Source of the DNA: Thozetella sp. PMI_491
Lineage: Eukaryota; Ascomycota; Sordariomycetes; Chaetosphaeriales; Chaetosphaeriaceae
Length of the DNA: 64,000 bases
Direction: 5' to 3'
NCBI GenBank assembly: GCA_021432635.1
Contig: MU270085.1
Coordinates: 124,001-188,000, forward strand
Both the position numbers and the translations under genes were made by a program. A model generated the notes under the pieces. It was given only the letters and a program-made list of their open reading frames with translations, made no database searches and was not told the origin of the DNA. Positions 1 to 64,000 of the stretch are shown here, one piece after another (within the stretch, counting starts at the first letter, position 1; the number at the start of each line of letters is the position of its first letter).

Positions 1-780
1 TGACAAGCGCGCGAAGTCCAAGTGCAGGGGACAAGCCAAGGCCGCTTCTAGTGAGACGTTTAGACGGGGTTCTGAGGTGTCGACGGAGGAGGGGGGCGGA
101 GACAAGAAAAGGAGACGGGAAAAGGAGAGGAGAGGGAGGAATATCCTGGTAGAGATATTAGAGAGACCGTGGGAGACAAAGGAGGAGGTGTCTAACAGCA
201 TAATACTCTCTACAGATGATGTAGGAGATTTCACCGCCCCGAAGCAAAATCCGCAGAGCAAGAGGCTCATCAAGCGGCTGTTCCACCCCTCGATATTGTC
301 CAGGAGCATGATGACTCGCTTCTTCTCGAACAGCCCCCACATTAGCCTACCAGCAATGCTGACCTTGTCGTTAGCCTTCTCGACCTCGTCTCTTCGTTTC
401 CTTGCGAGGTAGTCGTCTATGCCGTGCTCAAAAGACCTGACATAACCTGTCTGGAAATCTTCGCCTTTGTGCTTGGCTACGAAGCTAGAGTACGCGGCAA
501 ATTGGATGTCCAGCTCCTGGATCAGTCCTAGGATAGCGCTTCGGACCAATTCTGGTAGCTTTTCGAACCTGGGTGTCGCGCCGTCCGTCTTCTCTTTCAG
601 GTAGCGCTCTAGATATTCGAGTCTCGCTGTCTCGCATGCCAAGCGTGTACGCACAGTCGCTACGTCGTTGCCAAACCGTCTCGCGTCAACAACCACGCCA
701 GCCACAAATTGGAGGACGAGAACAGACGAGTGCACCGACTCCAGCGCGAAACCCGCTGCCCCAATACCTAGGTCCGCCAT
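1..780 (-). CDS. HeLo-domain protein (partial, runs off the window start)
   Basis: The frame opens at an ATG at 780 (MADLGIGAAGFALESVHSS...) and stays open on the minus strand to the window edge, so the C-terminus is missing. Residues 1-180 look like a HeLo domain: a hydrophobic N-terminal helix, then an arginine-rich helix (CETARLEYLERYL), a middle block IQELDIQFAAYSSFV, and the late block AGRLMWGLFEKKRVIMLLD that corresponds to the SLAKKTAWALYDGKSLEKIV region of Podospora HET-S. HeLo domains are membrane-targeting cell-death effectors, often fused to a prion-forming tail or a NACHT/NB-ARC core. Which applies here cannot be seen. From about 270 downward the translation becomes low-complexity and may be intronic. 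The gene is divergent from the kinase-ankyrin gene 380 bp away. The domain call is by motif resemblance only. Confidence 0.6.
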   Translation of the reverse strand, partial: MADLGIGAAGFALESVHSSVLVLQFVAGVVVDARRFGNDVATVRTRLACETARLEYLERYLKEKTDGATPRFEKLPELVRSAILGLIQELDIQFAAYSSFVAKHKGEDFQTGYVRSFEHGIDDYLARKRRDEVEKANDKVSIAGRLMWGLFEKKRVIMLLDNIEGWNSRLMSLLLCGFCFGAVKSPTSSVESIMLLDTSSFVSHGLSNISTRIFLPLLSFSRLLFLSPPPSSVDTSEPRLNVSLEAALACPLHLDFARLS

Positions 781-1160
781 GCTTGTTTCAGCTGCCGTGT
801 GAAGTTGGAGAGTCTGTTCAAATAGTTATAGGATGGTATATGGCAAACCCTATCGAGAAGAGAAGCCGGGCGCGAAGCTTGGAGTAGAAATGACAAGTGG
901 AAGACGGGAAGCCCCGCACATTGATGTGCACTTTCTGCCTCTATGTGACCTTTGCTGCGTAAATCACGTGGGTATTGTGCCCAATATGGTGGCGTCCGAC
1001 ATGGTTCGGCCTGATGAGGCTGAGCATCGTCCAACACGGACTGTCGAGCGAGCGCGAGTTGCGCACATAACCTGCCGACAGCACTTATCTACAGCTTACA
1101 TATTCATGTTCTACACGCGCAACTCGTAGATTCTCGCCAGCCTCAAAGACTTTTATCGAT
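781..1160. promoter_or_regulatory. Shared divergent promoter region
   Basis: This is the 380 bp between the start codons of the HeLo gene (minus) and the kinase-ankyrin gene (plus). No other credible coding sequence lies here. A common upstream region makes co-regulation of the pair possible, but no specific operator was recognised. Confidence 0.4.
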
Positions 1161-4100
1161 ATGTCCATACAGTCCAACCGGTCGTACACAATTCTCAACA
1201 ACGACGAAGTCACGTCGTCTCGTCTCAGCACTCTCAACGACTTCTTCGAGCTCCTCCAGAGCCGCCATGTCAAGAGGGTGACGCTAAAGAGCTACAACAA
1301 CTACCTCTCCAGAGTTCTCAGCAATCGTGGCAGTCAGTTCGTCGTTTACGCGGGAGACGGCATAGAGGCGGATGGCCCGCTGCGTGTCGTTGTCAAGTTG
1401 GCTAGAGTACGACTTGGTAACGATAGGCTGCCGCGCGACCAGGAAGCTGGGGTGGGTCAATTTTGTGCTCTTCTATCTCCCTGCAACCCAGACACTCCTC
1501 TGGCATTTTCTTTCTTTCTTTTCCTCGCGGAAACATCATACTAAAGACGTTACAGCGCGTCGCAAGCTCAGTCTACAGAGAGATCTCGGTCCTGACGCAC
1601 CCTCAGCTTTGGCAGCACGATCACATCATCCGACTGCTCTGGTACGATCTGATCGAAGATGAGATCGGCACATATGCCCCAGCTCTTATCGTCGAGCGTG
1701 CCGAGTTCGGCAACTTAGCGGCCTTTCTCGACGAACGACGCTCTAACCTAGACGAGGCGGCCAAAGGATACCTATCAGCCGGGGTAACAGCCGGTCTCCA
1801 TGCTTTGCATGGAGCGTCAGTTATACATGGAGATGTCAAATGTGAGAACATTCTAATCTGCAGGGCCGGAGAAACAGGTAGTCTGTTCAATTATACGCCC
1901 AAGGTGGCTGATTTTGGGTCGTCTATATTCGTGGCCCCGGTCCCCGACCACGAACTCCCTCGATACAGCGGAACTCCCCTTACCAATGCACCCGAGGTCA
2001 GCCGGCAGACTACTTTGGAGAATCGTCTTGACGCACTCGGGCTGGTGCGCTGCGACGCTTATTCCCTCGGTTTGCTGATATTCGAAGTTGCCATTGGCAG
2101 CCTGCCTTGTGAGATGACTGCCAAGGACGATTCCGTGATGGCATATGCGCAGAAGAAGCTCGAATCGACTGAGATGTCCACCAATGGGCAAAGGGCCTTC
2201 GCACAGGTGTTTCAGAGTCTACTCCCATACAGTGCTAGCTCCCGCTGCGGAGACTTGTCCGTGGTCACGTCGACGTTCCAAGGGCTACATACAAATCCAC
2301 AAGCACTGTAGGCAACATCATGATCCCTATGAGATACATGCATAACAATCACTGATACTAGTTTAACTCCAAGCGCCAAGGCGGTCACCAACAAAGTCAG
2401 CCCAGAGAGAAAGCTCGTCCAAAGCTTCGGAGGCCCCTCCTACTTCGATTTCACCCTCGACATCGAGCTGGAGAGCGAGCCAGACACTCAAGCCCAGATA
2501 TACTCTAACTTAAAGAAAAATTCCAAGTCGCAAGATGTCACGACTGCCGGCAAGGCCCTTTTTCAGCTAGCACTTGCCAGCGCAACTGGTTTCGGAACAC
2601 CCTACAACTTGGACGAGGCCCTTGATTATGCTCTGCAGTCGTCGAAGAAAGGCTATCTCCCTGCTATGGCAGTGACGGTTGCGTGGTACGGAGTCCACAA
2701 GCGAGCGCTTCCGGTAGACGTGGACGTTCAGATTGACTGGCTTTTTGAGGCAACCGCCTGGGGCTCATTCACCGCCGCCAGCATTCTGAAGCGACTAGAC
2801 CTCGGCCAGTATGCTAAGGCCCGGGAGGCATTCCATCGCAGTGGTGGCTACAATCAGTTTTACCACAGCGCGGCTCCTCCTGCGCATCTACTTACTCTAG
2901 ATTTCATCAAGACTATCTCCGTTGGTATTAAGTCAGTAGATCAGCTGGGCGAGCTCGCAGAGCTCGCCGCTACGTATGGGGCCATTCATTTGATGGCACA
3001 CCTGCTGGATGTCTGCGGGCTTAACCCAAATCTGACAAATCCTTATGGCGAGTCGCTGGTACTACTCTGCTGCAAAGCAGGCCACCTGGAACTGCTGAGC
3101 GTGAGAGCTCCCCCTCTGCTTCTCAAGCTGATTTTAAGCCTTGGGAAATCGCCTGATGGCTTGTTAACCAGAGTCTTTAGCTTCTCAAAACCAGGGGTGC
3201 GACAATCACTCCCGGCGACAGCTCAATGAGCCAGACAGCTGAATCCCCATTCCACTGGTTGATCGCTTTCGAGGACGACCAGGTCCAAGAAGCCGCACAA
3301 CTCTTGGCAGATATGGGTAAAGGCCTCGCCTCCAGGGCAAACATGGTGTGGAATCACCCCAGCATCGATCTGCCAGGAAGATTTCCGCTGGGGAGCCCCC
3401 TACATTTCGCTGCACATGCCAACAGCGCCACGTGTGTCAACACTTGTGTCGATGTCATCGGGACTCCGCTGAACTGGCCCGGCGATTCCGAGCTTACCCC
3501 TTTCGAACTGGGCTGCGCGCGCCGGAAGTTGCAATTTTCTCGAGCCATGGTAGCTAGGGGATGTCTCGAGCACCGTGACGACAACCTGGAAGCATTGCAT
3601 GAATTTGCTTCTCTTCTAAAGTATGAAGCATGGACTGCCGCAGCCCTGGACGCGATGCCGTTAGATTCGCATGTTGATGAGATGCTGGAGCTGGTGCTCT
3701 CAAAGCAACCCGAATACCTGAACCAGACGAAGGATGGCGGCTTCACCCCCATCATGCAGGCCGTGACATACCGCGACCGCACGACGGTCAGGGCCCTGGT
3801 AGATCGCGGCTGCGATGTCAATGCTGAGACATCCCTGGGAAACTACAAAAAGACCGCACTCACATTTGTCACAGAGACGAAAATGCAGCACGAGCCAGAC
3901 GATATCGTGGAAATCCTACTTGAAGCAAAAGCCGATCTTCACCACTGTAACGGACATGGCATGCAGCCTTTGCATTACGCTGTTAGGAACAACTGTCCCC
4001 TCACGACCGAGAAGTTTATCCGGTACGGGGCGGACGTGAACAACACCACCGAGTTGCTCGGCACTCCGCTGCACTGGGCTGCCCTGTACGGATCGCTCGA

Positions 4101-5130
4101 AGCAGCCCGGGTTCTTCTCGAGAATGGTGCAGATCCTCGTGCCGAATTTCCACTGGGGAACTTGCACTCGCGTAGTTGGGACAAGCTAACGCCACTGGCC
4201 ATCGCTGCCCTGCGATTGCGACGGCCACTTGTTGAACTTCTTCTTCGTCATGACTCCGGCTGGCTCGCACGACCTGTATCAGGCCACACGGTTTTGCACC
4301 TCGCTGTGACGGATATAGAGCCAAAAATGCTCGAGATGCTCTTAGGCATTCAGAATTTCTGCGACCCGAAGGTTCTGAACCATCGAGCCGAGAGAGGGGG
4401 CGCCACGGCGGCTGTGTTGTGTGCAGCGAATCCCGGCCGCCACAAGCACTTAGCCCTGCTGCTCGAGGCTGGTGCTGACCCGAACATCAAGACCGAGTCG
4501 GGCCATACCGCTCTAGATGTTGCGATTGAATACTCAGATAGCTTGCGTATGTGGTTACAAGAGCTTCACGAGTGCCGAGAGAGCGGCAACACACGGCGAC
4601 TGGAGGAGCTCAGAGGCGAAGCATATCGTATGCTCGGGGCGGTCAGTTCTCATGACGTCCCTACCAATGCTATCGTGCTCGCTGCTCAGGATAGATCGGG
4701 CGGTGATGAGGATACCATCCCCATTTCCATGCTACCACGGTCGAGATCTGAAAGCCTGGGAGAGCCCGAGAGCGACTCGGAAGATGAAGTCATGGGAGAT
4801 ACTGAATACGAAAGAATAGAGGTCACCGAGAAAGAGATAGTGGAAAGCGTCGGAGGCTATTCACATCGCATACACGAAGACTCCGACTCGAATCTATCAG
4901 CACTCAGCCCGGACAGCGAGGACTTGGATGATGTTGCGAAAGCCGCTGGAGCATGCGAAACAAGATACATAGACGCGTTGGATGAGTTGAATTCCTGGGA
5001 GCCCACCATTGAGCTGCTGAAAAGAAAAGGTGGCGAGAGGTCGAGTAAAGAGTCGTTTGACCGACTTGTGGCCGGCTCGCTCGACTACAGACCCGAGTAT
5101 CTCCCAGACTCATTCTGGCGGAGTGGCTAA
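1161..5130 (+). CDS. Protein kinase with Sel1-like region and ankyrin repeats
   Basis: Spliced model 1161..1451, 1556..2307, 2362..3100, 3181..5130 gives 1243 aa. The first intron (104 nt) has an ACTAA branch site before its acceptor, and all introns restore frame. The kinase domain spans roughly residues 60-350: a VVVK lysine, a conserved Glu in SVYREISVL, the catalytic loop HGDVKCENIL (HxDxKxxN complete) and DFGSS. The catalytic residues are present, so it is probably active. Residues about 400-500 look like Sel1/TPR-type helices (GKALFQLALASATGFG, DEALDYALQSSKKGY). Residues about 570-1050 hold at least six degenerate ankyrin repeats (e.g. GTPLHWAALYGSLEAARVLL, HTALDVAIEYSD). The last 150 residues are acidic. 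The divergent HeLo neighbour suggests a sensor/effector pair. That is inference; the domain assignments are seen in the sequence. Confidence 0.85.
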
Positions 5131-5973
5131 CAAAACTACTTTTTCTGCTCTTGTATCTTAAAGCCACTTGCTGACTGGTGAATTTCTTTGGTGATAGCTC
5201 CCTCGCTGTGGCCGCGAAGCAATCTCAACATCGGGTAGGTTCCGTCGCCATTGCCCGGTAGATAGTGGCTAGGATACGGTAGTATTTCATCACATAAAAC
5301 GAATACACGAGCGATGCCTGTTTGCTAGCGCTTTGAGGCTCGTGGGAACTTTCGGAGCCGTCGCAGTTCTCGGCGTTCGATGCCGCGCCAAGGGCCCTAC
5401 GAAGTCAGACTAGAGAGCAAAATACACGGCGGGGCCCGACTGATGTATTACGTGGTGCTGCAAATGTCGTTGGGTAAATATTTCCGAATGAATGTATCTA
5501 GTTGTATAAAATATAATTAAAACGGTAATATTCACACAAACGGCCACATACAGTCAAGACCGTATTTAAAAGCATTAAATACCAACTTTTACTAGGCTAT
5601 ATTAGTTAGTTAGCGTAACTTATAAGATAGTGATCTAAGAATATTAAGGAGGGGGGAGAGGTTTACAAAATATTGCGCGATTTTACCACAGCCTTAGGGC
5701 CTAGGTCCCAGGCAGCTGACTTTGACCAGATATTGGCTCCACCGTACGGAAACCCCGCACAAGAGGCCCGTTACTCAGCGATAGTGTGCTGCATCCAATT
5801 TTTTGTTGATGCTATATCCTTTTTCCCTTGCTGCGATTCTGGGCATGCAAGAGTTCGCGCATCCCTAACTGACACCAAGGGTTGGTTGCCTGGCAAGATC
5901 AACCTTGTTACCTGTAGCGCACGTCTGGTCGGCCCAAGAGCCTCCCACGGGGCCGGGCACTGGTCGACAAGAC
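5131..5973. other. Intergenic, AT-rich
   Basis: No convincing gene. About 5460-5660 is strongly AT-rich, with poly-A/T runs and the duplicated tetranucleotide motif ttagttag, suggesting old decayed repeat DNA. The last part is the promoter of the downstream regulator. An in-frame upstream Met at 5905 could lengthen that protein by 23 residues. Confidence 0.4.
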
Positions 5974-8012
5974 ATGAATTCCAGCCCCGGAGTTGCTCTA
6001 TCTCGAGCGGCTCTGAAGCCTTGCATCCATTGTCGAAAGAGAAAGGTCAAGTGTGACCGTGGCAACCCGTGTGCAGAATGTGTGCGGTTTGCCAAGGCTT
6101 GTAGTTATGAAGACACGGTAGCGGACACCAACGCCCGAGAGCCGCATGCACAAGATCAGGGAGATCTCCAGCACCGCTTGGATCGGCTGGAGAAGCTACT
6201 CGAGGAGAAAGAGGCCAAGGCAGCCTTTCCAGAGTCGCATCAAAGGTCCATCGCGAAGACGGGTCAGATGTTGCCAGAGCCGAGCTCATTTGTCCAAACG
6301 GCCTTGCACCTTGTGGCCAATAGCAGCGAGGATGAATCCGGCGTGCTGATGACGGCTTCCGGTACGACGCTCTATGTGGCTGGCGGGTTTTGGGCCAAGC
6401 TCTTCGAGGAGGTGAGTGGATCTTGGCTGATACCAAGGCTACGATCTAATCGAGCAAGACGGACGAATTGCATATGCTTCTGCAGCCCCTTCAGCATCCT
6501 GCCGCCACCCTCAGCCCACCGATCCATTCCCACGACCCTACGCTAGACTTATCCTTGGATACGCCTCATCCCTCGATCCAACAAGCCGACGTGCTGTGCA
6601 ACCTCTTCTTTGCACGGGTTGAGCCTTTCATCCGCATCCTCCACGAGCCGACATTCCGGAAAGAGTACCGCTCCTTGCAACTAGGCAAGTGCAGCACGCC
6701 CGACGAATTCGAAGCACTTCTGAGCGCCATTTACTTGTTGACCATCCTTGTCACGGATAAGTCTATGGTACAGGACATCTTTGGACAGCCGAAGGCCGAG
6801 GTCCTTTGCCGTTCCCGTCGGTTCGCCGAAGCATCCCTATCCCGGATCGGGTTTATGCGCAGCCGCAGTATGCTCTCGTTCCAAGCCCTCCTCTACCACA
6901 TAGTAAGTTACACATGGGTGTTGCTTGTTCCGAACGTGCTTTCTGACACGGGCTTACTTGCAATAAGACGTTCCTTTACGAGGCTGGCGATTATGAAACC
7001 GCGACGTCCATGGTAGGCCTGGCTCAGCAGATCAGTCGGCGCCTGGGCCTCCACCGAGACGCGTCTGCATCGGTTGATCCATTTGCCTTCGAGATTAGGA
7101 AACGTGCAGCCAACCATCTCGCCTTCTTGGTCTATCGTGGTTACGAAAACGAGGGCATTGATTGCATCATCCCCATCGCATCCGTCATGAATCTTGCTCC
7201 GATGAATGCTGATGATATCACCTGGGAAGAGTGGCTCTACACCAAGTTTGCGCCGCGGCCGGTGGGCAAGCAGGGATATACCGACATGACATTTGCGGTC
7301 GTGCGCCCACAGTTGGCCCTGCTCATGACCAGCATGTTGACTCAAATAGCCCATCTGACAACTGAGCAGTCGGCAGCGCTTCTCGGGCAAGCGCGCACAG
7401 AACTTACGTTGCGGTATACGCAGCATTTCGACCTCGACCAGCCCATGCAAAAGTTGGTGGAAGGGTACATCAGATTGTACCTGGAAACGATCAAACTTGC
7501 TGTTGACATCGGGCACGTGAAGCACGGACGCGAGGGGGGCACAGAATTCAAAAACAGGCAAGCCGACCTTGGGTGAGGAGGAAGCATGCGACTGACGGTC
7601 CTGCAGCATTTTTTTTCGGGCCACGCATATACTGGCAGAAGTCGAAGCAATCGAAGCTGAGGCCGGGACGTTCGGGTGGGCGTGGATATTTCGTGCGTGT
7701 CCACATTGGCACGCGACCGCAGCACTCCTCTGCCATATCGCGCATCGGCTGGACTGTTTCACGCCGCAAGACGTTGATAGGGCGTGGCGTCAAGTGGAAA
7801 TATTCTTCCGGCGCCACGACAATGCTGAATTCTCGGTTCGGGCTAGCCCAGCATGGCAGGTCATGGAACACTTCCGGCAGATGGCCAAGGATCGCCAAGC
7901 GGCCGCTTGCCTGCAGCGCGCAGACATGGACTGGAACTCGCTGCTCCAGCTCGACCAAGACATTGATTTCAGGGATGGGACTGGGCTCGCTCCTAGTGAA
8001 TTCCAGCTCTAG
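5974..8012 (+). CDS. Zn2Cys6 transcription factor with fungal MHR domain
   Basis: Spliced model 5974..6411, 6459..6902, 6968..7572, 7607..8012 gives 630 aa. The zinc cluster is at the N-terminus (C17, C20, C27, C33, C36, C43; PCIHCRKRKVKCDRGNPC), followed by a short coiled-coil-like linker (HRLDRLEKLLEEKEAK). The fungal transcription-factor middle homology region follows, with LFFARVEPFIRILHEPTF and ISRRLGLHRD. Intron 3 would be only 34 nt (canonical ends, GACTGAC branch site), unusually short. It is needed to join the obvious C-terminus (WRQVEIFFRRHDNAEF), so the junction could differ. I chose Met 5974 because it sits just before the zinc cluster. The gene lies 600 bp upstream of a reductase and reads in the same direction. 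Repeated CGG palindromes lie in between. Confidence 0.85.
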
Positions 8013-8126
8013 GAGAGAGAGTGTAGCGACGACGTTGATTAGGGAACATGTGGGCGTCGGATACATGAGCGCTAATGGGGCTTTACATTTAATTGAGCCG
8101 CCTGGCGATTGGCGGTGGCAATCGTA

Positions 8127-8255
8127 CCAATCAGATCGCAACATATCGCTATTTGTGGACCGGTTTGGCAGCGGCGAGCTCGCCGCCGTCGGTGCCAATC
8201 AGATCGCACGCGACAGCTTCAGAGGTAGGCTGCCCCACCGCCGGCGAGCTCGCCG
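8127..8255. promoter_or_regulatory. Duplicated promoter module: CCAAT box plus CGG-N8-CCG palindrome
   Basis: The 14-mer CCAATCAGATCGCA occurs at 8127-8140 and 8195-8208. The 14-mer palindrome CGGCGAGCTCGCCG occurs at 8172-8185 and 8242-8255. Each CCAAT element precedes its palindrome by 45-47 nt, while the sequence between differs. CGG...CCG inverted triplets are the usual binding sites of Zn2Cys6 dimers, and CCAAT is bound by the HAP complex. The module sits 350-480 bp upstream of the reductase and just after the Zn2Cys6 gene, so it may be the target of that regulator. That link is inference. Confidence 0.5.
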
Positions 8256-8611
8256 CCCCACGCTTCTGTTCGCGAAGGGTTACCAAGCCTGATTTCGTCA
8301 GATTTGTCACGACTCCTAGTCGGCCTCGATGTTTGATGCTGAAAAATCACAGTTATTCCCTGTCCCGCAACTTCTTTGAGATGGGTCCGTCGAGGAATAC
8401 ATATATAGCCAGGTGGCGATCGACCCCAAGTCACAATATCGGCAGCATCATCAAGCAATCGAGTTCACTTCCAGCATCAACAGCAGCCTACTTCCACTGC
8501 TTCGAGATAAAATTTGTCCACAAGTAACCGTTAAATTCCAACATACAGCCAGCTTTGCTTCTTCTTTCCAGACAACAGCGTCTTCCTAGTCAAACCATCC
8601 TCATATCGAAA

Positions 8612-9778
8612 ATGGCCCCTACCATCTTCATGTAAGCTGAGCCGCCTCGCTCTTCGCCATTAGCCCAGGCATAACTGACTATTTGCAGCACTGGTGTAAC
8701 CGGCTATATTGGCGGCCACGCCACTCTCCTCATGGCTGCGAAGCACCCGGAATGGCAGATCAATGCCCTAGTCCGTGATGAGGCCAAGGCCGCCGCCATC
8801 AAGAAGGCTATTCCATCGGTGAACACTGTCATTGGCTCTCTTTCCGACCTTGATATCCTCTCGCAGGAGAGTGCCAAGGCAGACGTGGTTTTGAGTAGGT
8901 ACGGCCGCCTTGAGGATGCTGCGCTCTGCTGACTGGGAAATCTAGACCTCGCGTCGGCAGACGATATCCCGGCCATCAAGGCTTACCTCCGGGGACTAAG
9001 CGAGCGCCCCGCTGGTGCTAAGCGCTTCCTGATCCACACGTCTGGCACAGGCATGTTGGCCGACTTCAGCACAGGCGCCGGCAACGAAGCTCCCAGGATC
9101 TACTCAGATGTGGACGACGTGGATGAAATCACGTCCCTGCCTCTGACTCACTTCCGCCGCGACGTCGAGCTCGAAGTCATCAACGGCGGAGAGGCGCTCA
9201 ATGTGCAGACGGCCATTGTCTCGCCCCCCACCATCTACGGCATCGGCCAAGGCCCGCTCAAGAACCGCAGCATCCAGGTCCCCGCGCTGATTCACGGCGT
9301 CCTGAGCCGCGGAAAAAGCTTTACTGTCGGAGATGGCAAGAACGTCTGGGATCTCGTGCATGTCGACGATGTCTCTCGTGCCTTCATCCTTCTCACAGAG
9401 GAGGCTTTGAAGGAGAATGGCGGGGCTGCCTCCTGGGGCAAAGATGGCTACTATTTCACGGACGCAAATGAATTTGTGGGTTGTCATGGCTATTTCTCGA
9501 GCGCTGTCCACAAGGCTAACACATAAGCGTAGCGATGGGTCGAGATTGCCCAAGCTGTGGCCAAGTATCTGGCCGATAAAGGAGTCATCCCCACGGCTGA
9601 GCTCGACAAGCTTTCCCCGGAAGAATCCGCCAAAATACACCCATGGGGTCCTCTCATCTGGGGAAGCAACGCCCGGAGCCGGGGACAACGTTTGCGCAAA
9701 TTGGGATGGAAGCCCGAGTCTCCAACCGTGTTTGAGGAGCTTCCCGCTATGGTTGAGGCGGAACGTAAGCAACTTTAG
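8612..9778 (+). CDS. Extended SDR / NAD(P)-dependent epimerase-reductase-like protein
   Basis: Spliced model 8612..8631, 8689..8894, 8946..9475, 9533..9778 gives 333 aa. The N-terminal exon is only 20 nt. The joined N-terminus MAPTIFITGVTGYIGGHAT has the Rossmann TGxxGxxG motif split across an intron. Later landmarks are VVLNLASADD, FLIHTSGTGML, the substrate-lid region SPPTIYGIGQGP and VHVDDVSRAF, all typical of atypical or extended SDRs. The classical YxxxK pair is not clear, since the corresponding segment reads THFRRDVE. The protein is expected to be soluble and cytosolic; the substrate is unknown. It follows a Zn2Cys6 gene and the duplicated CGG palindrome, which suggests a two-gene regulated unit. 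Confidence 0.85.
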
Positions 9779-10897
9779 TAGCTAGATGTGGATTTTTTCT
9801 AGTTATTATTCTTATTCTTGGCAAAAGGATTTATAGAGTAAATTGCATTAAATAGATTATCGGTAGGTTATTTAAAATAAAATAAAAATCCCAAGTTAGG
9901 TAGTTATGATGTTTTCAGGCCCAGAGCGACACCAGGGCCTTAGCTGCGAACGGTAAGAGTATGTTTGGTGTGCGAAACACGCGACAAAGGAAATAATGCC
10001 GGTAAACTAGAGGCATTAACTCGTTCGTTTGTCCTCTACACTATTGCTTTAGAGGAGTATTTCTGTGGGCAGATTAAACAAAATAGAGGAACTCAGTATG
10101 GCATCATCGAGGCCAGCAAGTGGTCTGCACTGCTGGCCGCTTCGCAGCGTCGGTCATCGAGATACAGTGGCTGGCTACATAATGTCCACAGCCTTGTCTC
10201 ACTCATGACTATCACCGACAGCATAATGTATTACGAATATCTCGAAATATAACGGTATAGACGCTAAGTAGAGAGACAATCCGTGTTTGCATACTGAGAT
10301 GCCAGAGGTAGCATAAGGGGGCGTCCTGGCTCCAGGTCTCCTCAAGCCTGGGACGTCGCCTCCCAGGCCCCCCCTGCCTGCCAACTGCCAGACTCTGGCC
10401 AGAGGGGGAGTGAAAGTGGATTTAGAGGGTTAGGGTGCACTCAGTGTGGTGGCTGACGACCGGGATCTGTCTTTGGTCCTTCCTTGTGAGGGGACCAAAA
10501 CAGCCCGGCCCGCTGTGGGGCGAGTTAGGAACTCAACTCCGGCAGCTGCGCACAAGCTTCAGCCGGCCGGCCATTCACATTCGCACGCCGACGTCATAGA
10601 GTTCACCATCTCACTTGACGTGCCTGGATCAGTGCCGACCCGAAACGCTCAGACCACGTCTCCCCCCGATGCCAAAATCTACCCCGCCAAAGCAGCATTG
10701 AAGCTGTTTGTTGCGCTTTCACCCCCCTCTTTGAGATCATCACCAACTCCGACCTAACTCCATCATCCTGCCACTACGCCATCCCACTTGCAATCCATCA
10801 TGGCCGGTCGCGACGACGATATCCTCGGTAATGCGGGTACATCTATGCCACATCCGCTCTGAGGAGTGTGCCGGCGACGGTAAATTGCAGCCCCACG
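9779..10897. other. Intergenic, partly AT-rich
   Basis: 9800-9960 is AT-rich trailer sequence after the reductase. 10300-10480 is GC-rich, with C-runs. A 95-codon reading frame at 9965-10252 resembles nothing I recognise. A possible short upstream exon for the next gene begins with an ATG at 10800 followed by a GTAATG donor, but it does not join in frame. Confidence 0.35.
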
Positions 10898-11882
10898 ATG
10901 ACTGATGCGAGTGTAAGTAGCTGACCTTTTTCTCTTTCTCCAGCTCTGCCTCGACGGCCAGTCCCTCGACCAGATCCTTGCCCGCCTCGAACTCGAACTT
11001 GCTGCCCACAACTCGGCTCCGAGAAAGCCCGTTGTGTTTCACTGGCCGGCTGCCGAAATCGATGCCCTATTCCTCCGCCTGGAAGCCCTTCCCGCGCGCC
11101 ACACCGACTACGACTACCGATCCGAAACCGTACATATCGATATGACGGGGGAGAGCGAGATGCACTATCTGGTGCAGAGCGGCCTTCGTGCCCTGATGGA
11201 AACCGCCATCGCTGCGTTTCGCGTCACCATCGACGATCCCGAGGTCTGCCGTCGCATGGCCTGCGTTCGAGAGCGTGGAACGGCCGACATCAAACAGCCT
11301 GGCGCCTTCATCTACCAGGCCGACGTCGCGTTCCGCGAGTTTGTGAGGGGTCGCTTGCCCTCGCCTGTCTGCGAGATCTCCTAGACCGAGTCGACCCAAT
11401 ACGCAGAGGAGAAAGCGACCAAGTACATCACCGACACCCACGGCCAGATCGGCGCTGTCTTGCTCGTCGATCTGGGCTTCCCCCACGCCAAGCAGGCTAC
11501 AATTGGCCTGATGGTAGCCGATAGCTCGTTGGCCCGCTGGGTGCAGCGCGGCGACGTCTTTACGACGAGGATCTGGATGAACAGCCCGATGGCCACGTTG
11601 GTCTATACGTCTCGGACTTTCTCCGTGGCAACGATCCGCTCCCCGCTGTCTTCTGCCGCCCCTCGGGCGAGGAATGCGCAGCTGGCATGTCACGGTACGT
11701 CCTAAGCATCCCATCCCATCCGAGCACGACAACAGCTGACCACAGACCCGCCCCTGCAGAGACTCCCAGATCGTGTTGACGTACGAACAGCTCCGAAGCA
11801 TTTTCCTCGATACCCGCGAGCTCCACAGTATCGACGCCCAGGAGGGAGGTGAGGGACGTGATGTGATCGAGTTGGAGGCATA
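10898..11882 (+). pseudogene. Broken gene for a PD-(D/E)XK-like hypothetical protein
   Basis: Coding sequence is evident over most of this span: HWPAAEIDALFLRLEALP, GLRALMETAIAAFRVTIDD, DIKQPGAFIYQADVAFREF, PSPVCEIS, ITDTHGQIGAVLLVDLGF, GLYVSDFLRGNDPLPAVFC and IVLTYEQLRSIFLD. The order of an aspartate in a beta-strand context (ADVAFREF) and a later ExS strand (VCEIS) resembles the PD-(D/E)XK nuclease fold, of the kind seen in Uma2-like families. This is weak evidence for function. About two disruptions break the frame, so it is probably non-functional. The start is uncertain: an ATG at 10898 followed by a perfect-looking but 31-nt intron (10913-10943) gives the best join. The 3' end contains a short tandem duplication of about 45 nt (11839-11925). 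Confidence 0.45.
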
Positions 11883-12004
11883 GGGAGGATGTGAGGAACG
11901 TGGTGTGATCGAGTCGGAGGGTATGCGTCGTAGGGACGCAGTCTATCGTGTAGGGTAGCTGGTCTAGGAGAACTGTATTGTGGTCGTCCCATCACTTCAG
12001 TTTA

Positions 12005-12275
12005 CATACGATCCACACGAGCTATACTGATGGCGCTGGCTATACCATCCACGACGGCCGTACTGAACGTGCTGGCAATACAGAGCGCTCCAGATCTACG
12101 ATCCGCGCTGGCCATACGAGCCACGAGGGCCAATTGATCCATGCGATTCATACGATCTACGCGAGCCATACTGACCACGCTGGCTATATTGACGGCGCTG
12201 GCCATACGATCCTCGAGGGCCAATTGATCCACGTTAGCTATACGGACTGCGCGATCCATACTGACCGTACGCTGC
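12005..12275. repeat. Minisatellite with about 15-nt period
   Basis: Degenerate units of the type cata-cgat-cca-cgcgag / ctata-ctga-tgg-cgctgg repeat along the whole stretch. Both strands are therefore open as repetitive peptides (for example YTDGAG and GHTSHEGQLIH on plus). Two longer sub-blocks containing gggccaattgatccacg recur about 90 nt apart. There is no sign of a real protein. Confidence 0.65.
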
Positions 12276-12741
12276 TGTGCAATCCATAAGGGTTACCTGA
12301 TCTATATAGCGTACACACGAAGCTTGGGTAGATTTAAAAGCCGCGCATGCCTTTATGGGGCTACAGAGGAGAGAGGCTTAATGTAATGGTTTGGCTGTCT
12401 TCAAATGCTGGCGTCGGAATTAGGCCACTTTCTTTGTCAAGCGGCTTGTACGATGCATGGGGGGGGGGGGAGGGTTCTAGAATCTTGCGGCGAGGTAGAT
12501 AGAGCCCTAGACCGCGAACGGACTTAAAGGTCATAACCCCGGCAAGTTTGAGCAATCCCTGAAAGGTATCATCGTGTTCGCGCCAAACTAGCTGTAATAT
12601 CCGGATGGCGAGCCACTGTCGCCTGAAATCATAAAAAGCCTTCGCCTGTTTCTAAATTCTGCCTTGAGCTCGTATCATTGGTAGCTTTGGATTATACACT
12701 TTATCAAGACCCGGCCTCTACTAATAAAACCCACCGGCAAG
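12276..12741. other. Intergenic
   Basis: No gene seen. A G11 homopolymer lies near 12460. The 3' half is the promoter of the aldo-keto reductase. Confidence 0.35.
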
Positions 12742-13823
12742 ATGGCGGTTACTCGGGCCACTTACACTCTTAATTCAGGCTTCAAGATCCCCTCTGTGGG
12801 GTATGGAGCGAGTTACCCACCCCATCTCGTCGACAAGCCGCCGCTAACATAAGAGGTAGGTCTTCCAAACCCCCCCGAGGCAGACCAGCGAGGTGGTCCA
12901 GATAGCCCTCAAAAGCGGCTATCGGCATATCGACAGTGCATACTTTTATCGAAATGAGGCCGGATGCGCCGAGGGAATTTTGAAATCCGGTATCCCTCGC
13001 GAGGAGATTTTTTTCACCACGAAAATTTCTGTCGGTGCGGGAACGTATGAAGATGGAAAAAAATCTATTGAACAATCTCTGAGACAAGTACGAGGGCTAG
13101 GTTACATTGACTTAATGCTTATTCACTCGCCATGGGGCGGTACCAGGGGCCGTCTTGGAGTCTGGAAGGCAATGGTGGAAGCAGTGGAGGCGGGAAATAT
13201 CAAATCTATCGGCGTCTCCAACTACGGAGTGCATGTGAGCATGCTAACCACCCCGTCGCCGGGCCGTGTACGTGCTAACACCATGGCAGCATCTGGAAGA
13301 GTTGGAAAAGTACATCGCGGATACAGATGCCAAGCTCGGGCGCGGGAAAGGGGGGGTCCTTAGCGTCAATCAAATCGAGCTGCACCCTTGGTTGCAACGC
13401 AGAGACATCATCGACTGGTGCCAAAAGCGTGGGGTTCTTGTCCAGGCCTGGGCCCCTTTGGCACAGGCTACTCGGTGGGGAGACAAGATTCTCCAAGATA
13501 TTGTCCGCCGCACCGGAAAGTCCGAGGCCCAAATTCTTCTTCGATGGAGCCTCCAGAAGGTATTCCCTTGCCATCACCAAGCTCGTGTAACCTCGTTTCT
13601 AATGGCTAACTCAATAGGGCTATAACCCACTACCAAAGTCTGTCACGCCTCGGCGTATCAGGGAGAACATCGATATCTTTGACTTTGAGCTATCGCAAGA
13701 GGAAATGGCATCACTGGAGACTGACGAACATGTTGTTCACGGCTGGGAGTAAGTTGTAATACATCTTCAAACCGTAAAAACGTATACTAATCATTACTCA
13801 GTCCTACAACCTCCGGGTTATAG
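12742..13823 (+). CDS. Aldo-keto reductase
   Basis: Model 12742..12828, 12860..13234, 13290..13559, 13618..13748, 13802..13823 gives 294 aa. The AKR signature is clear: GYRHIDSAYFYRNE (catalytic Asp and Tyr), FFTTKIS (Lys) and DLMLIHSPWGG (His) complete the D-Y-K-H tetrad. GVSNYGVHHLEELEKY, NQIELHPWLQ and KSVTPRRIRENIDIF (NADP-binding) follow in order. The last intron (13749-13801) has an ACTAAT branch site and yields the family-typical end VVHGWDPTTSGL. The first junction is doubtful. The only in-frame join uses a 31-nt intron with a GTCGAC donor (12829-12859), and exon 1 may have suffered a small indel. Role: NADPH-dependent carbonyl reduction, substrate unknown. Confidence 0.8.
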
Positions 13824-14786
13824 AGAACCTAATATATTTAGATTTAGTGTGGTTCCCTAGAGCGGCAACAGGGGGACTGCAGTTCGGCCACGAGCAGGCA
13901 GTAATTAGAAATATTGAGAGCTGGCACTTAGGTTGTAGCAAGATTGATCCTTGAGGAGTCATTAGTCTAGAGGTCCCCAAGGCTCTTATTTATACAAGGT
14001 AGTAGGAGGGGCACCCTAAATTTTGTACGTGGAAGGACCCAGGACCCAGGACCCAGGACCCAGGATTCATCACCTTGGTCAATATACATGTAAAAAGCCG
14101 CAGGTTGTTGCCGACATTATCCAACGACAGTCATTCACCTGGTTCCCTTTGGTCCCAGTCACTCTCTCCCCCGTTCTGGTAAACACGTTTTTCTTCTTCT
14201 TCTTCTTCCTTGCAGTAAAAGGCTAAATGGGTGTCACAAAAATTTTAGATCACTTTTTTAAGCAGCTGCTTCTGCCTGCTGGCATCCGACAAGGCAACCA
14301 CGACTCCGCCACACAAGATCCGGTGCCGCCACTCATCGCAGCCCAACTTGCCAGCGCAACCTGATACAACAAGAGTCTCGCCAACAACTCCAACCTAGGC
14401 CTTCTACACTGTACTGCGTCCACGAGAAGCATTTGCATGCCCGACGCTCTCTTTTCTCACACGAAACACCACGACACATCCTACGCCTTAGGAACAGCCC
14501 GAGGCCGTTCCAGCCACGTCGTCCGCAGGCGGGAGAATTCGCATGCCAATAATTCGTGACCCTTGCACTGGGTGCCGCGCTGAGGGCGGAACGATTGACC
14601 GAAGCCATGCCTGCAGACAATTTGCAGCAGAACCAGTCCAACCGGTGCGATGAGGAGTGGACGTCGGCTCCCCAGAAGACGCTAGCATTCGATTATGCTT
14701 TCCTGAGGACGGCCGACCCGCCCCGGCCGAATGCAATCAGGTCGAGTGGGGTCCGCGAGCGCAAGCGTGCGTCTTCTGCGCCACCG
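13824..14786. other. Intergenic with a short 7-nt tandem repeat
   Basis: No gene recognised. At about 14034-14066 the heptamer GGACCCA is repeated four times. A (ttc)n tract lies near 14195. The frame upstream of 14787 is open and includes other Met codons, but homology to HET proteins begins only after 14787. Confidence 0.35.
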
Positions 14787-17511
14787 ATGCCCTTCGCTCT
14801 GTCTGCATATTGTTATTCTCCTTTACCAGATGGCTTTATCCGCTTGCTTCGAGTGATGCCGCATCGAGACGAACATGCCCCGATACAATGCCAGCTCTTC
14901 GAATACCCTTTCCTCGACTCGGGGGAAGGACCTGATCTTTACGACGCTTTATCTTATGTATGGGGCTCTCGTGAAAACCCTCAGCATGTGTTCACAGATG
15001 AGGGTTACCTGCGCGTCACGAACAGTCTTTACGCGGCACTATTACATCTTCGAGATCGCTCTCTTGGACGAATCATATGGATCGATGCTATTTGTATAAA
15101 TCAAGAGAATAAGGGAGAAAAAGGGGAGCAGATTCTGCGCATGGCTGAGATCTATAGTAGAGCAAGTCGTGTAATTGTTTGGCTGGGCGAGGCGAAAAAT
15201 AATAGCGATCAGGCGCTTGAAGATATACGCCTTGCTGCAGACGCCGATTTCCCGGTCAACACACTGAACAAGCAAGCAATCCTCACACTACTCCAGCGGC
15301 CATGGTTTGAACGCATATGGGTACGGGAGTAAACACTTGAACAGTATTGATACATATTACTAATAAGATTGATCCAGGTTTTGCAGGAAGTTGCCGCCGC
15401 TCGAAGTATCCTAATCAAGTGTGGATTAACGGAGATTGATGGATACGCCTTCTGCAAGGGTCTAAACTCGGGTTCGCTTGACCTGCTTGGCAAAGCTACC
15501 CCGGATTTGCGAAATCTGATCCACACGATAACCTACCTCATTGAAAGAGCGACATTCCGGCGTAAGAAAATATCAAGGTCATCAACTACATTCTCGCTAC
15601 ATATACGACCTTTAGGCGAGCTGATCGACATGTACCATACGCGCGAGGCAACCGAGCGCCACGACAAAGTATTTGCCTTGCTTAGCATGTCCTCGGACGA
15701 TCCGACTTCAGCTGGCATAAGACCTGAATACGATCTCAAATGGGGAAAGCTTATGAAGAGGCTTGTCAGCTTCATTCTCAGTGGTCACATTTCTGTTGAT
15801 ACCTGGAACGAAGGAAGGTCCCCCAGTGATCGTGTCTCTATTGATACCTGGGACGAGAGGGCGACAGCAGTTATTAAGAGCAAGGGTTGCGTGCTTGGCA
15901 GAGTAGAGGTAAAAGATGTCAACAATGAGTCTGGTGGCGGACAAAACATACAAGCCACCATCAGAACATCACCTGGAGGTAGACTAAGTGGGAGCACTCC
16001 ATGGCGTCTGCATATCTCGGCCAAATCCGTCCAAGACGGTGACTTGATTTGTCTCTTGCAAGGAGCCTTGAAGCCCATGATCATTCGATTACAGGAGGAT
16101 CACTTTACAATTGTCCTGATCACAGCCGAACCTCCGAAGAGTGTGCACATCGGGAATGGGGACGTCGAGTGGACAAAATTTGCACAATCAGCATCTTTCA
16201 TTCGAGATTTTATGCTTGTTTGGGACTGGAAAACATTCGTTAAGAATGGACACAATCCTGATCAACACGATGCGTGGTTGTCGCAACTTGCAAAGACGAA
16301 ATTGGAAAATGATATGGAAACCTCTGTCCGAACATGGAATACTGCGCAGATATTGGAAGATGCAGCAGCACACAGTGAAGCAGGAGAGAGGAGACAGAAG
16401 GCAGCAGAGTCTTTTCAGGTAGTGGTTAAAAAAAAGCACACGCATTCTCTAGAATGCCAATGCAGCCAAGTCCCGCTATTGTGGGCAGCAGAGAATGGAG
16501 ATGATGCGGTAATAGACATGCTGCTCGCTACAGGCAAGGCTGATATCGACGCGATCGATGGACACGTCCGGACGCCGCTGTCATGGGCCGCCGAGGGAGG
16601 GCACAAGGCCGTTGTCAAGCTGCTACTCACTACAGGCAAGGCCGATATCGACGCAAGAGATAGAAGTGACCGGACGCCGCTGTCATGGGCCGCCGGGGGA
16701 GGGCACGAGGCCGTTGTCAAGCTACTGCTCGCTACAGGCAAGGCCGATATTGACGCGATAGATGNNNNNNNNNNNNNNNNNNNNNNNNNNNNNNNNNNNN
16801 NNNNNNNNNNNNNNNNNNNNNNNNNNNNNNNNNNNNNNNNNNNNNNNNNNNNNNNNNNNNNNNNNNNNNNNNNNNNNNNNNNNNNNNNNNNNNNNNNNNN
16901 NNNNNNNNNNNNNNNNNNNNNNNNNNNNNNNNNNNNNNNNNNNNNNNNNNNNNNNNNNNNNNNNNNNNNNNNNNNNNNNNNNNNNNNNNNNNNNNNNNNN
17001 NNNNNNNNNNNNNNNNNNNNNNNNNNNNNNNNNNNNNNNNNNNNNNNNNNNNNNNNNNNNNNNNNNNNNNNNNNNNNNNNNNNNNNNNNNNNNNNNNNNN
17101 NNNNNNNNNNNNNNNNNNNNNNNNNNNNNNNNNNNNNNNNNNNNNNNNNNNNNNNNNNNNNNNNNNNNNNNNNNCCGGACGCCGCTGTCGTGGGCCGCCG
17201 GGGGAGGGCATGAGGCCGTCGTCAAGCTGCTGCTTGCTACAGGCAAAGCCGATATCGACGCAAGAGATAGATATGGCCGGACGCCGCTGTCGCGGGCCGC
17301 CAAGGGAGGGCATGAGGCCGTTGTCAAGCTACTGCTCGCTACAGGCAAGGCCGATATTAATGCGATAGATGTATATGGCCGGAGGCCGCTGTCGCGGGCC
17401 GCCGAGGGAGGGCACGAAGCCGTCGTCAAGCTACTGGAATCACACAGGCCTCAATTTTCGTCAACTATATATATAGCCTCAACCAACACCCCACCAACCA
17501 CCCGCTCTTAG
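14787..17511 (+). CDS. HET-domain protein with C-terminal ankyrin repeats (interrupted by assembly gap)
   Basis: Exon 1 is 14787..15320 and exon 2 is 15378..17511, containing the gap at 16765-17174. The intron (57 nt) has the branch site TACTAAT and joins RIW to VLQEV in frame. The HET domain fills about residues 35-220: YDALSYVWGS, IIWIDAICINQ, RMAEIYSRASRVIVWLG, PWFERIWVLQE. After a middle region (DKVFALLSMSSDDP) the C-terminus carries 34-residue ankyrin units (RTPLSWAAEGGHKAVVKLLL). HET proteins trigger vegetative incompatibility and cell death in moulds, and the repeats are the usual recognition part. The frames on the two sides of the gap differ as assembled. A whole number of 102-nt units plus 7 nt would reconcile them. 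Upstream Met codons are possible; 14787 was chosen because it directly precedes the conserved part. Confidence 0.85.
16467..17481 (+). repeat. Near-identical 102-nt ankyrin repeat array
   Basis: Units beginning with the codon CGG before ACG/AGG CCG start at 16569 and 16671, and after the gap at 17176, 17278 and 17380, each exactly 102 nt apart. A more diverged unit lies at about 16467. The units differ mainly at the last five residues (DGHV, DRSD, DRYG, DVYG) and at one W/R position. The DNA is otherwise almost identical, pointing to recent amplification or gene conversion. Confidence 0.85.
16765..17174. other. Assembly gap (410 N)
   Basis: Run of N inside the ankyrin array. The bases just before and after fit a missing 7 nt plus a multiple of 102 nt. 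Four units would be 415 nt, close to the estimated gap. Confidence 0.95.
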
Positions 17512-18888
17512 GTTTTAGTTATATATCTTACTATCCATAACAACAGAATCTAATGGAAACCGCTTAGTCAAGGAGATGGTCGTAGAAAGTTGGAGGCATT
17601 TATTAGTAATTCAAGTCGATTAGTTGACTTATCATGTTTAGTCCCATTTTGCCATTAAAATCTCGCCCACACACAATCGCCAAGCACCACGGGTGGTATC
17701 TTAGGATATTATCAGGAAGTACTATAACAAATTTGTTTACAACATCGTGTGCATTTTCAGGTGTCCTGTCCCGACTCGGCGTCCGTCTTGGGCCAGTCAC
17801 AATCCCGTTATGGGAGAGATGAGGGCGTTAGAAACACGGTGAGTAGGAGGTATGGGACTGGTTGGTTGGAGCAAATTCGATCGATTTTATACGCAATGTA
17901 TATTCAATAGCTCCGTGACGAAGATGCCACGGCCAAGCAGAGGTTGATAGTGTAGCGGGCAAGGCGGTCTAGCCCGGCCTGCGACTCACAGTCGGTCATG
18001 GACGCTAGCAAACCTGAGCACGTCTAGCTTTTTCTATCTCTAAGAGTGTAAGAGGTCTTGGAAGGGCAGGGTTATGGCTTATGATGCGGTAAGATACGGA
18101 CGGGAGCTACTCGTCCTCAGGCTGGGACGCGATGGTCTGGTTGTCGTCATCCAGGTGCCGAATGGAGATGGAAGGCGACTATGTATAAAACTGACAGCTG
18201 GATTGAAGCCCCAACAGCACCATACATGGGTATCTGGCCGTAAAATTAGCAAGGTAAAGGGACCCCAGATGGAAGCCTGTTGAAATCCGTAGACTCCGAG
18301 GCCCCGTAGCCACCCTTTGAAGTCAGCGACAAGGACGGAGGCAAAGGAGGCAATTCATTCTAGACAGAATCTCTGGACGGCGCGCTCGGCACACGAGGCT
18401 TTTAAGACTTTTAGCTTGGTCTCAAACCCATCAGAGTTCCAATCAAAATACGCTGTGCGACATCTAGCTGCGGCACCATGATCGTGACTGACACGAAAGC
18501 GCTGGTTCTGGCGGTGGTGGAAGAGGGAGGAAGAAGAACGGAAGGATAGATTAGCTTTGGGACAGCTAGTTCTGCCTTTGTTAGGGGTTGACCCCGTATC
18601 GATCCTATGCTTCACCAGACGATAAGGTGCATTGTCGAGATAAGTCTACCGCTATTTATGGAAATATAACGAGGAAGAAGAAGGAAGGGTGAAAAAACAA
18701 GGGACTTTGGAAGCAGAAAGCCACCCGACTTCGAAATTTAGCTTTCAATATCAGTGCTAATTCTAGTATCCCATTGATGCCGTGCCTAGCACTGCCTATT
18801 GCCAATTCGACGTAATATATTCTCCCCATTACCGAGAGAAATCTCTCGCTTTACACGTGCTGCGCCCTACCTATTCCTGAATTTCGTC
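17512..18888. other. Intergenic, no recognised gene
   Basis: Several short frames (for example 18074-18283) match no family I know. The region looks like decayed sequence with alternating AT-rich and GC-rich stretches. Confidence 0.3.
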
Positions 18889-20575
18889 CGCAATGGCAAA
18901 TCTCAAGAAGTATGGATCCGTACAATGTCACATGGCTAATATATCACGTGCATATGTCCCATACGTTTTGGCTTTTTCGCCTGAAAACGTGGTTGCGGGT
19001 AGAAACGCTTGGACCCTTTTCTTCTACCCTCACTGACCTGTTACCTTGATCTTAAGAAGCCCTTGGTCGAGGGACCTGGGACTCCAGAAAACGATATGCG
19101 GAGATCCAGCACTGTTCAACAAGATTGCCGATCGGATCAGGGTTGACCTCCAAGACGACTCAACTATCCACATGACTTTTTCCCTAGAAGCCAGGACTTC
19201 GAGGCTGAAGGACAACATGAATCCCGGGAGGAGATGGTTTTGCATTGGGTGGAGCCTTTTGACGAGGAGATACCGCAAAAGCATAAAGCCAGCATTCCGA
19301 CGCTGATGTTCCGCGCGGTATGGCACCGCGGGCCTCGTCGGATGACTTCAGCAAAACGAAAGGTGTCTCTCAATCTAGTTCAACCATGGTATACCCCGAG
19401 GCCTTTGAAGGTAGAAAATTCCAACGTTGGCGATATGTCCCCTACTTTGAAGGCCAAGAAGAAGAGATAAAGCGAGACCACAGTACTTTCGGGACGCGAA
19501 AGCCAAGGTAGACCAGGACAACATCACCATCAAAGCGCCACGAATTGGCCCAATCGACGCCGTCGAACTTCTTAGACGCACTGCCTAATGTCAAGAAGCA
19601 TGATAGCAGACGCTACCCCGAGGCAGGGCAGATGGAAGGAAGCCTTGCTCGAACGTTACAAAGTTATATTCGTTCGGAACTCTGGCACGTCCTTTTCAAA
19701 GACGATATTACACGGGACGAGTAAGTTCTTCGGCGTCTAAATATAGTGTCAAGTGTTTGAGTATGCTAAAATAAAGATGATTTAGCTTGATCACGATAGG
19801 TGCCGATGAGACTTGCCACCAACCCGTGTTTATTTCCACATTCTCTGGCACCCTGGCATGGTAGAGAATGAGCTTTACGGCTACTGCTGCCAGGCTGAGG
19901 ATTCGCACGAAAGGGTCGAGATGCAACAAAACAGCCCCATATACCGTCTTACACACCCTTCTCTTCATCATTATGTATGGGATTCACGTCCCGATATACG
20001 GTCGGCCTCGATCGTGTTGGCATGCGCCCAAGGTGTTATGTCGATAATACACAACCTGCTGGAGTTCTGGGGATGTATAATTTTCCAGAGCTTCCCGGCT
20101 TCTGAGCGGGCCAAATATCTCCCTACTCATGGAATTCTCCCGCATCTGTCGTGGACTCAATCTTGCGAATCCCTTGTGGCAAGGCTTTGCCCCAGACCCA
20201 CAGCCCGCCTTTCAGGACAAGAAGCAGCAGTTTACTCTCTTGATCAGAAATGCGAGATGCCCAGAGGAGAAGGACTACTATATGTCATTGTCTCGCGAGT
20301 TCACAAACCTCAAGGCCTCTAGTGACGAGAAACTTCGCTCGTTCTACCTCAAAGTAAATTTGCAAAGCCGAATCTCCGCCGCGGATACGAAATCACAGAG
20401 AACCTTGACGAGCTCCATAAACGGATGTATGAAGTATGCGAATAAAGGCAGCTCTGGGGCAATTTACGTCACATTTGGGTCTCTGTTATTAGTTATACGA
20501 ATCAACAAGGAATACCTAAGCTTGCAAGAGGGGAAGGATGATACTTGCAGGGTCGCCTTGCATTGTACCGTGTGA
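18889..20575 (+). pseudogene. Possible remnant of an unrecognised gene
   Basis: Protein-like segments appear in shifting frames: DPALFNKIADRIRVDLQDD, MVLHWVEPFDEEIPQKHKAS, GRKFQRWRYVPYFEGQEEE, KKHDSRRYPEAGQMEGSLA, and at 20129-20575 a 148-codon frame with RNARCPEEKDYYMSLSREF. Intron-like signals are present but I could not join the pieces into one continuous protein. It may be a degraded gene or a multi-exon gene I cannot resolve. No family recognised. Confidence 0.25.
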
Positions 20576-20966
20576 CGTGACCCGTCACCATGCCCCACTT
20601 ATCTGCATCTTCGGAAGGGTCGGCTAATCATTCACTGATTGGTCGTTTTCGTCCTCCTCAACTCCCGTGTCCCTCGCCCGCTTCATTCGGGCCATCATTT
20701 GCCCCTCGTTTCCCCACACATCCGTGCAAACCAAAGCTGTAGCGTCGGGGCGTTTCCATCTCACCCCACACGAAGACTCTCCGTGGCCAAATTCCGCCGT
20801 AGGGGTCGGGTCGGTTTCGCTCGATCTTCGCCTCCCATCTCAGCTGCCACGCCCGCCCAAGACGGCCCACGTCCATGTAAAATACTCCAGTGGAGCATCT
20901 CGTGAAAGTTCAACCGCTGCGTCTGCCCGTTCTGGAGCCCAGAGCAGACAGGAAGGGCGGGTCAGA

Positions 20967-23509
20967 ATGGCAGACGAATCCGCCCGGGAGCTGGCAAGCC
21001 TGGCCTGCTACCCCTGTAAGAGGTATGCGAACCTACCCTATCGTACGAGATGTCGCCCCGAGACTTCCTGATTCGTCTGCTAATCGCGGCATCATTGCTA
21101 TCGATAGGCGCAAGGTCAAATGGTACGTGGAACCTATCCAAGCCGTTCCGTGTTCCCGCTAGACGGGCAGGTAGCTATGTCCGTTGCCATGTCGTCCTTA
21201 TTTAACCGACTTCGCTCGCCAGCAACCGCCTCTTTCCTGTGTGCTCCCTCTGCATCAAACTTGGGGCCGCTTGCTCGTACCCAACCCACAGCGAGAAGCC
21301 GGGGCCAAAGCTCGGTTAGTCTTTCCACCGGACCTAGAAAAGTACAGGCTCACTAATAGAGTGTCACTGTCTGTAGGCAGCACACATAAGCGCAGAAGGC
21401 TTCAGGGCTCCGATACGGCAACAGTCGGAACGTCCCGTGGAGGTGAGCTATCGCCAGACACAAGCCATAATGCTTTTTCAACAACAGGCACACCCGGAAC
21501 ATCTGCGATTACCCCCAATTCGGGCCGGCTAGTTGCTGGCTACCAATCCGAAGACGCAAGTTTGCTCTCTGGAGATCTCGTTGCTCTCAGTCCACCGCCA
21601 ACGCGGCATGAAATAGGTGGTGAGGTCAGCCCGAAGTCTCCCAATGCACCCACCTTCTCTCAGATCATGTACCCCTCTCACGAAGCCCAAACCCGGGGGC
21701 CATCGCCGTCTCCTCGCGAACGAACCCCCGAGCGCAGAGCAGCCGCCGCCGCGGTGACGACGGAGACCATATGCAACGGGCTCAAAATCTCGCAAGAGTT
21801 ATATAATTACCTGTGTGTTCTTCGCTGCGAGCAAAGCCGCTTCGTGAATTGTGTGCTAACCTTCCCCCAGGATGGAATCATACTTCACCAACATGACGTC
21901 GTTTACCATATTTAAGCCTCGTTCTATCGAACATAAACTTCGTTCCTTGAGAAGCCCTGCCGAGGGCGAGGCTCTGGTGGCAGCGATATTTTCCTTCTCA
22001 GCAAGGTTCCACAGCTGTTTCCACGCGCCCGGTCGCCCGGATGTATGTCCAGCGCCGGAACATTTCGCAACCATAGCTACGACACAATTAGAAAAAGCGC
22101 TGGATCGCTATGCGGACTCGATACCGCCTTTTTGGCTGCTCCAGACCTACGTTCTCGTTGCCTTCTACGAGCTGACGCGCAGTGTGCGGTCCAAATCCTG
22201 GAGGGTCCTAGGAAACTGCATCCGGCTGGCTTACGAGATGAACCTGCACATGATCGATGTGGAACGCCAGCCCGGGTCGGAGGCCGACGGCCATCACGCC
22301 GATGCGGATCGCTGGTCCGCTATGGAAGAGCGCCGGCGCGCCTGGTGGGCGATCTGGGAGATGGACGTCTTTGCCAGCACGATTCGCCGCCTGCCGTTGG
22401 CCATAGACTGGAGCCAGAATTTCACCCTCCTGCCCGTCTCAGACGACAGCTGGTTCAACAATATCCCACAGCCGAGCTGCTACCTCGCTCTGGACCCCAC
22501 GCTACGCTGGAAGCACCTGTCCAGCTCGGGCAACAACAGTGCACGCGCGTGGTTCATCATAATCAACTCCCTAATGTGCAATGCTCAACTTATCGCCTAT
22601 CCCATGGGCTCCACGATTGACTGGAGCGGCGAATCGAATGATGACGACCTGCACATTATTGAGAACTCGTTGTTCTGTGCGAGCAACTCCCTGCCTCCAG
22701 ATCTCGCGTACCATGGTGAGACACTCGACTTCCGAACCAAGGCGTCTTCTGCAGATATCAGTTATCGGCAATACCACAGCGATATATACGCCATACATCT
22801 CATGACCCAGCTGGTGCGCTTCATGTCCCACCACCACAAGGTCTGCGCGCAAGCTCCTGCACCCGGCACCGAGCCCAGTGCCCCGGCCGCGGCGCTGAGC
22901 TCGGCGGACGCATCGTCGTGGTCGCACTATATGAATGCCGCGCAGGAGATCGTCACCATCGCGCGCAACAGCGCACCAGATCACTGCAAGTATGTGAATC
23001 CATTCTTAACCAATACGGTCTGGTTCGCGGCCGCGGCCCAGGTCGCCTGCAGGGTGTTTGGTCCTACCTCTCGTAACAAGCAGTTGGTCGAATCCAACTA
23101 TGAGCTCCTGGCTCTCGTAATTGATCGATTCATCGCGTTCTGGGATATCATGGGCATGCTCAAGCGCCGGCTGTCCAGGGTAGAGGCCGGCTTGAAAGGC
23201 CTTACAGCAGGGCCTAACCGTGGGGTAGGCGGCCGTCGGGATGCAAATACCACCGCCGGGACGAGAGCCGGGGGCTCTAGCCTAGCAGGCCATTCCCCGC
23301 TCAGCCGTCCGGGAGCAATAGATGCCACCCAGTCCCTGCCGGCCGATGGCTCGGTCGTGGATCCAAATTCGCTGCAGTACATGCCGATGCTGTACGACAA
23401 CTTGGATGGACCGCCGCTGGTGGATCTCCCATTCTTCCCTGACCCCGGGCAGTTCTTCCCGTACGGGCTCGGCGACCTCTGGGTGTGGAATAAGGCAACG
23501 CCAAATTGA
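20967..23509 (+). CDS. Zn2Cys6 transcription factor, likely regulator of the aromatic cluster
   Basis: Model 20967..21022, 21108..21122, 21223..21314, 21377..21812, 21871..23509 gives 745 aa. Splicing assembles the zinc cluster from three exons: C14, C17 / C24 / C31, C34, C41 (CYPCKRRKVKC, then VCSLCIKLGAACSYP). The second exon is a 15-nt micro-exon coding the basic RKVK segment. The last large exon carries the fungal_trans domain: VAAIFSFSARFHSCF, FWLLQTYVLVAFYELTR, GNCIRLAYEMNLHMID and RRRAWWAIWEMDVFAST. An unstructured Gly/Pro-rich tail follows. The gene converges on the FAH-family gene 165 bp away and opens a cluster of three catabolic enzymes, so a pathway-specific regulatory role is likely. 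That part is inference from position. Confidence 0.88.
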
Positions 23510-23674
23510 CAGCTGGGAAAGGCTCTGCAATAGATTCTAGCTTAGGTATCTAATACTATCTGGGAACCCAGAGCTCGAGGCTCCATGACATTCCACTCGG
23601 TCGCGCCTGAGTGCCGGGTGATCTATGCCCAGTGGAACCTTTCTAAACCAGACGAGGCGGTTCTAATGTCTACT

Positions 23675-24730
23675 TTACTCGTAGTACACTTTGTTCACCA
23701 AGGTTCCGATCTGCTCAATCTCGATCCTCATGTCGTCGTCGTGATTCAACACGACCTTGGGGTTCCTCATGGCGCCAATTCCTGGGCCGGTTCCCGTCAT
23801 GATGATTGTGCCCTTCTCTAGGGTCGTTCCCTGGGAGAGGAATGCGATGGTCTTGGGGATGTCAAAAATCATCTCCCTGCCGAGCAATTGCTGGAGTCAG
23901 TTTTGGAGACGCAGGAGAAGGAGTAAGTAGGGTCTCTCACCGGGTGTTGGAATCTTGGACCACGGCGCCGTTGTGGATGGCCTTAATCTGGAGGACGTGG
24001 GGATCCGGGATGACGGACGGGGACACCAGGACGGGTCCAAGGGGGGCCGAGCCATCAAGGCCTGCACCATGCGTCAGTATTGGCCTTCATCGCCGTGAAA
24101 ATGTTTAGGGCAGGGACCCGACCCTTGGAGAAGCTCCATTGGCTGTTCTTGAACTGCTGAGTGCGCGCGCTGACGTCGTTGCTGCAGGTGTAACCCAAGA
24201 CGTAGTTCAGAGCCTCCGACTCGGGGATGTCCCGGCCGGTCTTGGAGAGGATGACGGAAAGCTCGGCTTCGTAGTCGCTGGAGCCATCCTGGGCGAGCTG
24301 GGGCACGTTGATCTTGGCCGGATAGGGCCCGTTCAGCGCGGTGCGAGGCTTGATGAAGAGCACCGGGGTGTCGGGGATGGGCATGTTGGCCTCGCGCGCG
24401 TGGTCGCGGTAGTTGAGGCCCATGCACCGGATGATGGGCACGTCCTCCATCCCAATTGGCGAGAGAAGCTGCGATGGGGGGGTCAAAGGGCGGTTCGCGA
24501 CTAAAGAGGGACGAGGGAGCTCGGGGAATTCACACCTGCGCTACGTGCAGCTTCTTGGAGGTGACGACGCCGTCAAAGATTGACCCCTGGATCAGGCTTG
24601 CCGTGACCTTCTCCCCGTTCAAGGTGGCGAGGCCGACATCCGGGAACTCCTTCTCATCCACATCGCCCAGATGCACCTGCCCGTCCTCCTCCGCGATGAA
24701 GCGGATTAGTCGTCTCCAGTTCGGGCTCAT
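23675..24730 (-). CDS. Fumarylacetoacetate hydrolase (FAH) family enzyme
   Basis: Spliced on minus: 24730..24536, 24468..24123, 24061..23941, 23876..23675; 287 aa, all introns 61-67 nt with canonical ends. Start chosen at MSPNWRRLIRFIAEEDG. The FAH core is clear: RCMGLNYRDHAREANMPIP, LFIKPRTALNGP, the metal ligands in SDYEAELSVIL (ExE) and the Asp in CSNDVSARTQQ, then TIIMTGTGPGIGAM near the end. The family contains hydrolases, hydratases and decarboxylases acting on 2-oxo-dioic compounds, such as 2-hydroxyhepta-2,4-dienedioate isomerase and 2-oxopent-4-enoate hydratase. Next to an extradiol dioxygenase it probably handles a ring-cleavage product. The exact reaction cannot be read from the sequence. 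Confidence 0.9.
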
Positions 24731-25479
24731 GGTGGCGGGGAAGCTATCTGGCTGCTGTCTGGCTGGTGAGAAGATGCGGCGTAGGTTGGACGGCGTGGTA
24801 GAAAGTCGAGTCTCGGGTGCGGGTGATCGGGGCAAGAGGACCTTTATTTTTTATTTTTTTGGCAAGAAACTAGGCTTTCGGCAGTTCAAGTGATGCCGTG
24901 ACGCTTCGCGCATGATCCATATATAGTAGCCACCCGGAAACTACAAGCTACAAGCTCCGTTTTCGCTGAGGAGCTCCTCCGTGGTGGGGGAGCGGGGTCG
25001 GTCCAATTTCGGGCGGTTTACTGCTGTGCGGCGGGTTTCACACGCCAGCGGCCGCAATGCCCCACGGCACTAAGCATCGGGTCAGAAGCAGACCTCTTGC
25101 CGAGTAAATCCTCGGTATATGACGGCTTAGTTCGCGGGTCCAGGGGAGACATGATAGAGCACGGATGACACGGCAAAGTTTGGGCGGCAAAACGTGATGG
25201 TTCTGATGTCTCGGGCACTTGATCTAAGAGCTTCGAATGCGAAGAATTTACGACCTGAAGAAAGCGCCCGTCTACGGAAGCACTTTGGCCATGTGTCTAT
25301 GCATGTTCCTTCTAGCGAGTGGGAGGCTTTCAATACTACTACAGAGGCATATCGGCCCAGTACCTAAGCACACGCTTCTCGACATAGCAATCTGGTAGTG
25401 CACCAATTTTACCCATAAAAAAATCCGTCCCTACACGCTAAACGCGATACAAAGAGAGGCGGTGGTCCAGACATTAAGA
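24731..25479. other. Intergenic between FAH-family gene and dioxygenase
   Basis: Non-coding as far as I can see. It serves as promoter for the FAH-family gene; a TATA-like tatatata motif is at about 24918 (atatatagtag). Confidence 0.35.
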
Positions 25480-26622
25480 TCACATCAAAAATGTCGGAGG
25501 CAGAGGCGGTCCCCATACGTGGAGATTGTCTGGGCCCGCTTCTTCACGGCCCGTTGGGGTGGTCTCGTCGACCAGGTCTCCATCGACTGCGAAGACGGGT
25601 TAACCAAGGTGCCAGGAGAAGGGAGATTACCTCTCGACTTACCATAGTGTTCCAGGATGAACTTGGATGGATCCCACCTAGATTTCCGTTGTCAGCGAAA
25701 CGAAAACAATAACGGTAGCAAGGGGCTTCCTACCAGTAGTCGAAGATCTGCGAACCTAGGACGTGCCTACCAACGCCCCAGACTAGATCGTACTTCTTCT
25801 CCCGCAGCCACTGGTGTCCCAGGGACTGGATGTCGAAGTCGTGCACCTCGAAGCTCGAATGGTGCACATGGTACTTGGGTCCTAACCAACCAATTAGTAC
25901 GAAAACTCTCCCAGCAGCCAAAAAAAAAATTGGACATCTCTCGCCAGGGACGCACCCTTGAAGAAGAAGAAAGTGTGGTGATCGACCTGCTCCATTCCGC
26001 GATCCAAATGGAGGAAGGTGGTGATGTCCTTGCCCGTGTTGTCGTGGATGATGTCGCTGGGCTTCAGATTGAAGTTGGTCGTGTAGAACTCGAACGCCTT
26101 GGCGAAGTCGGTGACGCAACAGCCAAAGTGGCCAAGCTTGTGCACCGGCGCCGGCCCTTGCTTGAAGCGCTGCGTCTTGTTGACGGCGCGGTGCTTGGAC
26201 TGCGGGAAGTTGTACTCCAGCTCCGGGAGGTGCGCTGACACCGCCACGGGCGTCTGGCCGTGGATTAGATGGAAGGGGAAGCCGTCGACGGGGTCGTAAA
26301 AGGTCACGCGCTTGCCTCCGCCCGGCCCGTCGATGTCGTGGATCTCGGTCGCCTTGGGAAGCGTCTTGGATGCGCGCTCTAGATCTTCCACTGACTCGAC
26401 TACGAATGCTGCTCCACCGAAGGCGTTCTCAGCGCCCTTGGTGGCGCAGTACACAAACGGCTCGGTCCCGTAGCCCTTGTAGAAGACAGTGTCGCCCCGG
26501 TCCTCAGTGATGGTGAAGCCGAAGTCCAGCAGAAACTTGCGGGCCGTCTCCAGATCCGCATGTGTGTAGTACACATGGGCGATCCGCACGAGCTTGATCT
26601 TAGTATCTGCGTGAGGGGACAT
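25480..26622 (-). CDS. Extradiol ring-cleavage dioxygenase (catechol 2,3-dioxygenase-like, VOC fold)
   Basis: Spliced on minus: 26622..25956, 25881..25734, 25677..25643, 25586..25480; 318 aa. Exon 3 is only 35 nt. Two glyoxalase/VOC modules are visible: residues 10-122 (RIAHVYYTHADLETARKFLL ... FHLIHG) and 158-285. The Fe(II) ligands of type I extradiol enzymes can be placed: His165 in KLGHFGCCV, His229/230 in YHVHHSSFEVHD and Glu281 in KFILEHYVDGD. They are formed only after splicing the last introns, which supports the model. Expected reaction: O2-dependent meta cleavage of a catecholic ring. It lies between a phenol-hydroxylase-like FAD monooxygenase (divergent) and an FAH-family enzyme (downstream, same strand), consistent with one pathway. 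Catechol itself versus a substituted catechol cannot be told. Confidence 0.88.
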
Positions 26623-27864
26623 GACGACAGAAGTACACGATTGTGTGTATGTCGTAGGTGTATGGTGCGGCAGGTCTCGTCAGAGGTGGTTTGTGGGGTG
26701 TCGTTGGCGAAGAAGCCGCTACTATTCTTGTGCTTAAGTACCCTAGGGGTGCTTGCCAAGGGACTGCTTTACCGAAAAGAGTTTCCCCAGACAATGCTGA
26801 CGGTGATTTTGCGTTCCATGACCATTCATATCGAAGGTAGACAGGCGTGTATAGGGTTGTCGGCTGAATTATGGCTGCTCGGTCGATCTATCGGTCGAAA
26901 TGCGAACCTGCAAGGTGAGCAGCCAACTGATGCGGAGAAATTCACTAGACTACACCTTACCCCGCCTCCCCCCCCGATCCCTGGCCCTCCCGATCCCCGC
27001 CCCCGTCGGCATACGGGGTGGGCTCTGCAAGATCTCAACTCGATGATAGTCCCGCGCAAAAAAAGGGTGAACCGGGGCTCGGTAACTCAAACCTGCCAGC
27101 CTTGTGTTATCTGAAACAAGCGCAGTGGCGCCTATTACATCCTATAGCACGCAGCAGGGCGGCTTCAAGCCCCTTGGGTACCTACATACCCCCCCACTCG
27201 TACACACGTAACCTCGCGGAGCTGGCTGCTAGGCTAGGCTGACTCGCTAGGCCAAAGCGTCGGCCGCTGGGCGCTGGTCATGGCCATCATGGCGGCGAGC
27301 TGGGATATTTAGCATTGCTATGACTATTGTCCGCTGGCACCGCTACGGAGCCTGGAACAGCCCGCTTGGCGCTCATTCTTCTCGTCTCGGCGGTGGAGCG
27401 TGGCCGCTTCGACTTGATGGCGGCGAGAAAGGTCTAAATTTGCCCTGTACGAACCGGCAGCCTATAGGCCAAGCGACGTTGTCATCCTTGGAAGCTTCAA
27501 TGTTACCTTGCGAACCTGGTTGTGTGCTAGCTGCTGAGCTAACTCTAGATGAGCAGGGGTTCCCAGCCTATGAAGGCCCACTACCTAAGGAGTCTTCTCC
27601 GTAATGCTTACCGCACTGGCTCGTAAGCAGAAACTTGAAACCCTAATGGGCCACATGAACCAGACCGCCCTGTGCGCTTGTTGCGTCTTTATAGCTGGCT
27701 TGCCTGTTGTAGTCATCTTGCCTTACCTGAACTTGACCTCTTGTTCAAGTCTGCTCGCGACACCTGATTGGGTGGAGGGATTGCCCAACACCGACCTTGG
27801 ACACCTCGATAGTACGCTACTGCTTTACAGACCGCTCCCGCGTTCGTCGCTACCGCCTTTCAGA
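26623..27864. promoter_or_regulatory. Divergent promoter between dioxygenase and FAD monooxygenase
   Basis: 1.24 kb between the two start codons, without a convincing gene. At 26880-26898 the heptamer CGGTCGA occurs twice in direct orientation, giving two CGG triplets 12 nt apart. This is a plausible half-site arrangement for a Zn2Cys6 protein but short enough to be chance. Long C-runs lie near 26965. Confidence 0.4.
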
Positions 27865-29925
27865 ATGGCGGAAGGCATCGTAAAGACCGACCTGTTAATT
27901 GTGGGGGCAGGGCCTGCCGGCGCCTCGCTCGCCTGCTTCCTGGGAGCCCATGGTATGTGTCACAAGACACGGCTGGCTGTGCCCGCAAGTAGTACCGAAT
28001 CGACCGACTAATACCCGGCCTCCGGTGTAGGGCGGACCGGCATAATTATAGCGGCCGCCTCGGGGACCGCCGAGACGCCCCGGGCGCACATCACGAACAT
28101 GGCCGCGCTGGGTATGGCTCACCACTTGCCACTCTGTCCCACCGCTGAACGAATGCTGACGATCGGGTCCCACAGAATGTCTGAGGGACATTGGGCTGGA
28201 AGGTGAATGCATCGCTGCAGCCTCCCAAGGCGAAAACATGATCCACACCCGCTGGTGCCAGAGCATGACCGGCGAGGAATACGCGCGTATACACTCGTGG
28301 GGGTGGGGCCCGAATCGGCTGGTACGGCTGCCTCCGCTGCTGCCTGTGGACGTCACAGAAGGGCGACCGGTCCTCAGTATCTTCGGCTGACTTAGGATCT
28401 CAGGGCGACTACGACGCGGCTAGTCCCTGCAACCACGTGGACCTGCCGCAGACCCTACTAGAACCCATCCTAACTCGAAGGGCCGTCCACTCCGGTTGGT
28501 CTCTGCGGTTTAACACGTCGTTCGTGCGCCTCACACGGCCCTCGCCCGATGTGGTCGTGAGCGAGGTGCGAGACGATCTCACAGGTATCACGTACAAAAT
28601 CCAGTCGCGGTACCTCTTCGGCTGCGATGGAGCCCGGAGCCAGGTGATCCGGGAGCTCCAGATCCCGCTGATCAAGAAACCGAACCAAGGTCTGGCGCTG
28701 AACATCCTCGCCAGGGTCGACATGTCGAACCACGTCGAAAGCCGCAGGGGAAACCTGCATTGGGTATTCCGGCCCGAGCGGGAATCTCCTCCCTGGGGCT
28801 GGGCGACCATTCTACGCATGGTGAAGCCATGGACAGAGTGGATGTTCATAATCCTCCCAGCCCCGTGGGCGGATGTTACTGCCGACGACATGAACGCCTC
28901 CCAGGAAGAGTACATGGCACTGGTCAAAGACGTGATCGGCGATGATTCAATCGAACCTGAAATCCTGGACGTCAGCAAATGGTGGATAAACGAGACCGTT
29001 GCCGAACACTACTCGGACGGGAACGTGTAAGTCTAGCCTGCCCTATCTTGGCCGAGTGGCCTACTAACGATAGGACTTCAGCTTCTGTCTTGGGGATGCT
29101 GTGCACCGTCACCCGCCCTTCAACGGCCTCGGGTCCAATACGTGCATCCAAGATGCATTCAACCTGGCATGGAAAATCTCGTACGTCATGTCGGGCCAGG
29201 CAAGCCCCAAGATCCTCGACACCTTCAGCGTTGAGCGCCAGCCGGTCGGCGTCGACGTCATTACACGCGCCAACCAGGGCTTGCGTGACCACTCGGGCTG
29301 GATGGCCGCAATCGGCATGCTGGAGCCGGACATCGAGAAGCGACGAGCTATCTTTGCCGAATTTGACGAAGAAAGCGAGCGCGGCCGGCAGCGGCGGCAG
29401 GAATTCCAGAAGGGCATCGAGCAGACAGCCACTGAATTCCACGGACTGGGCGTCGAGATGAACCAACGATACTTCTCCAACGCCGTCTACCAGGCCGACG
29501 AGACCGAGCCTGCTCCAGTGCCGGAGGACCCTATCAGCGTGCACCAGATCACCACTTATCCGGGGCGGCGCGTGCCGCACGCCTGGCTGAACACCCGAGC
29601 GCCCGGAACTCAGTTCTCTACGATCGATCTGGCGGGACACCGCCGTTTCTGTCTCCTCACCGGACCTGGCGGCCAGGCGTGGAAGGATGCAGCGGCAAAG
29701 GTCTCCCAAGCCGTCGGGGTCGAGATCAAGAGCTACTCGATCGGGTGGAAGCAAGACTACGAGGATGTATATTTTGACTGGGCGCGGCGGAGACAGGTGG
29801 AGGAGGATGGCTGCGTGCTCGTGCGTCCGGATCGGTTTGTGGCCTGGAGATCGAAGTCCATGATTGCTGATTGCGACGCGAAGTTGGAGACGGTCATGAG
29901 GAGCATCTTGTCATTGACCACCTAA
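27865..29925 (+). CDS. FAD-dependent aromatic monooxygenase (phenol 2-monooxygenase/MhpA-like)
   Basis: Model 27865..27952, 28031..28111, 28176..28321, 28404..29026, 29082..29925 gives 593 aa. Class A flavoprotein hydroxylase motifs are in order: GxGxxG in LIVGAGPAGASLACFLGAHG (residues 11-30), GRTG directly after it, the DG motif in YLFGCDGARSQV, and the GD motif in CLGDAVHRHPPFNGLGSNT, followed by IQDAFNLAWKI. The C-terminal part has the thioredoxin-like fold of phenol hydroxylases (PGRRVPHAWLN, FCLLTGPGG, GCVLVRPDRFVAWR). Expected role: NAD(P)H- and O2-dependent ortho-hydroxylation of a phenolic substrate, yielding a catechol for the neighbouring dioxygenase. The protein carries no signal peptide, so it should be cytosolic. 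The substrate is not identifiable from sequence. Confidence 0.9.
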
Positions 29926-30734
29926 CTAGACCTCGGGAAGACCCTAGATAGCATCTGCGCTTCGTGTTGAGCGGCCGGGCTTATGACGTTATGGCGAAAG
30001 GTAGAATCGGGAATCGCAATCTGCAACATATTAAAGCAGTCAGAGTTCGGGTCAGAGGTCAGTGTGGCAAGATACTGTTCTTGGGGCAGCGAATGTGCCA
30101 ACAGACACCCACGAATGCCATTCGGTGTCGGGAGGTGTACGGTCAATTCTGCAGGACAGTAAACATGTTCGGACTCCAGCAAGACATATCTACTTGCGTC
30201 AAGCTAACATGATCAACTATATTTAGCACAGATTTTACCTACCAGCATTGTTGCAATACCGATTTCAGACAAGGACCTCAAAAATTAGAGCTAGGAGACG
30301 ACATGAAATCTCACAAATTGCAACAGCATGCCGTAGATGACGACGGGCATGGCACATTGTTTAATGAAATGATGAAAAGGGTAGCTGCCTGCCAACAACA
30401 CATGCGTGGAATAATTTCACTTTGTTTTACGAATTTAGCCTCTATGCTTGTTGGGCACGTTGGTTCACAAGTGCAGTGAGCAGTACATGCGACCTATAGG
30501 GTCAGTCCGGATCACGTTATGCCTCAATATGGTTCTGAGGACGGCTCGACGCCAAGATGCAGCAGCCAGAACCAGAACCAACGCCTCAAATCCCTACCAA
30601 CGGTTATATGCCGCTTTCGAAGGCTAGAGACAACGAAAGGAAGGCCATTCCCTCCTATATGTATTTATGTCGCCTTCTAGACACCAGACGACGCCAGGCC
30701 GGAGTCTATGTGGTAGCATTGGGACTAGGACACT
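29926..30734. other. Intergenic
   Basis: Nothing recognisable. The short frames here are not protein-like. The last 150 bp are promoter sequence for the protease gene. Confidence 0.35.
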
Positions 30735-32024
30735 ATGACACGAGGCGCGGCTTATTGGATAGCAACCCTGTCGCTTACGACAGCATTCGTCCACGCCGCA
30801 TCAAGCAACACTCCGGATAAACCGAAGCTTCTGGGTAACCTAGAGAGTGGGAGAATGTCTATCCCAGCCGTCAAGATTCCTAGCGCAAACTTGACTGTTC
30901 GTCCCCGAGGAGACAGGAGTTCTATCGATGTCGGCAGCGAGTAAGCCACTGTTCTCTCGATTCTCAGACGCCTCCTCTAACCGACACCTTAGCTGGTACA
31001 TCCCGGCCTGGATTGGAAAGCCTCCGAAACTGTTCTATCTTCTGGCTGACAGCGCCGCTAACAATTTGGAGATCGAATCCACCCTAGCGCCGGTAGATCA
31101 CCAGGGCACTGTTCCCAAATATGATCCTACAAAATCAACCACTGCGGCGCGGATGGGGGGATACACATGGGGGGAGTGTTTTTGGAGTGGTTACTGCGCC
31201 AATGGGGTCGTCTATACGGATACCTTCACTGCCGGTCAGATATCCATTGTCAATATGAGGCTTTTGGTGCAGACCAACAACACCTCGCCAAATAATGGAA
31301 GCATGTCCGGAAATCTTGGTCTCAATTTCGACAAGAACGGGATGTCTACAAGTCCCACGCGAATCAACTCCTATTTCCAAGAGATTATGCCTCATCTTGA
31401 ATGTAAGCACCCCCGGCGGACAAGGTCGGAAAACTTGGGACTCCGCGAGTGAGACACCGGCTGTTTCTTACCTTGGGCACAGCTCCTCTCTGGACCGTGG
31501 ACTACCACAGATCGACTAGCGAGGGGCAGTTCCAGTTTGGGTACATCGACCCCGAGGCATACATAGGAAGCATTTCGTATGGGCCAGTAACGACCACGGG
31601 CGGGGAGTGGACAGTTGAAGTGCAAGGCGTTGGGGCGGGCTATGCCGACTCTGAGTTCGGCAAGCACAAATTCACAGTGCTAGTCGATACCGGCTCGGGT
31701 GGTGGCTCCATTTCGCGTGAGGCAGCTGATCTCTATTGGCGTCATGTACCTAGTTCGGTCTGGCATGAGGGATGGTACAACTACCTATTTCAGTGCAACC
31801 ACACGTTGCCGGACTTCGTCGTCCAGCTCGCTAATGGTGTCAGGGTCGGCATCCCAGACGATGGATTACGATGGAAGAGTGTAGGCAACGGTCAGTGCAT
31901 AACGATACTGGGTGTTGGGAAGACAGACGATGTGGTATGGGGCTCCACCTTCATCGAGGCCTTTTTCGTCATTTTCGACTGGGGAAAAGGGAGGGTTGGA
32001 CTAGCGACCAAAAGTGCCCGGTAA
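30735..32024 (+). CDS. Secreted aspartic protease-like protein (A1 family) with atypical first active site
   Basis: Model 30735..30940, 30993..31402, 31483..32024 gives 385 aa. The N-terminus MTRGAAYWIATLSLTTAFVHA is a signal peptide. The A1 layout is recognisable: an N-lobe strand WYIPAWIGKPPKLFYLLADSA, then GNLGLNFDKNG, a second lobe with GQFQFGYIDPEAY, the second catalytic motif KFTVLVDTGSGGGSI, and the late VVWGSTFIEAFFVIFDWGKGRVGLA. The second Asp sits in a normal DTGS. At the first site, however, the sequence is ADSAANN instead of DTGSS, so the Asp is kept but the following Gly is replaced by Ala. Activity is therefore uncertain. It could be a degenerate or specialised member. A fragment of exon 2 is duplicated in inverted orientation 2 kb downstream. 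Confidence 0.8.
30996..31111 (+). repeat. Source copy of a 116-nt inverted duplication (protease exon 2)
   Basis: This stretch of exon 2 recurs on the opposite strand at 33045-33160 with a single mismatch (accaggg versus accaagg). The flanks on both sides are unrelated. Confidence 0.9.
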
Positions 32025-32111
32025 CCTCGCTAGAAGACCTACCCAACGGTCCCAGCGGGAGATCATATTCCCTCGGGCGAACGCCATTAATCAGCCTAGG
32101 CCAGTATTAAC

Positions 32112-32516
32112 CTAGAATGAAGGTAACAGTAGTATCTTCTTCTCCCATGTCAGGACCAACTTGAATCTCCACAACCCGCTTCCCAACAGGATAAGCAGTG
32201 AGAATCTACTCAACTGTGCCAGTAAATCGGGATTTTGCCATAAAATGATCGAATAAAGACCCTGGTTGGTTGGTAGTAGAGCTGTGAGGGAGAATGCCCC
32301 TAAAAATGGTTGACCGTTTTGTCCTATGAGTCCGCAGACATATTGGAATTCGGCTTTGGTATACTGCTCCCAAATCTTGTCGGCGGTGACCTTTTCCAGG
32401 TCATGGGGTTCCTTACTGGAGCTATATACGAAGAGAGACATCGATATCTGGAAGAGTCGAGCTCGGGTGTTCCCATTGGGGTCCTTTTCATTGTCAGCGT
32501 CGTCTATCGTAATCAC
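32112..32516 (-). CDS. Unrecognised 134-codon reading frame
   Basis: An open frame starting MITIDDADNEKDPNGNTRAR with a hydrophobic C-terminal part (FSLLILLGSGLWRF). I recognise no family. It may be an exon of a gene running into 32600, or chance. It lies convergent with the protease gene. Confidence 0.2.
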   Translation of the reverse strand: MITIDDADNEKDPNGNTRARLFQISMSLFVYSSSKEPHDLEKVTADKIWEQYTKAEFQYVCGLIGQNGQPFLGAFSLTALLPTNQGLYSIILWQNPDLLAQLSRFSLLILLGSGLWRFKLVLTWEKKILLLPSF

Positions 32517-32753
32517 CCCTCCTGCTCTGTTAATGTGTATGTTGTCGACATGGAACTAGGGTGCGTTGCGGGCCTATATACGAATTTAACCATCTGCTCA
32601 ACCTAAAAAAAACGCGATGGGAAACTTGCGTTGGCCGGGCTCCGTCGGCCACCGGCTCCACCGGCTCCCCCTCCGGCCCCTAGGCGGCCGGTCCGTTCGA
32701 CTAATCGTCCCCATAAAGGCACCTTGAAATCAGAGATCTATGGAAAGATCCCG

Positions 32754-32912
32754 TCAGTTTGTATTTGGTGAGGGACGAGATAATAAACCGGTATTTCGTT
32801 TACTTCCCTCCGGGACTCGAGACAGCTGGGTAGGGGCGCCGTCTGTAGATGAGACATGGTTGCAGAGCCCAAGAAGAACCAATGCCACTGCCTTGATCAG
32901 GATGGGCTGCAT
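32754..32912 (-). CDS. Possible small secreted protein or first exon
   Basis: A 52-codon frame with a signal-peptide-like start (MQPILIKAVALVLLGLCNHVSS) followed by a short polar tail. No homology recognised, and no intron chosen. It may be the remaining 5' exon of a larger gene. Confidence 0.25.
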   Translation of the reverse strand: MQPILIKAVALVLLGLCNHVSSTDGAPTQLSRVPEGSKRNTGLLSRPSPNTN

Positions 32913-33044
32913 GGCGAAAAGAAATCTTGCAAAGAGCTGCTCTTGAAGAAAGTGTGTCAAATGGAGAGAGCGGGAAGGCTAATGATCAGAATTGGTGTGG
33001 TTCTTGTTTTCTCCAACGACAGCGAAAGAAGCTGTATAGGACCG

Positions 33045-33160
33045 CAGTGCCTTGGTGATCTACCGGCGCTAGGGTGGATTCGATCTCCAAATTGTTAGCG
33101 GCGCTGTCAGCCAGAAGATAGAACAGTTTCGGAGGCTTTCCAATCCAGGCCGGGATGTAC
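33045..33160 (-). repeat. Inverted copy of protease exon fragment inside the F-box-like gene
   Basis: Reads on minus as YIPAWIGKPPKLFYLLADSA and onward, identical to the protease at 30996-31111 except for one base. The junction lies exactly where the F-box-like reading frame loses its own sequence. Confidence 0.9.
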
Positions 33161-33499
33161 GCAGATCTCATAGACGCAATCTCGAACCGCCTTGTCAGTA
33201 CAGATACCATCCGGGCTTCGGTGAGCCACCAGGCGTTCTACTACCTTCCGGATAATAAGTAGCGGGCGGGATAACGTTCTAGGCTGTTGCAGAGCCCTAT
33301 ACGCAACGTAGCGCCACATTGTAATGTCGAGAATCATGTGTTCGTCAAGCATCCCCGAAGCGTATATCGCCTCGAGCACGGCGGCGCTCCATAGTTTGCT
33401 CACGTAGCGAAGGCGAGTCGCACATTGAATACCGCGTACTTTGACTGCGGCGATGAGAATCAATCGGAAAAGCTCTTCTGGAAGAGCTACGAGAGACAT
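33107..33499 (-). pseudogene. F-box-like protein gene truncated by a duplicated fragment
   Basis: The frame starts MSLVALPEELFRLILIAA and continues RLRYVSKLWSAAVLEAIYAS, resembling the short F-box-like N-terminus common in fungal ankyrin/F-box proteins (LPxELL..I, then RLVCK). Genuine sequence runs to about YEIC (33161). After that the frame reads the inverted protease fragment out of frame and stops at 33107. The gene therefore looks truncated. Its missing 3' part is not obvious beyond 33045. Confidence 0.5.
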
Positions 33500-33905
33500 G
33501 TTGGGAGGTAAACTGTGTTGATTATGTTTCGCGGGCTAATGTCGTTGCGTTCTTTGGTTACCTCAATGCACCTCAAACTTTGGCAGATGGTGTTGAGGGG
33601 AAGAAGGTAAGGAGCTGTCCAGGAAGCCCTGCACATATTAGGCATTATTAGGCGGAAGCAGGAAATATATAGGACACGAGGGGTAGGTATGAGGTCTGAT
33701 CGAACTGCCCGCTCAGTTGTAAGAATGCGTGTCTCTTCTCGGCCATCCGTAGGTATCTCAACTCTACCGACAATAGAGCACCCGTCTAACCACACGACAT
33801 ATGATTTAAATCTATCACCACTGTACCACCTCCCTACGCAACACCTGCTCCACGTAGGGCTATTGCGCTATGGTACTAATTATACAGTCATTCCCAACCG
33901 TATAT
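33500..33905. other. Intergenic
   Basis: Promoter of the F-box-like gene and trailer of the oxidoreductase. Nothing else seen. Confidence 0.3.
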
Positions 33906-35015
33906 TTAGTTTGGTAGGCCCTGGAGGGCCTCAAATTCCTTGCTATAGGGTTGGTCGACGTATCCAACCGCGGCCTTGGGGACATAGAATCCGGATCGAT
34001 TCCACGGGTTTAAAGGGATGCCTTCTCGCAGCCGAAAAGGAAGATCAGGGTTTGCAATGAATGACCTGCCAAAGACGATAACGACGTCTTTGTTCGGCCA
34101 CAACTCGTCGATGTAGTGGCCCACGTTCTCCGGCGTGAAGCCGCCGGCCGCAAAGTAAGTCCCGCTCCAGAGCTTGTGGATAAAGTCGTTCGACCCAGTG
34201 ACCCCGCCCACGGCATCCTCGTTCGCATTCACGCGCGGCTCGGTGACATGGAGGTACGCCAAGTTAGTAGGAAGCTTCTGGATGAGATCGGTGAATTGCG
34301 GGATTGGGTCTGAAGTCCGCATGTCCTGAAATCTGCTCCATGGGCTAAGTCGGATGGCAGTCCTCTCAGCCCCGATTGCGTTGATGACGGACTCCACGAC
34401 CTCGATGGCAAATCGCGATCGGTTCTCGATGCTACCGCCATACTCATCTGTCCGCTGGTTGGCTGAGCTCTGTACAAACTGGTCGATCAAGCGTCCATGG
34501 GCGCCGTGAAGTTCCACTGCATCAAACCCGGCGCGAATCGCATTCCGCGCCGCATCTGCGAAGTCTTGGATGGTGGATTTGACCTCCTCAGTAGTCATTG
34601 CGCGCGGAACGGCACCGCCAGAAAATGGTATTGTGCTTGAGGACTTGATGCTAAAGCCCTCACGGGCCGCGACCTCTTCTGTCGCCGCGCGACCGTGCCC
34701 ATTCAGTTGCGCCACGATGAAGCTATGTTTTGCGTGCACGACCTCGGTGATCTTCTTCCAAGCTTCGACTTGGGCTTCGTTGTATATTCCGGGGGTATTG
34801 TTTGACCCTCCTTGCTTGACAGAAATGTCAATAGCCTCGCTGATCAGGAGGGTTCCTGGGACAACCGCTCGCTGAGAATATTGTTCGACCATCAGGTCGT
34901 TTGGCACATGATCATCCGTCGCTCGGTATCGGGTAAGCGGAGCCATAGCTACACGATGTTTGAGCTCCATATCACCGACCTTCAAAGGCTGGAAGAGGCG
35001 CGATTTGGTGGCCAT
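33906..35015 (-). CDS. Old yellow enzyme family flavin oxidoreductase
   Basis: A single uninterrupted exon of 369 aa. OYE landmarks in order: LFQPLKVGDMELKHRVAMAP, PLTRYRA, PGTLLISEA, the substrate-binding pair in ELHGAHGRLIDQF, then NQRTDEYGGSIENRSRFAIE, the FMN-phosphate region YFAAGGFTPENVG, and IVFGRSFIANPDLPFRLREG. The family reduces activated alkenes with NADPH using FMN. Two details are unusual. The catalytic pair is His-His (HGAH) as in YqjM-type enzymes, rather than the His-Asn (HGAN) of yeast OYE. The loop usually reading LWHLGRA is LNGHGRA here. Length is normal. The cytosol is the expected location; substrate unknown. Confidence 0.92.
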   Translation of the reverse strand: MATKSRLFQPLKVGDMELKHRVAMAPLTRYRATDDHVPNDLMVEQYSQRAVVPGTLLISEAIDISVKQGGSNNTPGIYNEAQVEAWKKITEVVHAKHSFIVAQLNGHGRAATEEVAAREGFSIKSSSTIPFSGGAVPRAMTTEEVKSTIQDFADAARNAIRAGFDAVELHGAHGRLIDQFVQSSANQRTDEYGGSIENRSRFAIEVVESVINAIGAERTAIRLSPWSRFQDMRTSDPIPQFTDLIQKLPTNLAYLHVTEPRVNANEDAVGGVTGSNDFIHKLWSGTYFAAGGFTPENVGHYIDELWPNKDVVIVFGRSFIANPDLPFRLREGIPLNPWNRSGFYVPKAAVGYVDQPYSKEFEALQGLPN

Positions 35016-35911
35016 TGTGATTGCGTATGTGGTCTGGTTAGCGAGTCAGGTTGTCGATGATGCGAATGGAGAGATAAATGTGTTCTATGAAGCCCCTTCA
35101 CTATACAAGAGTTGCAGGTGCTTGCGAAGCTTTCTAGGTCTTGTTATTCGCGCTTTGCACTTGTTGACTGTTCGCATTGACATCCCTTTTATACCTACAT
35201 GGTCCCGCCCACAATACCACGGAGTTTACGCCCTCTGCAGGTTTTAGGATTATCTATTAAACATTCCCATGATGCCAATCCATAGATCCATCTTTTCCCT
35301 CATGAGAAGGTTCCTCCATGGTGGACATTGTGTGATTTTGAAGTGGCATGGATACTAGCGTTAGATGCATACACGCCAAGCCTTCTAAGTCTGTTAGCCT
35401 GGTACGAGGCGGAGACCAGCTATGTTTGGGGGTTCGAAGCCAGTAAAGGGCATTTCGGCACGCTGTGAGCCCTGCAAGCTCTCTTTATCTCTCCTTCTGG
35501 TCTATAATAGTGGATACAAGACGGCGGCCTTTGAATTCCCTCGCTAACAAACAAACAGGGGTGGTATTGTACAACCTAATTTGTCAGCTGATACCAAATT
35601 TGTCATCTCAAGACTTGGCCGGCCGGAAGCAAAAACCGGCAACAAACGCCGGTGGAGGACAAAGGCCGAGGAGTAGCAGATCCCGTTAAAAAGGAAGGGA
35701 TATTGTAGAATTCTTTCGTTATCGCTATGGGGATTCTAGCAGAGGATGGAGTCCCTCTACGAGTTGCGCCAGACTCCTGAAGGCGTCGCCAACGGGAAGC
35801 CCATCTACACTCTTTGGCTCAGGGATGACAGCAAGTTGCCGATATTCTAATATTTTGGAAGATACGGGTATGGCGCATCTTCGTCTATCTAGGCGACTTT
35901 TCCTTTCCCGT
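35016..35911. other. Intergenic
   Basis: The first 200 bp are promoter of the old yellow enzyme gene. A short frame at about 35745-35850 (YELRQTPEGVANGKPIYTLW) looks protein-like but is isolated, perhaps a gene fragment. Nothing else recognised. Confidence 0.3.
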
Positions 35912-37302
35912 TCATAGAGGAGTGTATCTTGGATAGGTCACTTCGGTGTCCTTTCCCGAGTAAGTCACTTTGTAGTCCACCTTTTCAACAATGGCATTTG
36001 AGTCCCCCAGGATGAGTTCTTGGCTTCGGGAGTCTTTGTCTGGGAGGTCCTCAAGCCGAATGTGCTGGTGGCCGCCACTACTTTCTCCAATCATCTTGAG
36101 CCCAGAATCGAGTTCTAGGTTGGATTTATCCCTCGACGACCCGGATCCAAATGGTACATACTTTAGCAGAGGTCGCAACGCTGCGAGGGAGGCTGTGAAG
36201 ATTGTCAAGCCAATCTCGATAACGGAACTGCGAAAATATTATTAGTGAGTCACGGACCGTCCCATAGTCAACCGGATAGGTAGAGAAACTTACTACATGA
36301 AGTTGGACAGGTAGATTTCTACTCCCTGTTGCGTGCCCTGCGATGCGCTTCCGAGCGTGATGATCTGGATCATCGAGCTCAGGCGTAGAAACGTTGCGAC
36401 CCCGCTCCTAAAACAAGCATTAGAAGCGAACCTATTACTCTTTAACCTAAGTCACTCACACTACCCCAAGTCCGAGCAAAGCTAAGACAGATAATTTTAT
36501 TCGTAGGCTCATCTGAACACCGCCTAGCAGGAACCCCGGCATTATCTGACGGGGAAAATCATTAGCGTGGCTTCGATGGCACAGTCGCTTAAAACCTACC
36601 CCATAGAGCTAAGTGGATGTAATGTCATTTGCGAGATGGACAGTCCCGTATTCGAGAGGGTAGTGGCTGAAATACAGGTCCCTTCGCCCTCGCCCCAAGC
36701 AGCCTTGAGTGGGCGGCATTGTAGCGCGACGATAATGATCGAGCTGATTATCCATAGTGTAAAAACACCCATCGACGCGAGTAGGATGATTCAGATGCGT
36801 TTATGGGTTTCAGAGAGCCGGAGCAAAACCAGAGCGACGCTGAGCTTTGCGATGTAAATGTCGATAACGTAGACGAGTTGAGCGATAATGAAGAACTGCC
36901 CCGTAGTAACACGTACAGATCAGATGTCTGCTGCGTCATGGTGATGCAAGCTAATATGAGGGGAAAGAGGGCAGTAAGAGCAAAAAGTTTGCTCACCTTG
37001 GCTGCTAGCAACGGATTGTATTCGCTCTTTGTCATGTCGGTATCTCCAAATCCATACCCAAATGAGACAAAGGTGATGATGCCGAGGAGCAGGAATCCGG
37101 TCTAGATGAGAATCAGCACTAGATACTCGAGATTGGCAGTGCCAGAAGCCATAATTAGATAGCTACTTACAAATGCTAGGCACATAGCCGCATCGTTGTA
37201 GCCAAGGGATCGCTCGATAAACCATACTCGAAGCCCAACCGCGATGGCGTCGAGAATGAGAAACGTGCAGAGCGCTGGAATGACGCGGTTCCGTGCCAAC
37301 AT
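35912..37302 (-). pseudogene. Broken SAT4/rhodopsin-like integral membrane protein gene
   Basis: Exons of a fungal seven-TM SAT4-type protein are evident in order on minus: NRVIPALCTFLILDAIAVGL and VWFIERSLGYNDAAM, then TGFLLLGIITFVSFGYGFGD, QFFIIAQLVYVIDIYIAKLS, GVATFLRLSSMIQIITLGSA, and SVIEIGLTIFTASLAALRPL with a hydrophilic tail ending at 35912. In the third coding segment an in-frame TGA at 36793-36791 interrupts HKRI*IILLAS, where a residue such as Trp would fit. The N-terminus is also abnormal. The ATG at 37302 straddles the junction with an inverted 86-nt fragment of the neighbouring kinase gene, so the original start is lost. Host gene family; probably non-functional. Confidence 0.65.
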
Positions 37303-37386
37303 ATCATGGTGGCAATCTCGCTTTCCATGTGAAGTCTGGCGCCCTCCGTCCACGGCGACTGAATGAGAACTCGCACAAGCCAGAGT
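37301..37386 (-). repeat. Inverted copy of an APH-kinase exon fragment
   Basis: 86 nt matching 38136-38221 on the opposite strand with two transitions. It reads LWLVRVLIQSPWTEGARLHM on minus. It abuts the first retained codon of the broken SAT4 gene. Confidence 0.9.
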
Positions 37387-37941
37387 GCTTCACACTCCAA
37401 GCATATCATACATCAACACCACCTCCCCGCCCCTTCAACCATCGAAATTCCAATACAGACACGCCCTCGCGTAGTACCATTACCAGGGTTGGCTTTTGGA
37501 CTGGAATGTACCCATTATTACGCTAGACCCTTCGACTACCCGAGGTCCAACCTTATTCCTAGCTAGCCTTCTTTGTGTAACCGTTGTGGTGGCCATTCGG
37601 CTCCGCCTACGCTTAGCCGCCCCAGTGGGCTTCGACCGTTCATCAAAGATAACTAAAAATCCAGTATCGCAGATGGTGGCATCTCTTTTAGCTGGCGGAG
37701 CATATATCGCCATCAAAGAGCGGACGTGAGATCATACCGATGGCCACATTCCTCCGGATATGAAGTCAGAAGCCCGCCCAAAGCAGGTGAAAGGCCCCAG
37801 CTTTGTCCTTCTATACAAGCCCGGCCATGTGTGGGTGCCCTGGGATCCGCCCCCTAAACCATTTAAGAGCCAGGAGGCTCCTCGGTATTGATTCAGTCCT
37901 GATACCAATATGCCCTGACTGTCGATCGACTCGGCTCAATC

Positions 37942-39267
37942 ATGCCTTTCCATTTTCGCTGGGAAGACCAGCACAAAGAAATCCCACTGAGATTTCGAGA
38001 TGAATTTATGGACTGGGATGCCCTCCTTGACATAGCAAAAGCGGAAAGCAAAGACGACGGATGCCAGTATCAGGAAAATCTTCACGAGGGCGGGCGTCAT
38101 CGTGTCCGTCGCCTCTTTCTTCCAAAGACCGGCAAACTCTGGCTTGTACGAGTTCCCATTCAGTCGCCGTGGACGGAGGGCGCCAGACTTCACATGGAAA
38201 GCGAGATTGCCACCATGATATACATCTCCCGTTACACTGACATCCCAGTGCCAAAAGTATTTCACTACAACACCCGTACAGAGGGAAATCCCGTCAAGGT
38301 CCCGTATATACTGATGGAGTGTATCGAGGGAAACATCCTTCCAGACCTTATTCCTGGAGGCCGGACCCTCCTGACTGACGAGCAGAAGGCTAAGATCCGC
38401 GTATCGGTGGCTTCTATACAGGTCAGTGTATATCCTTGATAATAAAAGCTAGGTTTAGTGGACTATTATCTAACCGAGGCATTAGTGTAAGGTGGCTAGT
38501 GTACCGCTGGATGCTTTAGGCTGTCTTAGGCTTGGCCCTGGTGGGAGTATCGAGGTCGGACCACTTCCATACGGATTTGGCAACGAGGGACCGTTCCGGT
38601 CGACAGAAGATTACCTTCAGTCGTGGGCTCGCCATCGCTCACAGATGGACAACCTTGGAAGGCAGGTTTCTGCCTCCGTCATACAGCGACTTATCGCTGC
38701 CCTGCCGCGCCTCCAAACCAAGGAACGAGGTCGATACCCAATCGTACATCCGGATTTTGATTTACACAACCTTCTTTTCGATGACGATTGGGAGGTGGTA
38801 GGTGTCATCGACGTAAGTACTTTCTCATCTATTCCTTGCCTATTCAGGCACTCTATTACCTATCCCAAGAGTCATTATCCTTTATTTTCTTACCTATAAG
38901 CTTTCCCTGTGGCGGGATTAAAGAAAATGCCCAGGTCGCACCCACTGTTGAGGAATCCACTGACTGTGATTTGTGGCAGTGGGAAGGGTCTCACACGGCC
39001 CCCTGGGAAGAGTTTGCAGCGCGGATGAACATATATTCCACCTTCGACGGTGACCTGCTAACTCTGACATGGATGTTACCGGAGGGTCCTCAATATTTGT
39101 CGGACGTTGTTCATCACGAGAAGGAGATGGGTATATCGCTCTCTACCTCCTTTGGGAGCTCACTGGGGGATATTGGCTGGGCTATGGCGCGCTACGAAGA
39201 GTATGGGAGGGAGCAGGGACTCGACATGGTTTTGCAAGGTCTAGAGAAGAAGGATGGGAGCAAGTAA
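37942..39267 (+). CDS. APH/choline-kinase-like phosphotransferase
   Basis: Exon 1 37942..38421, exon 2 38486..38812, exon 3 ending at 39267. With exon 3 starting at 38848 (35-nt intron) the protein is 408 aa; a 59-nt intron ending at 38871 also keeps frame. Family features: an N-lobe with LWLVRVPIQSPW (Lys position replaced by Arg in VRV), HMESEIATMIYISRYTDIPVPKV, PYILMECIEGN, the Brenner motif IVHPDFDLHNLLFDDDWEVV (HxDxxxxN) and GVID (metal-binding Asp). Fungal members of this expanded family have mostly unknown substrates. They are not implicated in antibiotic resistance by sequence alone. An 86-nt part of exon 1 is copied in inverted orientation 0.75 kb upstream. Confidence 0.8.
38136..38221 (+). 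repeat. Source copy of the 86-nt inverted duplication (APH exon 1)
   Basis: Matches 37301-37386 in reverse complement with two transition differences. The flanks are unrelated. Confidence 0.9.
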
Positions 39268-39831
39268 TTACCAGGAATTGGAAGAGGAGTATACAAGGCA
39301 CTGTGACTTTCCTTAACATCCCCCTTTAGCATTGCAAGAGTGAAGCCTTGAGAGAGGCAGGGAATCTCAATAGTGTCACGATACAAGTAGATGACAGAGG
39401 CAAAGCAACTGTTCCAGGCCACATGCATACGGAATTCCAAGCTATGGAAAGAAAGAAGGCTAGAATACAGAATATAGAGGTGTTTTGGAAATTCAGCCTG
39501 TAGGGACTATCTCATTTCGGAATCTTCCCTGTCGCTGTCGAAGTAGTTGGGTAACTAAAAGGACGAGTTCAGGATCTCGTCCTACCGCAGACAACCACAT
39601 CCAGGGCAATTATTCCCTCTCTTGATGCCGCCCTTTGCAATTTTCATCCCTACAGGCACCGTAAAGGCTTAGTTCCGTCCGTATTTGATCACATTGAGGG
39701 CATTTGTCCCCTCGCTTTGATGCCTTGGGTTGGGCAGGAATCATTGGTGCAGTTCCCATAAAGGGTGAAAATGGCGAGCGTTATCATGGTAAGGGAGGTG
39801 CGGGATGTGTGAAAACAAAAATGTCGACTAG

Positions 39832-40271
39832 GAGAAATACATCCGCCTGCGGAACCCACGCTTCCAGGCCCTCCTTCACGGTGACACGCATATCGGGAAC
39901 ACATACTTTACGCCATGGGGGGCACCGCGCTTCCAGGACTGGCAGCTGATCTACATCGGCTCAGCTTTTCACGACGTTGCGTACTTCATGGCGGGGACCT
40001 TGACGATTCAAGACCGTCGCGCCAATGAGCGGCGCATCCTGGATCATTACCTCGACTCTTTGGCGAGTTTCGGCGGCCCGAAGCTTGAGAGCACGGACGA
40101 AGAGGTCTGGCTGGACTACCGCAAGTCACTGCTCAGCGGCGTGGCTGGTTTGTGACACCGTACGAGATGCAGACGCCGGAGCATGTGCATGCACTCTGCG
40201 CCCGCTACGGTGCCGCCATGCAGGATCACAGTATGGCCAAGTTGGTAGAGTCTCTGCCGGAACGTTCGTAA
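39832..40271 (+). pseudogene. C-terminal remnant of an EcKL/CHK-type phosphotransferase gene
   Basis: Starts after an acceptor-like ctag and reads EKYIRLRNPRFQALLHGDTH, then IGNTYFTPWGAPRFQDWQ, IGSAFHDVAYFMAGTLTIQD and HYLDSLASFGGPKL. This is the catalytic loop and C-lobe of the ecdysteroid-kinase-like family. No N-lobe is found upstream. Near 40135-40150 the frame changes: one frame ends SGVAGL*, while the family-like continuation WFVTPYEMQTPEHVHALCAR is in another frame and ends at 40271. It is truncated and frameshifted, so non-functional. It is a different subfamily from the APH-type gene upstream. Confidence 0.6.
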
Positions 40272-40695
40272 GCGTTCGTAAGCGATTTTAAGCGTGCCCA
40301 TGCTGTGAGACGCGATACATGAGAATTGGAAGAATTGGGCAAGACTCATGCGGATCTGAGAATGTAATTGGATCTCGGCATGCCTATTTTTGATAGGATC
40401 TGGATAATTCGGTGGTTCCTGTGTAGTGCATTGTCTCATAAATAATATCTCTCACCTTAGATTGGCTGGATAACAGTATAGGCGAAATTGGATCTGCTTG
40501 TGTGACGAGTCAAAATTGTCAGGTAGACGCATTTTGGGCGCGACCATGAGCTCTTCGCGGCCGTATATGGTAGATGGATTTGACACGTGATATATGCCAA
40601 ACACTTCCTATAACACAGTATCTACATAAGTGGGCAGAAGACTTGATGGTCTTCCTTGGCCTTCCTTTGCCTCCCTTTCCACGCCACCTGGAACT

Positions 40696-41154
40696 TCAAT
40701 TAATCTTCGCACGCGACTTCTTTCCATCCAAACCGACCCCCGCAACAAAGGCCATACGATTCAGGGTAATGAAGATAGTTATCACAACTGATGTCCAGTC
40801 CTCCGACCGCCATCCGGTAGGGTCCAAGCGCCCCTGCGCGCTCAGCGCGGCCCAGTAACTGTACAGGAGGATGAAGTCCCACACAATCAGGCTCCCATTG
40901 AGCATCTTCCACGATTTGACATCGTTGGAGGACCAGAAGAAGAGGGCCTGGCTGACAGCGACGTGGGAGAAGCCCGCGGCGACTTGGTTGAACAGCATGT
41001 CGTGCTGAGGGTTCCGCACGGACATGGCGCTTGGGATGAAGTTGTTGAGCCAGACATCATGCGCAAAAAGGGCGGTGCAGGCGCCGACGGCAGAACTGAA
41101 GGGCTCGTAAAACTTGAAGACAATGCGATAGATGAGCGGGATTTCGGGCGCCAT
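40696..41154 (-). CDS. Small membrane protein, DUF7704-like
   Basis: Single exon, 152 aa. It begins MAPEIPLIYRIVFKFYEPFS and has about four hydrophobic segments (SSAVGACTALFA; VAVSQALFFWSS; GSLIVWDFILLYSYWAALSA; SVVITIFITLNRMAFVAGVG). Length, start and the late tryptophan-containing WRSEDWTSVV stretch match the fungal DUF7704 family as I know it. Function unknown. Possibly in an inner cellular membrane, since no signal peptide is seen. Confidence 0.75.
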   Translation of the reverse strand: MAPEIPLIYRIVFKFYEPFSSAVGACTALFAHDVWLNNFIPSAMSVRNPQHDMLFNQVAAGFSHVAVSQALFFWSSNDVKSWKMLNGSLIVWDFILLYSYWAALSAQGRLDPTGWRSEDWTSVVITIFITLNRMAFVAGVGLDGKKSRAKIN

Positions 41155-41692
41155 GGTGAATGGTTTCGTATCAAGCTGCTGTCGACGCTGCGATGTGTTC
41201 GAGGTGTGTTCAGCTGAAATCCTTCCTGACTTCCTGGTGGGATGGTCTTAAATCTCTGTCCGATGCAGCTGGAGCATCGACTTTCCTGACCAAGCGATTC
41301 TCCGCGCTAGTGCCGTATAGCAGCCATATCAGGGTCAGATACGGAATTAGGCCCCCCTGGGGTGCTGTAGTCAGGACAATATGCGCTAATTCACCAGAGT
41401 TTTAGTTTTATTGGTTGAAGCTGAATCTCATCGCATCCATCCGTGATGGGCCCTTGGGCACATCCTAAAACAGTCAATTAACAAGTAAATATTCGCTTTC
41501 AGCAGCCCCGGGATCAAGAAATTAGCTTATACTCATTCAAAAAATATATTAAAAACTATAGCTATCGCTGAACCAGCCCGCTATACCGTCTGGTTTGTGA
41601 ACCATGGTTGATCGAAGCTTCGATGCTCTAGTAAGGTATCGCAACCCCCCCTCGCACCGTGCTGACGGGAGGGGGAGAAGGGAGACAAGAAA
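41155..41692. other. Intergenic
   Basis: Promoter of the small membrane protein, then AT-rich sequence (41480-41570). No gene seen. Confidence 0.3.
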
Positions 41693-42512
41693 CTAGACAG
41701 CTGCACAGTATAATCCATGTATATAGGTCTCATCATATTTTATGGGCCCTCGATCTATCAACAGCTTCACAGCATCGTCATGACCATTATACGTGGCCCA
41801 TTGTAGAGGCGTCGAGCCTTCCTCGTCCGAAGCTTCGATCTTAGCCCATCGGTCTAGAAGCAGCCTCACAGTAGCCCGATTGCCCATAAGTGATGCTCGT
41901 ATCACAGCCGTCCAACCATTATTATCTGGAGCACCGATCTTGGCCCCTTGATCAAGAAGCAACTCCACGACTGGTTCATTCCCGTAAGAAGCAGCTTTCG
42001 CAAGAGGCATGTGGCGGTATTGGTTCGTTGTCTCCACATGGTAGGCTTTGCGATGCTTTCGACCCCCTTTTTAAGCAGCATCGTCGCAATATCACTATGA
42101 TCCTGGCGGGTTACCCATATCAAGGGTGTCAAACTATGTTCGTCCCAGGAGCCAACCTTTGCGGCCCTGTTAAGCAGAGGCTGGGAAATGCTTTGATGTC
42201 CATGTACCGAAGCATACCAAGAGGTGTTCTACCGTGCCGGTCTATCTGGTTTATGACAGTGCCAGCTCGAGCTGTTGGCTAGTCTCTTAAGATTACTTGG
42301 TATTTCGGTACTTGATGTAGGACCGGTTGCGCCATTGAATCATACACCGTCTCGCTGGCCCATGCTAGAGCGGACCGCTGGCTAAAGGCGCTTGTTGCAT
42401 CGAGACTGGCTTTCCCTTCTCCCAGGATGATATTAACCAAGTTCCCCAACCCAAATTGCGATGCAATCATTGAAGAAGAGGGGAGTTCGCCAGAAAATTT
42501 ATCATTGTGCAT
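41693..42512 (-). pseudogene. Ankyrin-repeat protein, fragmentary
   Basis: The 3' part (42037-41693) is a clean frame with three ankyrin units: KAASYGNEPVVELLLDQGAK, GWTAVIRASLMGNRATVRLL and GSTPLQWATYNGHDDAVKLL. Further upstream, related pieces lie in other frames (SLTPLIWVTRQDHSDIATML; MIASQFGLGNLVNIILGEGK) with no clear introns to connect them. I therefore call it a decayed gene. An intron-rich functional gene is less likely. Confidence 0.5.
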
Positions 42513-43679
42513 TCATATTCTCTCATCCGCTTCCAACCAGGATGAGCAAGTAGGCGATTGGGCGCGGCAAAGTAGTAGAGCCATATGTCCTAATTCTACG
42601 CCAGCTATGTCATGTATTTGACGGCAACGGTCTACCCAATTACTTGCGGCCTAGTTTACGAAGGAAATTGAGGGCCTCATCTATTTATTTATTCATTCCT
42701 CTGTGCATTGGCAGATGTTTTGAAATCGTCGAGGAGGAGGTACCCAATACATGTCTCCGAAAGCAAGCGGTGCGACTCTTTCGGGTTACGTGAGTATTGT
42801 CCCGGCGGCTGTCTGGCAACATCCTCACGTCATAAACTAATGCTGTGGAACTGGGACTGGAAGCCTTGATCCACTCATATCCAGACCGAGTTCGAAATGG
42901 CCCACAAGACTGCAGTCGGCCGGTCAAGCAGCAAGCTTGGTGACACAAATACGCCACGTTAAGCTTGAGTAATGATGTTGCACAAGCCCTGGCAGCCTAC
43001 TGGTTGTCCAGGGCTAACAGATGATGGCTTGCAGCGTTGCAATATACAAGGCTAAAGTCTGCGCAGTTCCGCAAGCTAATTCAAGAGTTCCAGTCCACGC
43101 TCCCTGGGCGAGGGGCAGACAACTCATATGCCGAATAAGACACCCCTAGTGTGTCTAAACTGGAGTTGTTGGCTTTCAGCTGACTTTTAAGGAGAGAAGA
43201 AAGTTGTTCCAAAACAACCAAGGTTTCCCCATAATTCGTCATCGCTTGAAAGCTAGGGCGAATGAGGAATATAGGGCGGTTCTATATGAGGGATGGCGTC
43301 CCTAGGTCTTGGTGCGGACCCGAGCAAAACCTCTAGCCGCCTACCCGCCCCGTCGATCATTTCCTCCCTGGATTAGAACCGATTTCGCGGGTGACGAGGA
43401 AACCACGCTTGGAGGATATAACCTCCAGTATGTCTCACCAAGCGTTGGGGTCGAGTTGGAGGAATGAGACTTGGTACGGCGATCATGGTTGTTCGCCCTT
43501 GCGGCGAGACTCGAATGTTAATGGACCAAGAGCGGCCCTGTCGGGTCGGCTTGTTTTCTACCGCCCTGGTATATTACCCGGGCCCTGCTCCCACCTCGTC
43601 GCCTTTTCTTCTCGTCCCCCCTCCCCCCCAAGAGCATACATTCGTATCGTACTCAACTGGATACCTGGATTGACCGAAG
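42513..43679. other. Intergenic
   Basis: No recognisable gene. 43560-43660 is a pyrimidine-rich promoter stretch before the flavoprotein gene. Confidence 0.35.
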
Positions 43680-44987
43680 ATGTGGTTTCAGGACGCCCTC
43701 GTTATTTCGTTGCTTGCCGCTCTTGGGCGTTGCGCTGCTCTTCCAGAGAGCGATCACACCAAGCCCTATGACGCCATCATCATCGGAGGTGGCCCGGCAG
43801 GTTTGTCTGCTCTAAGTGGACTCGCTCGTGTGAGGAGGAATGTTCTTCTCATCGACTCGGGGGTATATCGAAACGACCCGACGCGGAGAATGCACGACGT
43901 GTTAGGTTTTGATGGTAGGACAGGCTTTGTCCCCCGTCCTTTCTGGGCGACTAACACATAGCTAGGCGTGACGCCTGCGTACTTCCGAGATGCGGCGCGC
44001 AAGCAGATTTCGTACTATGACACAGTTGAGATGAAAAACGGCACCGTCACTGCCATAGTATCGCAGAACAACCTCACCTCCTTCAGCGTGACGGCTAAGT
44101 TTGTTCAAGACGGCGAGAAGACCCTCGTTGCCCGCAAGATCGTCCTTGCAACCGGAATGCGAGACGTTCTTCCCTCTACACCGGGTATTGCGGAGAATTG
44201 GGGCAAGGGCATCTACTGGTGTCCCTGGTGCGACGGCCACGAGACAGCCGATCAGCCCCTGGGCATCCTAGCCCCTCTGAACGAGATCGCCAGCTCCGTC
44301 CGTGAGATCCTCACTCTCAACAAGGACATCGTTGCGTTCGTGAACGGGACAGACACTCCTCAGGTCCGAGCCAAGGCCAATGATTCCAGTCCTAATTGGG
44401 ACCTCTATCTCAAGATCCATAACGTGACGGTCGAGAACCGCACAATTGAATACATCACGCGGCTGCGCGCAGACAACGACACGGGGAGCGACCCAAGCCT
44501 ACCTTCCGTTGCTCATCACGACCTCTTTAGCGTTGAGTTTGCAAGCGGCAGCCCGGTCCAGCGGGCTGGGTTCTTTGCGAGCTTTCCGTCTGTGCAAGCC
44601 TCCGACCTAGCCCCCAAGATGGGCATCAAGATGCTAGGAGAAAAGATTGGCGTCGATGAGGTGAAAGGGATGATAACGAGTCTCTCCGGAGTTTATGCGG
44701 TCGGCGACGCCAACTCGGACAATGCAACCAACGTGCCGCATGCGCTATATAGCGGGAAGCGAGCAGCGGTCTTCCTTCATGGTGAGCTTTATTCCAAACG
44801 ATAGACTAAAGTCGGAATTGTTGACACGTCCCCAACAGTTGCTCTCGAACGCGAGAATGCGCTTCAAGAGATTGCCGATGCGAAGAAGAATGGTGCCCAG
44901 AAGCGACGCACGTCGCTTGATGTACGCGAGGCATGGGACGTTATGAACGGTAGCCCGGGCGAGCCCCTGTATGCGGGCGAATTCTAG
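43680..44987 (+). CDS. Secreted thioredoxin-reductase-like flavoprotein
   Basis: Model 43680..43914, 43966..44781, 44839..44987 gives 399 aa. The protein starts with a signal peptide (MWFQDALVISLLAALGRCAA) and continues with the FAD motif AIIIGGGPAGLSALSG. The redox site is WCPWCDGHE (CxxC), and a late GVYAVGDANSDNATNVPHAL stretch closes the FAD fold. The middle, around LAPLNEIASSV, lacks an obvious NADPH-binding GxGxxA motif, as in ferredoxin- or dithiol-type relatives (GliT/HlmI-like). Two N-glycosylation sequons (NNLT, NVTV region) fit passage through the secretory pathway. It may act in oxidative disulfide formation, either on proteins or on a small molecule. No biosynthetic partner genes are adjacent. 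Confidence 0.85.
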
Positions 44988-47900
44988 TCGGTTGTGAGAC
45001 CAAAACTCTACATCTTCACCCTCAGGAACGTTTCATGATCCGGCCTTGGGCACAATCCATCTTACGAACTCTTCCTCGCGCGTAATATACCAGTCTAATC
45101 TCTCTCCATCGCAATGCATGAGACACCTGTGGCAAGTCAGTCATTTGGAAGATATCCTAACCCATATCTTTTACTTTAGCTGCTGTTCCCCGTTCATTAA
45201 GCTAATTGAGGTAAATTGGTACTTTTTCTAGAACGCAAAGGGACGAGTAGCAGGCAAGTCTGGTTGGGGCCAAGAATATGTCATGGCTGCCCGCCAGGCA
45301 TCTGCCCAATCCCGGAAATGAGGAAACCTCGCGTAGAGATCTCATAATATTTTAACCTAGGCAGAGACATTACAAGGTGAAATACTGTTATTAAGCATTA
45401 AGGTATTAACTTGGTATTGTAAGCCGTATTATCCAAGATGTCGGAGAACAAGAATTGAGAATGGCATTCTAGATAGTTCCTATCGGCGAATTGAGCTTCA
45501 ATGTGATCCCATCAGCACTGTAGATACAACTTCGAGCTAAATGTCGCAGATATTTACATTCATTGGAGCGGGCGAGTGCGAGGTTCCGACTGCTCCCGTG
45601 TTTTATCATAGCTTCCTTGGTCGCTGTGGTCGCTCTTCCATGCGCTGGGCCAGACTGAAATCCACAGTTGTTTTCAGCCGTCATCACTTGGCAGCATTGC
45701 TTAAGCGTCTGAGCTCCTACCCCTCGATGCAGAGGTACGGTGGTACCGCATCTCGGCGGCCGTTGGGGAGAGTAATAGTTCTGGCGCTTCGGTGACTGCG
45801 TCATTTTCCCAATGCCTCAACTCCGCGGGGTGTATAGGGTATTCGATGATCTGGTGTGCCCGAATTCGCTCAACGGCGCACTCTGGGCACCTAGGATGTC
45901 CGCATTGCGAGCAAGACGCCTTGTGGATCGAGATGGCGGTCGTGCCACAATTACTCTGGCCTAGGTCAGCCGTGGGAAGAGAGAGTCGATGCGTTCCGGT
46001 GTCTGTTCGGGTTGCTACCGCACCGAGGGACAAAGCTGCCACTAACACAATGCCAGATATAGACGTATTTTTTCTTCGGCGCCTGGTTTGCCTCGTGGTT
46101 AGCTTTCTATGCCGCTACGCGGAAGGGGGGCTATACCATTCTCTCAATCGCGGGATGTCCCAAGGCTATCCGATCGTCTTCCTCGTAGTGAGTCAAAACG
46201 CCACGTTGATGTCAAGACAGACCGGGCCCTATTTCTCTTTAAATAGGGAGGTCCGAGCCCGCCCAGGACCCTAGCGAGTTGAGAACCTGGTAGACGCTGC
46301 AAGGCGCATAAACGCGGCGGTAATTGGCGGAGGTGTAACTTGTTTTGTCAATTTGCAGAAATGAGATACTACCCTCTCATCATGACAGGGTTTCAGTGGT
46401 GAAGGTGGTCCGGACCGCGTCGCGTCCAAAATTTGTCGAGCGAGAGCAAAGCGGGTACTTTACACACCATGGTGAGTGGAATGGATCTCGAAAAACGAAA
46501 CCAAGACATCCAAGCCCGAGCATGCAAGGAGCCATGATTAGAAAGTCATCTCACCGGTTATCTCACCGGCTGTCCGGAAGGACAACACACGTAAGATCCT
46601 TCGCTTGAGCCGAAATGGTAAGTTGAGCCGATCGAAGTCGGAAAGAAGGCAATATTTGGATTCGCTAATCGATTCTAGTGAAGTATGGCCGCTTCGGATC
46701 CGTACCTCTTGTTAGCTTTCTTGACTAAGTTCTCCATATACTGTACAAAACGGCTCTAATGATGTTGGCCCAACCGTGTGTATCGCCATGGACGTGATGC
46801 GCAGGCCGATTCTTCCGGAGTCATTCTTGGAGAGCCATTTTATATCCTGTGTCGCGGCATACAAAACGCCGGCGGCGGCTGCATAGCAAAAACGTCTACC
46901 AGGGGTGGCCTTGGATCTAGATCAGACCTTCTTCCGATTCCTAGATCCTATAGGATTTTCGATTTCGTCCGAAGGCCTCGATTACAGCCAGAGATGCCGG
47001 TGTCATGGTGTCTAGCACAAGTCTTAGTAGCTGACTGTAGAACTCTGTCTTTGCACTGTCTACACCATGCTCATTCCTCTTGTCTCTCCTTGCACATGTG
47101 CAGCTTCGCTTTGGGCCAATCATGGTGGCTTGCGCGTCCTCGTATGCCAATCTTCCTTGATATGTGGTGCCCCACGGGCTATCTCAGCAGGCTGGTGCCG
47201 GCTTAATTATCTTGTCTCGCCAGTCCATACCCCCCAGCCCACACCATCCGCATCATCCCGAGGCAGATTGGCGGGTGCCAATCCCCATTGGTGTCGCTCT
47301 CCCTGTTGTGCTCCAAGGACGACCAATGTTTGGCCTTGTTCCCAACCGACGTGCCCTCCACCCGCCATTCTCATGCGCAACCGATAGATGAGCGGGCCCG
47401 GGGCGCAGATGAATGTCTTTGAAAGTGCCGAATAACGCCTCCTCACTACCCTTTCTACCTCCCCATCTCTCTGTGTCCTAGAATTGTTCATGGGCTCTAG
47501 GGGCGAGCCAGCCCGGTGTGCGTACCGTCAAGGTGGGGGCCGTATCGATTGAACCAGTCCATTTCGGCCGCTTTTTCATTTAAAGTTGCTGGTTAGGCGC
47601 CAAGTCAAGTAAGACGACCGGTGTAGGCCGGGCTATCAGATCGTCGTCTAACCCCAACAGCAAGCAAATCGGGGATGGCGGCCCATTTTGTAGCCTTCAC
47701 GAAGCCTCCACCGATATCACCAGGAGGGTTGCCTTGTGCGACCTTCGCTACCCTCTGGGCCGAATCATCAGCGAACACGACTCACTACGATGAGGCAGTA
47801 CATTTGCACCATCACAACCGTACGCGTGACCTTGGCCGTTGGGGTGGTCGTGCCAGAGGACTGGGTAGTTGGGCATCAAGCTGCCAGGCTTAGCAGCTTC

Positions 47901-48521
47901 GTTATACCTGTCCAGCCGCAGCCTCGAAACCGTAGTCTGAAGAGTATAACCTGGCTTGAGACGCCCCAGACTCCCCACTGCAGTGCCCCCACCCTAAATC
48001 TCTGTCATAAATCTGGGGCTGTTGGTTCAATACTAGGATCCCATTCCTGGGGTAAAACAAAGGGCTAAAACTGGTTCATACTGTTGGTCTGGTCTTCTCT
48101 GTGTATCTGGTGGAAAGCAGTCTAGGAGCTCCAGAGAGCTCTTAAATAGCTTCCATCTTGATCACGTGGTTGCTCCCCACGTGGCTCCCATGGAGCTTCC
48201 AGCTTCCATATCCACAGCGAGCGAGCGCTGCGAATCTACTGTTCCAACAGGGGCAATCATATTTGATATTCCCATCTGCCATGTTTTGATATCCATCGTT
48301 GATAGGCTCATACCCATTGATGCTAGTTCTGGCCATTATTAAGTCGGCTCGGTGCCCATTCTAATCCTCATCTTTTGTTGTCCCAAAAGATCATACCGGA
48401 GTTACATCTAGAGTGCGGCTTCGTGCGTGCACTACTCACGACTGTTTCATTGTACTGGGCACACGGTTGTCATCAACGCGACCTATTACGAAGTGCTCCC
48501 TAGGAGAACCATGCGGATTAG
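44988..48521. other. Gene-poor stretch
   Basis: 3.5 kb with only short, isolated frames. 48142-48336 (minus, 64 codons, LHGSHVGSNHVIKMEA) and 46778-47206 (plus) match nothing I know. Sequence around 45340-45430 is AT-rich. A cysteine-rich fragment at 45701-46048 is listed separately. Confidence 0.35.
45701..46048 (-). other. Possible zinc-finger-like gene fragment
   Basis: On minus the frame contains NCGTTAISIHKASCSQCGHP and RCPECAVERIR. This resembles the CxxCGHxxCxxC N-terminal finger of many uncharacterised fungal proteins. No extended homologous protein could be built, so it is probably a fragment. Confidence 0.25.
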
Positions 48522-50690
48522 ATGGCAGGCCAAGAAATTCGTCCGTCCCTTAGTTCGCAGTTCGACTGGCACGCAAAATTCGGCCGCCGCAGTTACCTGA
48601 ACTACCAAGACGAAGACGCGAGCTGGGACAAAGTACGGAGACAGTACCGAGATTCACCAGCGGACCTGACCACCTCGACCATTAAGTTCTTCCTCGGTAT
48701 AGATGACGACTCACCCGAGATATTCTACCGAGCGGAGCAGATTGAGGTACTCTGCTCGGAAATCGACATGGACAAGCTTAGAAGAAATAACGAATCCATA
48801 TCCTCGCAGGCCGCTGCTTGGCTGAACGAGATGAGTCCGTGTGGCGAGGAAATGAAATTCCGCCAGCATCCATGTCCCCTGCATCCCCAGCAGGTATATG
48901 CTGCCCTTAGGGAAAAGGTATATTGCCCAGGAAGCAACAACACAAATACGAGAGAGTGAATCGCTAATCAGCAAGTGATACCGTCCGCCATGTAGCGCTT
49001 CCATGATGCAAACAGCCCGGAAAGGACTGGAGTACCAGATGCAGAACGGCGACTACTGTATGGATGCGTTGGCTCCTCTCGGTTAGACTGTATTCTTTCG
49101 CTGACCGAGACCAGTTACATTACAGATTTAGATTCCATCATGGTAGCCGCGATTATCCTCACCGCCTCGTACCGATTCGCGTGGGCCATGAGCAGCTTTC
49201 TGTTCCACCACATCGGACTGCACCCGCAGGTCCATATCCGCATATTGGTACGAATCTTCAAGCTTCGATTGGTGTCAAGATCTTAATTGCTTACCGATGC
49301 ATACACAAACGCAGCACAACAAACCGGCAGTTTTCTCGATGGAGTTTCACCTCCCATTCTACGCCTGGCGAAGGCATGGGACACTGCGGGAAGATACCCG
49401 AAAGAAAGCCAACGGTGAGCCCCTCCGGAAGTCTAGAGCCCTAGCATTTCTGGTATCTAAAGACCCGGATGGGTTGGATGACCAAGACTGCGTCTACGAA
49501 TCTTGCGTCTCGTGCACTGTCACTGGTTATAACGACTTTGTATGGACGGCGTGTCTCGCCGTCGACACCTACTTCAGCGATGTCAACGAGACCAAGGACA
49601 AGGTATCTGACTACGGAGACGAGGACGTGATATTCTCAGACCCCCTCCTCGCTCCGTACAACCGTTACATGCACGACCCTGCCAGACCGATCCTTGACCC
49701 TAGAGCATACTTCCTAGCAGTTTTCTCTGCCTGGATTAAGCGAGTTGAGAATGAATGGGGCAATGTAATCTTTCGCCTGAGGTGTGGCATCGAACAATTT
49801 GTAAGCAGCCACGACTCTCCCCATCCCACCGTCCACATCCTATGATATGCATGGCCTAAACCGAGTAAGACCAAAACCTCTAAAGAACTGTTCGGCATAC
49901 AAAACGACGACCAACTTACGGAGGCTCTTCGGAAGGGCTATAATTGCACCGACGAGGCGGAAGAGCTGCTCGTGAAGTTCTCCAATACCCTAGAAGAAGT
50001 TGCCAACGCATGGAGAGCCATCGAGTCACAATTCTCCAATCAATACTTCAAAACGAAGCCGGGAAGTGAGATGGAGGAGAAATTTACTTCTTACCTGCAT
50101 GAGATTGGGCATGCGCATTCCGTCCTTAGGAACTACCGGATCCAGCTTGGGCACTTGTCGGAGCTGTGCGAGCGATACCGAAGACAGGTGAGATTGCCTT
50201 TGGCCTCATTGGCAGTATCGAGGATACCCTAACAGAATCTCAAAGCTTGAACTGTTCCTCCATCTGCGAGGGAATCACGGAGTTGTGCTACAGGAATGGA
50301 ATATCACTTTGGTGAGTTTAAAACCCTACCGAATTATGAGGTCCAAGGTCTGTCAGCTAAGCCAATCTGTCCCAGTTTTACTTCCTTTCACCGCCAGCCT
50401 TGGCAGCTTCGCTTTTACAGTCAGGTGTTGTGGTGATGGAATCACAGCTTCTGTGTTTTTTCATCTTAACAGCCGGCATTGCCGCTGCGACGTATACCCT
50501 AAAGCCAGCATGGACTTGGATCTCCAGGCGCAGGCATGCCCGGGCTGTTGCGAGAATACCGGCACTGGAGACTATGGATACCATGTCTCCGATTCCCGAA
50601 AGCTATGCCCTACCTCTCAGCTATCACTTGCCTAGGCTCCCAGCCAGAACATACACTTCAAAGCAGGCAAGCAATTGGAGTGAAGCCTAA
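48522..50690 (+). CDS. CorA-like two-transmembrane fungal protein
   Basis: Model 48522..48917, 48996..49247, 49315..49800, 49870..50187, 50246..50311, 50376..50690 gives 610 aa. Every junction is in phase 0 with canonical ends. The fit to fungal CorA-like proteins is by architecture: a long soluble N-terminal part (VPDAERRLLYGCVG, SMEFHLPFYAWRRHG, WTACLAVDTYF), helical segments before the membrane (EALRKGYNCTDEAEELL, FTSYLHEIGHAHSVLRNYRI), then two C-terminal hydrophobic stretches (FYFLSPPALAASLLQSGVVV and LLCFFILTAGIAAATYT). No GMN selectivity motif of true Mg2+ channels is present. A transport function should therefore not be assumed. Confidence 0.7.
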
Positions 50691-51595
50691 ACTACCCCAC
50701 ATCGCATCATCCCTCGTCGAAATATTTTCTATCATGTTCTGGCACAGTCTCTGCTCAAAACCTTCCTTGTGTTCTCATATATCTTTGAAGTTCATCTCGC
50801 CTATTACTTACTAGCTAGTCCACGCCCTGTGCTACACATGTTACTCAAAATTGTCCCATACGAAGAATCGTCTTGTCAAAAGTAAAAGTAGACGCAGCCT
50901 AGATATCCGGCTATAGGGTCACTTGTATTTTATGCTTTGGAGAAGGAGTATTTCCTCTTGGCGGCAAACTAGAAAAGAGTCCACTGCTGTACGGGTGTTG
51001 CCTAATTCCCGGGCCTACATTGGAAACGCTGTCAAGGTATACTCAAGTGGCCTTAAATATTGACAGCTCTCCTATGATAGGTATGTGATGTGAGGCCACT
51101 TATCGGTATTGGCCCAACTCAACTATAAGAGTCTTCTATTTATCTCAAAAGTTACCACCTCGAAGTCCTATCACTTAAAACTTTGGCAAAACGGTGTTGC
51201 AAGTTTCTCTTTCTTATCAAAATGAATGTTTGGTAGAATACAAGGAATGACCTCGCTACCTTTCACCCCTCCAAATGGTGCGAAGTGGCGATATCCATAT
51301 GGGGTAAATGTCCTGTTCAATAGAAGGAAGAGAAACACTGGGGGGTGGGGTTGTTATAGAATGCTGTAGCACAAACCAGAGGCCGGATTTGGTGTATGGC
51401 CCGACTCCGTAGCCCACTTACAATACTATACTACAATGCCGGGTCATACATCAGATCAGGTCTATGGCCGGTGTAGGTTTCCTGTAAGCTCATCGAGACA
51501 GCGTTATTCTCGCTATGTGTCCGTGGATGCTTGTTTTTGCGAAAGACGATGGCTGAACCAAACTTGCTTGACTTCCCACGCCCTGCGGTGTCTTC
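50691..51595. other. Intergenic
   Basis: AT-rich, no gene recognised. Confidence 0.3.
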
Positions 51596-51848
51596 CCCTT
51601 CGCGTTTCGCCTTGTGGCCGCAGGCCTCCCAGGCCGCTGCTCCTGCTGGCGAGAAGCAGCGAACTTTGCGCCGATGCGATGGGATCGCAGGGTTTCTGGA
51701 GGTATTTTTTTCGTCGCGAGCGCAAGTTGAGCGAGGAGTATTGTATTGCGTTATCAGGCAATGATGTCGTTGGATGCCCAAAGGGGTGCTTCTCACCAGC
51801 AGGAGTAGCGGCCTGGGAGACCTGCGGCTACAAGGTGAGACGCGAAGG
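51596..51848. repeat. Inverted repeat, 63-nt arms with 127-nt spacer
   Basis: 51596-51658 and 51786-51848 are reverse complements with six differences, all transitions. Both arms read as a related peptide pointing in opposite directions (CFSPAGAAAWEACG on minus; CFSPAGVAAWETCG on plus). The transcript could form a long hairpin. Confidence 0.85.
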
Positions 51849-51901
51849 GAAGCCGGAGTTTAGGAGAGCGTTGTAGAAGGGAAGTAGCAATTGGGTCCAG
51901 C

Positions 51902-52648
51902 CTAAGCATTGATGTCGGTTCTCATAAGGCAGCTGTCTTTGACATGGCGTTCTAAGTTGTCGTGTCGAAGCCCTTTAAATTTCATGCCGCAATATCGACA
52001 GGATAGAAAGTTGTCGATATGCATTGACGCTTCATGTCTGCTAAGGTCGGACTGTTTGCCAAACTCCTTCTCGCAGGACAGGCAGGGAAACCTCTTCGAT
52101 CGTTCCTTCAGCCTGTACGGAAGTCGATTAAGTTAGTGTACTGATTTATTAAATCAGAACCGGCATGAAAATTTTATAGCGGGTAAATCTTTCGAGTCGC
52201 CGGGTCAGCCATACCTATTCCTTGGCTGCAACTCTCTTCGCCTCGCGCCATGGACTTCCGGGTATTCCTCTTGGCCCCTCTGGGTTACGGTGACGGAGTT
52301 TTGACTCGCTACTGAGGTGCCTCCCATCATTGATGCGGCGGAAGGTAGTTCGGATCTAGGCTGGAGAGCTCTTGGCGAGACAAAAGAACTTACTCGAGAT
52401 AGAGTGTGGCTAGATTCCAGACCGGCAGTTCCAGTTTCACCGTGGCCTTGCTGGCGTGTCGAAGTGGGCCAATATAATAGTGGGAAAGGTAGCCCCCAGT
52501 CGTCCTCAGCTATATCACCTTCTTTTGACTCTCGGAGGAGCTCTTGACTTCCCTTCCATTCTTCACCCTCGGCGGCTGATCGCCTGTACCCCCAGGGCTC
52601 CAGGATCTCCTCTGCTTCCTCCTCCTCCAGCCAGTGTTCTAAGTTCAA
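51902..52648 (-). CDS. C2H2 zinc-finger protein
   Basis: Model on minus 52648..52215, 52112..51902 gives 214 aa. The N-terminal exon is acidic and low-complexity (MNLEHWLEEEEAEEILEPWG). Splicing a 102-nt intron joins NR to LKERSKRFPC, revealing two C2H2-type fingers near the C-terminus: CLSCEKEFGKQSDLSRHEAS followed by MH, and CRYCGMKFKGLRHDNLERHV. The second finger has its last ligand as a Cys or His in VKDSC. The stop is at 51904-51902. An acidic N-terminus with C-terminal fingers suggests a small transcription factor; targets unknown. Confidence 0.65.
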
Positions 52649-53324
52649 TTGCCCTGGATATGATATTCCCCGAGCAACATCGCCTCTACTAAACTCCGAT
52701 AGAGGCGAAGTACAACTGGGTTCAATCTCTCCAAAAGCATTTGATGCTTGATCACTGCTCCATGACCACGAAATGAGAGAGACGAGGACCTTCGCTCAGG
52801 CCCTCCCCCGTACTGTAGGACTTTGCCCCCTGCAAAGTTGTGTTGACACCAAGCTCTATCCCGTACCAATTAGGAATGCACCATAATTATATAACGACTT
52901 CGGAGCAGGATTGGGGTTACTCACAAGGTGCCTCAGCACTATATTTGCTCTGTGTACCTAGCTGTTATGGTGTTTGGGAGAGTGCTAGGGTAGGGTTGGC
53001 CGTGGTATATGTAGTGCTAGACAAATGCAGAGAGGGCTCTGAGGCGCCGGTTTGGAACGGAGATTCGTTCCTCTGGCTGAATGAGTTAAACCAATAAGGG
53101 CAGTGCATATGCATGTCCTGTGAGGAGCGAGGCGCAAGCGGTAGCCTCATCGCGCGCCTCTCGGAGAGTCTATTACTAGTTCACAAATAAGACGGATGCG
53201 TATGGGCAAGAACCTCATCAATCTTACCCTGACTTATTGAGAAATCACGAGACCATCCTTGACATTGCATCAACTCTCCGCCCGTTTCAGCATTTGAGGG
53301 GCTATGTGTAACACTAGGTCTCGC
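52649..53324. other. Intergenic
   Basis: Promoter of the C2H2 gene and trailer of the esterase gene. No gene recognised. Confidence 0.3.
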
Positions 53325-55245
53325 TTAATACAGATTTTCGCACGCCCAACTCGACGGCTCGCTAGCGTTCCCTCCTTGGTATTTTGCTTGCTTGGGATAC
53401 ACGCATAAGGGGCGCTGCAGCTCAACACCGGCAGAGACGCTGTCATTCACGAACTTGGTCGCGATGAGCTGGTCTGGTGCCGTGCCATTCTCGACCCAGC
53501 GCATCATTGCCAACACGATATCGTGATCCGCATCCTGGTAGCCAGGAACAGAGTGATCGGCGCCATCCACGCTCTGGGTGGTACCCGCGAAGTACCAAGG
53601 CGCTACTTGGCTACCCGAGCAGTGTCCCATTCCAGGCACGAAGAACAGTCTGTAAAATTCATCGACATCGTCGTCGTTGGCAGCGCTACCAGCTTCGAGC
53701 AAGGCTTGGTACACTTTCCTCCGGAACAGCAGGCTGCTGCCAGTTTGAATGAGCGGGTCCGCGAGGCCGTGGTAAGTTAGGAGCTTGCCGCCGCGCGTCT
53801 TGAAAGGCGTCAGGTCGAAGTCATCCGCGGGGGCATCGCCCGGACGTATCTGCTCGGCAAGCTGCAAGTCGGCATACGTATAAGACGTATAGTCCCAGTT
53901 GCTATCGTTGAACACCCAGTAGCGGTAAAAGTCAATTCCCAAGGGGTTAACCACTGATAGCAGCGCTGCGGGCGAGGCTCCAAGAGCTAGACCTGGGAAC
54001 ACAAACGTCTGGTTCGTATCGACATAATCGTTGTAAAATTTGTCTATCATCCGCAAGCAAGTTGTTAGCTCTCACTCTTTTGAACCGAGACAGAATACAA
54101 GCCCGCGCCTGAGAAGATGGATTCGACGAATAACAGATTCGGGCATACGTACAACTAGAAAGTGGTTATTAGCGCAAGGCCATGATGGGTTTTATCCTCG
54201 GAAACACTTACACTGTACTGAGCTGATCTCCGGTGACGCAGTTGTCCGAATTCGACGCCGAACACAGTAGTTGCTCGAATTGGAAGTTGCAGCCATAGGG
54301 GTCGCTGATGATGCCATCCACCAGGCCATCCTGTGGATCACACTGCCTCGTGACCTCGTCGACGATGGCCTGGAAGAGGGTCGGCGGAATGTAGTGAGAT
54401 GAGTTGCTGCACATCCTCCGTTAGTTCGTGTGGCTGATGATAGCTAAGCCTGCAGTCGCGGCTGCCAGGGCTGCAGATCGCACTCACACAGGAAAGTTAT
54501 AAAGCCCCGATTTTAGAGTTGCCGTGGGCAAATGAACCATGTCCCAGGCGGGCGCTCCAGCAATGACGCCGTCAAACGAGTCCGGGAAGAGCTGCAGCTC
54601 TTTCAGGCCTTGACGGCCACCGGTCGAGCAAGCGCTATAATACGAGTATGAGATATCAGCGCCATAGTAGGCCTTGGTGATCTCTTTTCCGTAGACTACG
54701 GTGCCGTGCATGGCACGCCATCCCCAGTCATACAGCCTCTCGGGATGATTAAAACCCCAGCTTCCGTCCAGGACAGAGCTGTTATGGCCAGTGTCGGTGG
54801 ACACGGCAGCAAATCCGTAGTGTGAGAGAGCTCCTAGGTCAGGCTAACAGTGCGCTAGCTGTCAGCTTGGATCCATTTAGCATGTTCGAGACCTAGCGAA
54901 AGGGAGCCTCACCCAGGCAATACCACCACCATAGCCTCCATTTCCGGTGGTCATAAATCGTCCGTTCCAAGCATCAGGCAAGAAGATTCCGAAGTTGAAT
55001 GACGAACTGCATGAAGATGGGACGTTGACGATAACCGCGCAGAGGGCTGGGAGGCCTGTCGCATTGGCCGGGAACGGCAGATCGCTCGCACCTTGTCCAA
55101 ACGAACCATTCTGGGCTACGACGGTGGCAGAGGTCACCGTAACGTTGGCAGGGAGGATGGAGGCGAAGGTTTCCACGGTGCAGTCCAACGCGGCGTAGGT
55201 GGTCCGGAGCAGGGCCCCAAGGGCGAGGAGGCGGGAGACGACCAT
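53325..55245 (-). CDS. Tannase/feruloyl esterase family protein
   Basis: Model on minus 55245..54913, 54843..54488, 54406..54219, 54043..53325 gives 531 aa. A signal peptide (MVVSRLLALGALLRTTYA) indicates secretion, with many N-glycosylation sequons. Family landmarks: GIFLPDAWNGRFMTTGNGGY, AVSTDTGHNSSVLDG, the nucleophile in SACSTGGRQGLKELQ, the catalytic Asp in YHGLADPLIQTG, and the His in FVPGMGHCSG. Cys next to Ser and Cys next to His form the CS-D-HC arrangement characteristic of this family. It hydrolyses ester-linked phenolic acids (feruloyl or galloyl). The third intron would be 175 nt, longer than its neighbours, and may hide a small exon. A secreted releaser of phenolics in the same window as an aromatic catabolic cluster may be coincidence. 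Confidence 0.92.
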
Positions 55246-57026
55246 GGCTGCTTAGGTATCTTCTCAGTTCTGGGTGTTCTGTCGCGTTCTTGAGATGGCC
55301 GGCGCCTTGCCCTGTAGGTCGGGAGCGTAGGTCGACTGAGATGGTTACTCCCGTGGCCTCCATGGCGGCTGCGATGTTCAAATACTGAAAAGGCGATCTG
55401 CAACCAGCCCGCATGGGCCTACTGAACCGTGGATGAAATTTCCGTCACGTCGTACTGGCTCGCAAGCTTCCTATGCGCAACCTATTGGTGTCTACGGACT
55501 TGGGCAAGGATACAAGGGTCTCTCTCCACAACAAGGCGCTGTACGCTGATGTGCAGGGGTCCACTCGGCTCCGCCATTGACGAAGTGTGGAGGCGGGGAC
55601 GGTCAACACGAACGGACGAACAAGGAGATGGGGCGCTGATCACTTCATGTGAAGACAAGATGGCAACTAGTCGCTCGGCTGTCTAGCTGGCTCTTTCTGT
55701 TTCCGTGGGTGTCGTCATAGGCTTCCCAGCGTTCACTTCACCTAGAGATCTACAGATGCCCTATACAGATCCCCTCGCAGTATCTCGTCATGTCGCCAAG
55801 CAATATTGCCGAGGTACACAAGAGGTTATACACTATTCAAGAACCGGTATTCCGTAGAGTCATAGCGAAACCAGCAAAATGTCAAATTGGACCGAATGGG
55901 TGTCGAGGTGTGGATGCGAGGTGACGATATGCGGAGGAGACTGCCCTAGGAAGCCTTCGCCGGACTAGCCCCCACTTGGTGGCGTCGGAGTAAAAGTCAT
56001 GCACGGCAGTTGAGCACGGGAAGTGGAGGCTAGGAGCAGTACATGCCCAGATCCCTCTGCCATACGCGTGTCGAGACATCCCAATCCCAACGAGTGGTGG
56101 TTACGAGGAAGGGACTGATTACCTAAATAAAAATTTGGGAAAAGATCCGCGAGTTGTCGTGACGAAAAAAATAAATAAAAAAATTTGAGGGAGCCCCCAC
56201 CAAAAAAAGAAAACATACAACACCGGGTATTCGCTGGTCGTCACCGACCCAACTACTAATCCAGCTCTCACTGGCTTATCTAGGGGAGAGCGGACGGGAT
56301 CCCGAGTTCTCCAGTGGATATGGTCGTATGTGACAGATCTGGCAGATTCCTGGTACATATACCCATTCCGCCGTGCTGTGTTGCTGTCAAAAAGCTCTCG
56401 CGAAGGAGCCCGTGGGCCCTTAGCGCAGCCGTAACCCTGCGGGCATTTTAGCTAACCCTCTTAGGACCCAGTGCTGGAACATGAATATATAACTCTACAT
56501 TACACTCTAAAAAATAAAAACATAGCTCTTTATTAGTATATTTACTCCTCTCTCTCTACCCATAACCGTTAGAGGCCACACCGCCTAAAAGCGGTGAGTA
56601 GAGCAAGGCAGCTCCATATATTCTACTATATAATTTATATGAGAAGCTATATGCGGAGCTTTTGTCGGGACCTTCTTTCCATTGGTTTGTCTAGTTTTGA
56701 ATCCTGGAGGATTGTGCAGGGGTTGTACCATGTACAGTATTGTGGACTAGGTTTACACGTGTTCCCTACCACTGCATGATGAAACGATGCCGCATTTTCC
56801 AAAGCACGCTCACCCGCCCTAGACGCCCGCCTTAGATCAATCCTGAGCTAGGGACCCCAGCTCCGATTGTCTCGGCAGTACAGCGAAAGGATTAACTACT
56901 AATTTTGTGTACAGCAGTAGTCGGTCAGTTCGAATAATATTTAATTTGGATACTGGTCAACCATGTGCCCAAAACTTGCCTGCCCAAGCACACCTTATTT
57001 CCTCCTGCTGTGGCATTACGGCAGCC
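55246..57026. other. Intergenic
   Basis: Esterase promoter, then sequence without a recognisable gene. 56150-56215 has A/T homopolymer runs and 56490-56600 is AT-rich, ending in a small hairpin (ccgcctaaaagcggt). Confidence 0.35.
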
Positions 57027-59715
57027 ATGGCCCGTGAACATACTGCAGATGGTCGACCAAGAATAACCCGCCGCCGGGGCGCCTGTAGCAATTGCCGGGT
57101 CCGCAAAGTTCGTTGTTAGTTTTACTCCAGCCCACGGGGAGTATGCACATTAATTACCCAAAATAGGCGACGGGCAGCGTCCTTGTAACCAGTGCAAGGT
57201 GTGTCATACCGGGTCATAAGACTTGCCAATGCCTTATTTTCAGTTCGCCCCGGTTGACGCGCGATAGTAGAGAATTTCTCTACGCTGCTTGTACAGTGCT
57301 CAACGGCAGGGGATCTTGAATCAACAACTGCTACCAGCATTTGCAGTGGATGAACCGAATGTACTAGTCTCAGCCAGTCAAGAGCGAATGTCAGCTACGG
57401 AATTAAATCTTTCGGGGGCCTGCGGAACAGGCGGTTTGGGCAGGCGTGCTAGTCTTAGCTTTGCACATACCCACCCGTTCACGGCGGACCTTGCACTCCA
57501 GGACTGCGAGATGCCCAATCGGTATGCTGCCGATTGGCCAACAGCCAATTTCTGCGGTATAAGTGATCCAGGCAGACAGGCGAGTAATAACTCTGACACT
57601 AGCAGAGGCACGATCTATTCTTCAGCCGGCGAATCAAGAAGCGAATAATGCTGCCTTTACACTAAACCCCTCGCACAACACCTCTTCAGTGTTTGCAACG
57701 ATCGCAGCAAGTGCACTTATTGCGACCAATCAACCAAGCCGTACCAGCAACGACTGTGCTCCCAGCTTCAGCGCAGGTTACAGGAGACTGCAACCCCCAC
57801 CTCGTCACATGGCTGGTGAGACCTCGGGGACAAGGAGAGAAAGTTATTGGTTCCGCGTGTTGTTTCCTAACTTTGGGGTGACCGCATCATCGGATACAGG
57901 AGACGGGCGAAATAACCCGACTACAGCATCCCTAGTGGCTACTGTGTTTGAATGCGCAATTGATTTACAGAGTAAGCAGACCGCGGCCCGCTTATTGACA
58001 AATCTTTTATCCAGGAACTATCATACGAGCCTTCCTGTCTCTTGGGGCAAGGATTTTATAGGTGGCTCGCTCGAGACCACGAATTGTACACCAATATCTG
58101 TGCAGCATTTAATTACTTGTAGGTATATCTGAGGTTTTGGGATGCGTTGGGAAATTACTATTTGGCTAACTTCAGAATGAACCATAGCTTGTTTCGAAGA
58201 ACAATGGGGGTATTGTTTCCGTCGATATATATATATATGTATATATACATCGCAAGGATAATCTGGCTGATGATTTTGGATGGCAGTGTTAGGCTCTACC
58301 TTGAGGAAGAAGTTGTTTCAGATATTGGCATACGGTATCAATTGGGTGCCCGGCCTAACCAGCTATCCTCTGTGGTAGAAAATTTTCTCATGGCAGTCCT
58401 TGTAGCCTGGGGCACTCTGCTGGACTCTGACCAGTCGCCGCACGCCATCTTGAATGCATTGAGATCCCTCCTGGAGCTGGAGCAAATCTTCCTCATGGAA
58501 GAAGATTCATTGCCAAAGTTCTTAGTGAGTCCTGCCCGAGACCCCACGCTGCTTTGCATTCCTTGGTAACTGGATTTCTTTTCTTAGGTCATGGTCGCAT
58601 ATGTAAGAAGATAAATCTATGCCATATACATCGTCGATTTAGGCTGGAGTCCGGCTAAAGAATATGCGAACTTAGCTGCAGCTGGCGCACAAGCTCAGCC
58701 TTAGCACCTTGCCGAGAGTGCTAGGCAGCGCAATATCCATGATTCAGTCGCTCAAGATACAATCGGAAGCGGTTTTGCGGAATACCTGTTCCACGGACCA
58801 GGACCTGAGGCGAGCGAAATGCGCCTGCTGGATCGTTTACTGCGTTGACAAGCTTTACGCATTGCGATGGCAAACCTTTCCAGTTCAGCCAGCCCTCATC
58901 AACACCCCTCACGCCCAAACCAAGCTGACCTTGTCAATTTAGTTGTTGCCAACCTCTGCCATCACATATGAGCCACCTACGCTGTCAGAATCCGTGGACA
59001 GCAGTCAGGTGAATTTTCTGGACCAACGACCGGTTGATTGGCTTCAAATACAGTGCCATTTCGCCAAAATCTGTGCTGAAATAAGCTCGAACCCGTACTC
59101 AATAGACACTAGCAGTATTGCCTCCGAGCTGAAGGAGTGGTACTGTTCAGCGCCTCGAGAGGCTCTGGTAAGCAACGGTTCGTCTTTACGCACCTCGAAC
59201 TCAAGACAAGTTGCCATCTGCCTTCTGTTTCAGTATCATGAAGCGCTGGTCGCTACCATGACCATAGTAAACTATAATCTCCCCAATATTCACGACCCCT
59301 TAATTAACGATGCCGACTCGACAAGATGCATTTCCTTACTAAAGGAGATCCTCGCGGCTTCAAACCAGATCGAAAACTTCTACTACGACCGGTTAGTTCA
59401 GCCTAGCTCCTTGCCCGCCGTTCCAACCAATATCGCAGCTACACCTTCAGTGAGATGTGGTGATTAATGCGGTCAAAAAGGTCTCTGCTGTACGTACCAA
59501 CTTTGGCGCTATGCAAGTTATCAGTGGAGTTTATGAAGAATCCGTCCGTGAGCCTAGGGGACGTGCGCCGATCCCTTGCGACAGCTCACGGCTTGTTTGG
59601 GAGACTCTCGGCTGCACTACCTGGCGAAAAGTTCTTTGAGCAAGTCACAGAGCTTATTGATATAGTGACAAGATTTCATGAAGCCGGCCCGAGGGTGCAC
59701 ACTGCAATTTGGTAA
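57027..59715 (+). CDS. Zn2Cys6 transcription factor (central exons unresolved)
   Basis: Exons read with confidence: 57027..57114, 57167..57198, 57271..57556, then an exon from about 57603. Splicing builds a complete zinc cluster: C20, C23, C30, C36, C39, C46 (ACSNCRVRKVRC, PCNQCKRISLRC). Further down, fragments of the MHR domain lie in different frames: YRWLARDHELYTNICAAF (about 58061-58117), RRAKCACWIVYCVDKLYALR (about 58810) and LLFQYHEALVATMTIVNY (59220-59280). The C-terminus KFFEQVTELIDIVTRF ends at 59715. An intron of about 60 nt near 58882-58941 joins LRWQTFP to LLPTSAITYEPP. I could not connect 57970-58700 and 59455-59480 cleanly, so the gene may be partly decayed. It is convergent with the MFS gene. 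Confidence 0.6.
58225..58250. repeat. AT microsatellite
   Basis: A run of ta dinucleotides broken by single g and c (gatatatatatatatgtatatatac). It lies within the unresolved central part of the regulator gene. Confidence 0.8.
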
Positions 59716-59856
59716 CCCTTTTGTACATGATTCAGAAACATAGAAGCCGTGTGGGGTTTGAGCTATACGGGCACATCCGAGTTTTATGCACAAGACATCT
59801 ATGTACTATATGACCACTTCCTACGGCGCTGTCTCGCTTCCTCGTTGAACACAGGA

Positions 59857-61806
59857 TTAAGCTTCTTCATCGCCTTGCAGCCAGATCTCATGTCCATCCC
59901 CTTCTGTCACTAACGAACTGACTAAGGCGCCGCATATTGCAATACAAGCAAGGCCCCACCAAACAGCGCCCACAATTCCATTGTCAAGGCCGAGGCTGTA
60001 CCAGTACCCACACAAAACTAGACCTATCGTCCGTGCTGCAGAATCCACGCCCTGTGCTAGACTGTGAACCGTCCCTAGAACCGATGGATGTGGCGCGCAG
60101 TTGTGAATGAGTATTAATTGCGCTGGCAAGGTAAATGTACGGCCTGTGACCTGTACAAGGACGAGGCTAGCAACTGCAACCCAGACCGCAATGCCATCTT
60201 TGGCATGTGGTGCAGGAGTTTCACTTCTGACCAGGCTCAAGTACGGCACGAAAAAGTAGGCGCATGGAAAACAGAGCGAAAATGTCTGCAACGACCTGAT
60301 GTTACCCATATTGGCTGATATTTTGGGGTATAGAAAGATTTGGAGCCATACTCCAAAAGATCCTAGGATCCCCATTGCCATTCCCACCGACGGTGGCGGG
60401 AAACCCAACCCTCCCGTAAAGATGAAGGGGAGTCGCTGTTTGGGGGAATCTGGCTTGCTGGGGTCGAAGACTGGAGTCGAGAGGAACACGGGCCACAAAG
60501 AATTGAAAGCGCCGACGTGAAATGCTAGCAACGAGTGGGCTGTAAAGGTAAGGATTAGGTTACGCGTAAAAATGCTTCGGAAGGACAAGCGTCGCTTGTA
60601 GCGTACAGGCGGCCAAGGCCTGGCCGAGACTGTGGCCTGTTGCTGTATGGGGTTGCACGATATGCCGACGGCTCTGTCGGTGTCTTGTGGGACAAGAGCC
60701 ATGTATGCGATACCAGGGCCCGCACGTCTGGCAACGCAAGACTTGACGAATGTAGCAAGAATTTTCGTAACCTGTCGCCCGAGATCTCGTTTATGCAATC
60801 GAGTATCTAGCGTCTAATCTCACAGAGGCATGAGATAAAATCCTCTAGCGGGTGCACCGCAAATAACGTAGGTACCTCGCAACCTTACCTCGTCCAATCC
60901 CAACCAGACCAATGTGCAAACGGAAAGAAGGAATAAAGCCGTGACGAGATTGGGGTAAGCATAGGGAAATCTCAACCAAAAACTCATCTTTTCCAGACGA
61001 GTTGACTGGCTGTTTGCAGTACCAGACAGGACACCTCCTATTGCAGGGCCAACAATAGTGCCGAGGCTGGCCATGATTGGCATTACCAGGAATGCTCTGG
61101 ATTGGTATCTATTTCGCATTAGCTTCTTAGATGGGGTACTGGCGAGGCCATTGGGGAATCGGAGACGCTTCAAGTTACTTCTGTTCTTGCACGATCTCGC
61201 CAACCCTATATGTTCGTATTAGTGGCGCGCATTGAATAGTCGCGTCGAGCCCCGGGGGATGGCATACATTGTTCTCAACACGCCCACATTTCCCATCGCA
61301 GCACCGCCGATAAATCTGAAGGCGAGGGCTTCCAAGAAAGAAGTCGAAAGACCAAACCCGATACATGAGACAGCTAAATTGCAATTATCAGATTCCGTCA
61401 GTTGTGGAATGCACCTCGGCAACTCACCCGCAACTAGTAGCCCCAGTAATAGCACAAACTTCCTCCCAAAGCGAGGTGAGTCGGCAATGCGACCCCAAAT
61501 CACGGCCATGACACACTGTGCGGCCGTGAAGCTTGCGTACAAGATTCCGGCCTGGTTGGCGAGCGCTGCGTCTGAGAGGTTTGCGTCGAACAATTTCAAT
61601 TGGGGGTACATATATGACTGCATTATGCCATTAGGATCCACCAGCAATTCTCTGTGATTGCGTATCCAGGGAAAGATGCAGACCTGCAGAGATGTCTGAA
61701 CAAGTGGCTCACAAAAGCGTGCCAACGCCAAGACAGTCAGGTTGCCCTTTTGAGGCAGGTCCCTCCAGCCAATGGGCTCTTGCTCCTGTGCCGCCTTCGC
61801 TGCCAT
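59857..61806 (-). CDS. MFS transporter
   Basis: Model on minus 61806..61684, 61617..61428, 61373..61268, 61205..61179, 61108..60889, 60813..59857 gives 540 aa. It includes a 27-nt exon (GEIVQEQK). MFS hallmarks: the cytosolic loop WGRIADSPRFGRK (motif A-like), FRFIGGAAMGNVGVLRTM (motif C-side helix), LVMPIMASLGTIVGPAIGGV (antiporter-type TM5), a long central loop, then hydrophobic helices in the second half (NLILTFTAHSLLAFHVGAFN; GIAVWVAVASLVLVQVTG; NGIVGAVWWGLACIAICGAL). It resembles the fungal ZRT/tetracycline-resistance-like drug:H+ antiporter group. The first intron (66 nt) keeps frame, so an unspliced form would add 22 residues. It lies tail-to-tail with the Zn2Cys6 gene. Confidence 0.9.
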
Positions 61807-63306
61807 TTCTTCGAGGGTGCTTGCTCTTGTGCTTTCATCCCCGAGGCCTCTGCATTGTGTGTCTTTTCTCGCAACCTGCGGCCAAAGAAAAGAAGAAGAA
61901 TAGCACCTGAGCGTGAAACTCAGTAATCGACTGGTTCAAACGAGTGGGATAGCAGAGAGAGGTCTACAATTCGGATTGCAGTGGACTGCTCTGGATATTA
62001 TACTTGAACATGAGCACCTCCAACCTGAGTGACTACGGCCGAGTTGTCTTCCTGCACTGTCGCTCTCTTCTGTCTCAAGCACACAATGAATACCGGCGCT
62101 TTCCCAATGTTGCGTACATATGTTACATTCCGGAATGCTAACAGGTATGCGCGGATAGATGAATATGGTTTTGGGTAGCCTAGATCCACTATGCTAACTT
62201 GCTACAGGAAATATCCAATTAAATTAACTACACAATTATCCCGTACATGGTAGGCATACTTCCCTTGAGACACTCGCGGAAGCAAACTCCATATTCTTTA
62301 CTACCCTGTCTTAGAATAGTATCCATAACCGCTATGGCCCGGATACCTCCCGAGCCCCGCGTCTATTTGTCCTCCGACTAGGCAGCGGGTCACTGGAGCT
62401 CCGTATACGAAGTAGGGACATCGATTCGAGGTCTAACCAGGGTAGAGGGGCATGGTTAAGCTGTCCAGAGGATGATCTACCCCACTGATTCTTTTGGCCG
62501 CTTTCCTCTTTGGGCAAAGTTTAAAACGCGCGATTCTCGGATCCCTTCGGAATACTCGGAGCGGTGGCGATTGCTAATTTCGGTACCGAAACTAGCACCG
62601 AAAAACACTACGTTGTAAATATCCATCCCTAAGCGGAGTGAATTTCTAGCATCTCGGTCCGAGCCGGACAATGCACCAGGAAGATTGGTCATGAAGTTCC
62701 ACGGAGTTCTGCGCTCAGGTCTTGGCCGCTCGCGGCATGGTGCGTGGTTAAGCCCCCCCCCCGGTCCCCCCGGCCACGATTCTGCCTCCTTGGCACTTTG
62801 TGTGAGCCAATCAACCGGATGGCTCCGCCAAAGTAAATAACTCTACACTTTGTTCTCTTACTGATGCGGTACCTTAGTTCACGAGTAAGGTAGATGAGAT
62901 GGCCGGTTGATTTCAATACAGAAAAGGCTTGTTCTCATCTGTAGCAGAATCAATCGTCACTGATCCTTATTACACGCACTTATTGACAAAGTCAATCTAT
63001 CGACATAAGATAGAAACTCTGTAGGGAGCATCATTAAGCACTGTTTCAACCAGGGACGAAGTGTGCAATTCATGTTGAATGAGTAATTTCTGTAGCCCCT
63101 AAAAATAATGCGCTGCTACAAATCTAGCACAAAGTACCCCCTAGAATATCTTCTCCAATTCTCGTCTCGTCCCTCCAAGAGCTGTTCAGCATTCAGTCCT
63201 TTCCTGTGCGCCTTAGCGCTCTGGGTAATCATAAAATTAACACGTGCCTATAAAATGTGGTCCACAGTACTTACGTGCCGTTATCAAGCGGGCTTCCTGG
63301 CAGCGC
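61807..63306. other. Intergenic
   Basis: No gene recognised. A C-run of about 10 lies near 62753. Confidence 0.35.
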
Positions 63307-63441
63307 TCATTCAGCAGCCGCCTCAAAGCCCACGCATCGTGCCTCAATGCCATCTCCGACAAGCTTACAGTCTACATGGACCTGAGGTACGGCAAGAACG
63401 GCGGCAGCAAAGCTGAGAATGTATGTAACAGAGCACCGCAT
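63307..63441 (-). CDS. Possible small secreted cysteine-containing protein
   Basis: 44 codons: a signal-peptide-like start MRCSVTYILSFAAAVLAV, then a short mature part with two cysteines (VDCKLVGDGIEARCVGFEA). The promoter side has a TATA-like tatata at about 63570. The size and layout fit small secreted proteins of moulds. No family recognised, and an intron at the internal TGTAAGC cannot be excluded. Confidence 0.4.
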   Translation of the reverse strand: MRCSVTYILSFAAAVLAVPQVHVDCKLVGDGIEARCVGFEAAAE

Positions 63442-64000
63442 CTTGTTGGCTGGGGTGTGATTGTTGGCTAAGATATTGTGGAAGAAAGAATGCTGAGGCT
63501 GGCTGTAGGGTATGAGTGGTGCTGTGTACGATCTAGAAGAAAGGGACAATGTGCCGGCGTAGAAGACGATTATATAGAAGACAATAAGCTACGTATCCAG
63601 GTATCGACCCAGTAGGATTTATCTGTCCGTTGTATCACAAAAAGGCACCAAGCGATTCGGTCTGATAAAGCAATGGGTGAGTGATTTTCATGAATTTTGC
63701 CCGAGGTAGAAACTCTCGCAATCAACGTTTGGTTAGACGCAGGAAAGGTACAAGTTCTTGAAACAGCCCGGTCCGAACGTGGCGATCCCTCGGACCGGGA
63801 CCTGGCCATTGAGAGATTAAAACAGAACATGTACAAGGTGGGTACAATTGAAGACCGGAAGGTTGCTCATCTCAATCCGGAGCTGGGGAACTAGCAGCCA
63901 GTAGAATCTCAGCATCGGACCCAAGGGCCTTTGATGAGGGGAACCCTAATATCGCGTATTCATGCTCGGTGTTATGTGATACTCGGCCGCATCGGAATGG
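63442..64000. other. Window end, nothing recognised
   Basis: Contains a 65-codon frame at 63697-63894 (ERGDPSDRDLAIERLKQNMY) that matches no family I know. It could be an exon of a gene beyond the window. Confidence 0.25.

Follow-up and report, generated by a model that had tools for sequence, protein, structure and literature searches.

The window analyzed here, a stretch of 64,000 nucleotides from Thozetella sp. PMI_491, harbors four adjacent genes (positions 20967-29925) that probably constitute a fungal catabolic set for a substituted phenol, acting through meta (extradiol) ring cleavage. By its predicted function the set is a real fungal version, so far uncharacterized, of a pathway known from bacteria. 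The FAD enzyme would hydroxylate the position ortho to a hydroxyl already present, so that the product is a catechol or, from a diphenol, a 1,2,4-trihydroxybenzene. The Fe(II) type I dioxygenase would then open the ring beside the diol, and C-C cleavage of the resulting dioxo-acid by the FAH-family enzyme would release a short acid together with pyruvate or an acylpyruvate. The Zn2Cys6 protein would turn the genes on with the substrate. A ring substrate of the 1,2,4-trihydroxybenzene type is tentatively favored for two reasons: the extra hydroxyl leads to a 2,4-dioxo-acid, the kind of compound that FAH-type hydrolases act on, and the cluster is without enzymes for plain 2-hydroxymuconic semialdehyde.

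Gene content and layout of the cluster

The preliminary description reported four adjacent genes in this span; all are present with intact frames and match their Pfam families. Each can be spliced into a single open frame with GT-AG introns, the splice sites of all four being predicted from reading of the sequence; the regulator model was verified in frame. The Zn2Cys6 regulator (745 aa) lies on the forward strand at 20967-23509 in five exons (20967-21022, 21108-21122, 21223-21314, 21377-21812, 21871-23509). The reverse strand carries the FAH-family (PF01557) hydrolase at 24730-23675 (287 aa; exons 24730-24536, 24468-24123, 24061-23941, 23876-23675) and the type I (VOC) extradiol dioxygenase at 26622-25480 (318 aa; exons 26622-25956, 25881-25734, 25677-25643, 25586-25480). 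The TfdB/HbpA-like class A FAD hydroxylase is on the forward strand at 27865-29925 (593 aa; exons 27865-27952, 28031-28111, 28176-28321, 28404-29026, 29082-29925). The genes form one convergent, one tandem and one divergent pair, separated by 0.17, 0.75 and 1.24 kb; the last gap (26623-27864) separates the divergent pair, dioxygenase and FAD hydroxylase, and is the upstream region of both. To the right of the cluster lies an aspartic protease gene.

No hydratase, aldolase, semialdehyde dehydrogenase or alpha/beta hydrolase was recognized among the frames of 20967-29925, and the cluster has no transporter, CoA or dehydrogenase genes. A large synthase was not recognized among the listed frames of the window (frames of at least 200 aa outside 19000-32000). 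Scans for tRNA genes in the window and the genome were uninformative.

The three enzymes

By family and predicted catalytic residues, the window dioxygenase is a type I (VOC) extradiol ring-cleavage enzyme. It matches Glyoxalase/dioxygenase (PF00903, 4e-12) in two stretches, the two-module VOC/Glyoxalase architecture of this type, and TIGR02295 covers residues 11-291. The full predicted active-site set is present (H165, H215, H230, H262, Y271 and E281). H165, H230 and E281 lie inside the stretch aligned with BphC, and we take them to be the 2-His-1-carboxylate ligands by correspondence with the BphC ligands; H215, H262 and Y271 are presumably the second-sphere His/His/Tyr residues, with BphC counterparts H195, H241 and Y250. 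The residues named earlier, His165, His229/230 and Glu281, were found at the named positions, and the ambiguity between 229 and 230 is settled by the paralogue alignment, in which H230 is invariant and position 229 is Gln in one copy (C16). All six residues are invariant in the 6 genome copies and in the 80 fetched relatives, a count that for H165 and Y271 is partly due to selection, because both fall within the two search patterns used to find the relatives. The best NCBIfam equivalog match is HpaD, at 67 bits yet far under its cut-off of 321; catechol 2,3-dioxygenase and BphC score 46 of 320 and 47 of 366 bits. Across the six dioxygenases of the genome the best equivalog E-value is 1.3e-18, so none can approach the cut-offs.

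The FAD enzyme contains FAD_binding_3 (2.5e-77) and Rng_hyd_C (8.8e-21) domains, with GAGPAG, DG and GD motifs at 14, 180 and 317. Together with similarity over nearly the full length to TfdB (6u0p, 397 bits, 40% identity) and HbpA (4cy6, 396 bits), these features place it with the TfdB/HbpA class A hydroxylases. These nearest solved relatives are chlorophenol and hydroxybiphenyl ortho-hydroxylases. Their pathway partners differ from those in the window: TfdB is paired with an intradiol enzyme, and HbpA acts alongside an alpha/beta hydrolase and an extradiol enzyme. Of five plasmid-borne relatives whose loci were inspected, two have FAH and VOC genes in their cluster, two are near catechol 1,2-dioxygenase and one is near neither. 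The VOC gene of one such cluster gave no match to the window dioxygenase at 1e-4, and that of the other matched at 26% identity.

The FAH-family protein (FAA_hydrolase, 4.5e-62) has as its best solved relative a 2,4-diketo acid hydrolase, 2,4-diketo-3-deoxyrhamnonate hydrolase (8gsr); HpcE (1gtt) and FAHD1 (6sbi, 6fog) are further kin. It has E132, E134 and D163, which we take to be the E-x-E...D metal triad, and H88 and E91, presumably the HxxE lid pair of the superfamily; these are the residues of C-C hydrolases of the FAHD1, HpcE and diketo-deoxyrhamnonate hydrolase kind. None of its six listed equivalog scores reaches the cut-off (best 178 of 500 bits), and HpaG is among the matches far under it. 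Since all listed scores for the dioxygenase and the FAH protein fall far under cut-off, no substrate can be named from them.

Regulator and upstream regions

The regulator contains Zn_clus (3e-10) and Fungal_trans (1.3e-15) domains. Its best paralogue outside the window is on contig C1, 7 kb from a paralogue of the FAD enzyme, followed in rank by the C16 extradiol cluster's regulator. No k-mer common to the three upstream regions exceeded shuffles. A scan for CGG palindromes covered 32 spacings, of which the 8 with at least two sites were set against a rough shuffle; the lowest p was 0.03, uncorrected. The 26623-27864 region likewise holds no shared motif clearly exceeding chance.

Related loci in fungi and bacteria

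The genome encodes at least six type I extradiol dioxygenases (window, C16, C3, C40, C19 and C95). The gene grouping exceeds chance, as closeness of FAH and dioxygenase genes recurs at four of the six loci (within 5 kb; P about 5e-10, or 3e-7 if three loci are counted, under a uniform model that ignores shared descent). The dioxygenase-linked FAH genes sit in two regions of the FAH tree; the pairing is therefore not wholly one copied cluster. The window, C16, C3 and C40 loci each have a regulator and a class A hydroxylase in the neighborhood of the dioxygenase, the C40 hydroxylase being 12 kb away from it. The C40 cluster also has an aldehyde dehydrogenase, a TRI12-type transporter and two S15/PepX_C hydrolases, and its contig gave no FAH match. 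In the 16 kb around C19 an FAH gene but no FAD hydroxylase gene was recognized, and in the 10 kb around C95 neither was. The exact four-gene set in window order was not found elsewhere in this genome or on the one other fungal contig compared (L069); C16, C3, C40 and C19 carry partial or reordered sets.

L069 carries a regulator, a dioxygenase and two FAD genes; FAH is absent from the 13 kb covered, although other contigs of that record gave FAH matches. It is a fungal contig mis-binned in a bacterial MAG, because it splices like the C16 copy (each has a second exon of 176 bases) and encodes a Zn2Cys6 regulator; for these reasons it was dropped as evidence of a bacterial donor. In an unrooted tree, its dioxygenase and the six genome copies form one clade (support 100/98) beside bacterial enzymes.

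Relatives were sought with the two search patterns in a bacterial and archaeal genome collection. Among 79 bacterial dioxygenase loci (the fungal contig L069 set aside), 64 have an FAH homologue (57 with gene centers no more than 2 kb apart); a homologue of the FAD hydroxylase is present at 49, and both at 46. Sets from Burkholderia multivorans, Microvirga, Sphingopyxis and Rhodococcus plasmids resemble the window in that FAH and FAD hydroxylase genes adjoin a dioxygenase 32-38% identical to the window enzyme over nearly its full length, but their FAD enzymes are just 25-26% identical to that of the window. Three of these four FAD enzymes are annotated as 3-(3-hydroxyphenyl)propionate hydroxylase and one as an FAD-dependent monooxygenase. 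Two of the four sets include an acyl-CoA synthetase gene, and one bacterial equivalent has genes for an aldehyde dehydrogenase and a TRAP transporter nearby. The trees carry no direction of gene transfer, being unrooted and drawing their relatives from bacterial and archaeal genomes. A scan of viral contigs returned one partial relative.

Alternative explanations

The set could instead serve a plain catechol route, in which phenol would be converted to catechol and then to 2-hydroxymuconic semialdehyde, the FAH protein would be an HpaG-like isomerase/decarboxylase, and later enzymes would be encoded at other sites in the genome. Such a route would be a special case of the preferred explanation, differing from it in ring substrate and final step, and is rather unlikely. 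The resemblance of the FAD enzyme to chlorophenol and hydroxybiphenyl ortho-hydroxylases, the two plasmid relatives of five near catechol 1,2-dioxygenase, the aldehyde dehydrogenase at C40, and the presence of HpaD and HpaG among the equivalog matches are consistent with it. However, those HpaD and HpaG scores are far under cut-off, hydratase, aldolase and dehydrogenase genes were not recognized beside the window genes, and the best solved relative of the FAH protein is a 2,4-diketo acid hydrolase.

Less probable still is a role in tailoring or detoxifying a plant phenolic or a secondary metabolite, in which opening of the ring would inactivate or remodel the compound without feeding central metabolism. 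Ring cleavage purely for detoxification is one of two scenarios given for a class-III-type fungal extradiol enzyme (PMC8896014), and the transporter and S15/PepX_C hydrolase genes of C40 would suit such a role. Against it, a large synthase was not recognized among the listed window frames, an FAH-type hydrolase adjoining the dioxygenase suits breakdown, and bacterial equivalents include some with acyl-CoA synthetase genes and one near the TRAP transporter and aldehyde dehydrogenase. That four genes of separate function are adjacent by chance is very improbable: mixed strands, gaps of up to 1.24 kb and the lack of a common promoter motif are compatible with coincidence, but the closeness of the genes recurs in the genome and in bacteria, and paralogues of the regulator and FAD enzyme are together again on C1.

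Significance

Accounts of fungal aromatic catabolism cover intradiol, homogentisate and gentisate routes and a few newer ones. The preliminary description suggested that the pathway may be little described, and the literature found agrees, a 2022 paper calling the fungal meta pathway uncharacterized. In the main text of a 2026 curated database paper, "extradiol" and "meta-cleavage" are absent (PMC13094099). The six candidate dioxygenases, of which four have an FAH gene beside them, make the question of a fungal meta pathway directly testable. There is an even chance that the type I extradiol clade, expanded to six copies in one genome and repeatedly combined with different flavin hydroxylases, FAH genes from two regions of their tree and regulators of its own, represents a whole, unmapped central route of aromatic breakdown in filamentous fungi; if so, a single fungus could meta-cleave several different phenolics. 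Characterized enzymes would extend the toolkit for lignin-phenol conversion.

Comparison with known systems

Bacterial mhp and dmp meta operons include a hydratase, an aldolase, an acylating dehydrogenase and an alpha/beta hydrolase alongside the ring enzymes, and MhpB is of the LigB type, unrelated to type I extradiol enzymes. The span 20967-29925 does not have this complement. Of the earlier reading as a complete meta-cleavage cluster with its own regulator, resembling mhp/dmp operons, the hydroxylase, extradiol enzyme, FAH protein and Zn2Cys6 protein stand by family and residues, whereas "complete" and the mhp/dmp likeness do not; the hcdABC and dntD/dntG kits, the latter including the FAH-family protein DntG, fit better. 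The dioxygenase of the fungal gentisate cluster has a cupin fold and so belongs to a family different from that of the window's VOC enzyme.

That gentisate cluster otherwise brings together a monooxygenase, a dioxygenase, an FAH protein and a Zn2Cys6 regulator, as in the window (excerpts of PMC8283699). CDO3 of Ceratocystidaceae, as described in PMC8896014, is LigB-type and class III, unlike the type I window enzyme; the so-named extradiol genes of Ceratocystidaceae and the Memo-like biruloquinone one were accordingly rejected as equivalents. In A. niger, deletion of candidate ring-cleavage genes, including so-named extradiol genes, gave no growth defect on gallic acid (excerpts of PMC10512348), and a Penicillium gene of that name is highly expressed on paracetamol (excerpts of PMC10146002). 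One Scedosporium gene is labelled trihydroxytoluene oxygenase (PMC5716253).

Among bacterial systems, the dntB/dntD/dntG/dntE genes of Burkholderia 2,4-dinitrotoluene degraders provide a monooxygenase, a trihydroxytoluene oxygenase and a bifunctional isomerase/hydrolase in sequence; this xenobiotic pathway is likened to the window kit by description (excerpts of PMC10602510). In hcdABC of Pseudomonas mandelii 7HK4, responsible for 7-hydroxycoumarin degradation, a class A flavin hydroxylase, a type I extradiol enzyme and a "putative" FAA-family hydrolase (HcdC) are encoded side by side and act in that order (excerpts of PMC6222606). In the same paper this hydrolase left the ring products of catechol and methylcatechols uncleared but was taken to cut the one formed from the trihydroxy substrate. 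HcdA is an ipso-hydroxylase of 3-(2,4-dihydroxyphenyl)propionate, whereas the window FAD enzyme is TfdB/HbpA-like, and hcdABC is a bacterial operon with no fungal regulator. The window nevertheless encodes the same three kinds of enzyme in adjacent genes, a likeness by enzyme kind drawn from descriptions rather than sequence alignment, and adds a Zn2Cys6 regulator.

Results and Discussion

Four genes with clean GT-AG splicing in our own gene models occupy 20967-29925. They encode a Zn2Cys6 regulator (20967-23509, + strand), an FAH-family (PF01557) hydrolase (23675-24730, - strand), a VOC-type dioxygenase (25480-26622, - strand), and a class A FAD hydroxylase (27865-29925, + strand). Family scans agree with all four assignments, confirming that adjacent genes of the kinds named in the preliminary description are present. 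The right neighbor is an aspartic protease (frame 31407-32021, by family scan); the cluster is therefore taken as four genes, as far as visible. The cluster is a real fungal variant of a bacterial pathway and is predicted from sequence to be probably functional. It had been proposed as a little-described fungal meta-cleavage cluster; the variant is indeed little described so far, but the enzyme families are ordinary and this kind of pathway is already bacterial. It is the setting that is unusual.

Further to the right lie an NADH:flavin oxidoreductase gene of the old yellow enzyme family (33909-35045, ~4 kb away) and a C-terminal exon of a tannase/feruloyl-esterase (53328-54071, ~23 kb away), possible suppliers of phenolics. 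The segment at ~14553-17511 comprises a HET-domain frame and, after it, ankyrin-like repeats that contain a masked (N) stretch. Introns, Zn2Cys6 genes, and HET genes point to a filamentous fungus as the source.

Structure-database comparison placed 3b59 and BphC as the best solved relatives of the dioxygenase, with homoprotocatechuate 2,3-dioxygenase lower. In the alignment with BphC, H165, H230, and E281 match the metal ligands and H215, H262, and Y271 match second-sphere residues. All six residues are identical across the six copies in the genome and are kept in 80/80 fetched relatives (the best 80 of at least 573), although the count for H165 and Y271 is partly selected, as these residues are included in the two search patterns. 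Neither the window dioxygenase nor the other genome copies reach any NCBIfam equivalog cut-off, so no substrate can be named.

The FAD hydroxylase has near-full-length matches to the flavin hydroxylases TfdB (397 bits, 40% identity) and HbpA (396 bits). Among five neighborhoods inspected, from at least 30 plasmid relatives among the matches listed, two are clusters with FAH and VOC genes, two are close to catechol 1,2-dioxygenase, and one is close to neither kind. The VOC gene of the first such cluster has no match to the window dioxygenase at 1e-4 and that of the second matches at 26%, indicating that these partners are not its close kin. The top solved relative of the FAH protein is 2,4-diketo-3-deoxyrhamnonate hydrolase, then HpcE, with FAHD1 further down; the lid pair H88/E91 and E132, E134, and D163 were all found.

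The genome (72.3 Mb, 157 contigs; window at C71:124001-188000) contains at least six loci of the window-type dioxygenase and, after 36 match rows were merged, at least 17 FAH loci. The distance from dioxygenase to nearest FAH is 0.75 kb on C71, 0.83 kb on C16, 1.07 kb on C19, and 3.5 kb on C3; the genome search found no FAH locus on the dioxygenase-bearing contigs C40 and C95. If the loci were placed uniformly, four of six dioxygenase loci would lie within 5 kb of an FAH locus with a probability of ~5e-10 (three of six, ~3e-7); these are rough values since the clusters may share descent. The C16 locus comprises a sugar-type transporter, FAD hydroxylase, Fungal_trans regulator, lipocalin, FAH, dioxygenase, and pirin, and the C3 locus a dioxygenase, FAD hydroxylase, FAH, Fungal_trans regulator, and sugar-type transporter. 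On C40 are an S15/PepX_C hydrolase, TRI12 transporter, dioxygenase, aldehyde dehydrogenase, Zn_clus regulator, second S15/PepX_C hydrolase, and cupin, with an FAD hydroxylase 12 kb from the dioxygenase. C19 has FAH and dioxygenase, with no further gene of such kinds recognized within 16 kb; the C95 dioxygenase has a GST-like frame close by and no other cluster genes recognized in 10 kb.

In a tree of 11 of the 12 spliced FAH paralogues, the C71, C19, and C52 genes group together (98/99), as do those of C16, C3, and C47 (92/93). One clade of the four dioxygenase-linked genes was recovered in 0/200 bootstrap trees, indicating that the window-type dioxygenase is paired with FAH genes from two tree regions. 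The genome search found no dioxygenase of the window clade close to the C52 and C47 genes.

The top paralogue of the regulator outside the window (26 to 46% by segment) is on C1, where a DUF3433 gene separates it from a paralogue of the FAD hydroxylase 7 kb away (53 to 60%, again by segment; C1:923900-934800, locus L154). No dioxygenase of the window clade was found on C1 in the genome search. The second-best paralogue is that of the C16 cluster (30%); the likeness of the C40 regulator is confined to the zinc cluster. The C1 pairing and the C16 likeness support a regulator that travels with the cluster genes.

A scan of bacterial and archaeal genomes gave at least 573 dioxygenase relatives. 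Among the best 80 loci, less the fungal contig L069, an FAH homologue occurs in 64/79 (centers within 2 kb in 57), an FAD hydroxylase homologue in 49/79, and both in 46/79, some loci ending early at contig ends. Ten plasmid neighborhoods were inspected, of at least 40 among the matches listed, and one is unannotated. An FAH-family gene is present in 8/9 of the annotated neighborhoods and a class A-type hydroxylase in 4/9, annotated as 3-(3-hydroxyphenyl)propionate hydroxylase in three and FAD-dependent monooxygenase in one; a Streptomyces plasmid (1/9) has neither.

L069 (NYXK01000232.1, 21019-34101) belongs to a public "Deltaproteobacteria" MAG yet is fungal, with an intron-bearing dioxygenase, a Zn2Cys6/Fungal_trans regulator, and two FAD monooxygenase frames; the MAG is contaminated. 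The six fungal dioxygenases group with unspliced L069 in an 86-row tree (SH-aLRT 99), and in a 47-row tree that uses spliced L069 all seven fungal rows fall into a single clade (100/98), adjoined by a Sphingomonas enzyme (98/94). Since the trees are unrooted and fungi are their sole eukaryotes, acquisition from bacteria in one event is no more than a possibility. FAH and FAD hydroxylase genes are also present at the locus of the Sphingomonas enzyme (L077). Both this locus and the C40 cluster (L053/L054) carry S15/PepX_C (CocE-like) hydrolase genes close to the dioxygenase.

The literature searched, with subscription journals mostly outside it, yielded no characterized fungal type I extradiol cluster, and one may be published elsewhere. 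Excerpts of three papers describe the meta pathway of fungi as uncharacterized (PMC8896014), extradiol enzymes as "less common in fungi" (PMC12388069), and homoprotocatechuate degradation in fungi as uncharacterized (PMC13094099). Against a broad role, deletions of candidate ring-cleavage genes in A. niger, among them extradiol ones, are described as causing no growth defect on gallic acid (excerpt of PMC10512348; retold in PMC12388069). Gentisate cleavage in fungi is classed as extradiol in PMC8283699; the gap therefore does not extend to extradiol chemistry as a whole but is limited to the type I enzyme class and to rings of the catechol type.

In the 7-hydroxycoumarin pathway of Pseudomonas mandelii 7HK4, as excerpted from PMC6222606, HcdA (class A-type flavin hydroxylase), HcdB (type I extradiol enzyme), and HcdC (FAA-family hydrolase, putative in that paper) act in this order on 3-(2,4-dihydroxyphenyl)propionate; HcdC was inactive in clearing the ring products of catechol, methylcatechols, and 3-(2,3-dihydroxyphenyl)propionate. 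An excerpt of PMC10602510 gives comparable roles in the dinitrotoluene route to a monooxygenase, trihydroxytoluene oxygenase, and isomerase/hydrolase. By analogy with both pathways, the window FAD enzyme would hydroxylate a phenolic, the dioxygenase would open the ring beside the diol, and the FAH protein would cut the ring-opened product. The inferred ring substrate leans to the trihydroxybenzene type. Aldehyde dehydrogenase genes, judged by reading to be of the methylmalonate-semialdehyde kind, lie ~5 kb from FAH and dioxygenase genes in Halomonas (L067, 11573-12904) and an Azoarcus MAG (L074, 11793-12905), an arrangement reminiscent of the dinitrotoluene pathway.
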